Origin: an uncultured Lachnospiraceae bacterium
Lineage (GTDB): Bacteria > Bacillota > Clostridia > Lachnospirales > Lachnospiraceae
Length of the DNA: 44,388 bases
Direction of reading: 5' to 3'
NCBI GenBank assembly: GCA_947627245.1
Contig: CANQVH010000025.1
Span: forward strand, 1-44,388
Shown here: one piece after another, positions 1 to 44,388 of the stretch
How the letters are laid out: each line of letters begins with the position of its first letter
How positions within the stretch are numbered: position 1 is the stretch's first letter
The notes under the pieces: generated by a model
Told to the model about the DNA's origin: nothing
The model's input: only the letters and a program-made list of their open reading frames with translations
Databases searched by the model: none
Translations under genes and position numbers: made by a program

Positions 1-58
1 AATAGAACAGTTCGATTGCGGAACGTATTTTCGGTGGGGAAGAGAAAATACTGAACGG

Positions 59-1090
59 ATGCGATTTAAAAAGAAAAGTGAAAATGTGACGCTGTCCGAT
101 ATGGACATCCAGTGGCATCCCGGCTTTTATGCGGCGGTTGAACTGGAACTGGCCGAGGATCGGGAAACGCTTGAATTTCAGCGGGAATACAATCTGAGCA
201 GGAAGCCCCTGCAGATCGATCTTCTGGTGATTAAAAAGCCGGGAACTGCACACATAAGGAATGAGATCGGCCGTATTTTCAGGCAATACAATGTTATAGA
301 ATACAAGTCGCCGGGCGACGGGCTTTCGATAGACGATTTCTTTAAAACGATCGGCTATGCTTGCATTTATAAAGGGCTCGGGGAAACCACCGACCGGATC
401 CCCATCGGTCAAGTGACTGTGTCTCTCTTCCGGGAGAATTATCCGAGGGAACTGTTCCACGGTCTGGAAGAATGCAATTTCAGAATCAAAAAAGAATGCA
501 GCGGTATATATTACGTGGAAGGTCTCTTTATTCCTGTTCAGATTGTTGTGACGAAGGAACTAGAAGGCTGTGAGCACCGGGGCCTGAGGATACTCTCCAA
601 GAATGCGCTGGCGGCGGATATCCGTGGGTTTATCGAAGACTCGTCAAAATATACCAGACAGGGAGACCGCGAAAATGTGGATGCTGTTTTGCAGGTAAGT
701 GTATCAGCAAACAATGAACTATATAACGAGATAAGAAGGAGGTCATCAGATATGTGTGAAGCATTAAGGCTACTAATGCAGGATGAAATAGAGGCAGAAT
801 TGCAAAAAGGCTTGAAACAGGGCATAGAGCAGGGCATAGAACAAGGTATGAAGCAAGGCATGGAACAAGGTATGAAGCAAGGTATAGAACAAGGCATGAA
901 ACAAGGCATGAAACAAGGCATGAAACAAGGCATGGAACAGGGTATAGAGAAAGGAAGACAGCAACAGGCGAGAGAGACTGCCTATGAGCTTTATGACATG
1001 GGACTGTCCGTGGATAAGATCGCAAAGGCAATCAAGGCCAGCATAGAAACAGTGCAGGAATGGTTTGCCGAACAGGTTGCCTTGATGTAA
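59..1090 (+). CDS. Rpn-like PD-(D/E)XK nuclease family protein, copy 1
   Basis: 343 residues. The N-terminal domain carries a PD-(D/E)XK-type core: Asp54 in QIDLLV and the pair Glu81/Lys83 in IEYKSP, spaced as in restriction-like nucleases. From residue 232 a tail begins with MCEALRLL, followed by twelve four-residue K/E-Q-G units, then a short helical end (SVDKIAKAIKAS) resembling a helix-turn-helix. The start ATG has only a weak Shine-Dalgarno, GGGGAAGAG about 13 bases upstream. Near-identical copies lie at 3324-4274 and 7588-8514 and differ mainly in the number of tail repeats. The downstream convergent neighbour is a broken O-antigen-ligase gene, as copy 3 is convergent with the intact ligase. 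By analogy with Rpn proteins it is probably a DNase with a regulatory tail, but membership of that exact family is inferred. Such proteins are often loosely annotated as transposase or nuclease; no transposase features are seen. Confidence 0.8.
   Translation: MRFKKKSENVTLSDMDIQWHPGFYAAVELELAEDRETLEFQREYNLSRKPLQIDLLVIKKPGTAHIRNEIGRIFRQYNVIEYKSPGDGLSIDDFFKTIGYACIYKGLGETTDRIPIGQVTVSLFRENYPRELFHGLEECNFRIKKECSGIYYVEGLFIPVQIVVTKELEGCEHRGLRILSKNALAADIRGFIEDSSKYTRQGDRENVDAVLQVSVSANNELYNEIRRRSSDMCEALRLLMQDEIEAELQKGLKQGIEQGIEQGMKQGMEQGMKQGIEQGMKQGMKQGMKQGMEQGIEKGRQQQARETAYELYDMGLSVDKIAKAIKASIETVQEWFAEQVALM
752..1090 (+). CDS. Probable intragenic tail protein of nuclease copy 1 (internal start)
   Basis: An in-frame ATG at 752 (codon 232 of the nuclease) is preceded by AGGAGG at 737-742, a consensus Shine-Dalgarno with 9-base spacing and much stronger than that of the full-length start. 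Translation would give a 112-residue protein beginning MCEALRLL and containing the whole K/E-Q-G repeat and the terminal helical segment. In E. coli Rpn genes a small protein made from an internal start binds and blocks the full-length nuclease. The same arrangement, at exactly the same codon, occurs in all three copies here. Expression and antitoxin role are inference. Confidence 0.55.
   Translation: MCEALRLLMQDEIEAELQKGLKQGIEQGIEQGMKQGMEQGMKQGIEQGMKQGMKQGMKQGMEQGIEKGRQQQARETAYELYDMGLSVDKIAKAIKASIETVQEWFAEQVALM
812..955 (+). repeat. 12-bp tandem repeat encoding K/E-Q-G units, 12 copies
   Basis: Twelve imperfect 12-base units (type ATGAAACAAGGC) encode LKQG, IEQG, MKQG, MEQG and IEKG tetrapeptides. 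The same tract has 5 units in copy 2 (3462-3521) and 3 units in copy 3 (8341-8376). The unit count accounts almost exactly for the length differences 343, 316 and 308 residues. This suggests slippage-driven length variation that keeps the reading frame. Confidence 0.9.
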
Positions 1091-1811
1091 TAAGATAAGA
1101 TACGCGCAAAGCCGTCTTTTCGGCCGAAACAAACATTGCGCCACTCAAGGTTATGGCGATCAGAAGACTGTAGCCGTAGTGGTTTATATTTTGGTAAATC
1201 CCGATAACAGTCGTAGGCGCAAGATTAGCGGTGAATGATGCTAATCGGGAAAAGCCGTATTCTGCCGCGATGACATGCGTCAAAGTTAAAGCGGCGATAA
1301 AGAATGAAATAATCAAAAAAGCATTTATCAGCCGCTTTTTCGCTGTTTCGCTGTCTATGAGCGACGATAGGAAGTAGTAAATCGTGGGATAAATAAGAAA
1401 ACTGCCCAAAGTCTCCTTGCGATAGGAATCTCCGAACAAAACCTCATCGGTTATACCGTTGCGCAAGGTTGAAAGAAGCATGAAAGCGATCATTGCAAGA
1501 AAACAGATTACGGTAAAATTTTTGAAGGCCAGCGTTATATGTCTGTTGTCGCTGTAACGAAGTTTAAGAAAATAGGCCGCTATTGCAACCAACCCGATGA
1601 TCGTCGCGTCACAGTTTACCCAGATTATGTCGCTTTGATAGGTGTTATGAAAAAACAGGCATTTGAAGAATTCCACTACCATGCCGATCATAAAGATTAT
1701 CGCAGGAAAGGAAAGCAAAAAAGTCACTGCGCCTACAGGAATGTTTTCCGCGATTGCCTGCGGGCTGTCCGCCTTTAGGAATTTCCTTATCTTTTCCTTT
1801 GCATTTCCCAT
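1032..1811 (-). pseudogene. O-antigen ligase family protein, 3'-deleted copy
   Basis: The reading frame starts at 1811 (GGGGAG before ATG) and matches the first 230 or so residues of the intact ligase at 8544-9926. Shared blocks include FLIISFFIAALT, IGIYQNINHYGYSLLIAIT and SGAMFVSAEK. Just after SAEK (around 1113-1130) the match stops, and a short unrelated tail runs into the end of nuclease copy 1. The C-terminal half, which in the intact copy holds the Wzy_C-type segment with PHNEFLQ, is missing. Several membrane helices remain. The deletion probably arose when the nuclease unit and ligase were brought together. Its promoter is still present at 1853-1881. A functional truncated protein is unlikely but not excluded. 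Confidence 0.75.
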
Positions 1812-1852
1812 TTTTCTGTTCTCCCCGTATCGATCGTTTCAAACTCGTCAAT

Positions 1853-1881
1853 ATCATACCATGCAGACGGGACTTTTTCAA
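1853..1881 (-). promoter_or_regulatory. Promoter of the truncated ligase gene
   Basis: Minus strand: -35 TTGAAA (1876-1881), 17-base spacer, -10 TATGAT (1853-1858). The identical hexamers and spacing precede the intact ligase at 9970-9998, so the promoter was duplicated with the gene and has been conserved. Confidence 0.7.
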
Positions 1882-1929
1882 TGTCAAATGAGCAGGCTCG
1901 CATAAATACGAAAAAAATGGAAACAGGTA

Positions 1930-1958
1930 TTGAAACAAAATAGGTTAAATGATAGAAT
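1930..1958 (+). promoter_or_regulatory. Promoter of the DUF4143-type ATPase gene
   Basis: -35 TTGAAA (1930-1935), exactly 17 bases, -10 TAGAAT (1953-1958), 46 bases before the preferred start at 2005. It is back-to-back with the truncated ligase promoter. Confidence 0.6.
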
Positions 1959-2004
1959 TGCATTACCAAAAACTGTGCAATACACAAAAATGAGGAGCGT
2001 TATT

Positions 2005-3258
2005 ATGCAGATTAAAAGGGATTTGTATCTCGAGCAGCTAAAGATTCGAAAAGATAACGGAATGATCAAAGTAATCACGGGAATTCGACGCTGCGGCAAA
2101 TCATTCCTGCTGTTCGTATTATATAAAAATTATCTTCTGGAAAATGGGGTTGACCGGGATCATATCATCGAAATAGCGCTGGACGGCATCGAGAATGAGG
2201 AATTAAGGGAGCCGAAAAAATGCTACCGGTATATCCTGAATACAATGAAAGACGACGGGAAATACTATCTGTTTCTGGACGAAGTGCAGTTTATGCCTCG
2301 TTTTGAGGAGGTGTTGAACAGTCTTCTGCGCATGAACAACCTCGACGTATATGTGACAGGCAGTAATTCCCGATTCCTGTCAAGCGATATCGTAACGGAA
2401 TTCCGCGGCAGAGGCGACGAAGTGCGGATCTATCCTCTGTCATTTGCAGAATTTTATTCTGTTTTTCAGGACGATTACGACGATGCATGGGAGGAGTACC
2501 TGCGATACGGCGGTCTTCCGCAGGTTGTCTTGTTTGCAACGGAACGTCAGAAAACGGAATATCTGAAGAATATATTTGCAAATGTTTACCTTAGAGATGT
2601 TGTGGAGCGGAACAAAATTCAGAATGTTGATGAGATCGGAACGCTGGTAGACATCCTCGCCTCAGCAATAGGTTCCCTCACGAACCCGACCAAAATATCC
2701 CATACCTTTGCGAGCGAACGGGGAAATAGCTACAGCAATAAGACGATTTCCAACCACATCGATTATCTGACAGAAGCATTTTTGATTTCAAAAGCAAATC
2801 GATATGACATTAAAGGCAGAAAATATGTCGGCGCAAATTTGAAATATTACTTCACAGATATAGGATTGCGGAATGCACGATTAAATTTCAGGCAACAGGA
2901 ATCTACCCACATTATGGAAAATGTTGTTTACAATGAATTGATTATACGAGGATACAACGTAGATGTTGGTATTGTGGATGTATACGAAAAAAACAATACA
3001 GGAAAAAGAACCCGCAAGCAGTTGGAGGTTGATTTCGTGGCGAACCAAGGAAGCCAGCGATATTATATTCAGGTGGCTTATGACCTTTCTTCAGAGGGCA
3101 AGCAAAAGCAGGAATTTCGTTCGTTGAGAAACATTCCGGATTCATTCAAAAAAATCGTCATTGTAAACGGGACGTCAAAGCCGTGGCGAAACGAAGAAGG
3201 ATTCATCATCATGGGCATGAAGTACTTTCTCCTGAATGCGGACAGTCTGGAATTTTAA
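2005..3258 (+). CDS. AAA ATPase with DUF4143-type C-terminal domain
   Basis: 417 residues from the ATG at 2005, chosen because GAGGAG lies 8 bases upstream; a longer in-frame start at 1930 lacks such a site and would overlap the promoter. Walker A GIRRCGKS is at residues 26-33 and Walker B LFLDE at 89-93, followed by a sensor-like VTGSNSRFLSSDI and the LSFAEF and YGGLPQ motifs typical of the AAA_14/DUF4143 family. The C-terminal part has a winged-helix-like stretch and a restriction-fold-like end (EVDFVAN, then YYIQVAY), where the usual acidic residue before the last strand is replaced by Gln. Family members are common in gut bacteria, often in variable regions, and their cellular role is not settled. 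Here it sits alone between nuclease copies 1 and 2 with its own promoter. Confidence 0.85.
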   Translation: MQIKRDLYLEQLKIRKDNGMIKVITGIRRCGKSFLLFVLYKNYLLENGVDRDHIIEIALDGIENEELREPKKCYRYILNTMKDDGKYYLFLDEVQFMPRFEEVLNSLLRMNNLDVYVTGSNSRFLSSDIVTEFRGRGDEVRIYPLSFAEFYSVFQDDYDDAWEEYLRYGGLPQVVLFATERQKTEYLKNIFANVYLRDVVERNKIQNVDEIGTLVDILASAIGSLTNPTKISHTFASERGNSYSNKTISNHIDYLTEAFLISKANRYDIKGRKYVGANLKYYFTDIGLRNARLNFRQQESTHIMENVVYNELIIRGYNVDVGIVDVYEKNNTGKRTRKQLEVDFVANQGSQRYYIQVAYDLSSEGKQKQEFRSLRNIPDSFKKIVIVNGTSKPWRNEEGFIIMGMKYFLLNADSLEF

Positions 3259-3323
3259 GAATCTGAGCAGTTCAATGCCACAGCCTTGGCTATAATTCAT
3301 TATACTGCGCGTGTTAGCAGGGG

Positions 3324-3581
3324 TTATCGTGCCAAGACAGACTGTTCGGTGAACCATCCCTGTACTGTTTCTATGCTGGCTTTGATTGCCCTTGCGATCT
3401 TATCCACGGACAGTCCCATGTCATAAAGCTCATAGGCAGTCTCTCTCGCCTGTTGCAGTCTTCCTTTCTCTATACCCTGTTCCATGCCTTGTTTCATACC
3501 TTGCTCTATGCCCTGTTTCAAGCCTTTTTGCAACTCTGCCTCTATTTCATCCTGCATTAATAGCCTTAATGCCTCACACAT
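3324..3581 (-). CDS. Probable intragenic tail protein of nuclease copy 2 (internal start)
   Basis: In-frame ATG at 3581 (codon 232) with AGGAGG at 3591-3596, the same site as in copies 1 and 3. It would encode an 85-residue tail protein starting MCEALRLL with five K/E-Q-G units. The antitoxin role is inferred from Rpn genes. Confidence 0.5.
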   Translation of the reverse strand: MCEALRLLMQDEIEAELQKGLKQGIEQGMKQGMEQGIEKGRLQQARETAYELYDMGLSVDKIARAIKASIETVQGWFTEQSVLAR

Positions 3582-4274
3582 ATCTGATGACCTCCTTCTT
3601 ATCTCGTTATACAGTTCATTGTTTGCTGATACACTTACCTGCAAAACAGCATCCACATTTTCGCGGTCTCCCTGTCTGGTATATTTTGACGAGTCTTCGA
3701 TAAACCCGCGGATATCCGCCGCCAGCGCGTTCTTGGAGAGTATTCTCAGGCTCCGGTGTCCACAGCCTTCCAGTTCCTTCGTCACGACAATCTGAACAGG
3801 AATAAAGAGACCTTCCACGTAATATATACCTCTGCATTCTTTTCTGATTCTGAAATTGCATTCTTCCAAACCGTGGAACAGCTCCCTCGGATAATTCTCC
3901 CGGAAGAGAGACACAGTCACTTGACTGATGGGAATCCGGTTGGTGGTTTCCCCGAGCCCTTTATAAATACAGGCATAGCCGATCGTTTTGAAGAAATCGT
4001 CTATCGAAAGCCCGTCACCCGGCGACTTGTATTCTATGACATTGTATTGCCTGAAAATGCGGCCGATCTCATTCCTTATGTGTGCAGTGCCCGGCTTTTT
4101 AATCACCAGAAGATCAATCTGCAGGGGCTTCCTGCTCAGATTGTATTCCCGCCGAAACTCAAGCGTTTCCCGGTCTTCGGCCAGTTCCAGTTCAACCGCC
4201 GCGTAAAAGCCGGGATGCCACTGGATGTCCATGTCGGACAGCGTCACATTTTCGTTTTTCTTTTTAAATCGCAT
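3324..4274 (-). CDS. Rpn-like PD-(D/E)XK nuclease family protein, copy 2
   Basis: 316 residues, about 95% identical by eye to copy 1. It keeps Asp54 and the Glu81/Lys83 pair, but has 5 instead of 12 K/E-Q-G units and ends in a different pentapeptide (SVLAR). It is convergent with the ATPase gene. Its promoter and 5' region (4275-4395) match those of copy 3, and sequence identity with the 3' flank of the LTA-synthase-like genes begins at the same GATCCTTT. Its upstream end joins directly onto a pilin gene that has lost its 5' part (4429), so arrival of this nuclease unit probably truncated that gene. Confidence 0.8.
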   Translation of the reverse strand: MRFKKKNENVTLSDMDIQWHPGFYAAVELELAEDRETLEFRREYNLSRKPLQIDLLVIKKPGTAHIRNEIGRIFRQYNVIEYKSPGDGLSIDDFFKTIGYACIYKGLGETTNRIPISQVTVSLFRENYPRELFHGLEECNFRIRKECRGIYYVEGLFIPVQIVVTKELEGCGHRSLRILSKNALAADIRGFIEDSSKYTRQGDRENVDAVLQVSVSANNELYNEIRRRSSDMCEALRLLMQDEIEAELQKGLKQGIEQGMKQGMEQGIEKGRLQQARETAYELYDMGLSVDKIARAIKASIETVQGWFTEQSVLAR

Positions 4275-4335
4275 CCGTTCAGTATTTTCTCTTCCCCACC
4301 GAAAATACGTTCCGCAATCGAACTGTTCTATTCAC

Positions 4336-4364
4336 ATTATATAAAATAGCACGATAGTTTTCAA
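4336..4364 (-). promoter_or_regulatory. Promoter of nuclease copy 2
   Basis: Minus strand: -35 TTGAAA (4359-4364), 17-base spacer, perfect -10 TATAAT (4336-4341). The upstream flank to the GATCCTTT boundary (4391-4395) is shared with the segments at 7466-7519 and 10033-10085. Confidence 0.75.
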
Positions 4365-4428
4365 GCAAAATAATATTAAAATTTCATAAAGGATCAGATG
4401 AGCCATCCAAGATGTATGCCGGATAAAT

Positions 4429-4839
4429 CTGGTTGAGTTGATCGTAGTATTGGTTATCTTGGCAATTCTGGCGGCGATCCTTGTACCGGCGCTGTTGGGG
4501 TGGATTGACAAGGCGAAAGAGAAACAGCTTGTGCTTAATGCAAGAAGCGCATATATGGCAGCACAGACGCTGGCATCGGAAGAATACGGTAAAGCAGCGC
4601 CAAATAGAGACGCTAATGTAACAAAGGCGAAAGTATATGAGCTGGCTGATTTGGATGGCACAACATGCAGTTTCTCATGGAAATATGTCGGAACAACTGA
4701 TAAGACCAAAAGATCATATTATGAAGTTAGACCCAAATACTATATTGAAGGTGGCGTGAAAATAACCTATACCGATAATAACGAATGGGTAAAAGATGAT
4801 GATGATACTCCTTCACCTTCACCTTCACCTTCAAAATGA
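4429..4839 (+). pseudogene. Type IV pilin gene lacking start codon, leader and cleavage site
   Basis: The frame picks up inside the prepilin motif at LVELIVVLVILAIL and continues through a full pilin body (GWIDKAKEKQ, AQTLASEEYGK) to a stop at 4837-4839. The intact paralogue at 12688-13113 shows what is missing: the MSLFAKAKKARENKK leader, Gly-1, Phe1 and Thr2. Homology begins at 4428 and the sequence immediately upstream belongs to the nuclease-2 unit. There is no promoter, no ribosome site and no usable start. The first 55 or so residues match the paralogue closely, but the C-terminal half is very different (here SWKYVGTTDKTKRSYYEV and a DDDDTPSPSPSPSK end). It may be dead, or may serve as a silent donor of variable pilin sequence. 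Confidence 0.75.
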
Positions 4840-4891
4840 TCTGCTAAGCAGTCGAATGATTTCCAGCAATTAATAAAGTAATATAATTCAG

Positions 4892-4925
4892 GAGCTGCCC
4901 TTGCGGCAGCTCTGCTTTATTATAT
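4892..4925 (+). terminator. Intrinsic terminator after pilin copy A
   Basis: Perfect 8-bp stem GAGCTGCC/GGCAGCTC (4892-4899 and 4905-4912) with a 5-base loop, followed by TGCTTTATTATAT. The same terminator is found after pilin copy B. Confidence 0.85.
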
Positions 4926-4953
4926 ATGAGTTTTAAACCCAGAAGGAGCAGCT

Positions 4954-7458
4954 ATGAAGCTTTCCATAAGCCACATAAAGAGTCTATTGATCTCGTTGCT
5001 TATTTCCGCGCTCATCCTTTTTGCGTTTGCGGGTAATCTTTTCCGGGCGGCTTCCGATACAGCCGCTTTATTTTCCGTGAGCAGTACACAAGACGGAAAA
5101 ATGCTGGATGATGTGCCGCTTTCCGCATATGTGGAGCAGCATCCAGATGTAGACCTCTACGCACAAACTCTGGAAAGCTTCCTCTGGTGCGCTTTTTTCC
5201 TCCTTCTTCCGCTTTGGCTTTTCTGGTATCTGCTCCTCTGCTATGCCGCGCGTCCAACCAAAGGTGTATTCCGAGACCCGGACAGAAGAATATACGGGCT
5301 TCTGTCCATACTGCGTTATATTGTGGCGGCGTTCGTCCTGTCGTTTCTCCTGACACGGCGGACTTTCCTGTGGAATGACGTAGTGCAGGATTATCTGTAT
5401 CAGATCAACATGCAGTACAATTACCTGCGCTGGGTGTTCGCTTGGCTGGTTTTCACTTGCCTGCTGCTGGATTGGAAAAAGGCGTGGGAGGCGTTCCGCC
5501 ATATGCAGACGTCAACGCGGACGTTCCTCCTGCTCCTTGCCGTGCCGTATGTCTGCATGGCGCTGGTCGAGCTTTTGTGCGCAAGCAAGCTGTACCTGAT
5601 GCCGTCCATGTGCATCTTGAATTACGTTTTCTGGGTGCTGGTGGAGATTTTTTTGTATTTTCTCTTTCAGAGGAGGGTCAAGCCTGCCGGGCTGGTTACT
5701 CTGGCGGCCGCGTACTTTGTCGGCGTAGCGAACCATGTGGTTTTCCAGCTCCGCGGCAGCTATGTCACGTTCGGCGATCTGACCGCGGTCGGGACTGCGC
5801 TTGAGGTGGCGGGGAATTATACGTTCAAACCCGGAAGATATTTCTGGCTTACCCTTGGCATCTTTCTCGCTGCGGCGGTGGTTATCCTTCTGGTCCGCCT
5901 GCCAAAGCCGCAGAAGGTTTCGGCAAAACATCGCGTCCTGTCGCTTGCCGGGGCTGCGCTTGTAGCTGCTGCCGCGGTCTGGGGATATTTAAGCGGCATG
6001 CTCTATCACAATGTTAACGGCGTGAGCTGGGATTACAGCATCAACATTGCCCATGTGGGTTACGTGCCGTTTTTCCTCAGCAACATGCACGAGCAGAGCC
6101 ACGTGGAATGTGAGGGCTATTCCCCGGAGGCTGCGCTGGCTGCGTTGGACAGCGTGCCGGATGAGACGGACAACAGTGTGTCAGGAGATACGGGCGGCAG
6201 TACATCGAGAAATACAGATAGCATTGCGTCAGGAAATACGGATGGCAATGCGTCTGGAGACACAGACAAAAGCGTTCCGGGCAAAAGCCCCGATGCAGAA
6301 GCGGCCGCGCAGGAGCCGAACATCATTATCATCCAGAACGAAGCTTTTTCCGACCTTTCCATGGTCTATGATCTGGAGACGGATCGGGACACCCTGCCTT
6401 TCATCCATTCGCTGGCGGAAAATACGGCCAAGGGCTTCCTGAATCTCTCCGTTATGGTAGGGCCGACGGCCAATACGGAGTTTGAGGTGCTCACGCGGAG
6501 TTCCCTCGCGTTCCTGCCTTACGGATGCATCCCGTATTCGCAGTACATCAACCATGCCATCCCATCGCTTGCGGAGGCGCTGAAAGGACAGGAGATTCCT
6601 TACCATACGGTGGCTTACCACAGCTATTATTCTTCCGGCTACAGCCGCACCAGCGCATACCATCATCTGGGCTTTGACGAGAGTGTGTTTGAAGACCGGT
6701 TCATGGATGATTTTGCGTCTGAGCAGATCTTCCGGGATTACGTCACGGACGAAGCTAATTTTGACCGGGTAATACAACTGTATGAAAAGAGCCGTGGGGA
6801 GTATCCGGATAACCCGTTTTTCTGCTTCAATGTGACGATCCAGAACCACGGCGGATATTACGGGGATTATGAATTCGAGGAGCCGGTCAGCGTCACGAAC
6901 TTTGATGCGCCCGAGGAATTGGAAACGTACCTTTCCCTGATCCGGATGTCGGACGACGCATTCCGGAAGCTGACGGAATATTTTGCAGAAGTGGACGAGC
7001 CGACGATCCTCGTCATGTACGGCGACCACCAGCCATCCTTTACCGATAAGGATGTGGAGCTGCTGGGCGGGCATCCCGCGTGGGAGGACGAGCAGGCTCA
7101 GAATATCAGCCGCCATTACGTGCCGTATGTGATCTGGGCGAATTACGACATCGAAGAGGCCGACCGGATGGGGACAGACCGGGAGCAGGCAAAGCTGAAT
7201 ACCCTTTCTGCAAACTATCTCGGCTCTACGGTGCTTCGCTATGCCGGACTGGAGCTGAGCAGTTATGACCGCTACCTTCTGGATCTGCAGGAATCCGTAC
7301 CGGCATTGTCCGCGCTTGGTTATTGGACAGCGGACGGAACCTATTATGACTCGGCGCAAGCCGGGCCCTTTGCGGATGAATTGGCGGAGCTGCAGAAGAT
7401 ACAGTACAACCTTCTCATAGACAGCAAAGAAAAGTTGTGGGAAAAGTTTGTGCCGTAG
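4954..7458 (+). CDS. LTA synthase family (sulfatase-fold) membrane enzyme, copy A
   Basis: 834 residues; ATG at 4954 with AAGGAG 9 bases upstream. The N-terminal half has multiple membrane helices. A polar linker at about residues 395-450 (SGDT, SGNT and ASGDT units) leads to an extracellular sulfatase/LtaS-type domain. Readable active-site elements are the metal-binding IIIIQNEAF (Glu463), the nucleophile region GPTANTEFEVLT (Thr505 aligning with the catalytic Thr of LtaS by motif) and GDHQP (690-694). Family members transfer glycerol-phosphate or similar phospho-alditol groups at the outer membrane face, building or decorating teichoic-acid-like polymers. The substrate here is unknown. The gene follows a pilin gene in both copies, so modification of surface glycopolymers or of pilin is conceivable but unproven. 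At 834 residues it is longer than typical LtaS (around 650) because of the larger membrane part and linker. Confidence 0.85.
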   Translation: MKLSISHIKSLLISLLISALILFAFAGNLFRAASDTAALFSVSSTQDGKMLDDVPLSAYVEQHPDVDLYAQTLESFLWCAFFLLLPLWLFWYLLLCYAARPTKGVFRDPDRRIYGLLSILRYIVAAFVLSFLLTRRTFLWNDVVQDYLYQINMQYNYLRWVFAWLVFTCLLLDWKKAWEAFRHMQTSTRTFLLLLAVPYVCMALVELLCASKLYLMPSMCILNYVFWVLVEIFLYFLFQRRVKPAGLVTLAAAYFVGVANHVVFQLRGSYVTFGDLTAVGTALEVAGNYTFKPGRYFWLTLGIFLAAAVVILLVRLPKPQKVSAKHRVLSLAGAALVAAAAVWGYLSGMLYHNVNGVSWDYSINIAHVGYVPFFLSNMHEQSHVECEGYSPEAALAALDSVPDETDNSVSGDTGGSTSRNTDSIASGNTDGNASGDTDKSVPGKSPDAEAAAQEPNIIIIQNEAFSDLSMVYDLETDRDTLPFIHSLAENTAKGFLNLSVMVGPTANTEFEVLTRSSLAFLPYGCIPYSQYINHAIPSLAEALKGQEIPYHTVAYHSYYSSGYSRTSAYHHLGFDESVFEDRFMDDFASEQIFRDYVTDEANFDRVIQLYEKSRGEYPDNPFFCFNVTIQNHGGYYGDYEFEEPVSVTNFDAPEELETYLSLIRMSDDAFRKLTEYFAEVDEPTILVMYGDHQPSFTDKDVELLGGHPAWEDEQAQNISRHYVPYVIWANYDIEEADRMGTDREQAKLNTLSANYLGSTVLRYAGLELSSYDRYLLDLQESVPALSALGYWTADGTYYDSAQAGPFADELAELQKIQYNLLIDSKEKLWEKFVP

Positions 7459-7496
7459 ATGGCCGGATCCTTTGTAAAATCTTAATAATATTTTGC

Positions 7497-7525
7497 TTGA
7501 AAACTATCATGCTATTTTATATAAT
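7497..7525 (+). promoter_or_regulatory. Promoter of nuclease copy 3
   Basis: -35 TTGAAA (7497-7502), 17-base spacer, -10 TATAAT (7520-7525). It starts 38 bases after the LTA-synthase-like stop codon. The -35 and spacer lie in the inverted repeat; the -10 lies outside it. Confidence 0.8.
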
Positions 7526-7587
7526 GTGAATAGAACAGCCAGATTGCGGAACGTATTTTCGATGGGGGAAGAGAAAATACTGAACGG

Positions 7588-8514
7588 ATGCAATTTAAAA
7601 AGAAACGCGAAAACGTGACGCTGTCCGATATGGACATCCAATGGCATCCCGGCTTTTGTGCGGCGGTTGAACTGGAACTGGCCGGGGACCGGGAAGCGCT
7701 TGAGTTTCGACGGGAATACAATTTGAGCAGGAAGCCCCTGCAGATTGATCTTCTGGTGGTTAAAAAGCCGGACACTGCACACATAAGGAATGAGATCGGC
7801 CGCATTTTCAGGCAATACAATGTTATAGAGTACAAGTCGCCGGGCGACGGACTTTCGATAGACGATTTCTTCAAAACGATCGGCTATGCCTGTATTTATA
7901 AAGGGCTCGGGGAAACCACCGACCGGATCCCCATCAGTCAAGTGACTGTGTCTCTCTTCCGGGAGAATTATCCGAGGGAACTGTTCCACAGTTTGGAAGA
8001 ATGCAACTTCAGAATCAAAAAAGAATGCAGCGGCATATATTACGTGGAAGGTCTCTTTATTCCTGTTCAGATTGTTGTGACGAAAGAACTAGAAGGCTGT
8101 GAACACCGAGGCCTGAGAATACTTTCCAAGAACGCGCTGGCGGCGGATATCCGCGGGTTTATCGAAGACTCGTCAAAATATACCAGACAGGGAGACCGCG
8201 AAAATGTGGATGCTGTTTTGCAGGTAAGTGTATCAGCAAACAATGAACTGTATAACGAGATAAGAAGGAGGTCATCAGATATGTGTGAGGCATTAAGGCT
8301 ATTAATGCAGGATGAAATAGAGGCAGAGTTGCAAAAAGGCTTGAAACAAGGCATAGAGCAGGGTATAGAGAAAGGAAGACAGCAACAGGCGAGAGAGACT
8401 GCCTATGAACTTTATAACATGGGATTGTCCGTAGACAAAATCTCAAGGGCAGTCCAGACGAGTATAGAAACAGTACAGGGATGGTTCACCGAACAGGTTG
8501 CCCTGACACAATGA
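7588..8514 (+). CDS. Rpn-like PD-(D/E)XK nuclease family protein, copy 3
   Basis: 308 residues, with the same nuclease domain as copies 1 and 2 (Asp54, Glu81, Lys83) and the shortest tail, with three K/E-Q-G units. It has its own promoter directly behind LTA-synthase-like copy A and is convergent with the intact ligase, 29 bases between stops. Substitutions relative to copy 1 are scattered, including Cys24 in place of Tyr and Ser141 for Gly, while the core is conserved, as expected if all copies stay under selection or are kept alike by gene conversion. Confidence 0.8.
   Translation: MQFKKKRENVTLSDMDIQWHPGFCAAVELELAGDREALEFRREYNLSRKPLQIDLLVVKKPDTAHIRNEIGRIFRQYNVIEYKSPGDGLSIDDFFKTIGYACIYKGLGETTDRIPISQVTVSLFRENYPRELFHSLEECNFRIKKECSGIYYVEGLFIPVQIVVTKELEGCEHRGLRILSKNALAADIRGFIEDSSKYTRQGDRENVDAVLQVSVSANNELYNEIRRRSSDMCEALRLLMQDEIEAELQKGLKQGIEQGIEKGRQQQARETAYELYNMGLSVDKISRAVQTSIETVQGWFTEQVALTQ
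8281..8514 (+). CDS. Probable intragenic tail protein of nuclease copy 3 (internal start)
   Basis: In-frame ATG at 8281 (codon 232) with AGGAGG at 8266-8271, spacing 9 bases. Would give a 77-residue protein (MCEALRLL start, three K/E-Q-G units). Same design as in copies 1 and 2. Confidence 0.5.
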   Translation: MCEALRLLMQDEIEAELQKGLKQGIEQGIEKGRQQQARETAYELYNMGLSVDKISRAVQTSIETVQGWFTEQVALTQ

Positions 8515-8543
8515 ATTGGACTGATGTAGCGTAACATAATGGA

Positions 8544-9926
8544 TTAAGCTTCGCTGTTGCTGATTGGTTTGTTTGAGACAAGCTTAGGAGGACGCATATC
8601 CGCCATACCGAGAACGATAAAGAAAAGCGGAGCGGTATAAAACATCGTATTCCCAAAACAAGAGGAAACGAGATACCCAAACGCTGCCGTCAGCGCCGCA
8701 ATCGTGCAGGGTGAAACCTCAAACCGATGCCGCAAATAGCTTACAAACACGGAAGAAACTGCGCCAATATAACATATTGCCGCGGGAATACCGAAAAATG
8801 CTGCATATTGCAGAAATTCGTTATGCGGACGGTCGTTACCAACTTCCGCCATAAGACGTTCACCGATACCCTCAACGCCATGTCCCAGAAAAGGCCGCTC
8901 AGATATCATTTTGAGCGTAGCTTTCCAGATACGCCAGCGTGACGAACCTGCCCGGTCAGCTTCCGGCGCAGAGACAATGATATGCCCCATATCAGAAAAG
9001 AACGTCAAAATATTCGTCCAGACTGCTCGGGTATTTACGACAAGTGAAACTGCAATAAATACCCCGAGCAGAGCAAAAGTCTTAGGGTTTACTTTCTTAT
9101 CTTTAAGTATGTAAACTACGGTAAGAAATATAAGTGCAATAAACGCTGCAAGATATGCACCGAACGTGTCATTTAGTATCAAAACAATAATAAAAAGAAT
9201 AAAGCTGATTAAATAAAATGCCTGAAAAGCTATTTTTTCGGCCGAAACAAACATTGCCCCGCTCAGTGTTATGGCAATCAATAGACTATAGCCGTAGTGG
9301 TTTATATTATGGTAAATCCCAATAACGGTCATAGGCGCAAGAGGGGCAGTGAAAGAAGCCAAACTGTTAAATCCGTATTCTGCAGCAACAACATGCATAA
9401 AAGTTGCCGCGGCGATCAAAAACGAAATTATCAAAAAAACGTTTATCAGCCAACGCTTTGCTGTTTCGCTGTCTATGAGTGACGATACGAAATAGTAAAT
9501 TGCAGGGTAAATAATGAAAAATTCTAAGGACTCGCTGCGATAAAGCGTACCAAATAGCGCTTCTTCAGTAACACCGTTATGCCACGTCGAGAGAATCATG
9601 AAAACAATCATCGCACCGAAACAAATTACGGTTGGATTTTTAAAAACCACGCCCAGACTTCCATGGCTGTAATAAAGTTTAAAGAGGTATGCCGCTATAG
9701 CAATCAAACCTATCATTAATGCATGGTGGTTTATCCGGAATATGTCTACATTGTAGGAGTTGTATGAAAACAGGGTCTTGTACAGTTCCTCTGCCATTGC
9801 AATAATAAAATTTGCCGCAGGGAAAACAAGTAAAACGGATATTATGCCTTTCGGAAGCTTTTCTGAAACTATCCGAAACCTGTTCGGTTTTAAGAGTTTT
9901 CCGGGTCTTTCCGTTGCATTTTCCAT
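8544..9926 (-). CDS. O-antigen ligase family (Wzy_C) membrane protein
   Basis: 460 residues from the ATG at 9926, chosen for GGGAGG 9 bases upstream; an in-frame extension to 10058 would cross the promoter. There are roughly a dozen hydrophobic segments with a large loop near residues 310-370. That loop contains SSRWRIWKATLKMI, RPFLGHGVEG and PHNEFLQYAAFFG, the signature of the Wzy_C/O-antigen ligase and polymerase family. In Gram-positive bacteria such proteins usually polymerise or attach surface polysaccharide repeats outside the membrane, so a role in capsule or wall glycopolymer assembly is likely. No glycosyltransferases or flippase are in the window. A 3'-deleted relative is at 1032-1811. 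It lies downstream of and co-directional with LTA-synthase-like copy B. Confidence 0.85.
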   Translation of the reverse strand: MENATERPGKLLKPNRFRIVSEKLPKGIISVLLVFPAANFIIAMAEELYKTLFSYNSYNVDIFRINHHALMIGLIAIAAYLFKLYYSHGSLGVVFKNPTVICFGAMIVFMILSTWHNGVTEEALFGTLYRSESLEFFIIYPAIYYFVSSLIDSETAKRWLINVFLIISFLIAAATFMHVVAAEYGFNSLASFTAPLAPMTVIGIYHNINHYGYSLLIAITLSGAMFVSAEKIAFQAFYLISFILFIIVLILNDTFGAYLAAFIALIFLTVVYILKDKKVNPKTFALLGVFIAVSLVVNTRAVWTNILTFFSDMGHIIVSAPEADRAGSSRWRIWKATLKMISERPFLGHGVEGIGERLMAEVGNDRPHNEFLQYAAFFGIPAAICYIGAVSSVFVSYLRHRFEVSPCTIAALTAAFGYLVSSCFGNTMFYTAPLFFIVLGMADMRPPKLVSNKPISNSEA

Positions 9927-9969
9927 GACTACATTTCCTCCCACACTTATCCGGTTCAAATTCTCCAAT

Positions 9970-9998
9970 ATCATACCATGCAGGCATGACTTTTTCAA
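9970..9998 (-). promoter_or_regulatory. Promoter of the O-antigen ligase family gene
   Basis: Minus strand: -35 TTGAAA (9993-9998), 17-base spacer, -10 TATGAT (9970-9975), 43 bases before the start at 9926. It is conserved hexamer for hexamer upstream of the truncated copy. Confidence 0.75.
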
Positions 9999-10032
9999 TG
10001 ACAAATGATTGTGGGATTTCCGATTGCTATCT

Positions 10033-10085
10033 AAAATAGCACGATAGTTTTCAAGCAAAATATTATTAAGATTTCACAAAGGATC
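10033..10085 (-). repeat. Copy of the nuclease-promoter segment with the -10 box cut off
   Basis: From GATCCTTT (10081-10085 side) through TTGAAA and the whole spacer this segment equals the promoter regions of nucleases 2 and 3. At 10032/10033 it joins unrelated sequence, so the -10 becomes GATAGC. A nuclease gene is therefore absent here and the promoter is probably weak or dead. Confidence 0.75.
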
Positions 10086-10092
10086 CGGCCAT

Positions 10093-12600
10093 CTACGGTA
10101 CAAACTTTTCCCACAGTTTTTCTTTGCTGTCTATGAGAAGGTTGTACTGTATCTTCTGCAGCTCCGCCAATTCATCCGCAAAGGGCCCGGCTTGCGCCGA
10201 GTCATAATAGGTTCCGTCCGCTGTCCAATAACCAAGCGCGGACAATGCCGGTACGGATTCCTGCAGATCCAGAAGGTAGCGGTCATAACTGCTCAGCTCC
10301 AGTCCGGCATAGCGAAGCACCGTAGAGCCGAGATAGTTTGCAGAAAGGGTATTCAGCTTTGCCTGCTCCCGGTCTGTCCCCATCCGGTCGGCCTCTTCGA
10401 TGTCGTAATTCGCCCAGATCACATACGGCACGTAATGGCGGCTGATATTCTGAGCCTGCTCGTCCTCCCACGCGGGATGCCCGCCCAGCAGCTCCACATC
10501 CTTATCGGTAAAGGATGGCTGGTGGTCGCCGTACATGACGAGGATCGTCGGCTCGTCCACTTCTGCAAAATATTCCGTCAGCTTCCGGAATGCGTCATCC
10601 GACATCCGGATCAGGGAAAGGTACGTCTCCAATTCTTCCGGCGCGTCAAAGTTCGTGACGCTGACCGGTTCGTCAAATTCATAATCCCCGTAATATCCGC
10701 CGTGGTTCTGGATCGTCACATTGAAGCAGAAAAACGGGTTATCCGGATATTCTTCACGGCTCTTTTCATACAGTTGTATTACCCGGTCAAAATTAGCCTC
10801 ATCCGTGACGTAATCCCGGAAGATCTGCTCAGGCGCAAAATCATCCATGAACCGGTCTTCAAACACACTCTCATCAAAGCCCAGATGATGGTATGCGCCG
10901 GTACGGCTGTAGCCGGAAGAATAATAGCTGTGGTAAGCCACCGTATGGTAAGGAACCCCTTGTCCTTTCAGCGCCTCCGCAAGCGATGGGATGGCATGGT
11001 TGATGTACTGCGAATACGGGATGCATCCGTAAGGCAGGAACGCGAGGGAACTCCGCGTGAGCACCTCAAACTCCGTATTGGCCGTCGGCCCTACCATAAC
11101 GGAGAGATTCAGGAAGCCCTTGGCCGTATTTTCCGCCAGCGAATGGATGAAAGGCAGGGTGTCCCGATCCGTCTCCAGATCATAGACCATGGAAAGGTCG
11201 GAAAAAGCTTCGTTCTGGATGATAATGATGTTCGGCTCCTGTGCGGCCGCTTCTGCATCGGGGCTTTTGCCCGGAACGCTTTTGCCTGTATCGCCTGACG
11301 CATTGCCATCCGTATTTCCTGACACACTGCTATCTGTATTTCTCGGCGTACTGTCGTCCGTATCTCCTGACGCACTGTTGTTCGTCCTCCTATCCGACGC
11401 GCTGTCCAACGCAGCCAGCGCAGCCTCCGGAGAATAGCCCTCACATTCCACGTGGCTCTGCTCGTGCATGTTGCTGAGGAAAAACGGCACATAGCCCACA
11501 TGGGCAATGTTGATGCTGTAATCCCAGCTCACGCCGTTGACATTGTGGTAGAGCATGCCGCTTAAATATCCCCAGACCGCGGCAGCAGCTACAAGCGCAG
11601 CCCCGGCAAGCGACAGGACGCAATGTCTCGCCGAAACCTTCTGCGGCTTTGGCAGGCGGACCAGAAGGATAACCACCGCCGCAGCGAGAAAGATGCAAAG
11701 GGTAAGCCAGAAATAACCTCCGGGTTTGAACGTATAATTCCCCGCTACCTCAAGCGCAGTCCCGACCGCGGTCAGATCCCCGAACGTGACATAGCTGCCG
11801 CGGAGCTGGAAAACCACATGGTTTGCCACGCCGACAAAGTACGCGGCCGCCAGAGTAACCAGCCCGGCAGGCTTGACCCGCCTCTGAAAGAGGAAGTACA
11901 AAAACAGCTCCACCAGCACCCAGAAAACGTAACTCAAGATGCACATGGACGGCATCAGGTACAGCTTGCTTGCACACAAAAGCTCGACCAGCGCCATGCA
12001 AACATACGGCATGGCAAGGAGCAGGAGGAACGTCCGCGTTGACGTCTGCATATGGCGGAACGCCTCCCACGCCTTTTTCCAATCCAGCAGCAGGCAAGTG
12101 AAAACCAGCCAAGCGAACACCCAGCGCAGGTAATTGTACTGCATGTTGATCTGATACAGATAATCCTGCACTACGTCATTCCACAGGAAAGTCCGCCGTG
12201 TCAGGAGAAACGACAGGACGAACGCCGCCACAATATAACGCAGTATGGACAGAAGCCCGTATATTCTTCTGTCCGGGTCTCGGAATACACCTTTGGTTGG
12301 ACGCGCGGCATAGCAGAGGAGCAGATACCAGAAAAGCCAAAGCGGAAGAAGGAGGAAAAAAGCGCACCAGAGGAAGCTTTCCAGAGTTTGTGCGTAGAGG
12401 TCTACATCCGGATGTTGCTCCACATATGCAGAAAGTGGCACATCATCCAGCATTTTTCCGACTTGTGTGCTGCTCGCGGAAAATAAAATGGCTGTATCGG
12501 AAGCTGCCCGAAAAAGATTACCTGAGAATACAAAGAGGACAAATGCTGAAATAAGCAGTGAAATCACTGGTTTTTTTATGTGTCGTATGGAACACTTCAT
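10093..12600 (-). CDS. LTA synthase family (sulfatase-fold) membrane enzyme, copy B
   Basis: 835 residues; ATG at 12600 with GGAG 5 bases upstream. Same architecture and active-site motifs as copy A: QNEAF, GPTANTEFEVLT, GDHQP. Differences from copy A cluster in the first 40 or so residues and in the Ser/Gly/Asp/Thr-rich linker between membrane part and catalytic domain, where units such as ASGDT and VSGNT vary. The rest is almost unchanged. It follows pilin copy B after an intrinsic terminator, so expression probably depends on read-through or on a promoter not recognised here. Confidence 0.85.
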   Translation of the reverse strand: MKCSIRHIKKPVISLLISAFVLFVFSGNLFRAASDTAILFSASSTQVGKMLDDVPLSAYVEQHPDVDLYAQTLESFLWCAFFLLLPLWLFWYLLLCYAARPTKGVFRDPDRRIYGLLSILRYIVAAFVLSFLLTRRTFLWNDVVQDYLYQINMQYNYLRWVFAWLVFTCLLLDWKKAWEAFRHMQTSTRTFLLLLAMPYVCMALVELLCASKLYLMPSMCILSYVFWVLVELFLYFLFQRRVKPAGLVTLAAAYFVGVANHVVFQLRGSYVTFGDLTAVGTALEVAGNYTFKPGGYFWLTLCIFLAAAVVILLVRLPKPQKVSARHCVLSLAGAALVAAAAVWGYLSGMLYHNVNGVSWDYSINIAHVGYVPFFLSNMHEQSHVECEGYSPEAALAALDSASDRRTNNSASGDTDDSTPRNTDSSVSGNTDGNASGDTGKSVPGKSPDAEAAAQEPNIIIIQNEAFSDLSMVYDLETDRDTLPFIHSLAENTAKGFLNLSVMVGPTANTEFEVLTRSSLAFLPYGCIPYSQYINHAIPSLAEALKGQGVPYHTVAYHSYYSSGYSRTGAYHHLGFDESVFEDRFMDDFAPEQIFRDYVTDEANFDRVIQLYEKSREEYPDNPFFCFNVTIQNHGGYYGDYEFDEPVSVTNFDAPEELETYLSLIRMSDDAFRKLTEYFAEVDEPTILVMYGDHQPSFTDKDVELLGGHPAWEDEQAQNISRHYVPYVIWANYDIEEADRMGTDREQAKLNTLSANYLGSTVLRYAGLELSSYDRYLLDLQESVPALSALGYWTADGTYYDSAQAGPFADELAELQKIQYNLLIDSKEKLWEKFVP

Positions 12601-12631
12601 GTTTACTCCTAGTTGTACTGAATATGTTTCT

Positions 12632-12664
12632 GTAATAAAACAGAGCTGCCATAAGCGGCAGCTC
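12632..12664 (-). terminator. Intrinsic terminator after pilin copy B
   Basis: Minus strand: stem GAGCTGCC/GGCAGCTC (12657-12664 with 12643-12650), 6-base loop, then TGTTTTATTAC. Equivalent to the terminator at 4892-4925. Confidence 0.85.
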
Positions 12665-12687
12665 CGTAACTACAGTCTTCGAACTAA

Positions 12688-13113
12688 CTATGACGTCGAA
12701 GTCCATTCTCCGTTCCTGTAATAAATTGTTTTTCCGCCAGTACCACCTGCGGTATATGAATCAGGAACCACTTCAAAAGCACTTCTGGTAGTTACGCCCG
12801 CAGCATTGTTTTTGTATGTAAAGACTAAACTGCCACTTACACCAGCCAGATTATTTATTGCGGTTTTCGAAATATTAGCCTTGTTTGGAGTTTTCTTACC
12901 ATACTCTTCGGATGCCAATGTCTGCGCTGCAAGATATGCACTTCTCGCATCAAGTACAATCTGTTTCTCTTTCGCCTTGTCAATCCACCCCAGCAGTGCC
13001 GGTACAAGGATCGCCGCCAAGATTGCCAAGATAACCAATACTACAATCAACTCAACCAGAGTAAAACCTTTTTTATTCTCTCTGGCCTTTTTTGCTTTTG
13101 CAAACAAACTCAT
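12688..13113 (-). CDS. Type IV major-type pilin (class III prepilin)
   Basis: 141 residues from the ATG at 13113, selected for GGAGG 8 bases upstream. The leader MSLFAKAKKARENKKG is followed by FTLVELIVVLVILAIL, a canonical prepilin-peptidase site with Glu5 and the long hydrophobic helix used for packing into type IV filaments. The mature protein (about 126 residues) has few cysteines and a Gly/Thr-rich C-terminus. It has its own strong promoter and is followed by a terminator, the pattern expected for a highly expressed major pilin. A leaderless relative with a very different C-terminal half lies at 4429-4839. The four minor and giant pilins directly upstream make a filament locus likely. 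Confidence 0.9.
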   Translation of the reverse strand: MSLFAKAKKARENKKGFTLVELIVVLVILAILAAILVPALLGWIDKAKEKQIVLDARSAYLAAQTLASEEYGKKTPNKANISKTAINNLAGVSGSLVFTYKNNAAGVTTRSAFEVVPDSYTAGGTGGKTIYYRNGEWTSTS

Positions 13114-13163
13114 AATCTTTTCCTCCCATCTATTTCGTTGTAAGTTTGTTATCTGTCTTCTAC

Positions 13164-13192
13164 AGTATATAAGAAATAATTCGAAATTGCAA
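13164..13192 (-). promoter_or_regulatory. Promoter of the major-type pilin gene
   Basis: Minus strand: -35 TTGCAA (13187-13192), 17-base spacer, -10 TATACT (13164-13169), 50 bases before the pilin start. Confidence 0.75.
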
Positions 13193-13256
13193 GTGTTTTT
13201 GTACATTTTTCCAAAGAAATGTCAAAAAAACTTTTCGAAATCGTTTAACCCGCCAA

Positions 13257-13925
13257 TCACAGCTCCTTAATATTGCTCTCTGCCAAGTTAAAACAGTCAA
13301 TTGCGCGCTTCATCGTGAAGGTGTGGTCGTCGCCTGCGATCTTGTTTCTCATCGTCAGGGTAATGCTCAGGCAACTGGTATCGCCGCCCGAGGTGTCTTT
13401 GATTCGGCTGACCTTAAAGGTCTTTATGTCGCAGTTCTGGTATACGCCCGTCCCGAGCTGCCAGTGGCTTTTCGTCCATTTGGCGGTCGGTTCGGCCCCC
13501 GCTTCCGGCTGAATGAAGTAGTCCATAGCCAGATATCCCTGTCCGTCTGTTTCCTGCCGGTACATCTTCACAACATTGCCGCTCTCTCCGTCTACATACC
13601 AGATTACAGAATTCCCTGCGCCGTCTTTATCCAGAAGCATGCATTCTTTTTCTCCGGCGGAAGGCGCCGTCTCCCCTTCGGGATTAAAATTAGCATCCTT
13701 AAATACGCCTTCCCACCACCTCGCCGCGCTCAGGTTGCTTGTAACGGTATCCATCACGATCGAGGCGACGTCCTGCTCCGTAGCTACTGCGCTCGCTACC
13801 GTGTGGCTTCTCATGAACGTACTCAGCACCATAGCGGCGGAGCTCATGAAGATTGCAGTGAGCGTAAACGTCACTATGATTTCTACGAGGGTAAAGCCCC
13901 CGCGATTTTTCCAAAGTCTCTTCAT
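13257..13925 (-). CDS. Minor pilin / pseudopilin (PilW/GspJ-like position)
   Basis: 222 residues; ATG at 13925 with GGGAGAAGG just upstream. The leader MKRLWKNRGG precedes FTLVEIIVTFTLTAIFM, a complete prepilin site with Glu5. The globular part is larger than that of the major pilin and has a WYVDG strand region and a single Cys pair candidate (QNCD, TSCLS). It is the last gene of the tip-pilin operon, 17 bases after the preceding stop. The order large pilin, PilX-like, PilV-like, PilW-like suggests a priming tip complex as in type IV pili and type II secretion pseudopili. Exact orthology cannot be assigned by eye. Confidence 0.75.
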   Translation of the reverse strand: MKRLWKNRGGFTLVEIIVTFTLTAIFMSSAAMVLSTFMRSHTVASAVATEQDVASIVMDTVTSNLSAARWWEGVFKDANFNPEGETAPSAGEKECMLLDKDGAGNSVIWYVDGESGNVVKMYRQETDGQGYLAMDYFIQPEAGAEPTAKWTKSHWQLGTGVYQNCDIKTFKVSRIKDTSGGDTSCLSITLTMRNKIAGDDHTFTMKRAIDCFNLAESNIKEL

Positions 13926-13942
13926 GCCTTCTCCCGCCTCTT

Positions 13943-14344
13943 CTACTTATAAAAATACATCGAATACGTCAGGCTCTCCGAGTCTTCGGGTTCTGACGTC
14001 CCGCTTCCGGATGGCGTAATGTTGACCGTGTACTCGCGCAACCGAAGCCGACCGTGCAGCTTGAACGCCGACGTACCCGCTCCGGATGACCCATCACCCT
14101 CATAAACATTGAGCACGTAGGATTCACCTGCGGGTGCAGAAGCGTATTCCGGATAAAAGTATTCCTCCAGCACCTTGCCCGTAGCGGTGTTCAGCGTCTC
14201 CGCGCGGCGAACCATCTCATTTGCGGTACCGACTGCGCGCGCAAAACCCGCAATCCCGATCAAGAGTATGATGAACGCCACCAGAACAGAAATCATCGAG
14301 GAGCCGTTCGTATTCAACAGTTGATTTTTCAATCTCTGCCTCAT
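13943..14344 (-). CDS. Small minor pilin (PilV/GspI-like position)
   Basis: 133 residues from the ATG at 14344, which overlaps the stop of the gene before it (ATGA). Its N-terminus (GSSMISVLVAFIILLIG) has the hydrophobic pilin-like helix but lacks a clear G/FxxxE site: the segment after SS has Ser, Val and Leu where Glu5 would be. Lack of Glu5 is known for the tip-proximal GspK-type pseudopilins. Start choice rests on the overlap and on the position of the helix; a longer frame to 14377 is open but lies within the upstream gene. Confidence 0.65.
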   Translation of the reverse strand: MRQRLKNQLLNTNGSSMISVLVAFIILLIGIAGFARAVGTANEMVRRAETLNTATGKVLEEYFYPEYASAPAGESYVLNVYEGDGSSGAGTSAFKLHGRLRLREYTVNITPSGSGTSEPEDSESLTYSMYFYK

Positions 14345-14952
14345 TTTCTGTCGCCGCTCCTTCCCTTGACAGTCCATTTCCAGAAGTACTTCCCCGAATT
14401 AGATGTATCTTCCGTTACCGAAGACAGAAACTCCCGCTTCACATGATATTCGGAACCGTTCAGCGTGCTGATCACATCCACAAACAAATGCAGATTCTTA
14501 CCCTCCAGCTCTGCTTCGTCACCGATCGGGGTTGTCAATTCTTCGTCCGATGTCCAGTACATCTCGATCCTGATCTGATGCTTGCTTCCCTCGCCGCCCT
14601 CTTCCGTCGTATCCATCGTGAAGGTCTTTATCGCCCCTTCCGGGCCGTCCTTTTCTTCATCATAAGCCGGCCAGCCCTTTTCAACGATCTCATCACGCAC
14701 ATAGCGCACCAGATTGGGCGGATTGGTCGCAGAGCTTTCTTCCGTCACGCTCCCATTCACAATGTCCTTTGCAAACAGCTCGCTCAGGGATGCAGCCTGT
14801 ATCTTCCCACGCTCGTAGATAATGTTGTTTCTGGCGGTGTTCAGTGTCACGGAGCCTGCCAGAATGATCGTGGTCGACAATGCAAGAAATACTACCATCA
14901 CGCAGAGCACGATCACCATTGCGGCGCCGCTGTTTCTCTCTTTCCTGCTCAT
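14341..14952 (-). CDS. Minor pilin-like protein (PilX/GspK-like position)
   Basis: 203 residues; the ATG at 14952 overlaps the stop of the giant pseudopilin (ATGA), so translation is probably coupled. The N-terminus MSRKERNSGAAMVIVLCVM gives a short basic leader and a long hydrophobic helix without Glu5, typical of PilX_N/GspK-type proteins. The rest is an acidic globular domain with no recognised motif. It probably belongs to the tip complex with its two downstream neighbours. Confidence 0.7.
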   Translation of the reverse strand: MSRKERNSGAAMVIVLCVMVVFLALSTTIILAGSVTLNTARNNIIYERGKIQAASLSELFAKDIVNGSVTEESSATNPPNLVRYVRDEIVEKGWPAYDEEKDGPEGAIKTFTMDTTEEGGEGSKHQIRIEMYWTSDEELTTPIGDEAELEGKNLHLFVDVISTLNGSEYHVKREFLSSVTEDTSNSGKYFWKWTVKGRSGDRK

Positions 14953-17900
14953 TGCATGACCTCCCCAGCAGGCGCTTCGAGACCCGCAGTCTCTCCTGTG
15001 GGCGCATCAAGGCTCATGGTAACCTCAGAAAAAGCTTCCGTTCCCGCAGGCAAGCCCTCGGTCCCTGCCTGCGCGGGCGCCGCGGCTGCCTGTGTCTGCG
15101 GCTCTGTCGGAGCCTGTGTCTGGGGTTCTGTCGGAGCCTGTATCTGTGTCTCTGACGGCGCCTGCGTCTGCGGCTCTAACGGGATCTGCGTCGGCTCTAT
15201 CACAGGCTGTTCCTGCGGTTCCACGACAACATCCCCACCGTCAAGTATGATTCCGTCGTCTGTCCAGCCCGTGTCTCCGCCGTTATCCGGCAAGATCTCC
15301 TGTACGTCCCCATCCGGCAGCGTCGTATCCGGCACAACATCAGTTCCGGTTTCTGCCACCATGTTCCCGTCAAGGTCGAACGAGAAGACCATCTCACTGC
15401 CTATGGTCGCCAGATCCGTCGGATTATCGGTCTGCATCGCAGCCTGCATTGCGGCCACATCCTCCGCGATATCTCCCTCGTACCAAATGATCTGCTCCTT
15501 ATATTTCCTCGGCACGAACGTATAGCCTTCCGCGTTGTCCTTCTCCACATCAAACTCGTCATATTTTCTGCCCGGCGTCAGCAGACGTAGCATACTGGAC
15601 AGTTTCGGTTCCTTTTCCTGCCCCAAAGCCGTGTTTTCCGGCAGTACATAAGCGCCCTGCCTGCGATCCGCCGTGATCGCCTCGTCCGCCTCCGGATCCT
15701 TCTCATACACGCTCTGCAGGAGCTGGCGCACGGTCAGGCTGTGCGTGCAGTAAACTCCGTTGAAGGTATACAGGAATTTCTGCCCTTCCATCGGCTCGAT
15801 ATCCGGAAGGACGATCTGATAATCGACACTCTCCACTTCCTTCGTTGTAACATTCAAATGCTCACGGATTCGAAGCTTCGGATAAAGCTTTTCTATTTTC
15901 TTGGGATTCAGCGTTCCGCCCTCATCCGCCTGAGCATAGCTGACCTCGCAGCTCTCGTCTCCGATCGCCTTCTTATCCAGCTCGATCTCGTAGATTCTCA
16001 GGTTCGGATCCGTCTCAAGCTCCGCCCTGAACCGCTCATAGCGGTCTGGATTCGTCTGATCCGCTTCGATGACCTGCTCAACTGGAACCTTCTTGTACTT
16101 CTCCATATCCTCTCGCGTCTTATCCGGATTCTGTTCCAACCAAAGAGCTATCTCTTCTTCCGTAAAATCGCGCTCCAGATAGTAGCTGTATTCCGTGCTT
16201 GCGTTCCCGCGCATCAGATTCAGCGTGGCCGTCGGACTGTCGTATGTAGCTTGATCCGCGTCGTTATTCAACATCCGGTAAAGCTCGACAAGATATCCGA
16301 CCGCGCGCTGTCCGGCCCTTGGCGTCTCGCCGGCCTTCGGAATGGTCTGCGTCCAACTGTACGCCACATGCTGCAGCGGCTGCGTCTCCGTCCCTGACAG
16401 ATTAAACGTAGGCTCTTCTCCCTCAACCTCGGTTTCAACCGGCGTATATATGTTCACCGTATCAGTTTCCGTCTCAACGGTGCGCTTCATCTCGGGCGCC
16501 TGCAGGCTGATCCTCGGAAGTCTGAGCCACTGGTAACCCGACCACTCGGATCTGAGCTGTCCGTCCGCCGAAACGGAACAGAACTGTACACACAGCCATT
16601 TCCCGGCGTAGCTTAACGGCAATTCGCGGAACATATAGCCTCCGATGTACGGATCTGACATATCAAACTCCGTCTGTCCGTCAAAAGCAGGCACTTCCGT
16701 CAGGCGCAGACTGAGATCCGGATCCATGCCGATATTGGCCCTTTCCGCGTAGAACGCAGCGCGCATCCTGTAGCTGCCCGCGTTCGACACCGTTCCGATC
16801 GTCAGCGTCAGGCCGTCTAAGAATTCCTGCTCCGAGAGAGCCTTATCTTCACCTTCGTCGTCCTTGCCGACCGTCATATCCCAATACGGAACCAGCACAG
16901 CGCTCTCCGGCGGCAGAAGCTCCGGCGCCTCCGTCTGTGTCTGCGGCTGCGTCTGCGGCTCTGTCTCCGTCTGCTCCGTCTCTGTCTCTTCTTCCGTCTC
17001 TGTCTCTGTCTCGGACTCGCTTTCCGTCTGAGTCTGATCCGAACCTGAACCGCCGCCGCCCGTAGAAGCGATCTGCGGCCCTCCTCCGCCCATGCTCACC
17101 GGCGCAGGCGCAGACTCCTCATTCCATCGGATCACACTATTCTGATACGCTGATCCGCCCGTCGTCATCAACGCACTGTAATATACGCGATACAAGCCTT
17201 CCCCGTATCTTTCGATAATATAACCATCTTTTGCCTTGCGTGACGTCAGGATTTTCCGCGGTTCCTGATTCTCTCCGGTCCCGCTCTCATCCGCAGCCGT
17301 CTCCGCCGCCATAGTCTGCGTCTCGCCGGCCGCTGCGATCTGCGTCCCGTCCTCTGCTGTCTGCGTTCCTCCGGTCGCCGCGATCTGCGTCCCGTCCGTC
17401 GTTGCGATCTGCGTCCCGGGCTGAAGATATTCCTCCAGACCCTGCATGGTAACGCCGTCTTTTACCAGATAGCCGAATTTCGGCATACCCTCTGTCATTT
17501 CAAGCGGATAAATGCGCGCATGCGCAAGCTCACCCTGCAATTCATCCGGGATCACGAGCTGTACCACGCCGGTTTCCGTACTACTGCTGATCTGCTTCTG
17601 ATCTGCGGCAACTACGATATCCTCCAGCAGATAATCGCCTTCTTCCACACTTCCGAGCAGCTCTGTCCGGTATGTCGCCGGTTCGCCGCTCAAACTGATG
17701 GTGACAACCGAGCCTTCCCGTTTGACGCTATAACCATCGGCAGGAATGAATCCGTTCGTCAGTTTGCTTGCAGCAGGGATCACCGCTTTGAAGGATTTCA
17801 TCGCGGACGGCGCTTTTTCTGCCGCCGCCTGTCCACCCGTCTCAGGCGGTCTCACCTGAACCTTCGTGAAATTCAGACGGACGTCTGCAGTCTCATTTCC

Positions 17901-20900
17901 GATTGCCGTGCCCAAAATCTCCGTCAGATTGAGCGGCAGGCTGTTCACTGAAATCTTTGTCTCTGTTTCGCTCTTCGCAACAGTTTCTGTGCTCTCCGCG
18001 CCGTCCTCGCCTTCCTGTGCCGTCTCAACGGTCTCGACGCTTACCTTGAAGCCAAGCTCCACATCTCCCTGACTCGCATAATTATCCATGTTCGCAAGCT
18101 TCAGCATATAGACCAGATTTCCTGTCGTCTCGTTCCGCTCCAGACTGATCACCGGCTCCGGATCGATCAGCGATGGCAGGATCTTGATAATGTCTGCATA
18201 AGTATTCGGATCCTCCGTCTGGCGCCCTCCGGTGTAGGAATAATTCGTCACCGTCACCTTGATATACTGGTTCATCCACGATTCGGACACACGCACCGTA
18301 TGGCTGGTCACCCCGCCGTAGAATGTCGCCGTATAGACCGGCTCCTCCGACAGTTCCGCATCCGCTTGCGCATCATCCTTGCTTTCATATAAGCGAAGCT
18401 GCAGCTCTGTCTTGTAGACCTTGCCCTGCGGCTGTGTGCTCTCTGTCTCGCTGGCCGTATCCGAACCGCCCTGCACATCCGGTACTGTTATCTCGCCGTC
18501 CGGCTGAACCTTCTCCTCATCCGGTACCTTGTTCTCCCATGTAATCTCAAGATAACCGCCGTTGTTCGCCGCTTTTACATTTGTCGCAGGCGGAGTCTTC
18601 CCCGGATCAACCGTATCGCCGTTTTCCAGCTTCAGACACGCGCTTGTCATCCGTGGATCAAAACGGTTGTAATTGCCCCTGCAATCCTTCTTATACTCGT
18701 TACTATTCGGATCAGATGCATTCCCAGCTTCATCCGGGGTCGCAAGATAGGATCTGTCACCTCTGCCTGCCTCCGCGTCATCCCAAAGCGGGGACTTGTA
18801 AAGACCCGTCGCATAACTGACTGCCGATCCGAGCCCTGCCGTCTTGATAACCTTCGGCAAAATGAGACTTCCTCCTCCTTCGTCAGGCATCGTTTCCGCC
18901 GAATAATAGTAAACATTCGGATCACTGCTGTTCTTGCTGAAAAGCTGCGACACACGTCTGAATTCGCTCTTATATTCCTCGTCAGGAAGGCCGTCCTTCA
19001 TCGGCACCGTCGGATATTTCACCTGCGCGACACCGATGCTGTTCTCTATGGATACCTTATTCTCAGCCAGTCTTTCGCTGTTTGTATCAAACCCTCCGCT
19101 GACATTCACCGCCAGTCCTGCGAACAAATTCTCCGCATCTTCGACTTCTTCCGCCGGTCTCCCGTAATTGCGGCAAAGGTTCAGCTCCAGAGAAACCGCC
19201 CCGGACTTCTCGCTGTCGTACACCGCGATTCCGGCTCCGCCGCCCCTGATGCAGCCGGCATTCGCACAGTCCTCAATCTTCACGAGCGAGCTCACCTGCG
19301 CAAATCCGTCACCACCCGTCTGCTGAGCCGGAAGCGCTCCTGTTACCGCCGCGATGCCCGCGCCGAGCGGATCATCGACCACGCCAAAATTCGTACAGGA
19401 AAGAATCGTTACCTGCCCGTTGATCCTTGAAAAGCTGCCGACGATACCCGCCGCGCCTGCCTGGCTCGTTGCTTTGATCGTAGCATTTGCATCGCCGATA
19501 TCCTTCCCTGTCTCTGAAGACGTATCCTTTACGCCGTTTACACACCCGCTGATATTTCCTGCCGCGTCGGACGCCCATTCGCCCAGAATGCCGCCCGCCT
19601 TGCCGTCCGCATCGTCAGAGGTGACCGCCGCGTAGTTCACACAACCCTGTATCGCAACCGTTGACGCCGGATTCTCACTGTCCAAAGCGACACGTCCGAC
19701 AATACCGCCGGCCGCCCCGCCGCCTGCGCTGCTGCCCGTCGCTGCGATCACAACATCTTCCTGTGAGCCGCTGTCCTCATTCCCCGACAGGGTTACCTGA
19801 GCATAGTTCTGCAGGCCGTTCAGCTCCATCGCGGTGTGCGTACCGATAACACCACCCACGGAACCCGACGTCTGAGCCGCTGTAACCGTCCATCCGCTGC
19901 CGCTGTATGCCTCCAGCACACGCGCCCGGCCTTCATTGATGCCGACGATGCCGCCCGTCGCCTGCGCTCCGGTGGTGCTGATCGTTACAGTGCTTGCATC
20001 CGAATTTCCATCAATCCTCCGGATCTCCGCATTTTCTCTGTTGCGTCCGGCAATACCGCCCACATAGCTGCCGCTTACGGTAATTTCAGCCGCGCCAAGC
20101 TTACAGAGCTCTATAATGCCCTCTCCGGCGTTGATGCCCGCAATGCCGCCGTAGGATGCATCCGGCTTCGCCACGCCTGCACCGCTCGTGATGTCGCCTG
20201 TATATACGATATTCTTGATCGTACCCATGTTCTGCCCGGCAATGCCGCCCAGCGCCCCGGCGCTCGCGTACTCAAGGCTGACGCTGACGCTTGCCTGTGC
20301 GCTGTACACACCGTCGACCATGCCGTCGATCGTACCGTAATTCACGCCTGCGACGCCGCCCACGTTCGCCGCATTCGGTGCGTTCATCGTCACGTCATCG
20401 CTCATATTGCCCATGTAGATCTTGCCTGCACGCCGGTTCTCGCCGACGATGCCGCCCAGCGACGAATTCAGCCCGGCCGTAGCCTGCGCCGGTGTGCAGC
20501 CTTCGATCAGGCCCTCATTGACGCCGGCAATGCCGCCCGCGACGTCGTTTCCTGTGATTCCGGAAGCCGTGCTGTTCCTGATCGTGGCCGGTTTATCCGA
20601 ATCGACATAGCCATTCACACCCACAATGCCGCCGACATAATTCTGCGTGCTGCCGCCCGCGCTCATATTGGAAGCGGAGCAACCTGTAATCGTTCCCTCA
20701 TTAACCTCGGCAAGCCCGCCGATGTAGGTCGCGCTGTTCGCCGTCACGCTTCCGCCGCTCCCGTCGCTTCCTCCCACAAACTTGCAGTTTTCAAGCGTCG
20801 TATTCGCTGAAACATAGCCAAGGATCCCGCCGCTGAAGCTGTAGGCCATATCGGAGCCGTATTTCGCCGTCGGCAGCGCAGGATCCGTCAAGGCGCTGTT

Positions 20901-23900
20901 CGCCGTCACTGCCGCGCTGCCTGTGCAATTATTTATCGTCAGTTTTGTCTGCGCCGCGTTGTACCCCAGCACACCGCCCGCAAACACACCTGCCGTCACG
21001 GAACCGCTTACAGTCCCGTCTTTGATCATCATCGTCCCGGACGAATCAGCGTCCCCATTGATAGCGTCCCCATCCATAGCGAACACATTCAGCGCCTGCG
21101 CGCGCAGGTCAGCCGTCTTTGCCACATCGGTCATATTCGCCACAATGCCGCTGGTCTCGCCGCGGTCAAACAGTCCCCCAAGCGAATCCACCACACGGTT
21201 GTAGCCGAACAGCCCGCCCGCGAGCGCACTGGTCGCCTCGACCGTTGCCGTTCCGTCAACGATCGTGACTGTCGCCGGTTTTTCAATAATATTAGCGCCC
21301 GCGTAGCCGCCCACGTAGCTGTTTCCGCTGACCGTCCCTGCATTCCAAGTAAGAGAGCCGTTCAGCAGTTCCACGGAAGTATTCAGGCCGACCGCGCCGC
21401 CCACGAAGCTTTCTCCCGCGACGGAAACTCCAGCCGTTGTATAGCCGGAAATCGCCCCGCCATCGTTCTCGCCGTCATTGTATCCCACAATACCGCCGAC
21501 GTAGCTGCGCCCCGTCACGTTTCCTGTAACTTCAATATTGGAAGTTCCTGTGAGGCTGCCCCTGTTGCAGCCCGCGATGCCGCCGACGTAATCCGCGTAT
21601 CCGCCGCCAAGCGCAAGGAACAACTCACTCTGAGAAACATCCGGCATGCTCGTCGTGCTGTCCGCGATCGTCCCGGCGTTCACACCTGCGATACCGCCGA
21701 TATATTCCGGCGCGCTCACGCTGTCTCCCGCGCCGATCACAACGCCATTGTTCGTCCAGCCGGAGATCGTCGCACCGGAGCCGGTAACGTCCGTATACTT
21801 CACCGCATCTAAGCTGGCCGCCTCTTCCGACACACTCCCATTCGCGCCGACAATGCCGCCGATGAAACGTCTGCCGACCACGGTCGCATTATTACTCTTT
21901 CCGTTCGGAGTCAGACTTCCGCCCGCGCTCAGGCCGACAATACCGCCGACAAAGTTCTTTCCTAATACATAACCTCCATCCGTACCGCAGCCGACAAGCA
22001 ATGCAGATCCGTTCATATAGCCTGCAATACCGCCCACATAGCTGCCGTACAGCCTCTTCTGTACTTCCTCCGCCGTCAGCGCAGTCACACTGCCGTCCGC
22101 GCTCTGCGGCATCGGATTGCTGATGCAATTCTTAACAGTTGCGCCATCCAGATACCCGACAATACCGCCGATGTTCTTCGGCTCCGCAGCCGCTCCTGTC
22201 GTCTCCGACAGCGCGACCCCATCGGGATAACCGTACACGATACCACTGTTCTCCGCGCTGGACAGCGTCCCTTCATTGAGCAGGCCGACAATTCCGCCAA
22301 CGTTTCCAAGACCGCTTACCTCCGCGCCGTTCTTCAGCCCGGATACAGTTTCGGTGGAAGCTCCCTCTCCAAAGCTTCCGAAAATACCGCCGACGTTTTC
22401 ACCGCCCGCCACATAGCCGCTGACCGTCTCTACATTTGCAAGTCCGCCATCATTCAGGCCGCAGAACGCGCCGACATTCTTCCCGGCAAAACCGTGCGCC
22501 GTATCTATGCCACGTACGTCAACATTTTGAAGTCTGAGAGCCTGAATCGTACCTTTGTTTACACGCACGAGTCCCGTCGCGTCGTCCGCGCCAGTCGCGC
22601 CCTGCTCCGGCTGGAGCGTCAGATAATCGATCGTCCAGCGCAGATCCGTGACCGATGCCTCCGCCTCGCCATCGTCTTCGCCTTCCTTTTTCTCGTCTTC
22701 CTCTTCGCCCTGCGCCGCCTTCATTTCCTCCTCAGTCGCAGTTCCCACCAGTTTACTGTTCGCATTCAGGACGGCGATTCCCGGGAAAGCAGGATAGATC
22801 GTCCGCTCGCCCTCCGCAGCCTCAGTGTAGCCGTAAGGGTTTTGTTCACTATAATATTTCGCAGTCGTCTGCGCGCCTGTGGCCGTCGGTGATACCTCGC
22901 CCTCAGCCGCGTTCTCCTCCAGCCCCGTCTGAGCAAGGAGACCGTCCGGCCCGCCCCATGCGAAATCATTCACAATCTTATATGTAGTTGAAGCAGTCGA
23001 GCTGCCAGCAGCCTGTTCGAAGAGACTGACATTATATAGATGGCGCGCATTCGCGATCTCGTACTCGGCGTTGCCCGACTCGGATTTTCCGTCCGCAAAA
23101 AACAGATTCTCCGCCGCTGTCTGCTGCCCGGGATCCTCTTCTCTTGCCAGTACGTACACCTTCGCAGACACCTTCGCAGAGCCGTCCAGACTCAGCCCGT
23201 AGTGAGTTCCGTCCTTCTCATAGCTCAGACGCCGGCCGCTGTATGTCTTCATAAGCTCTGCCTGAGGATCTGCATCTGCCTCTGTACTTTTCATCGCTTC
23301 GGCCGCATAGGAATCCATTACGTCAAGCGAAAGCGCAATGCCGCTGCCAAAATCATCCTTAGAATCATCCTGAACCAGATAAGCATGAAACTTGATCCCG
23401 CTCTTTTGGTCTGCCTCACTCGAGTCGCTTGCACCCGAAGCCTCCAAAACGCCCTCAGATGTCAATTTCAGCGCAACGCCATCGTCGCTACTTGGATCTG
23501 AATTGAAGAGCTTCACGCTTTCCGCTTCCACAGACGGATGATTGCCGCCTTCGCGTGTGACAGACAACACATCATCTTTATTTAAGATAATTTCCGCCAG
23601 ACACTTCGTGCCTTCATCTTCATAAAGCTCGATCTTGTAGCTCTGCGCGCTCTTCATATACTGATATTTCTTATCGAGAAACCACTGAACATCCAATGAC
23701 TCCGCATTCACCATGCGGGCCTTTTTGACCTTCAGATCCTTCACTTCCTCCTGCGGCGCCTGCTCGGAGAGCTCGGTGTTGTAATAGCCGAGGCCGACCC
23801 GTCTGCGATAAGACGCGTCACGCCGCGAAATATCCATCGTGTCTGTGCCCTCGCCATAAGAAAACTTCTGCCCCTTATCGCTATAGAGCACACCGGAAAC

Positions 23901-24479
23901 CACGCCGTCCTGCGCGTCGAACTCCACGCAGATTGAAGCATTGTAAATGCCCACGTCCGTCACATAATTGCTCAGAAGATCAAACAAAAGCTTCGTCTCT
24001 TCAGGCACGCTGTCAGGCACGCTGGCATCATCAAGATTCTGTTTTCCGGCCTTGACTTCCGCCTCGATCGCTGCATAATCGTCACTTGACATTTTAAGAT
24101 AGGAAATCGTGCTGTAATCCATCCGCGCGCCGTCTCCCGCCGACGCGTCCACATCCGCGTATGCATCCTGCGGAACAAACGTAGGTGTGTGATCCGGCAG
24201 AGTCTCCATACTCTTGCGCAGGCCGTCCAGTCTGCCGCTGGCCTTGTAGTATGTAATCGCGGACTGCGCCGCACTGAAAAGCGTCTTCGCGTTCTCATTG
24301 TTCCGCTTGTAGGTCGAGTACATGGTATACCCCAGCATACCGCCGGCCGAAACCGCAGCCAGCAGCCCGATCAACGCAAGCACAACAATCAGCTCCACTA
24401 ATGTGAAGCCGCTTCGCGCCTTTGAAGCACTCTCCTTCTTCAATTTTCTCTGAACGCTTTCCATAACCTGTTTCTTCAC
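14949..24479 (-). CDS. Giant modular pseudopilin with GLUG repeats and Fn3-like domains
   Basis: 3176 residues from a GTG at 24479, chosen because AAGGGGAA lies 4-5 bases upstream and it gives a short basic leader; ATGs at 24464 and 24500 are alternatives. The prepilin site SG/FTLVELIVVLALIGLLA is near residue 17, followed by the pilin helix and a roughly 200-residue pilin-like head. About residues 635-1775 contain dozens of GLUG-type units (NVGGIVG, YVGGIAG, and similar), a beta-helix-forming repeat found in bacterial adhesins. Fn3-like segments begin near 1960 (PPATNVKAANN, LEITWEN). A Thr/Glu/Gln low-complexity stretch lies near 2480-2515, and Pro-Gln-Thr repeats (PQTQAP) near the end at 3095-3135. 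No sortase motif or transmembrane end is seen, so anchoring would be by polymerisation into a type IV filament. First gene of a four-gene operon; likely a tip adhesin. Confidence 0.85.
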   Translation of the reverse strand: MKKQVMESVQRKLKKESASKARSGFTLVELIVVLALIGLLAAVSAGGMLGYTMYSTYKRNNENAKTLFSAAQSAITYYKASGRLDGLRKSMETLPDHTPTFVPQDAYADVDASAGDGARMDYSTISYLKMSSDDYAAIEAEVKAGKQNLDDASVPDSVPEETKLLFDLLSNYVTDVGIYNASICVEFDAQDGVVSGVLYSDKGQKFSYGEGTDTMDISRRDASYRRRVGLGYYNTELSEQAPQEEVKDLKVKKARMVNAESLDVQWFLDKKYQYMKSAQSYKIELYEDEGTKCLAEIILNKDDVLSVTREGGNHPSVEAESVKLFNSDPSSDDGVALKLTSEGVLEASGASDSSEADQKSGIKFHAYLVQDDSKDDFGSGIALSLDVMDSYAAEAMKSTEADADPQAELMKTYSGRRLSYEKDGTHYGLSLDGSAKVSAKVYVLAREEDPGQQTAAENLFFADGKSESGNAEYEIANARHLYNVSLFEQAAGSSTASTTYKIVNDFAWGGPDGLLAQTGLEENAAEGEVSPTATGAQTTAKYYSEQNPYGYTEAAEGERTIYPAFPGIAVLNANSKLVGTATEEEMKAAQGEEEDEKKEGEDDGEAEASVTDLRWTIDYLTLQPEQGATGADDATGLVRVNKGTIQALRLQNVDVRGIDTAHGFAGKNVGAFCGLNDGGLANVETVSGYVAGGENVGGIFGSFGEGASTETVSGLKNGAEVSGLGNVGGIVGLLNEGTLSSAENSGIVYGYPDGVALSETTGAAAEPKNIGGIVGYLDGATVKNCISNPMPQSADGSVTALTAEEVQKRLYGSYVGGIAGYMNGSALLVGCGTDGGYVLGKNFVGGIVGLSAGGSLTPNGKSNNATVVGRRFIGGIVGANGSVSEEAASLDAVKYTDVTGSGATISGWTNNGVVIGAGDSVSAPEYIGGIAGVNAGTIADSTTSMPDVSQSELFLALGGGYADYVGGIAGCNRGSLTGTSNIEVTGNVTGRSYVGGIVGYNDGENDGGAISGYTTAGVSVAGESFVGGAVGLNTSVELLNGSLTWNAGTVSGNSYVGGYAGANIIEKPATVTIVDGTATVEATSALAGGLFGYNRVVDSLGGLFDRGETSGIVANMTDVAKTADLRAQALNVFAMDGDAINGDADSSGTMMIKDGTVSGSVTAGVFAGGVLGYNAAQTKLTINNCTGSAAVTANSALTDPALPTAKYGSDMAYSFSGGILGYVSANTTLENCKFVGGSDGSGGSVTANSATYIGGLAEVNEGTITGCSASNMSAGGSTQNYVGGIVGVNGYVDSDKPATIRNSTASGITGNDVAGGIAGVNEGLIEGCTPAQATAGLNSSLGGIVGENRRAGKIYMGNMSDDVTMNAPNAANVGGVAGVNYGTIDGMVDGVYSAQASVSVSLEYASAGALGGIAGQNMGTIKNIVYTGDITSGAGVAKPDASYGGIAGINAGEGIIELCKLGAAEITVSGSYVGGIAGRNRENAEIRRIDGNSDASTVTISTTGAQATGGIVGINEGRARVLEAYSGSGWTVTAAQTSGSVGGVIGTHTAMELNGLQNYAQVTLSGNEDSGSQEDVVIAATGSSAGGGAAGGIVGRVALDSENPASTVAIQGCVNYAAVTSDDADGKAGGILGEWASDAAGNISGCVNGVKDTSSETGKDIGDANATIKATSQAGAAGIVGSFSRINGQVTILSCTNFGVVDDPLGAGIAAVTGALPAQQTGGDGFAQVSSLVKIEDCANAGCIRGGGAGIAVYDSEKSGAVSLELNLCRNYGRPAEEVEDAENLFAGLAVNVSGGFDTNSERLAENKVSIENSIGVAQVKYPTVPMKDGLPDEEYKSEFRRVSQLFSKNSSDPNVYYYSAETMPDEGGGSLILPKVIKTAGLGSAVSYATGLYKSPLWDDAEAGRGDRSYLATPDEAGNASDPNSNEYKKDCRGNYNRFDPRMTSACLKLENGDTVDPGKTPPATNVKAANNGGYLEITWENKVPDEEKVQPDGEITVPDVQGGSDTASETESTQPQGKVYKTELQLRLYESKDDAQADAELSEEPVYTATFYGGVTSHTVRVSESWMNQYIKVTVTNYSYTGGRQTEDPNTYADIIKILPSLIDPEPVISLERNETTGNLVYMLKLANMDNYASQGDVELGFKVSVETVETAQEGEDGAESTETVAKSETETKISVNSLPLNLTEILGTAIGNETADVRLNFTKVQVRPPETGGQAAAEKAPSAMKSFKAVIPAASKLTNGFIPADGYSVKREGSVVTISLSGEPATYRTELLGSVEEGDYLLEDIVVAADQKQISSSTETGVVQLVIPDELQGELAHARIYPLEMTEGMPKFGYLVKDGVTMQGLEEYLQPGTQIATTDGTQIAATGGTQTAEDGTQIAAAGETQTMAAETAADESGTGENQEPRKILTSRKAKDGYIIERYGEGLYRVYYSALMTTGGSAYQNSVIRWNEESAPAPVSMGGGGPQIASTGGGGSGSDQTQTESESETETETEEETETEQTETEPQTQPQTQTEAPELLPPESAVLVPYWDMTVGKDDEGEDKALSEQEFLDGLTLTIGTVSNAGSYRMRAAFYAERANIGMDPDLSLRLTEVPAFDGQTEFDMSDPYIGGYMFRELPLSYAGKWLCVQFCSVSADGQLRSEWSGYQWLRLPRISLQAPEMKRTVETETDTVNIYTPVETEVEGEEPTFNLSGTETQPLQHVAYSWTQTIPKAGETPRAGQRAVGYLVELYRMLNNDADQATYDSPTATLNLMRGNASTEYSYYLERDFTEEEIALWLEQNPDKTREDMEKYKKVPVEQVIEADQTNPDRYERFRAELETDPNLRIYEIELDKKAIGDESCEVSYAQADEGGTLNPKKIEKLYPKLRIREHLNVTTKEVESVDYQIVLPDIEPMEGQKFLYTFNGVYCTHSLTVRQLLQSVYEKDPEADEAITADRRQGAYVLPENTALGQEKEPKLSSMLRLLTPGRKYDEFDVEKDNAEGYTFVPRKYKEQIIWYEGDIAEDVAAMQAAMQTDNPTDLATIGSEMVFSFDLDGNMVAETGTDVVPDTTLPDGDVQEILPDNGGDTGWTDDGIILDGGDVVVEPQEQPVIEPTQIPLEPQTQAPSETQIQAPTEPQTQAPTEPQTQAAAAPAQAGTEGLPAGTEAFSEVTMSLDAPTGETAGLEAPAGEVMQ

Positions 24480-24604
24480 TTCAGTTCCCCTTTTCCCCAT
24501 ATAGATCCGTGCAACACCGGCAGCCAAAATCCCTCTGCCGCACTGCGTAAATCCTTTGCATTACATGTATATTTTTAAAAAAGGGCATAAAAACCCAATT
24601 TTTT

Positions 24605-24632
24605 ATCTTAGGATACCACATTTTTCTGTAAA
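24605..24632 (-). promoter_or_regulatory. Promoter of the giant pseudopilin operon
   Basis: Minus strand: -35 TTTACA (24627-24632), 16-base spacer, -10 TAAGAT (24605-24610). The leader to the GTG start is about 120 bases. No structure was recognised in it. Confidence 0.5.
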
Positions 24633-24780
24633 CTACAAGTAAAAAAAGGGCCAATGGAGAAAACATCGTCCCCTCAGCCCTCTTTTCGCGGAAAAAATTT
24701 TGATTCATGTCGGTATTTTAGTTGATATTTTTATCATATTTAGATATTGCATATTTAGATTGTGGTTCTATCTTTTGTAG

Positions 24781-24930
24781 CTAACCGTCTATATGATCTT
24801 TATAGAATTCCTCTGCCTGCTCTCTATTTGAAAATCTGCCTGATTCGGCGTGAACAGTTGTTTCGATAGTATAGACCTTTTCTCTTGTGTAGATTCAGAT
24901 TTCTGAACTTGTATCCCTATCACTCTTCAT
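24781..24930 (-). pseudogene. Degenerate small reading frame with one in-frame stop
   Basis: From an ATG at 24930 the frame reads MKSDRDTSSEI, then TGA (24895-24897), then a 37-codon protein-like stretch containing VYTIETTVHAESGRFSN and EQAEEFYKDHIDG before a stop at 24781. The composition looks like a real small protein. No family is recognised. It may be a decayed gene or, less likely, the second part may be translated alone. The rest of 24640-24980 shows nothing else that can be supported. Confidence 0.35.
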
Positions 24931-24980
24931 CCTTACGTAATAGTCTTTTAAAGCAAAAGAATATATGCATGTTCTTACAC

Positions 24981-25250
24981 CTACCTCGGAAGCTGCCGCA
25001 TGAACTCCTCCACAGAAGACGCAGATGCTGCCAGCTTCAAATATCTGCGCAGCACGTCGGCATCCTGCTCAGAGGAGAGGAATTCCCGCAACTCTTCCGA
25101 GACCTCACCGGGAAGATCAGCCAGCAGGTCAAGGATACTATTTGTGATACCTCTTACGATACCTTTTGTGATACCTTTTGCTATGCCTTTCGCTTCACCT
25201 TCATTATAACCGGACTCGCGCTGCTCCTGCAGCATCTCCTCAAGTATCAT
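24981..25250 (-). CDS. Probable intragenic RpnS-like tail protein (internal start)
   Basis: In-frame ATG at 25250 (codon 215), preceded by GGGAGG with 8-base spacing. The 89-residue product starts MILEEMLQE and ends VEEFMRQLPR. A free-standing gene at 25958-26221 encodes an 87-residue protein that aligns along its whole length and starts at the same point, which supports this as a real start. Inhibition of the full-length nuclease is inferred from E. coli Rpn work. Confidence 0.6.
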   Translation of the reverse strand: MILEEMLQEQRESGYNEGEAKGIAKGITKGIVRGITNSILDLLADLPGEVSEELREFLSSEQDADVLRRYLKLAASASSVEEFMRQLPR

Positions 25251-25892
25251 AAATCTCGCCTCCCATTCCCGACTCGCCTTCACCCGGCGCACTGCAGCCT
25301 GCAACTGCCGCACATAGCCATCTTCCGAATCTTTTGTACTCTCCTGCAAACTTAATCCTATGTATTTAAGAAAACCGACAAGTCCCTCCGGCACCTCGTC
25401 TTGATTTGTTCCATGAGTACTCAGAAACATCGTCGTCAGACCATCCTGTAAAGCAAACTCTCGCTCCTCCAGACACATGTTTCGGAACGTGTACCGATAC
25501 CTTCCCCGATCAAACGGGTCAAAATCACAGATGAAGATCACATATGCGTCCGGCAGGCTTCCATAACCGCCGCCTCTGCGTAACAATTCCATATCAATCT
25601 GGCTGTGATAATATCTCGCCCTATGCTCCAGAGCCGGCTTCGGGATTACCTGCATCTCGACGTTAAATCGAGTATGATTCTCATCACTCGCCTCAACGTC
25701 CAAACGCACTCCCTTATACTCCGGATGATACACCAAGCTCTTTTCGATACTGACTGTCAGTTTCCCGATCGGAATCCCCAGCGCCATCTCCAAAAACGGC
25801 CTGCAGTTTTCAGGATCCGTCATTACCGCCCCGAACATGAAATTGTCTTTTAGCGTCAACATGTCCAGTTTTCTTTTTCTATTTTCTCCCAT
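24981..25892 (-). CDS. Rpn family recombination-promoting nuclease / PDDEXK_2 protein
   Basis: 303 residues; ATG at 25892 with GGAGGG 8 bases upstream. The N-terminus (LTLKDNFMFGAVM) is the classic opening of the PDDEXK_2/Rpn family, followed by the catalytic Asp65 (RLDVEA) and Glu79-x-Gln81 (NVEMQ). The middle YYHSQID and SLPDAYVIFICDFDPF blocks also fit the family. A tail from residue 215 contains GIAKGITKGI repeats, a helical region (EVSEELREFL) and a conserved end (ASSVEEFMRQL). Rpn proteins are DNases with roles in recombination and phage defence. This protein is not closely related to the three copies at 1-8.5 kb but shares their two-part plan. It is the only complete nuclease of this type here, next to two solo tails. 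Confidence 0.9.
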   Translation of the reverse strand: MGENRKRKLDMLTLKDNFMFGAVMTDPENCRPFLEMALGIPIGKLTVSIEKSLVYHPEYKGVRLDVEASDENHTRFNVEMQVIPKPALEHRARYYHSQIDMELLRRGGGYGSLPDAYVIFICDFDPFDRGRYRYTFRNMCLEEREFALQDGLTTMFLSTHGTNQDEVPEGLVGFLKYIGLSLQESTKDSEDGYVRQLQAAVRRVKASREWEARFMILEEMLQEQRESGYNEGEAKGIAKGITKGIVRGITNSILDLLADLPGEVSEELREFLSSEQDADVLRRYLKLAASASSVEEFMRQLPR

Positions 25893-25932
25893 GCATTACC
25901 CTCCACACGAAGCAGAGGAATTCTATGTAATT

Positions 25933-25961
25933 ATTATAGAACAGATACATTTTTATTTCAA
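25933..25961 (-). promoter_or_regulatory. Promoter of the Rpn gene
   Basis: Minus strand: -35 TTGAAA (25956-25961), 17-base spacer, perfect -10 TATAAT (25933-25938). The -35 overlaps the stop codon of the solo tail gene. Confidence 0.8.
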
Positions 25962-26221
25962 GAAAAATCAGATTTAGAAAACAGATTTACAAATTCTTCA
26001 ACGGAAGATACTGATCTTATCATTCTACGGTATCCACGCAATACATCAATGTTCTTTTCAGATAGGATACTCTGCCTCAATTCTTCCGGAACCTTACTAA
26101 AACGATTATCCAAAAGCTCAACGACGGCCTCTGCGTATCCTTTCGCGTATCCTTCCGCGTATCCTTCCGCGTATCCTTCCTCATATGCTTCCTGTAGCAT
26201 TTCCTGTAATATCAGCATCAT
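25958..26221 (-). CDS. Free-standing Rpn tail protein (RpnS-like)
   Basis: 87 residues from an ATG at 26221 (a GTG at 26230 is also possible). It has no nuclease domain. It aligns with the last 89 residues of the adjacent Rpn protein: EMLQEA with EMLQEQ, GYAEGYAKG with GYNEGEAKG, PEELRQSILSE with SEELREFLSSE, DVLRGY with DVLRRY, SSVEEF with SSVEEF. It carries four GYAEG-type units. It may be a leftover of a decayed nuclease gene or a stand-alone inhibitor. The ribosome site is moderate (GGTGGGG 3-4 bases upstream). Confidence 0.6.
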   Translation of the reverse strand: MMLILQEMLQEAYEEGYAEGYAEGYAKGYAEAVVELLDNRFSKVPEELRQSILSEKNIDVLRGYRRMIRSVSSVEEFVNLFSKSDFS

Positions 26222-26272
26222 AAACCCCACCGCCTATTTCTGATCTATTTTCATCTGACACATCACAGCATT

Positions 26273-26503
26273 TTAATCCAGCATCAGCGCAAGCTCTTTT
26301 TGTGAAATCCTAAGTTTCTTCGCAATCTCCTGTTTTGTTTCACCCTTAGCAAAATACTCTTGTGCCTGCTTTGTCAGATGAATACCCTGCTCCCGGCCAA
26401 TCTGTTTTCCGCGATATTCTCCTCGGCGTTCCCCTCGACGCTCTCCTTTGCTTTCCCCTATGACATATCCCGATCTCCAAAACAAATCCGTCACTTCACA
26501 CAT
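26273..26503 (-). CDS. Free-standing nuclease-tail-like small protein
   Basis: 76 residues; ATG at 26503 with AAAGGACGGG upstream. It starts MCEVTDLF, like the MCEALRLL internal start of the nuclease copies at 1-8.5 kb, then has basic GERRGERRGEYRG repeats and ends with QAQEYFAKGETKQEIAKKL and a predicted helix-turn-helix (ISQKELALML). The layout equals the 77-112-residue intragenic tails but without any nuclease domain upstream. A strong promoter at 26697-26725 with a structured 190-base leader suggests that it is expressed on its own. Function unknown; an orphan inhibitor is one idea. Confidence 0.55.
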   Translation of the reverse strand: MCEVTDLFWRSGYVIGESKGERRGERRGEYRGKQIGREQGIHLTKQAQEYFAKGETKQEIAKKLRISQKELALMLD

Positions 26504-26599
26504 ACAATCCCGTCCTTTCTCAGTATATTCCTAAAAACTTACCCGCTCCAGCAATGTTCCATGACCCATCCCCTCCGGATCCGCTGGCAGAATAAAGAA

Positions 26600-26653
26600 G
26601 CCTGCATATCCGTACGCTCTTCATCTTCACGTTGACATACTGGATATGCAGGC
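26600..26653 (-). promoter_or_regulatory. Long leader hairpin, possible attenuator
   Basis: A perfect 12-bp inverted repeat, GCCTGCATATCC (26600-26611) and GGATATGCAGGC (26642-26653), can extend by about 5 further pairs across a one-base bulge, leaving a loop of roughly 20 bases. On the minus strand it is followed by TTCTTTATT, like a weak terminator. It lies between the promoter at 26697-26725 and the 76-residue gene. Confidence 0.5.
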
Positions 26654-26696
26654 CACCCTTATATGTTTTCTCTTCTGTAAAAATCTTTATGCGTCT

Positions 26697-26725
26697 ATAA
26701 TAGAACAGGTCATCTTATTTGTCAA
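26697..26725 (-). promoter_or_regulatory. Strong promoter upstream of the 76-residue tail protein
   Basis: Minus strand: perfect -35 TTGACA (26720-26725), 17-base spacer, -10 TATTAT (26697-26702). Confidence 0.75.
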
Positions 26726-26788
26726 ATGAACGAGTGCAATTGCAGCAAAATGTTACAATGCCGCGTCATCCAGCAACTCTGTAAAATC

Positions 26789-29700
26789 CTAAGAAAGAAT
26801 ATCCAGTCTCCACCAACCACTATCTGTCTTCTCTGTTGCAAAAATATCGCTTAACTTCCTTTTGTTCTCTGAGTCGATATTCGCAATATAGTATTCTACT
26901 GTGCCATTTTCACGTATTATTTTAACAATTGTCCCCAAGGGATACTTTATGGCACTATTTCTTGCATATTCCTCGCTAAAAGATGGTACATTTTTTATAG
27001 AATCTTCACTAATTTCAACAAATAGTGTCTTGTTATCATGCTTTGTTATGAACTCTTCGAACGACTTGCTGTCTTTTACATTGGTTCTTCTTTCTGAATT
27101 TCCATCAACCTCATAATCAATACCCGTCCCAACTGCGACATAATAACGTCGTTCTATAATGCCATTTTCACTCCTGATCTCATCATAATAGATAGGAGAA
27201 TCCCTTTCGTCTGGATCATTTTTATCCCAACCCTCATTATTTTTATATTTGGGATCATCTTTCACCGCCTTCTGAAACGCCTCCCATGAAGTCGCCTTAA
27301 AACGCTTTCCATCAATAGAAACTTCTTCTTTCTCAGCCTCTGTTTCTTTCCTCGGCAATACCTTGACTCCGCAAATCGCTTCTGCCGATCGTCCGCTTTC
27401 TTGGCGAGCAATCACTTTCAAATTATATCTCTGATCCCCTGTGCTTTTTATTCCGGTAATCTTTCCGTCTTTTACCGTAAAATAATCTGTGCCAGGATTA
27501 TCATACTGATATGTCACAGAGCCAATTCCCGTGCTTGGTACTGTCTGCACTTCCAAATCCACCTGAGTTCCTTCTTCTACATCAATTTCCGAAGGAACTG
27601 TAATCTGAGAAAGATCCGCATATTTTACAGTGTGTTTTCTATTGTCCGTACGGTATTTATCTATCTCGTTTATCAAATTCTTTTCAACTGCCTCTTGACA
27701 CCTTGCATGTGCCTGCACCACAAATGTTCCGATCTCTCTCGGAATAATTTTGACTTCCGTGCATGAATCGTTCAACGGAACAATATCCACTTTCATATTT
27801 TCCGGCTGAGCTTCGATAATCCCCCAGTCAATCGGCACATCCGTCGTATAGTCCGGCTGTAATCTGGCAATATAATGCAATTCTTCTCCAATTCTCATCT
27901 CCTCGCTTCCAGCATTCTTCCACTCTATATTATCAATTTGCTTAATCGGATAGCCAACTGTAAATGTCAAAGTATCTTCTCGATCGTCCTCTGTTACAAA
28001 TCTAAGCGTGTACGGACCAGTGCCGTTTCCCCCAAACTTTTTAGGAAATAGTGTAAGATCGTAGCTGTCCGCACGATTTATTACGTCAAAATATCCCCCG
28101 GATGCATCATACCACGTTCCTTTCGGTAAGTTAGCAAAAATACCCTGAAGAGCTGCATCATCATAACTCTCTATTTCTATCCCCGCATTATCATGTGCCC
28201 ATACATGGAATTCCTTCGGATTAAACAATTCGCCACTCTGGGTAACAGCAACCTCAACTGTCACAGATTTTTGCTCTTTAGTCTCAGTGTCCGTCACTGT
28301 AACTTCAACTTCAGCTTTTCCATGCTTATTACCGTGAACAGTTCCATCTTCGTCCACAGTCACTGTCTCCGGATCCACGCTTCTATATTCATATGTATAT
28401 TTCCCGCTTCCGCCAGTTGCTTTCGGCTCCAGCTTTCCTTCTTCTCCCTCCTTGACTGTCAATGGCGGCACTTCCAGATCCAATTCAGGCTGTGACTGCG
28501 TCTCTGTCTGAGGTTCTTCCACATTTACATGAATGGTTTTTTCATCTGTAACTGTCTGCTGATTCCCATTCTCATCTGTATATGTTCCCGTCACCTTGCA
28601 GGTGATATCATATTCCCCTGCCGTCTCCCCCGTCACAGTCACCGTTGATCCGTCTTCCGATGTCTTGTCAACTTTAACGCTCGCGTCTTTGGATTCCCAT
28701 TCATAGGTATACTTTACATCTTTTCCGTCTAAGCCTTTCGAGGTCGCACCCGCTGTTATCTCTTCGCCTTTGCCTTTTTCCAGATCAACACTTTCCGGAA
28801 CACTGAGTTCAACACTCGGCTGCGTTTTCGGTTCCGGATCCGTCACTTTAACCTTAACCGTCTTCTCATCCAAAACATTGCCAGCTTTGTCTTTCAATGT
28901 CACTGTAACATCACACTCTCCGGGGGCAACTCCATGCACCTCACCAGTACTAGGATCTACCTGTGCAATATCAGGTCTTTCGCTCTTGTATGTGACAGTG
29001 ACATCAGTTCCCGTATACAGATTGCCCTCCGCATCCTTCACACTGGCATCTATCTCTGTATCCTTGCCTGCTTCCACCGGCGGTACAGGAGATACATCCA
29101 ATTGCAACTGCGGTTTTGAATCTTCAACCGTAACATCAACCGATCCTTTGGAAGTTGAAGTCGTCCCATTCTCATCTTCGATTGTAACTGTGCATTGAAT
29201 CTCACCACTTCCTGCTACCTGTGCTTCTACAGATGCAGCCATTTTTCCGCTTTCAGTCCCTTGCACAACTCCATTGGCTGGGAAAGTCCACGTAACGTCC
29301 TTAATTTGTTCTTCCGGAACTTTATTGCCCTCCTCATCGTACACTGTTACCTGTAAGTCCTCGGTCTCACCTGTTTCCATATCTAACGGACCCGGTTCTA
29401 TCTCGACACTATACGTATGCACTGCCGGCGTCGGCGTCGGGGTCGGAGTATGGTTAGTATCTTCCCCGGTATTATCCGGCGTCGGTGTAGTTTCCTCCGG
29501 CGGTGTTGCTGTCGCATCCGGCGATTCCCTCTTCTCCGTATTTTCCTCTACTTCTAACTTGGCAACAGAAAAGCTCCCCGCGTCCTCAATATTGCAGATT
29601 GCATGACCCTTCGGACATTTGATCTGCGTATCTTCAACCGCTTCATACGTATCGCCCAAAGGACACTTCCCGTCCTCACCGGCATTTTCGATATACTCCT

Positions 29701-29953
29701 GAATCTTATCATGTCCAAATTTATCTCCGCCATCCTCGCCATCAACCTCATAAGACAGTTTGGCTGTAGCGATATCTGCGGCAAGCGCATTCAGGCGTGA
29801 CTTACACTCTTTCGCTTTCCCGTCGTCAATATAGCCGAGCACAGATGGCACGGCAATTGCCGACACGACTGAAAGGATTACCAGTACAACAATCAGTTCC
29901 ACGAGTGTGAAACCATCCTGTTTCCTATTCATCTTTTTCTTTTCTTCTTTCAT
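26789..29953 (-). CDS. Modular pilin with Ig-like (BIG) domains, 1054 residues
   Basis: Start taken at the ATG at 29953 because AGGAAG lies 6 bases upstream; an ATG at 29971 is possible. Leader MKEEKKKMNRKQDG, then FTLVELIVVLVILSVV, a complete class III prepilin site. A small pilin head ends in a CPLG....CPKGH cysteine motif seen in ComGC-like Firmicutes pilins. A Thr/Pro linker (TPTPDN, TPTPTPTP) at about 155-185 leads to four or five Ig-like repeats (GEVHGVAPGECDVTVT and similar, BIG_2-type), then a bulky region and a C-terminal module (SWEAFQKAV ... WWRLDIL) shared with the next gene upstream. Likely a minor pilin displaying an adhesive rod. It has its own promoter and is separated from the 987-residue paralogue by 112 bases. 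Confidence 0.85.
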   Translation of the reverse strand: MKEEKKKMNRKQDGFTLVELIVVLVILSVVSAIAVPSVLGYIDDGKAKECKSRLNALAADIATAKLSYEVDGEDGGDKFGHDKIQEYIENAGEDGKCPLGDTYEAVEDTQIKCPKGHAICNIEDAGSFSVAKLEVEENTEKRESPDATATPPEETTPTPDNTGEDTNHTPTPTPTPAVHTYSVEIEPGPLDMETGETEDLQVTVYDEEGNKVPEEQIKDVTWTFPANGVVQGTESGKMAASVEAQVAGSGEIQCTVTIEDENGTTSTSKGSVDVTVEDSKPQLQLDVSPVPPVEAGKDTEIDASVKDAEGNLYTGTDVTVTYKSERPDIAQVDPSTGEVHGVAPGECDVTVTLKDKAGNVLDEKTVKVKVTDPEPKTQPSVELSVPESVDLEKGKGEEITAGATSKGLDGKDVKYTYEWESKDASVKVDKTSEDGSTVTVTGETAGEYDITCKVTGTYTDENGNQQTVTDEKTIHVNVEEPQTETQSQPELDLEVPPLTVKEGEEGKLEPKATGGSGKYTYEYRSVDPETVTVDEDGTVHGNKHGKAEVEVTVTDTETKEQKSVTVEVAVTQSGELFNPKEFHVWAHDNAGIEIESYDDAALQGIFANLPKGTWYDASGGYFDVINRADSYDLTLFPKKFGGNGTGPYTLRFVTEDDREDTLTFTVGYPIKQIDNIEWKNAGSEEMRIGEELHYIARLQPDYTTDVPIDWGIIEAQPENMKVDIVPLNDSCTEVKIIPREIGTFVVQAHARCQEAVEKNLINEIDKYRTDNRKHTVKYADLSQITVPSEIDVEEGTQVDLEVQTVPSTGIGSVTYQYDNPGTDYFTVKDGKITGIKSTGDQRYNLKVIARQESGRSAEAICGVKVLPRKETEAEKEEVSIDGKRFKATSWEAFQKAVKDDPKYKNNEGWDKNDPDERDSPIYYDEIRSENGIIERRYYVAVGTGIDYEVDGNSERRTNVKDSKSFEEFITKHDNKTLFVEISEDSIKNVPSFSEEYARNSAIKYPLGTIVKIIRENGTVEYYIANIDSENKRKLSDIFATEKTDSGWWRLDILS

Positions 29954-29999
29954 AGCACTCTTCCTTTCCATATCACTTGCTTCAATTTCTCACCTTACT

Positions 30000-30028
30000 A
30001 TTATCTTTCAAATTTTCTTATATTCCAA
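30000..30028 (-). promoter_or_regulatory. Putative promoter of the 1054-residue modular pilin gene
   Basis: Minus strand: -35 TTGGAA (30023-30028), 17-base spacer, -10 GATAAT (30000-30005), in the 112-base gap between the two modular pilin genes. Confidence 0.5.
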
Positions 30029-30065
30029 AATTCTGCTCCGTGTATCATCCGCTATTGCAAATTTG

Positions 30066-33029
30066 TTATATCGTTGGAACCTTAACAAAATATTCTGCCA
30101 ACTTTCCTTCATCCCAACTTGATAAATTATCTCTAGGGAATGGCTTGATACTTATATAGTACATTCCACTGATCTGCCACAATTTCCCAGGCACACCATT
30201 ATCTTGCCAATCAGCACCTGGAATGTTATACTTATTTATTTTTACTTCATAAAACAAGTCTTTATGGCTTCTGTAATATTCTGCAAAAGTCATATTCACA
30301 CTGCAGCTATCGTCCCAAGGAAGCGACGCATCCTTCTTGCGGACATAAACTATAGAGTCTTCATTTACTTTCGGTATGTTTCCTGTTTCATCAGGTATGT
30401 AATATAAATTTGATAATGGGAAATCGCTGTCTGTCACTGTTCCATTTTGAATAGCAGAGCGCAATGCATCCCACTCTATCGCACCAAATCTTACATTATT
30501 CCCCTGTACTGGCATAGGCTTACTCGGATCCCGTACAACTTCTATCCCTGTACTGACTACTTGTTCTTTATTTGCGCTATTTTTCATCTTAATCCACAGT
30601 GTTGCCTTACAGATTGTGTCACCACCAATAACATCATTTGAACTGCCATCTCTTTTCAAATAATCCCACGGATACGACGTAATCTCAGCGATATTATATT
30701 CTTCCCATTCTGTAGTCGCCGTCTCTGGTACTGGACCTATTACGATATCCCCCTCATTTGGCCACTTTGCAATCGATAATTTCTCGCCTTGCATTATGCT
30801 ATTCTTTTTCTGCACAAGAATATTGATACCCGTCAGTGTGTACGGATCAATTACCTTCACATCAATAGAACCAGTCGGAGTTTTTGTACCATTTGTTATC
30901 TGAATGCTTAGTGTTGTTGTTTCGACTGCTTTCGGAACAATTAATCCATTCTCATATCCCAGCTTACCACCCCACACGGCATTTATCCTATACCCATCCA
31001 AACTCGCCCTATCTTCGTTTGGATGTATAATAATATCACCACTCTGATCTGGAGCAAAAGAAACGGATAGCGGCTGGTTAATAATTAAATCTGCCTCGTT
31101 TTTCAACTCAAGCCAGATCCCTGAAAGCTCCGTACTTCCTGCATCGTTCTCCGATACAACTGTCACCCAAAAACTACCAGTTGCCAGAACTTCCTCGCCA
31201 CGCTTCATCCTGACTTTTACTTCTGTCTTCCCCTGATTCAATCCGGTTACTTTCCCGTCCGCTATGGAAATATATTCGCTATTATAATCATAGTACTCTA
31301 AGCTATATTGGCTAATATCGCTCGGTTGTATCTGCGGATTAATTGAGCGCTCATCTTCTACTTTTAAATTATCAATATTCGATATCCATATACTTATATT
31401 CGGATTTGACACCTTAATATTTCTGGTGATCGACCACTCATCCTCCACCCTGTTTATGGTGGGGTCTTTAACAGTCATCGTGATTGTTGCTTCTCCGACA
31501 GACTTTGCATTAACCGTCACATAATTCCACCCCTGATTGTCGCTTCCACGTTCCCATCTCTCTGTCCCTTGAACTATCTCTATAACATTTGGGGCTGAAC
31601 TTGTGAATACGACATTTCTTGTCGCTGTTGAATACCAGCCATGCACTTTTGCGCTAATCTCCTTAGGACCGTCGTTCACATACATATTTGAATCCATAGG
31701 CATTGCTGAGTCAAGGCCATATATCGGATAACGCACATATGCATTCATCTCGTATACTTGATCTCCCACTGTATATCGAAGCGGGTATACACCTTGCCTA
31801 TATTTATCGTCAATATATATTTCCGCATTATTTACAAACCGTACAAGATTATCATTACCTGCGTAGCTCCACACGCCTCCTGCCGGCAAATTCTTCGGCA
31901 TAAACTTCGTAAAATCACCACCGCCCCAATGGACCTGCTCGTTTTCTATTCCATCTATTTCAAAATCACCATACGTAATAACAGTATCTTCCTGAGGAAC
32001 TGTCACCGTCACCGTGGCTGTAGCCGTAGCCATCGCTGCTCCATTATCCGCCGTAACTGTGCACGTAACTGTCGCAGTACCGCCCGATAATCCTGTCACG
32101 CTTGCCTTTGTCTGATCGTCGGTTGCCTTTGTTACCGACGCAACCATCTCTTTACCTTCTTCTATCGTCCATTCACACACATAGGAGTCATAACCCGATA
32201 CAGCCACATTTGCCGTCAATAATCCGGCTTCTTTTCCTTCTTCTCCAAGTACAAGTTCTAAAGAATTCGGGGTGAGAGAAACTGTAAGACTTTTCTGTTC
32301 GTTCACAGTTATTTGAGTACTCGCACTTGCGGAAACTGGATCCCCTTCTGCAACTGCCGCACTTGAACTGCAGGAAATATTGCATAATGTTCCCGCACTA
32401 ACAGCTTTGATTTTTATACTTGATCCGTTATCTTCTATTTTCTCAAAATTTGAAGGGACAGTCCAATTATAAATATTTGATGCCGTGCAATTTTCTTCCG
32501 TCACAACTGAAGCCGTTACCGTTTGCACCGCATTCATTTCCATATTTGCAGACTCCGGGCTGATTGCAATTTTAAAGTCGGATTTCACTGGTTCCACCGG
32601 AGTCGAATTGTCTGGCGTCGGTGTCGCCGTCTCCTTCGGCGCCTCCGTTTGCACGTTGTTCACATCCGCCGTCACAATACCCGCGGTGCTTTTCAAAATA
32701 ACCGTAGTATCGCCGTGTTTGTCGCAGTGAATCGTATTACCGCTGCCCTCCAACGTATATTTCCCGCCCGCAGGACAGCCGTTCTCCGCACTGTTCATTT
32801 CATCCTCCGTCAGCGAAGCCGTAGACCCCATCGCCGACATTTCCTCCAGCCGCGACGCGAGCGCCTTACGGTGAGTTTCGCACTGCTTCGCCTTGTTGTC
32901 ATCCACGTAGCCCATGTAGGTCGGTACGGCAACCGCCGTCAGGATTGACAGCATGACAAGCACGACAATCAGCTCCACCAGAGTAAAGCCTGCTTTCCTT
33001 TTCTCTTCGTATGTACTGTTCTTTCTCAC
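30066..33029 (-). CDS. Modular pilin with Ig-like domains, 987 residues
   Basis: Start is a GTG at 33029 preceded by GGAGGG with about 8-base spacing; the in-frame TTG at 33044 overlaps this site and is rejected. Leader VRKNSTYEEKRKAG, then FTLVELIVVLVMLSIL. The head carries the same paired motif as its neighbour (CPAGGKY ... CDKHG). A Pro/Thr linker (ATPTPDNSTP) precedes Ig-like domains (ISPESANMEMNAVQTVTASV, LSGGTATVTCTV) and a C-terminal module (RFGAIEWDALRSAI ... WDEGKLAEYF) related to the 1054-residue protein. Both look like paralogous tip or shaft-decorating pilins with diverged binding domains. First of the two-gene set, with its own promoter at 33081-33109. Confidence 0.85.
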   Translation of the reverse strand: MRKNSTYEEKRKAGFTLVELIVVLVMLSILTAVAVPTYMGYVDDNKAKQCETHRKALASRLEEMSAMGSTASLTEDEMNSAENGCPAGGKYTLEGSGNTIHCDKHGDTTVILKSTAGIVTADVNNVQTEAPKETATPTPDNSTPVEPVKSDFKIAISPESANMEMNAVQTVTASVVTEENCTASNIYNWTVPSNFEKIEDNGSSIKIKAVSAGTLCNISCSSSAAVAEGDPVSASASTQITVNEQKSLTVSLTPNSLELVLGEEGKEAGLLTANVAVSGYDSYVCEWTIEEGKEMVASVTKATDDQTKASVTGLSGGTATVTCTVTADNGAAMATATATVTVTVPQEDTVITYGDFEIDGIENEQVHWGGGDFTKFMPKNLPAGGVWSYAGNDNLVRFVNNAEIYIDDKYRQGVYPLRYTVGDQVYEMNAYVRYPIYGLDSAMPMDSNMYVNDGPKEISAKVHGWYSTATRNVVFTSSAPNVIEIVQGTERWERGSDNQGWNYVTVNAKSVGEATITMTVKDPTINRVEDEWSITRNIKVSNPNISIWISNIDNLKVEDERSINPQIQPSDISQYSLEYYDYNSEYISIADGKVTGLNQGKTEVKVRMKRGEEVLATGSFWVTVVSENDAGSTELSGIWLELKNEADLIINQPLSVSFAPDQSGDIIIHPNEDRASLDGYRINAVWGGKLGYENGLIVPKAVETTTLSIQITNGTKTPTGSIDVKVIDPYTLTGINILVQKKNSIMQGEKLSIAKWPNEGDIVIGPVPETATTEWEEYNIAEITSYPWDYLKRDGSSNDVIGGDTICKATLWIKMKNSANKEQVVSTGIEVVRDPSKPMPVQGNNVRFGAIEWDALRSAIQNGTVTDSDFPLSNLYYIPDETGNIPKVNEDSIVYVRKKDASLPWDDSCSVNMTFAEYYRSHKDLFYEVKINKYNIPGADWQDNGVPGKLWQISGMYYISIKPFPRDNLSSWDEGKLAEYFVKVPTI

Positions 33030-33080
33030 CGTAAATCCCTCCAATATGTAAAGCAGAATTCCACAGATTTCCTCAACTAT

Positions 33081-33109
33081 ATTTTATACGACAACTCGTC
33101 GAAAGTCCA
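33081..33109 (-). promoter_or_regulatory. Promoter with palindromic operator, 987-residue modular pilin gene
   Basis: Minus strand: -35 TGGACT (33104-33109), 17-base spacer, -10 TAAAAT (33081-33086). The spacer holds an inverted repeat CGACGAGTTGTCG (33089-33101, arms CGAC/GTCG). Nearly the same string, TTCGACTAAGTTGTGG, sits at the same place before the -10 of the adaptor gene at 44278. Confidence 0.5.
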
Positions 33110-33205
33110 TACATTTTTCAATCAAAATTTCACTTTTTTCATTTTTACGCATATTGAAAGTCTTCACGAAAGAATTTCATTGGGATTTCTCCTGCAGGGA
33201 TGCAA

Positions 33206-33242
33206 AAATCCCCGAAATACCGTCACAGGATTTCAGGGATTT
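33206..33242 (-). terminator. Intrinsic terminator after the zeta-toxin-like gene
   Basis: 13-bp stem with one G-U pair (AAATCCCTGAAAT with ATTTCGGGGATTT; 33230-33242 and 33206-33218), 11-base loop, ending in TTTTT. Lies 77 bases after the kinase stop codon. 33110-33205 shows nothing else. Confidence 0.85.
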
Positions 33243-33318
33243 AGAATGATAGAAACTTATATTCTTCTCTTGCAAACAACACACCATTTCCACCATGCGC
33301 AGGGATCTTGCCTCCGGA

Positions 33319-33882
33319 TCAGCCAAGCGCATACCCGGTCAGCTTCTCGATGTCCTCCTTGCTCCAGAATTCGTTCTCCCAGTAGAAATACTCGTCCTTC
33401 CTCTTCTTGAAGATTCGGAACGGGATGTCCGTATTGTCGTAAATATGGCAGATGTCGCAGACCTTCAGAAGCTCCGGAACCAATCCGAGCGAACGAGCGT
33501 ACCGCGCTTTGATTTTCTCGACGGGAACGTCGTGTCCGCCGGAGGCAAATCGGCGCATCACGCGGTGAATGTTGATATTGACGTCCGCGGTCAGGACATA
33601 GATGCAGCGGATAAAATACCCCTGCTCCCTCGCCCTGCGCAGCAGGTCAAGATTGCGGCTGGTGGACAACACCGTTTCGAAGGTAAAATTCTTGTGGACG
33701 TCCAGAACGTACTCCCGCATATCCTCCGCCAGCTCAGCCGCCTCCAGATCCGTGCTCTGCGTCGCCCGCTTAATGTCGTCTGCGTTGATGTAGGGATTGA
33801 TGATCTTCGCCGCTTTCGTCACCGTGCTCTTTCCGCTGCCGTTCGGACCCGCAAAGACGATGATTTCAGGCTTTATCTCCAT
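33319..33882 (-). CDS. Zeta-toxin-like P-loop kinase
   Basis: 187 residues; ATG at 33882 with GGGAGG 7 bases upstream. Walker A GPNGSGKST (12-20), an acidic residue in FTFETVLST (Glu69, the position that binds substrate in zeta proteins), and RRFASGGHDVP (110-120), typical of the small chromosomal zeta/AAA_33 group. Classical zeta toxins phosphorylate UDP-N-acetylglucosamine and block wall synthesis; whether this small form does so is not known. The start overlaps the upstream 96-residue gene by 17 bases, as in toxin-antitoxin pairs. The upstream partner does not resemble epsilon. Probably the last gene of a three-gene operon. Confidence 0.8.
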   Translation of the reverse strand: MEIKPEIIVFAGPNGSGKSTVTKAAKIINPYINADDIKRATQSTDLEAAELAEDMREYVLDVHKNFTFETVLSTSRNLDLLRRAREQGYFIRCIYVLTADVNINIHRVMRRFASGGHDVPVEKIKARYARSLGLVPELLKVCDICHIYDNTDIPFRIFKKRKDEYFYWENEFWSKEDIEKLTGYALG

Positions 33883-34156
33883 ACTCTCGCCTCCCGTCCG
33901 GATATTCGATGTAGGACGCCTTCCTATCCCGGTCGTAGCCCGTGACAGGCAGTCCCCGGCTCTGGTTCGCCTCGTTCTCCTGCCGGATCATCTCCCGGAA
34001 GCGGCGGACAAGCTCATCATCGCCGACGCCGCAGGTAGAATCCAGCTCGTTCGGTCTCGGCGGCTCGTTCTCCTGCTCCTCAAGCGCCGCAAAAAAACCC
34101 TTCATGATTTTTTCTCTGGCCTCCCGGCCTTTGTTCGTGTCATTCTGTCTGTCCAT
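33866..34156 (-). CDS. Small partner protein of the zeta-like kinase (putative antitoxin)
   Basis: 96 residues; ATG at 34156 with AAGGAAG upstream. Very charged, with a helical N-terminal half (REAREKIMKGFFAALEEQE), a middle DDELVRRFREMIRQENEAN helix and a C-terminal strand-like IEYPDGRREYGDK. No recognised family. Position and 17-base overlap with the kinase gene suggest a cognate antitoxin or regulatory partner. Confidence 0.6.
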   Translation of the reverse strand: MDRQNDTNKGREAREKIMKGFFAALEEQENEPPRPNELDSTCGVGDDELVRRFREMIRQENEANQSRGLPVTGYDRDRKASYIEYPDGRREYGDKA

Positions 34157-34196
34157 ATCTGACTTCCTTTAGTCTCTGAGCGCCCTGCTCCCAGTA

Positions 34197-34472
34197 TTAT
34201 ACATTTATACCGTACAACGAACACAATGTCGGCACTATCCCGGGACCATACTTTTTGATCTGCTCATCTACATAGGCCCAGTCAACACCGCCCGCGATGC
34301 TCTTCAGCGCGTCGTCGGAAAGCTCGCCCTGCGCGTTCATCCGCTCGAACAAAGCCTTCGCCTGCTCCTCGGTCGTTTCCGCGCCATACTCTTTGAAAAC
34401 GTCAAGAAGCTCCTCCGCTGTCTTTGCCCCCTTTAGTTTCACTGTCATCTCGTTTGTCTGTTTTTCGTTCAT
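34197..34472 (-). CDS. Nif11-like leader peptide family RiPP precursor
   Basis: 91 residues; ATG at 34472 with AAGGAGG 6 bases upstream. The leader has the Nif11/NHLP layout: an amphipathic helix (TAEELLDVFKEYG), a middle EEQAKALFERM helix, then ELSDDALKSIAGG, a textbook double-glycine end at residues 61-62. The 29-residue core that follows (VDWAYVDEQIKKYG, then PGIVPTLCSLYGINV) has one Cys, one Ser and one Thr, so few sites for lanthionine or thiazole formation. No modification enzyme or peptidase-transporter is in the window. It lies 40 bases upstream of the 96-residue gene in the same direction, apparently in the same transcript. Confidence 0.75.
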   Translation of the reverse strand: MNEKQTNEMTVKLKGAKTAEELLDVFKEYGAETTEEQAKALFERMNAQGELSDDALKSIAGGVDWAYVDEQIKKYGPGIVPTLCSLYGINV

Positions 34473-34524
34473 GGTGATTCCTCCTTGTCATGTGAAATAT
34501 TTTTGTTTCCTTGCCTTTCATCTC

Positions 34525-34553
34525 TTTATACGATCGAAAAAGCTTCTTGTTAG
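34525..34553 (-). promoter_or_regulatory. Putative promoter of the Nif11/zeta operon
   Basis: Minus strand: -35 CTAACA (34548-34553), 17-base spacer, -10 TATAAA (34525-34530), 52 bases before the precursor start. The spacer ends in TTTCGATCG. Confidence 0.45.
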
Positions 34554-34642
34554 GAAAACAGCAAAGGAAGTCTTCGGCAAACTGCATCTGCGTCGACTTC
34601 CTTTTCCATTTACTGTGCTTGTGCGAAATGCTTAGTTTCCAG

Positions 34643-34690
34643 CCAAGCGACTGTTGCTAAACATTTACATGCCCAAACGACTGTTGCTAA
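34643..34690 (+). repeat. Direct repeat downstream of tsf
   Basis: CCAAGCGACTGTTGCTAA (34643-34660) and CCAAACGACTGTTGCTAA (34673-34690), one mismatch, 30 bases apart. A TAGTTTCCAGCCA string near 34634 also repeats the last codons of tsf (34782 region). The remainder of 34554-34781 has a short GCC-rich palindrome (AGCCTTCGGCT) but no gene or clear terminator. Confidence 0.6.
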
Positions 34691-34781
34691 CCTCAGCCTT
34701 CGGCTCTCGCCTCGCCTTCGCTAAGCAACGCTGCATAGCTTCCAACATACGGTTCATCTGCGCCCTGCGGGCTTGATTCAC

Positions 34782-35723
34782 CTAGTTTCCAGCCATCTGC
34801 TTCGCTACCTCGGCAGCAAAGTCTTCCTGCTTTTTCTCGATGCCCTCACCGGTCTCCCAGCGGACGAAGCCCTTGATCGTGATCTTCGCGCTGTTTGCCT
34901 TCGCGACGGAATCAATGTAGGACTGCACGGACTGCTTGCCGTCTTCTGCCTTTACGTATACCTGATCGAGCAAGCAAATCTCCTTGAGCTCCTTATTGAT
35001 ACGGCCGTTGATCATGCCCTCGATCACCTTCTCCGGCTTGGAAGCCTCCTTCGGATCGTTCTTGATCTGAGCCAGAAGGATCTCTTTCTCATGCGCGATG
35101 TAATCCTCGCTGATCTCGCTCCGGTTCGTATACAGCGGCTTGAGCGCGGCTACCTGCATCGCAACATTCTTCGCCATCTCCTTAATATCATCGTTTACCA
35201 CATCGGTCACGACATCCACCAGAACGCCGATCTTTCCGCCCATATGCGTATAGGAAGCGACAAACCCCGCATCCTCCGTCACCTGCGTAAATCTGCGGAT
35301 GTTCATGTTCTCGCCGATCACCGCGATCTGGCCTGCCAGCGCCTCGTTGACAGTCTTCGTGGTATCAAATTTCCACGGCTCCGCGAGGAAAGCCTCGATA
35401 TCCGCAGCCTTGGTCTCCATCGCCTGCTCTGCCACCTGCGCAACATAGCCTTGGAACTTCTCATTCTTCGCAACGAAGTCGGTCTCTGCGTTGACCTCTA
35501 CCGCAACAGCCTTCTTGCCGTCGTCGGACACGATCACCTTCACAAGACCCTCGGCGGCGATTCTGCCGGCCTTCTTCTGAGCCGTAGCAAGTCCTTTTTC
35601 TCTCAGGAACTCGATCGCCTTGTCCATATCGCCGTCGGTCTCCGTCAGGGCCTTCTTGCAGTCCATCATGCCGGCGCCCGTCATCTCTCTCAACTCTTTC
35701 ACCATTCCTGCTGTGATTGCCAT
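34782..35723 (-). CDS. tsf: Elongation factor Ts
   Basis: 313 residues from the ATG at 35723, with GGAGG 8 bases upstream; an in-frame ATG at 35738 overlaps that ribosome site. The opening MAITAGMVKELREMTGAGMM and DCKKAL is the conserved N-terminal UBA-like domain, and VNAETDFVAKN is the core motif contacting EF-Tu. The protein is the nucleotide exchange factor that regenerates EF-Tu-GTP. It follows rpsB by 102 bases, the usual bacterial order. Full length, no anomalies. Confidence 0.98.
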   Translation of the reverse strand: MAITAGMVKELREMTGAGMMDCKKALTETDGDMDKAIEFLREKGLATAQKKAGRIAAEGLVKVIVSDDGKKAVAVEVNAETDFVAKNEKFQGYVAQVAEQAMETKAADIEAFLAEPWKFDTTKTVNEALAGQIAVIGENMNIRRFTQVTEDAGFVASYTHMGGKIGVLVDVVTDVVNDDIKEMAKNVAMQVAALKPLYTNRSEISEDYIAHEKEILLAQIKNDPKEASKPEKVIEGMINGRINKELKEICLLDQVYVKAEDGKQSVQSYIDSVAKANSAKITIKGFVRWETGEGIEKKQEDFAAEVAKQMAGN

Positions 35724-35825
35724 TCTGTTTTCCTCCATATTTTCTTATATTCGCACGAATGCAACAGGTAGTCCGCCTGCTGCATCCGCCGCACTGTTAT
35801 TTTCTGTTGTCAATCAATATCACGT

Positions 35826-36593
35826 TTACTCCGCGATCGCATTTACCGGAGCTTCGTCCGTGTAAGCCTCTTCCTCATAATATCCTTCCGCGTCTGCCGG
35901 CACTTCCTCAGCGCCCTGCTTTGCCTCGATGACGGCGTCCGCCATCTTGGATACGATGAGCTTGACCGCGCGAATTGCGTCGTCATTGCCCGGGATCACA
36001 TAATCCAGCTCTTCCGGATCGCAGTTCGTGTCGCATATACCGATCAGGGTAACGCCCAGCGTATGAGCCTCCTGCACGCAGATGCGCTCCTTCTTCGGGT
36101 CTACTACGAAAATCGCATCCGGGATCCTGCGCATCTCCTTGATGCCGCCGAGGTTCTTCTCCAGCTTCTCCTGCTCCTTGCGAAGCGCGATGACTTCCTT
36201 CTTCGGAAGCACGTCGAAGGTGCCGTCCTCAGCCATGCGCTCGATGTCCTTCAGGCGCTTGATTCTGCTCTGAATCGTCTTGAAGTTTGTCAGCATGCCG
36301 CCGAGCCATCTCTCGTTCACATAGAACATGCCGCAGCGCTCCGCCTCGGTCTTGACCGCATCCTGCGCCTGCTTCTTCGTGCCGACGAAAAGAATGCTGC
36401 CGCCGTTCGCCGCAATGTCCGCGACCGCTCTGCAAGCTTCGTCTACCTTGCCCACCGACTTCTGAAGGTCGATGATGTAGATGCCATTGCGCTCCGTGTA
36501 GATGTACTCCGCCATCTTCGGGTTCCATCTTCTGGTCTGATGTCCGAAATGAACGCCTGCCTCGAGTAACTGTTTCATTGAAATTACACTCAT
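35826..36593 (-). CDS. rpsB: 30S ribosomal protein S2
   Basis: 255 residues; ATG at 36593 with AAAAAGGAG 7 bases upstream. Conserved S2 blocks: [51 protein letters not shown] and GICDTNCDP. Component of the small ribosomal subunit. The acidic C-terminal extension after the S2 fold ([19 protein letters not shown]) is common in Clostridia. Transcribed with tsf from the promoter at 36772-36800 behind a leader of about 175 bases. Confidence 0.98.
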
Positions 36594-36771
36594 GTCTCTT
36601 CTCCTTTTTGGTTAGATTCTTCCGTATGTCTCACGCTCGCGGAGAGACTGGCGCGCCGCCGCGCATCGCAGACCGTGAATCGCAGATCGCAAATCACAGG
36701 CCATGGTTTCGGCCGTACATCGCCGGCACCGTCCCCGGAGTCCACATACGTGCTTGATTTGCAGCTTTTGT

Positions 36772-36800
36772 ATTATAGCATAAGGTGCTGTGAGGTGCAA
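36772..36800 (-). promoter_or_regulatory. Promoter of rpsB-tsf
   Basis: Minus strand: -35 TTGCAC (36795-36800), 17-base spacer, -10 TATAAT (36772-36777). The GC-rich leader (36594-36765) contains repeated GATCTGCGA/GGTCTGCGA strings and GCGGCGGCGCGC, and could fold. In many bacteria S2 represses its own mRNA through the leader; no defined element is recognised here. Confidence 0.75.
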
Positions 36801-36828
36801 GAAAATTTTATGCCATCTGCAAAAATCT

Positions 36829-36875
36829 GCAAAAATATCTCCGGGTAGACACCCCTACAGATCCTTCCCGGAGAC
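36829..36875 (-). terminator. Intrinsic terminator after the ABC permease gene
   Basis: Stem TCTCCGGG/CCCGGAGA (36867-36874 with 36838-36845) with an inner GTAG/CTAC hairpin, then ATTTTTG on the minus strand. The other strand also ends in ATTTTTGCTTTT, so it may work in both directions. Confidence 0.8.
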
Positions 36876-36899
36876 ATTTTTGCTTTTCTGCCTGCTTAT

Positions 36900-38159
36900 T
36901 TATTCTCTTCTCAGCGCCTCGATCGGGTCAAGGTTCGCCGCCTTCACGGACGGCAGGAGCCCGAAAATAATACCGATCAGCATCGAGAACACGACCGCGA
37001 TGCCGGAAATCACCACGTCGATGGACACCGCCACGCCGGACACTTTGTTGATGACCTGCGCCAAGCCGATGCCGCTTGCCACGCCGATGACGCCGCCGAT
37101 GCTCGTAAGAACGGCGGCTTCCGTCAGGAACTGCCCGAGAATCGATCCCTTCCGGGCGCCGATCGCCTTCTTCAGACCGATCTCGTTCGTGCGCTCCGTC
37201 ACCGACACGAGCATGATATTCATAACGCCGATACCACCGACCAGCAGTGAAATGCTTGCGATCCAGATCAACTGATTGTTCGTCGCCGCGCTCATGTCCT
37301 GCAGCTTCTGGGCACGCTCAAGCACATCATCCGCTTTATATTTGAAATCTGTCTGCGAGGATGACACGGTCGCGTTCAGGATATCCTCCGCGCCTTTTCC
37401 GGCTGCCTCCATATCGTCTACGCTGACTGCCTTCACGATGACATTCTCCGGCTCGTCGTACTGATACACGATCGGCCAAGAAGCCTTCGGCATAAAGAGA
37501 TATCCAACCGCGTCGGAGTTCGCGTATGTATAGTAATCTTCGATGGAGTTAATGTTCGGTGTGAACTTCCTGCTCTGATCCACAACGCCTACTACCGTGA
37601 AAGGCATCTTGCTGATCTCGATCGTTTTCCCGATCGGGTCATCGTTGCCGAAGATATTGTCGGCTGCCGTCTGATCTACGATCAATACCTTGCGGAAATT
37701 TTTGTAATCGCTCTCGATAAAATTCCGTCCCGTGCGGATCGTATAGCCCACCGTCTCAAAATAATCGGTATCGATGCTCCGCACGCTCACGCTCTGCAGC
37801 ATCGTGTTTCCGTAATACAGTCCGTCCGTAGACTGCCGTTCATTGTAGCGCGTGACGTTCTCCACCGAGTCGAGCGCACGGATCTCGTCGCACGTCTCGT
37901 CCGACACTTCGCGGAATCCCGACGGAGCCGGAGCCCATGAATCGATCATATAGGGATAGCCTCCCGTGTAGATCATGATCGACAGCGTATTGTTTCCGGA
38001 ACCGATCAGGTTGTTCTTGATCTCCTCGTTCGTGCCCTTGATCGTCGACGCGATTGAGATGATGGAGGCAATACCGATAATGATGCCGAGCATCGTCAGG
38101 AACGAGCGCATCTTGTGCGACCAGATTCCCTGAAACGACAATCTTATATTCTCAAGCAA
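36900..38159 (-). CDS. MacB-like ABC transporter permease
   Basis: 419 residues from a TTG start at 38159, set by AGGAGG 8 bases upstream; no ATG near it has a ribosome site. First membrane helix at about 20-40 (SFLTMLGIIIGIASIISIAS), a large extracellular MacB_PCD-type domain (about 45-280), and three helices in the C-terminal FtsX/MacB core with NEIGLKKAIGARKG and the DPIEALRRE end. Members export peptides, lipoproteins or drugs by mechanotransmission and need the ATPase encoded at 42049. It is the last gene of the operon, 50 bases after the large adaptor. Confidence 0.9.
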   Translation of the reverse strand: MLENIRLSFQGIWSHKMRSFLTMLGIIIGIASIISIASTIKGTNEEIKNNLIGSGNNTLSIMIYTGGYPYMIDSWAPAPSGFREVSDETCDEIRALDSVENVTRYNERQSTDGLYYGNTMLQSVSVRSIDTDYFETVGYTIRTGRNFIESDYKNFRKVLIVDQTAADNIFGNDDPIGKTIEISKMPFTVVGVVDQSRKFTPNINSIEDYYTYANSDAVGYLFMPKASWPIVYQYDEPENVIVKAVSVDDMEAAGKGAEDILNATVSSSQTDFKYKADDVLERAQKLQDMSAATNNQLIWIASISLLVGGIGVMNIMLVSVTERTNEIGLKKAIGARKGSILGQFLTEAAVLTSIGGVIGVASGIGLAQVINKVSGVAVSIDVVISGIAVVFSMLIGIIFGLLPSVKAANLDPIEALRRE

Positions 38160-38209
38160 GTCTCACACCTCCTGCCGTAAAGATCCATCTCATCCTTTCC
38201 TGCCTCCTG

Positions 38210-41200
38210 TTACATATTCTGCAGTCTGTCTACGTCTTTCGTTTTTGCGCCTTCCTTGACATCCTTGCCGTATGGGAAAGCGATACAGTCATCCAGCGTA
38301 AGCCCATCCGCGATCTCCACCGCGTAGCCGTACATCTTTTTGCCCGTCTTGACATACTGCTTCGTCAGGTTGCCGTCGTCGCCCTTCTTGTAGACGTAGG
38401 TCCTTCCGTCCGGCTCGGTACGGACAAAGTAATTCTCCAAATAGATCGCGCTCATATCGCCCGGCGCCGTCCCGGAAAGGTAGATTTCCGCCTCTCCTTC
38501 CTCCATGTCTTCTGCGTCGTCGATCAGCGCATAAAACGGGTAGTAGGAAGCGTTCGTATTCTCCTGCCCGTATCCCATATACTGCCCGTTCGGATCCGGA
38601 TACTCAGAGACTTCCTTGATCACAGCCGTGAAGCCGGTCCCGTTTGTTATCAGCGTCCCGGAGATCGTGTCCCCGACATTGATCTGCTCAAGCGTCAGCT
38701 CGCTCATCACGCCCTTCGCGTACAGTCCCGCCTCGTTTGCAACCTTCACGAAATAATCCTCATCTGAATCGCCGTCCGGTCCGCCGATGCTGATCACGGT
38801 GCCGTCCATCGTGCTCTTGACGACCTTTCCGTCGACAATCCGCTGCTTCTGTCTCAGATCCAGCTCGTTCTGCCGGATATCCAGCGAACAGTTTTCGATC
38901 TCCCGCTCCTTCTCCTCAATCATCTCCGCAAGCTCTTCAGCCGTGTACGTCCACTCTCCGTCGAAATCGCCAAAATCACCGAAATCGCCGTAATCCGGGA
39001 ACTCCGTCTCCGGTTCGTCCGTCCACAATCCGTACTGCCTGAATGTATCGACAAAGCTTGGATCGCTGCTCACCATGGACCTCTGCGCATCGTTCAGCTC
39101 GGAATATTTGTCCCAGATATTCAAGGCCATGTTGAAGCGGTCTTCTTCCGGCGTATCCTCCGGCAGACTCAAAAGCTCTTGGTACATCTGTATGACCGCA
39201 TATGCCCCGAGGGTATCCCCAATGCTCAGGAAGCCGTCCGGCGCGATCAATTTGCCCTTCTTATTCTTTTCCCACGGCTCGCCGGACTGCTCCGCCAGAT
39301 CCGCCTGCTCGTTCTTCCACTGCTTCTCCAGCCTCTTTCTCCAACTGTTGCCGAGCTGATTGTATGCATCTGTCGCCTTCTCCAGAAGATTCTTGTCAAT
39401 GGCAGACGGATTGATCGCCTCAAACAGCGCTTTTGCGTAGCAGATGCAGAGATCGCGGTAACGCTCTTCAAGCTGGGTCACCTGAAATTCCTTTCCCTGC
39501 TCCGTCAGATAGCTTCTCACATTGTCAAGCAACTGATATTTCTCCATATCGGGAGTCGCCGTCTGCGATTCGTCCAAAATCTCCGTCATCGGATAGGAAA
39601 GCCACTGCTGATAAAATACGATCGCGCTCTCCAGCTCGGTCAGATAATCCTTGCCCTGCTCGGCATAGGTCTGCGCGGCGTTCTCTGCCAGAAGCATCTC
39701 CGCATTCGACAAAAACGTAGTTGTATAGCTCTCGATCGCCTCCGGCGCGTTCTCATAGTGCGCCGTCGCGGTCACGTCAAACTCCGGCATGAGGAAGCTC
39801 GCATAACCGCTCGCGACATCCTCCGCATTCAGCTCGACCACCTGTCCGGGGTCTCCGGAGGTCGGAGCCACACTCCATCCCATAAACACAAGCGTCACAT
39901 CGTCCATGTTCGCCTGCAGAGGAACCAGCCTTCCCGCCTCATAGGTCCCGGTCAGATTGCCCGGATTAATCGTAACGGTATATTCCTTTTTCTGCGAAAC
40001 GTCCTCACCCGCGGCCGGAGTCTCGTCAGTTGTCATCCCGTCACCGGACGTTGTATCGTCGCCGTTTGCCGTACTGTCATCGGTCGTTGTGCCGTCGCCG
40101 TTTGTCGTACTGCCATCGGTCGTTGTCCCGTCACCGGTTGCTGTGCTGTCACCATTTGCCGTCCCATCACCGGACGTTGTGCCGTCGCCGGGCTTTGTGC
40201 CGTTATCGTTTGTCTCTCCATCGCCGGTTGTCGTACCATCCCCATTCGTCGTACCGTCGCCGGACGTTGTGCCGTTATCATTTGTCTCTCCGTCGCCGGG
40301 CGTCGTCTCATCACCGGTTGTCGTTCCATCACCATTTGTCGTACCATCACCGGACGTTGTATTGTCTCCATTTGTCGTACCGTCGCCCTCTGCGATCTCG
40401 GCAGGCTCGCCTGTCCCCGACGACCCGTCGGAGTCCTCCGATCTGTTCTCATCCGGCGTCGACGCGTCCGGATCCTGAACCGTCCGCACAGAGACAATCG
40501 TATCGTTCGTCTGAATCCCCTCGATCACATAGTCGTCCGGATCATCGCTCGCCTCGTTCTTTCTTGCCGGGATCGACCCGTCCACCAATACCTCCGTAAG
40601 CTTGTAGCCGTCCTCCAGACTTATCGCAAAGACGATCTTTCCGTCCTCCGCCATAGCAATCGAATTGGTGACATCCTGCCCGTTCACTGTCGTGACCGCG
40701 CCGTCCGAGACGTCAAACGCAACCGTATTCTGGCGCACACCTTCCTGCGGCTGCTCCGTTCCATTCTGTGCGGTGCCATCGTTCTCACCCGATTCGTCTG
40801 CGCCGTCCGAGCCGTTTACCTCGCTCGATCCGTCTGCGCCGTCCGTGCCATCTGTACCCGTCTCGCTCGATCCGTTTACGCCGTCCGAGCCATCCGTGCC
40901 CGTCTCGTCTGCCCCGTCCGTGCCGTTTTCCTCACCCAGTCGGGCTTTTATTTCCTCTGCCGCAGCCTGCAGCTCCTCAAGACAGTCAAGGTTCTCTACC
41001 CTCTCCTGTTGCTGCGTGGCAAGCAGATCATAGGACTCCCCGATCCGCTCAACCATTTCCAAAAATGCGGCATCCTCAAGCTCCTCAGCCTCCGTCTCCG
41101 CTTCATCGATCAGCATCTCAACATACCTGACCTGATACTCGTTCAGCGTCTTAAAGCTCTTCTTGAGCGTCGCAACCTCCTCTTTACTCAATGCCGCCTT

Positions 41201-42052
41201 CACGGAATCCTTGAGCGCATAAGAACGGATCTCCTTCACCGATCCGTCTTCCTGCTCCTCCTCCGTCGTCTCCTCGTCCGCCAGATTCTTCCGGTAGTAA
41301 GAGACGGCCTGCTCGACGGCTTCTCCGATATCGTCAGCCTTCAGTTCGTCTCCGCAGGCAAGAAACGTCGCCTGAATCTCCAGCACAAGCGCCTCAAAGC
41401 TGAGCACGCTGTTTTCAATGGTCGGAAGCAACGGCTCCCCCGCGCTGTTTCCGTTTATCTTTTCCACGCCGTCAACCTCTACGCCGTCCGGTTCACCGGA
41501 GGTCTGTCCGTCCGTGTCCGTCCCGTCCGGGATCTCGCCGGTCCCCTCGGTCTCTGTCTCTTCTTCTATAATGGCATCCGTCTCTTCAGGAGCTTCCTCG
41601 GCGGACGCCGTCAGCGTGAACCAATCCCGTTCCCGTTCAAGAGAAGCCGTCGCCGGCGTGTTCTTCAGCTTTTTCAGTTCCTTTTCGAGCCGCGTCAGCG
41701 TCAGCTCGTTCGTCTGAAGCTCAAGCTGCTGCATCTCAAGCTCAAGCTCCTGCAGCGTCATGTCATAGGAAAAAAGAGGTGTGCCTTCCTTGACCTCGTC
41801 CCCGACCTGCACATATATTTTATCGATCCCATAGTCATCATTCAGTCGGACGGTCTGCGCCACCTGAGACGTGACGGATCCGTAGACGACCTGCTGGCTG
41901 TCCATTGCATAATATCCCATTGAAACATTTGATACAGGCACAACCTCGACCGGAGATTTTCGGCTCTGCGCGGCATAATACGCCCCATAGCCGGCACCGC
42001 CTACCAGCGCGGCAGTCACCACGACACTGATCAGCACAGTTCTCAGTTTCAT
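38210..42052 (-). CDS. Very large HlyD/MacA-type adaptor protein with repeat-rich insertion
   Basis: 1280 residues; its ATG overlaps the ATPase stop (ATGA). One N-terminal membrane helix (about 5-28), the first barrel/lipoyl half (VYGSVTSQVAQTVRL, VQVGDEVKEGTPLFSYD) and a coiled coil at 85-135. The second half of the adaptor returns only near residue 1025 (EMIEEKEREIENCS coil, STMDGTVISIGG, VGDTISGTLITNGTG). Between them lie about 880 extra residues: an acidic Glu/Thr part, several helical stretches, Gly-Thr-Asp-Ser repeats (TDGSDGVNG, SGDGTTNGDG), an InlB-B-like strand domain (YTVTINPGNLTGTYEAG, LVFMGWSVAP) and more helices. Normal adaptors are 350-550 residues with only a helical hairpin at this place. 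In a cell without outer membrane this insertion could span or bind the wall. Export partner unknown. Confidence 0.85.
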   Translation of the reverse strand: MKLRTVLISVVVTAALVGGAGYGAYYAAQSRKSPVEVVPVSNVSMGYYAMDSQQVVYGSVTSQVAQTVRLNDDYGIDKIYVQVGDEVKEGTPLFSYDMTLQELELEMQQLELQTNELTLTRLEKELKKLKNTPATASLERERDWFTLTASAEEAPEETDAIIEEETETEGTGEIPDGTDTDGQTSGEPDGVEVDGVEKINGNSAGEPLLPTIENSVLSFEALVLEIQATFLACGDELKADDIGEAVEQAVSYYRKNLADEETTEEEQEDGSVKEIRSYALKDSVKAALSKEEVATLKKSFKTLNEYQVRYVEMLIDEAETEAEELEDAAFLEMVERIGESYDLLATQQQERVENLDCLEELQAAAEEIKARLGEENGTDGADETGTDGSDGVNGSSETGTDGTDGADGSSEVNGSDGADESGENDGTAQNGTEQPQEGVRQNTVAFDVSDGAVTTVNGQDVTNSIAMAEDGKIVFAISLEDGYKLTEVLVDGSIPARKNEASDDPDDYVIEGIQTNDTIVSVRTVQDPDASTPDENRSEDSDGSSGTGEPAEIAEGDGTTNGDNTTSGDGTTNGDGTTTGDETTPGDGETNDNGTTSGDGTTNGDGTTTGDGETNDNGTKPGDGTTSGDGTANGDSTATGDGTTTDGSTTNGDGTTTDDSTANGDDTTSGDGMTTDETPAAGEDVSQKKEYTVTINPGNLTGTYEAGRLVPLQANMDDVTLVFMGWSVAPTSGDPGQVVELNAEDVASGYASFLMPEFDVTATAHYENAPEAIESYTTTFLSNAEMLLAENAAQTYAEQGKDYLTELESAIVFYQQWLSYPMTEILDESQTATPDMEKYQLLDNVRSYLTEQGKEFQVTQLEERYRDLCICYAKALFEAINPSAIDKNLLEKATDAYNQLGNSWRKRLEKQWKNEQADLAEQSGEPWEKNKKGKLIAPDGFLSIGDTLGAYAVIQMYQELLSLPEDTPEEDRFNMALNIWDKYSELNDAQRSMVSSDPSFVDTFRQYGLWTDEPETEFPDYGDFGDFGDFDGEWTYTAEELAEMIEEKEREIENCSLDIRQNELDLRQKQRIVDGKVVKSTMDGTVISIGGPDGDSDEDYFVKVANEAGLYAKGVMSELTLEQINVGDTISGTLITNGTGFTAVIKEVSEYPDPNGQYMGYGQENTNASYYPFYALIDDAEDMEEGEAEIYLSGTAPGDMSAIYLENYFVRTEPDGRTYVYKKGDDGNLTKQYVKTGKKMYGYAVEIADGLTLDDCIAFPYGKDVKEGAKTKDVDRLQNM
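40030..40390 (-). repeat. 18-bp tandem repeat tract encoding G-D-G-T-T-x units
   Basis: About 20 imperfect six-residue units (GDGTTN, GDGTTT, NDNGTT and similar) in the large adaptor. Third-base changes between units show that it is not newly amplified, yet it is likely to vary in length between strains. Confidence 0.8.
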
Positions 42053-42735
42053 TGCTCCGTCTCTCCTTTCTGCTCTGAAAGCTCACCGTCAAAGATCGTA
42101 ACCACTCGCTTTGCATAGCCGGCGATCCCGCTGTCATGCGTAATCATAATTATGGTAACGCCCTCATCATTCAGTTTCTGGAACAGCTCCATGACCTGCT
42201 TGCTCGACTTCGAGTCAAGAGCTCCGGTCGGCTCATCGGCCAGAAGAATGTCCGGCTTATTCACCATAGCGCGCGCGATCGCGACCCTCTGCTTCTGTCC
42301 GCCGGACAACTGCGTCGGCTTGAATGTGACACGGTCCTCCAGCCCTACCCGTATCAGCGCTTCTTTCGCTTTTGCCCGACGCGCCCTCTTGCGGATCCCC
42401 GCATAGATCAACGGCAGCGCCACATTGTCAAGCGCCGTCATGCGCGGCAACAACTGAAAGTTCTGAAATACAAAGCCGATGTTGTGCAGGCGCACGTCCG
42501 CCAGCTTTTTCTCATTCAGCGCAAGGACGTTCCTGCCCGTCAGCTCATAGCTTCCCGACGTGGGGCGGTCAAGACAGCCGATAATATTCATCAGGGTCGA
42601 TTTGCCGGAGCCGGACGGCCCCATGATCGCCACATATTCGCCCTGCTCCACGCTCAGGCAGACATCCTTCAGCACGGGAACCGTCATTTTTCCCTGAATG
42701 TAATCTTTATATATATGCTCCAATTTGAGGATCAA
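42049..42735 (-). CDS. ABC transporter ATP-binding protein, MacB/LolD type
   Basis: 228 residues from a TTG start at 42735 (GGGGAGG 7 bases upstream). Walker A GPSGSGKST, Q-loop QNFQLLPRM, signature LSGGQKQRVAIARA, Walker B ILLADEPTGALD and H-loop ITHD are all intact. The gene lies between two adaptors and overlaps the second by four bases. It should energise the permease at 36900-38159. Use of TTG starts for both ATPase and permease is notable. Confidence 0.95.
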   Translation of the reverse strand: MILKLEHIYKDYIQGKMTVPVLKDVCLSVEQGEYVAIMGPSGSGKSTLMNIIGCLDRPTSGSYELTGRNVLALNEKKLADVRLHNIGFVFQNFQLLPRMTALDNVALPLIYAGIRKRARRAKAKEALIRVGLEDRVTFKPTQLSGGQKQRVAIARAMVNKPDILLADEPTGALDSKSSKQVMELFQKLNDEGVTIIMITHDSGIAGYAKRVVTIFDGELSEQKGETEQ

Positions 42736-42775
42736 AGAAACCCCTCCCCTGTGTCAAGTAATCTTCTTCCGCAGG

Positions 42776-44278
42776 TCAGCCGACTCCGACCTCCTCCTCG
42801 TCGGACATGCCGCCCATATCCGAATCATCATAGCTCATGTCATCCATATCAGCGTCGTCGTAGCTCATGTCATCCATGTCCGCGTCGTCATAGCTCATGT
42901 CGTCCATATCCGAATCATCATAGCTCATGTCGTCCATGTCCGCGTCGTCGTAGCTCATGTCGTCCATGCCCATATCATCGTAGCTCATGTCGTCCATGTC
43001 CGCATCGTAATAGCTCATGTCGTCCATGCCCATATCGTCGTAGCTCATATCGTCCATGCCCATGTCGCCCTCGGCGGCGATGTCGTTGTAGATCACCGGA
43101 TCACCCTCGGACACCGTATCAAGCGGGTACGCGATATAATCCTCCGGCTCAAGCCCGTCAAGCACCTCGTACTCCATCAGTTCTTCGTCGTAGTCTCCGA
43201 TCGTGATCTCATGCTTCTCTATCGTGTTGGACTTATTCGCGAACCATACATAGGCTTTTCCGTCATCCTCCTGCATGATGTAATACTCCTCCAGCCACAT
43301 GCCGGTCTTCTCCTCCGTCTGGCCGAGATCTTCTTCCATATAAACATGCTGGCCCAGAATCAATCCCTCCGAGTCGTCCAGCTCCACATAGAAATTGTAA
43401 TTGGAGGAACCTGCATCGTTCGACATTCCGTAATAATAACCGTTGTCCTCTTCCTCCGCCACGTTCTCCGTGGAGATCTCGGACACCGTCCCCGTCCACG
43501 TCAGCGTATCATCCACTCTGGAATGGACGAGCATCGTCATTCCCTCTTGGATCTGGGCAAGATTCTGCTCATTCACCGTACCTTTGATGCGGTAATCTCC
43601 GATCGCCAAGATCGTTATGTACGCTGAATCGCCGCCGGAGCCATAGTAATCCTGCGAATCTCCGTTCGGATCGGAAATCTTCTGAATGATCCCGGCCATC
43701 TCGGCGGTCACGGTAGAATTATCAATCGTCTCCTTGAGCTGCTCCATCTCGAGCTGCTTGCTCTTGATGTCATACTCGTATTGCTTGATCTCATTCTGCG
43801 CGGACAAAATGCTCGTCGTGATCATAAGCTGCTCATCCGAATCAGCTTCCTTTTTATCCTTTTCATACTGCTTGATGCTCTGCTCGGCGAGCTCAATGTC
43901 TCCCTGCGCCTTGTCGATGTCGATCTCCGCCTGTGCGAGCTTATCCTCGTCATCCCGGGTATCGTAGCTGAAGAGACGCTGTCCCTCCTTCACCTCGTCG
44001 CCTTCCTTGACGAAGCACTCCTTCACCGTGCGGTCGCCCTCCAGCTTCACCTCAAGCGTCGCCTGTGGACTGACCTCGCCGCCAAAACGCTCTACCAGAC
44101 CGGTGCCATTGCCGAAACCGGTAATCTCAGACACCCGATCCACATATACCGCGTTGTCCGCCGTCGAAGAAACCCTTTCCTCCGAATCCGCCTTCTTTTC
44201 AAAATAAAAATGATAAGCTGCATATCCGCCCCCGCCCAGAAGCGCAAGGACCAACACGGCAATAATAAACTTCTTCAT
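42776..44278 (-). CDS. HlyD/MacA-type adaptor with Asp/Met/Ser/Tyr repeat tail
   Basis: 500 residues from the ATG at 44278, chosen because an AAGGGAAG site lies upstream; an ATG at 44308 has none. One N-terminal membrane helix (FIIAVLVLALLGGGG), a lipoyl half (VKEGDEVKEGQRLFSYD), a coiled-coil hairpin (about 105-190), the second half (AEMAGIIQKISDPNG), and a beta-barrel region (GTVNEQNLAQIQEGM). Up to residue 400 it is a standard membrane-fusion adaptor for an ABC exporter. The last 95 or so residues are ten-residue repeats (MDDMSYDDAD) with a VGVG end, not part of any adaptor domain known to me. First gene of the operon. Confidence 0.85.
   Translation of the reverse strand: MKKFIIAVLVLALLGGGGYAAYHFYFEKKADSEERVSSTADNAVYVDRVSEITGFGNGTGLVERFGGEVSPQATLEVKLEGDRTVKECFVKEGDEVKEGQRLFSYDTRDDEDKLAQAEIDIDKAQGDIELAEQSIKQYEKDKKEADSDEQLMITTSILSAQNEIKQYEYDIKSKQLEMEQLKETIDNSTVTAEMAGIIQKISDPNGDSQDYYGSGGDSAYITILAIGDYRIKGTVNEQNLAQIQEGMTMLVHSRVDDTLTWTGTVSEISTENVAEEEDNGYYYGMSNDAGSSNYNFYVELDDSEGLILGQHVYMEEDLGQTEEKTGMWLEEYYIMQEDDGKAYVWFANKSNTIEKHEITIGDYDEELMEYEVLDGLEPEDYIAYPLDTVSEGDPVIYNDIAAEGDMGMDDMSYDDMGMDDMSYYDADMDDMSYDDMGMDDMSYDDADMDDMSYDDSDMDDMSYDDADMDDMSYDDADMDDMSYDDSDMGGMSDEEEVGVG
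42779..43066 (-). repeat. 30-bp tandem repeat encoding DMDDMSYDDA units
   Basis: Nine to ten copies of a 10-residue unit (DMDDMSYDD followed by A, S or M) at the C-terminus of the first adaptor. Highly acidic with regular Met and Tyr. DNA units are nearly identical, which points to recent amplification and probable copy-number variation. Confidence 0.9.
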
Positions 44279-44318
44279 TAATATATACTTCCCTTCGGAT
44301 AAATTCATTTTCTATAAC

Positions 44319-44346
44319 ACTATACCACAACTTAGTCGAAAAGAAA
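44319..44346 (-). promoter_or_regulatory. Putative promoter of the ABC export operon
   Basis: Minus strand: -10 TATAGT (44319-44324), 16-base spacer, weak -35 TTTCTT (44341-44346). The spacer contains TTCGACTAAGTTGTGG, close to the operator-like string at 33087-33103. A weak -35 fits a promoter that needs an activator. Confidence 0.45.
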
Positions 44347-44388
44347 TAGATTTTTTCTTAATACTTCCTGAAGACACTAAATTTTCAC

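Follow-up and report, generated by a model that had tools for sequence, protein, structure and literature searches.

In modular pilins, additional domains are attached to a pilin module that begins with a class III signal peptide. Over 1,200 such proteins in 264 architectures have been counted, and the most extreme multi-domain example named in the consulted part of that survey has 860 residues (PMC8179133). As described in the consulted parts of three papers, PilB and PilC of Streptococcus sanguinis are thought to be located at the pilus tip and were shown to be adhesive (PMC8179133, PMC9934059, PMC10628169). From the same parts, the apical subunit is marked by a missing Glu5 (PMC10628169) and PilC/PilY1 is absent in monoderms (PMC9934059).

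The locus described here lies in a window of 44,388 nucleotides (the whole stretch of DNA analysed) from an uncultured Lachnospiraceae bacterium and encodes a prepilin of 3176 residues, which has the general plan of modular pilins. Like PilB and PilC it joins an N-terminal pilin module to a large C-terminal one in a putative monoderm type IVa minor-pilin complex, but the processed PilC has only 52.8 kDa according to the consulted part of PMC9934059, while about 330 kDa is estimated for the giant, and here a GLUG array takes the place of the vWA or lectin module and a four-pilin H-K-I-J set that of PilABC. The HIJK complexes (GspHIJK, FimU-PilV-PilW-PilX) are similar in that four minor pilins are encoded together, K lacking Glu5 and I being weakly PilV-like; they differ from this set, where the order is H-K-I-J and the giant arm belongs to the presumed H subunit. 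As with diderm PilC/PilY1, a large effector is encoded with tip-type minor pilins, but PilC/PilY1 is not a pilin, whereas the giant would unite carrier and effector in one chain. The original prediction knew of no modular pilin described at this size, and none of this kind is among the matches listed in open-access PMC papers (preprints and most subscription papers being outside the scope), where 860 residues was the extreme in the parts consulted; unlike those published proteins, the giants form one recurring family reaching 7,664 codons.

The giant prepilin and its operon

The open frame of the giant occupies positions 14949–24527 of the minus strand (3192 codons counted from TTG). The GTG at 24479, chosen in the original prediction, gives the 3176-residue product (14949–24479), and the ATG at 24500 is another possible start. 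A leader of residues 1–24 runs into the prepilin site GFTLVEL, which begins at residue 24, and the N-terminus scores above the cut-offs of PF07963 (26.4 bits versus 21.2) and TIGR02532 (24.7 versus 16.3). Gly-1, Glu5 and the hydrophobic helix of a class III signal peptide are all present, and the pilin module is followed by the GLUG array as a module that is not pilus-specific. A complete prepilin site on a protein about 20 times longer than a usual pilus subunit was thus correctly recognised from the start. The prepilin site and pilin module (residues about 25–240) correspond to 23760–24410 on the minus strand, delimited by two head alignments as the sole part found in the 198-residue version of a congener. 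A linker and further sequence extend to about residue 600, the GLUG region spans residues about 668–1800, further sequence covers about 1990–2900, and an acidic tail rich in Thr, Glu, Gln and Pro begins at about residue 3070.

In 20 of 20 aligned heads G-1, T2 and E5 are invariant; these heads had been collected by sequence similarity, the motif serving only to trim them, with G179 and the second G184 copy omitted. In 35 of 36 giants there is a single hydrophobic stretch, at the N-terminus. Pilins of solved structure were the best matches of a profile of 26 heads (PilE1, chain 8pfb_G, E 3.9e-10, over the first 58 residues only); a pilin fold is presumed for the head. All more specific family models remained under their cut-offs at the N-terminus (PilA 30.9 bits, GspG 20.4, GspH 19.3), that of GspH, with a cut-off of 80, aligning to the N-terminal helix only, and the giant is assigned to the H position provisionally, by elimination and gene order.

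Three minor-pilin genes follow on the minus strand: K-like (203 aa, 14341–14952), I-like of PilV type (133 aa, 13943–14344) and J-like (222 aa, 13257–13925). The two ATGA overlaps noticed initially are directly seen in the sequence, the stop of the giant meeting the start of K at 14952 and the stop of K meeting the ATG of I at 14344. The GspK/PilX-like label given to K was sustained by its position and the lack of Glu5, but not by any meaningful family match of the window protein: PilX_N appeared at E 0.0082 in one of 14 relatives amid other chance-like matches, and a K-profile search of PDB returned six matches at E ≤ 1, none of them a pilin. The small protein described as minor-pilin-like does resemble PilV (TIGR02523, 22.2 bits, under the cut-off of 52.2), and the fourth gene bears the canonical prepilin site ascribed to it (PF07963, 27.7 bits). 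The first reading of the sequence overlooked a fifth gene of major-pilin type A (141 aa, 12688–13113, minus strand), with its own promoter-like site at 13192–13164 and a terminator-like site at 12667–12640, and two upstream modular prepilins on the same strand with major-pilin-type N-termini, of 1060 aa (26789–29971, with Big_2 Ig-like domains) and 992 aa (30066–33044, Big_2 being slightly under the cut-off). A headless and apparently silent major-pilin copy lies at 4428–4839 of the plus strand.

The repeat array (19080–22478, minus strand; residues 696–1676) contains 26 instances of a GLUG-type motif, whose pattern was home-made for this analysis, against a mean of 1.6 and a maximum of 6 in 200 shuffled sequences. 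Pfam Glug gives 17.3 bits for the giant of the window, under its cut-off of 20.5, and matches nine of 14 giants with a best E of 8.6e-8. Of the more than 1000 residues of GLUG-type repeats and Fn3-like domains in the original prediction, about 1000 residues of the repeats are real. The Fn3-like domains fared less well: there is none in the giant of the window and one weak Pfam fn3 match (E 0.006) among the 14 giants, in which, besides the N-terminal motif, only Glug and this fn3 were registered at E ≤ 0.01. PDB searches with residues 640–1750 and 1800–3175 of the window protein returned one chance-like match each. Neither a known ligand-binding family nor a solved structure was matched by the arm in Pfam and PDB, and on these searches the idea that it is an enzyme or binding domain of known type was rejected. 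A sortase-anchored adhesin was rejected as well, since an LPxTG-like motif is present in the last 60 residues of only one of 36 giants.

The prediction had called for a search of the genome, a draft of 151 contigs with 7% contamination, for pilB, pilC and pilD. All were found: pilD, pilC, PilM-like, PilO-like and pilB (MshEN) genes stand together on another contig (C106), pilB being truncated by the contig end. Thus the lack of pilus assembly genes, which had been named as one outcome contradicting the prediction, is not observed, and the prepilin peptidase gene is present. The operon was classed as type IVa (PilM/N/O with PilB, PilC and PilD), with PilM_2 scoring 21.3 bits under a cut-off of 27, no Pfam match for the PilO-like protein and no separate PilN identified. 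A PilT-like gene is located on yet another contig (C30), next to a further pilC-like gene, and the same split into two loci is seen in the congener. The domain search of the giant itself gave no PilY1 family match. Genome searches with PF05567 were negative (0/1 and 0/299 genomes) but uninformative, the control having matched 0 of 14 genomes, and for this reason the absence of PilY1 was dropped as an argument that the giant replaces it.

Recurrence and variation of the giants

The giant is not unique to the genome of the window; it recurs across Lachnospiraceae. Head-profile matches at E ≤ 1e-20 were obtained in 31 of 299 family genomes, 27 of which contain frames of at least 1,000 codons; in 26 of these the frames have 1,435–4,540 codons and in one they reach 7,664. 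Among 22 genomes with PilM at E ≤ 1e-40, a cut picked after the list was seen, 20 have the giant and two a short H, while with weaker PilM the giant is present in 3/8 genomes (E 1e-40 to 1e-20) and in 4/20 of the still weaker ones. G052 and G126, both among the 27 genomes with strong giants, gave no PilM match. This recurrence makes the reading as a modular minor pilin much stronger than a single locus could.

The labelled genes follow the order H-K-I-J in 24 of 39 H-bearing loci (22 with a giant, two with a short H) and K-I-J-H in two, and the full set is wanting in 13; since the first 20 loci supplied the K, I and J profiles, the labels in them are partly circular. In all 27 labelled K proteins (E < 1e-4) Glu is absent from the first 14 helix residues, the mature start of the helix being set by a simple rule. 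Assembly genes lie within the same stretch in 28 of the 39 loci; the window is among the other 11.

In the congener G152 the H protein is an ordinary pilin of 198 residues, its gene joined to K by the same ATGA overlap, and it ends near the point that matches, in the alignments, the boundary of the pilin module of the giant. This natural short version, as aligned, marks the predicted boundary of the graft. Beyond it the giants also share sequence. MAFFT globally aligns any set of sequences, and weight is therefore put on the invariant columns, which in 14 giants of 14 genera extend from residue 1 to 2893, and on seven pairs of complete giants, 45–72% identical across their length. In six of eight pairs the best-conserved window falls within the first 300 mature residues (95% against 57% overall identity for G012/L105, 82% against 53% for G270/L104), but in two (G116/L123 and L119/L174) conservation is highest in part of the arm, and on their account it was not maintained that evolution is uniformly faster in the arm than in the pilin module.

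In a tree of 58 heads the short forms G152, G172 and L106 are each surrounded by giants, a pattern that fits separate losses of the arm. It is a quick tree with an arbitrary root, 16 of 54 forks open and five long end branches. Of 80 named loci it includes 23, the remainder being mostly ordinary pilins. Nine of 40 H proteins (G179b, G084, G129, G087, G220, G162, G044, G126, G293) were omitted for want of the motif or of a sufficient score, and four of eight class- or phylum-level heads (L200, L204, L205, L206) because the script found no site; two short heads (190 and 192 codons) and one of middle length (498) are among those omitted, so short versions are under-represented. L097, cut by a contig end, was labelled as a giant by hand, and L172 (Eggerthellaceae, 1364 aa), on a very long branch, is a doubtful member.

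Possible place of the giant in the pilus

On balance we favour, with good though incomplete confidence, a reading in which a modular type IV minor pilin, the giant, occupies the H place of a type IVa tip complex of HIJK type and presents an arm of about 330 kDa that is probably an adhesin. As originally proposed, a minor-pilin operon is headed by a modular minor pilin, with assembly genes in the genome, in a Gram-positive bacterium placed in Lachnospiraceae by its named relatives; location at the tip, adhesion and the replacement of PilY1 are parts of the interpretation which still rest on inference. The prepilin N-terminus might instead be a mere membrane anchor and the giant a surface adhesin or wall-spanning stalk that never enters a filament. 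About 2,900 residues of arm could cross the Gram-positive wall by themselves, polymerisation is itself presumed, and the 11 loci with no assembly gene alongside and the two giant genomes with no PilM match would suit such a protein. We nevertheless regard it as improbable, because a cleavage site and Glu5 kept in all 20 heads are needless for an anchor, and because translational coupling to K, the assembly genes beside the other 28 loci and the plain pilin of the congener point to a pilus subunit.

Only marginally less probable is a position away from the tip, as a minor subunit along the shaft or within a short pseudopilus of secretion type serving, for example, enzyme export. H is the subunit closest to the shaft in the HIJK complex. 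A flexible linker, moreover, leaves room for modular pilins in the body of the filament, as argued in the consulted part of PMC8179133. The bulk of the arm and its encoding alongside tip-type minor pilins speak against this, as does a pilT-like gene inside the labelled cluster of 14 of the 39 loci, which points to retractable pili. Finally, in a contaminated draft genome of many contigs the long frame could arise by misassembly, misannotation or decay of a fusion; we give this practically no weight and reject it together with random fusion, since frames of such length recur in 27 genomes at E ≤ 1e-20 and are refuted as artefacts by the invariant columns and by the seven pairs of similar giants.

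If the favoured tip-pilin reading is correct, the giant would enter the membrane via Sec and be cleaved by PilD after Gly24, and its pilin module would take the H (GspH/FimU-like) place among H-K-I-J, its N-terminal helix docking with the K-I-J complex. The four proteins would prime the type IVa pilus of a Gram-positive cell and form its cap, presumably with one giant per pilus. Extrusion of the filament by PilC/M/O/B would then bring the C-terminal 2,900 or so residues to the exterior, where they would form a long arm built of repeats. This arm would most likely bind host, mucus or plant polymers as an adhesin, and PilT-driven retraction would tug on it.

Implications for the family

Probably, therefore, what these bacteria possess is not a one-genome oddity but a conserved giant arm at the end of surface filaments. 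With somewhat less assurance, and only a little beyond an even chance, we suggest that a class of type IV pili absent from the open-access papers covered exists in Lachnospiraceae and in some other Clostridia. In these pili an H arm of roughly 160–800 kDa would combine the roles of carrier (pilin) and effector (adhesin) that diderms divide between HIJK and PilY1. We also suggest that this arm was lost more than once, leaving a bare pilin (G152, G172, L106). Such repeated loss would allow long and short tips to be compared within one gene. The consulted part of the PilFind description limits that program to proteins of at most 350 residues, with training pilins of up to 333 (PMC3244431), so that a standard pilin finder would miss the giant. 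It is encoded in two named strains, Diplocloster agilis ASD5720 and Cuneatibacter caecimuris DSM 29486, both cultured, and this makes the proposal directly testable.

The pilus machine normally handles subunits of 15–20 kDa, and the giants raise the question of how it could incorporate a subunit of at least 330 kDa. If the interpretation is true, modular pilins would extend to as much as nine times 860 residues, and there would be a strong candidate for the attachment organelle of a group of anaerobes from gut and rumen.

The giant prepilin and its neighbouring pilin genes

The giant, a modular prepilin of the window (14949-24479, minus strand), is encoded by a single open frame of 3176 codons starting from GTG, with alternative starts ATG at 24500 and TTG at 24527. 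Its N-terminus consists of a short basic leader followed at residue 24 by GFTLVEL, and this prepilin site, described as complete in the original prediction, indeed exceeds the curated PF07963 cut-off. Behind the pilin-sized head lie about 1000 residues of GLUG-type repeats, in which a simple motif was registered 26 times (residues 696-1676); when these residues were shuffled 200 times, it turned up 1.6 times on average and 6 times at most. The expected repeats are present, but the expected Fn3-like domains matched weakly, in 1 of 14 giants. The remainder of the protein gave almost no family matches; its tail is acidic and enriched in Thr, Glu, Gln and Pro, and the pilin helix is the only hydrophobic stretch in 35 of 36 giants.

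Both anticipated ATGA overlaps were seen: the start of minor pilin gene K (14341-14952) lies within the stop codon of the giant, and that of minor pilin gene I (13943-14344) within the stop of K. The third minor pilin gene, J (13257-13925), follows after a 17-base gap, and then comes the major-pilin-type gene A (13113-12688, minus strand), which has promoter-like and terminator-like sites of its own, registered in a scan that as a whole gave 12 promoter-like sites versus 7.5 in shuffles. Upstream of the giant there are two modular prepilins of 1060 and 992 aa (26789-29971 and 30066-33044, both minus strand), each with a major-pilin-type N-terminus and an Ig-like Big_2 match, just below cut-off in the 992-aa one; in the relative G120 a modular prepilin of 1692 aa adjoins its giant. 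All five PF07963 matches of the genome (E <= 0.001) fall within the window, and a search with the head profile added a sixth pilin there, a headless one.

A PDDEXK_2 gene of the PD-(D/E)XK transposase type (24981-25892) and a small unclassified frame (25958-26230) lie between the pilin genes, and two frames lacking Pfam matches (3324-4274 and 7588-8514) share 95% inverted repeats (3900-4297, 7565-7962). The locus may have been shuffled by these elements. The segment 36900-44308 (minus strand) holds MacB-like ABC exporter genes together with two adaptor-like proteins, with odd composition, one of them ending in many DDMSYDD-type repeats.

Facing copies of the major pilin

Gene A is followed by a sulfatase-fold gene (12600-10093, minus strand), weakly LTA-synthase-like, and a mirror-image copy of both occupies 4428-7458 on the plus strand. 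This inverted duplication extends over 4428-7523 (plus) and 10028-13060 (minus), and the second sulfatase is 96% identical to the first. For the second pilin (4428) no promoter, start codon or leader is recognisable; its similarity to A starts sharply at the LVEL codons, just past the cleavage site, amounts to 87% across 177 bases and fades further on, over the C-terminal half. The arrangement looks like that of a silent and an expressed pilin copy placed head to head on the two arms of an inverted repeat, here about 3 kb long and in pieces, as in the pilin inversion of Moraxella bovis. If switching occurs in the window, the major pilin would be swapped either through gene conversion or through inversion between the two pilin arms. 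Between the two pilin-sulfatase copies there is a Wzy_C gene (O-antigen ligase type; 8544-10058, minus strand). Members of this ligase class modify pilins elsewhere, and its product could be a pilin-modifying ligase.

Spread of giants and probable inheritance of the arm

The giant is one of a group of related proteins rather than an oddity of one genome. Of 299 genomes of the same bacterial family, sampled at about one per genus, 41 had matches to its first 300 residues. With a profile built on 26 heads, 72 genomes matched at E <= 1e-6, ordinary pilins among them, and 31 at E <= 1e-20, 27 of which have an open frame of at least 1,000 codons (1,435 to 7,664); the best frames of the other four comprise 200, 226, 787 and 829 codons. 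PilM from C106, the contig with the assembly operon, matched 50 of the 299. At E <= 1e-40, a cut chosen after the list was seen, there were 22 genomes, 20 with a giant (1,542-4,186 aa start to stop) and two, G152 and G172, with a short homologue of 198 and 213 aa, respectively. Giants were present in 3 of 8 genomes between 1e-40 and 1e-20 (G253, G027, G225) and in 4 of 20 with weaker matches (G026, G129, G139, G179); G052 and G126, which belong to the 27 strong giant genomes, had no PilM match in this search.

Beyond the family the head profile (E <= 1e-10) matched 18 of 391 genomes from the class and 5 of 398 from the phylum. The window genome is counted in both sets; the 18 also contain two members of the family, and the 5 one member each of the family and the class. 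Many of the hits are ordinary pilins. Giants among these matches measure 2780, 2449 and 2035 codons, and there are head-matching shorter frames of 190, 192, 369, 498 and 511 codons. Among the named carriers are Diplocloster agilis ASD5720, with a frame of 3039 codons, and Cuneatibacter caecimuris DSM 29486, with one of 2857; of the relatives bearing a name, the closest is 'Lapin' (L097; presumably rabbit), a MAG contig, 58% identical, in which the giant is cut by the contig end. G179 (L073/L093) encodes a 7652-aa member with 74 GLUG-type motifs and a C-terminus that may resemble a SleB-type cell-wall hydrolase, and G184 (L062) has tandem giants of 3220 and 3165 aa, 72% identical, both ahead of K-I-J.

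The short protein of the congener G152 aligns with the head of the giant as far as GYY and stops only a few residues beyond this motif, and its gene has the same ATGA overlap of stop and K start that the window shows. The pilin module therefore corresponds to approximately residues 25-240 of the giant, with about 2,900 further residues added behind it and the operon undisturbed. A quick tree built on 58 heads (16 of 54 forks open, five long end branches, arbitrary root, short versions under-represented) places the short forms of G152, G172 and L106 each singly among giants, a pattern that fits repeated arm loss. When 14 full-length giants were aligned globally, invariant columns extended from residue 1 as far as 2893, by which the arm looks inherited as a whole rather than grafted anew each time. 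Of 8 pairs compared, 6 had their best-conserved segment among the first 300 mature residues (for G012/L105, 95% over the initial 150 versus 57% overall; G270/L104, 82% versus 53%; L115/L118, 69% versus 47%); in G116/L123 and L119/L174 part of the arm was better conserved.

Assembly genes and the putative role of the arm

A pilus machine is encoded in the genome, an assembly of 3.84 Mb in 151 contigs with 97% completeness and 7% contamination. The original prediction called for a search for pilB, pilC and pilD, and all three were found in one operon of the 7.7-kb contig C106: pilD (A24_N_bact and Peptidase_A24), pilC (T2SSF) and pilB (MshEN and T2SSE, cut by the contig end), together with a PilM-like protein (PilM_2, below cut-off) and a PilO-like protein without Pfam hit. 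A PilT-like gene adjoins a second pilC-like gene on C30. Contigs C2 and C50 carry two more clusters with matches to T2SSE, T2SSF and peptidase A24, presumably Tad systems. Beside the C106 operon, on the opposite strand, lies a phage-integrase family gene (L024:6243-7454), near the spot where many relatives keep pilin genes. The C30 set (L025) includes three small proteins with one N-terminal hydrophobic stretch each and without the usual prepilin motif, and by sight adjoins putative ATP synthase genes.

Gene order was compared in 40 stretches from 20 relatives and 20 from 19 genomes (two already sampled), labelled with profiles built on the first set and with C106 and C30 proteins. With H denoting the giant or its short homologue, H-K-I-J were consecutive among labelled genes, unlabelled ones between them being ignored (e.g. 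in G270), at 24 of 39 H loci including the window (22 giants, 2 short); two loci had K-I-J-H and 13 other or incomplete sets. Assembly genes were within the same stretch at 28 of the 39, frequently as H-K-I-J-A-X-pilD-pilC-pilM-pilO-pilB-pilT; a few of these labels may reflect type IV filament systems of another kind. Since the loci were picked for holding H, these counts show linkage, not frequency. The stretches are limited: the 7652-aa member of G179 starts at a stretch edge, with a weak PilM match some 7 kb further upstream, beyond the stretch. G152 has H-K-I-J and assembly genes on separate contigs (C11 and C28), and the window genome is split alike (C25 and C106). Glu is absent from the first 14 helix residues in all 27 K proteins; absence of Glu5 is described as the mark of the apical subunit (PMC10628169).

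Site, module, arm, coupling, linkage and both short and long forms can be read directly from the DNA. As in general pilus biology, Sec would insert the giant into the membrane. PilD would cleave it after Gly24, the product would enter an H-I-J-K complex starting the filament, PilB and PilC with PilM and PilO would extend it, and PilT would retract it, steps modelled on established pilus biology as treated in PMC10191384 and PMC9934059. The arm would then be located at the filament tip, one per filament. It may be adhesive, judging by analogy with S. sanguinis PilB/PilC, the repeat type and the faster divergence that 6 of 8 pairs show in the arm; it has no recognisable ligand domain.

Modular pilins are described as over 1,200 proteins of 264 architectures, the most extreme multi-domain example given there having 860 residues (PMC8179133). 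Among the matches listed from the open PMC literature there was no pilin of thousands of residues. PilFind, a tool for Gram-positive pilins, is described as requiring <=350 residues (PMC3244431), and this limit may be one reason why giants went unreported. Modular pilins being an already known kind, the giants constitute a recurring class of them at the H position.
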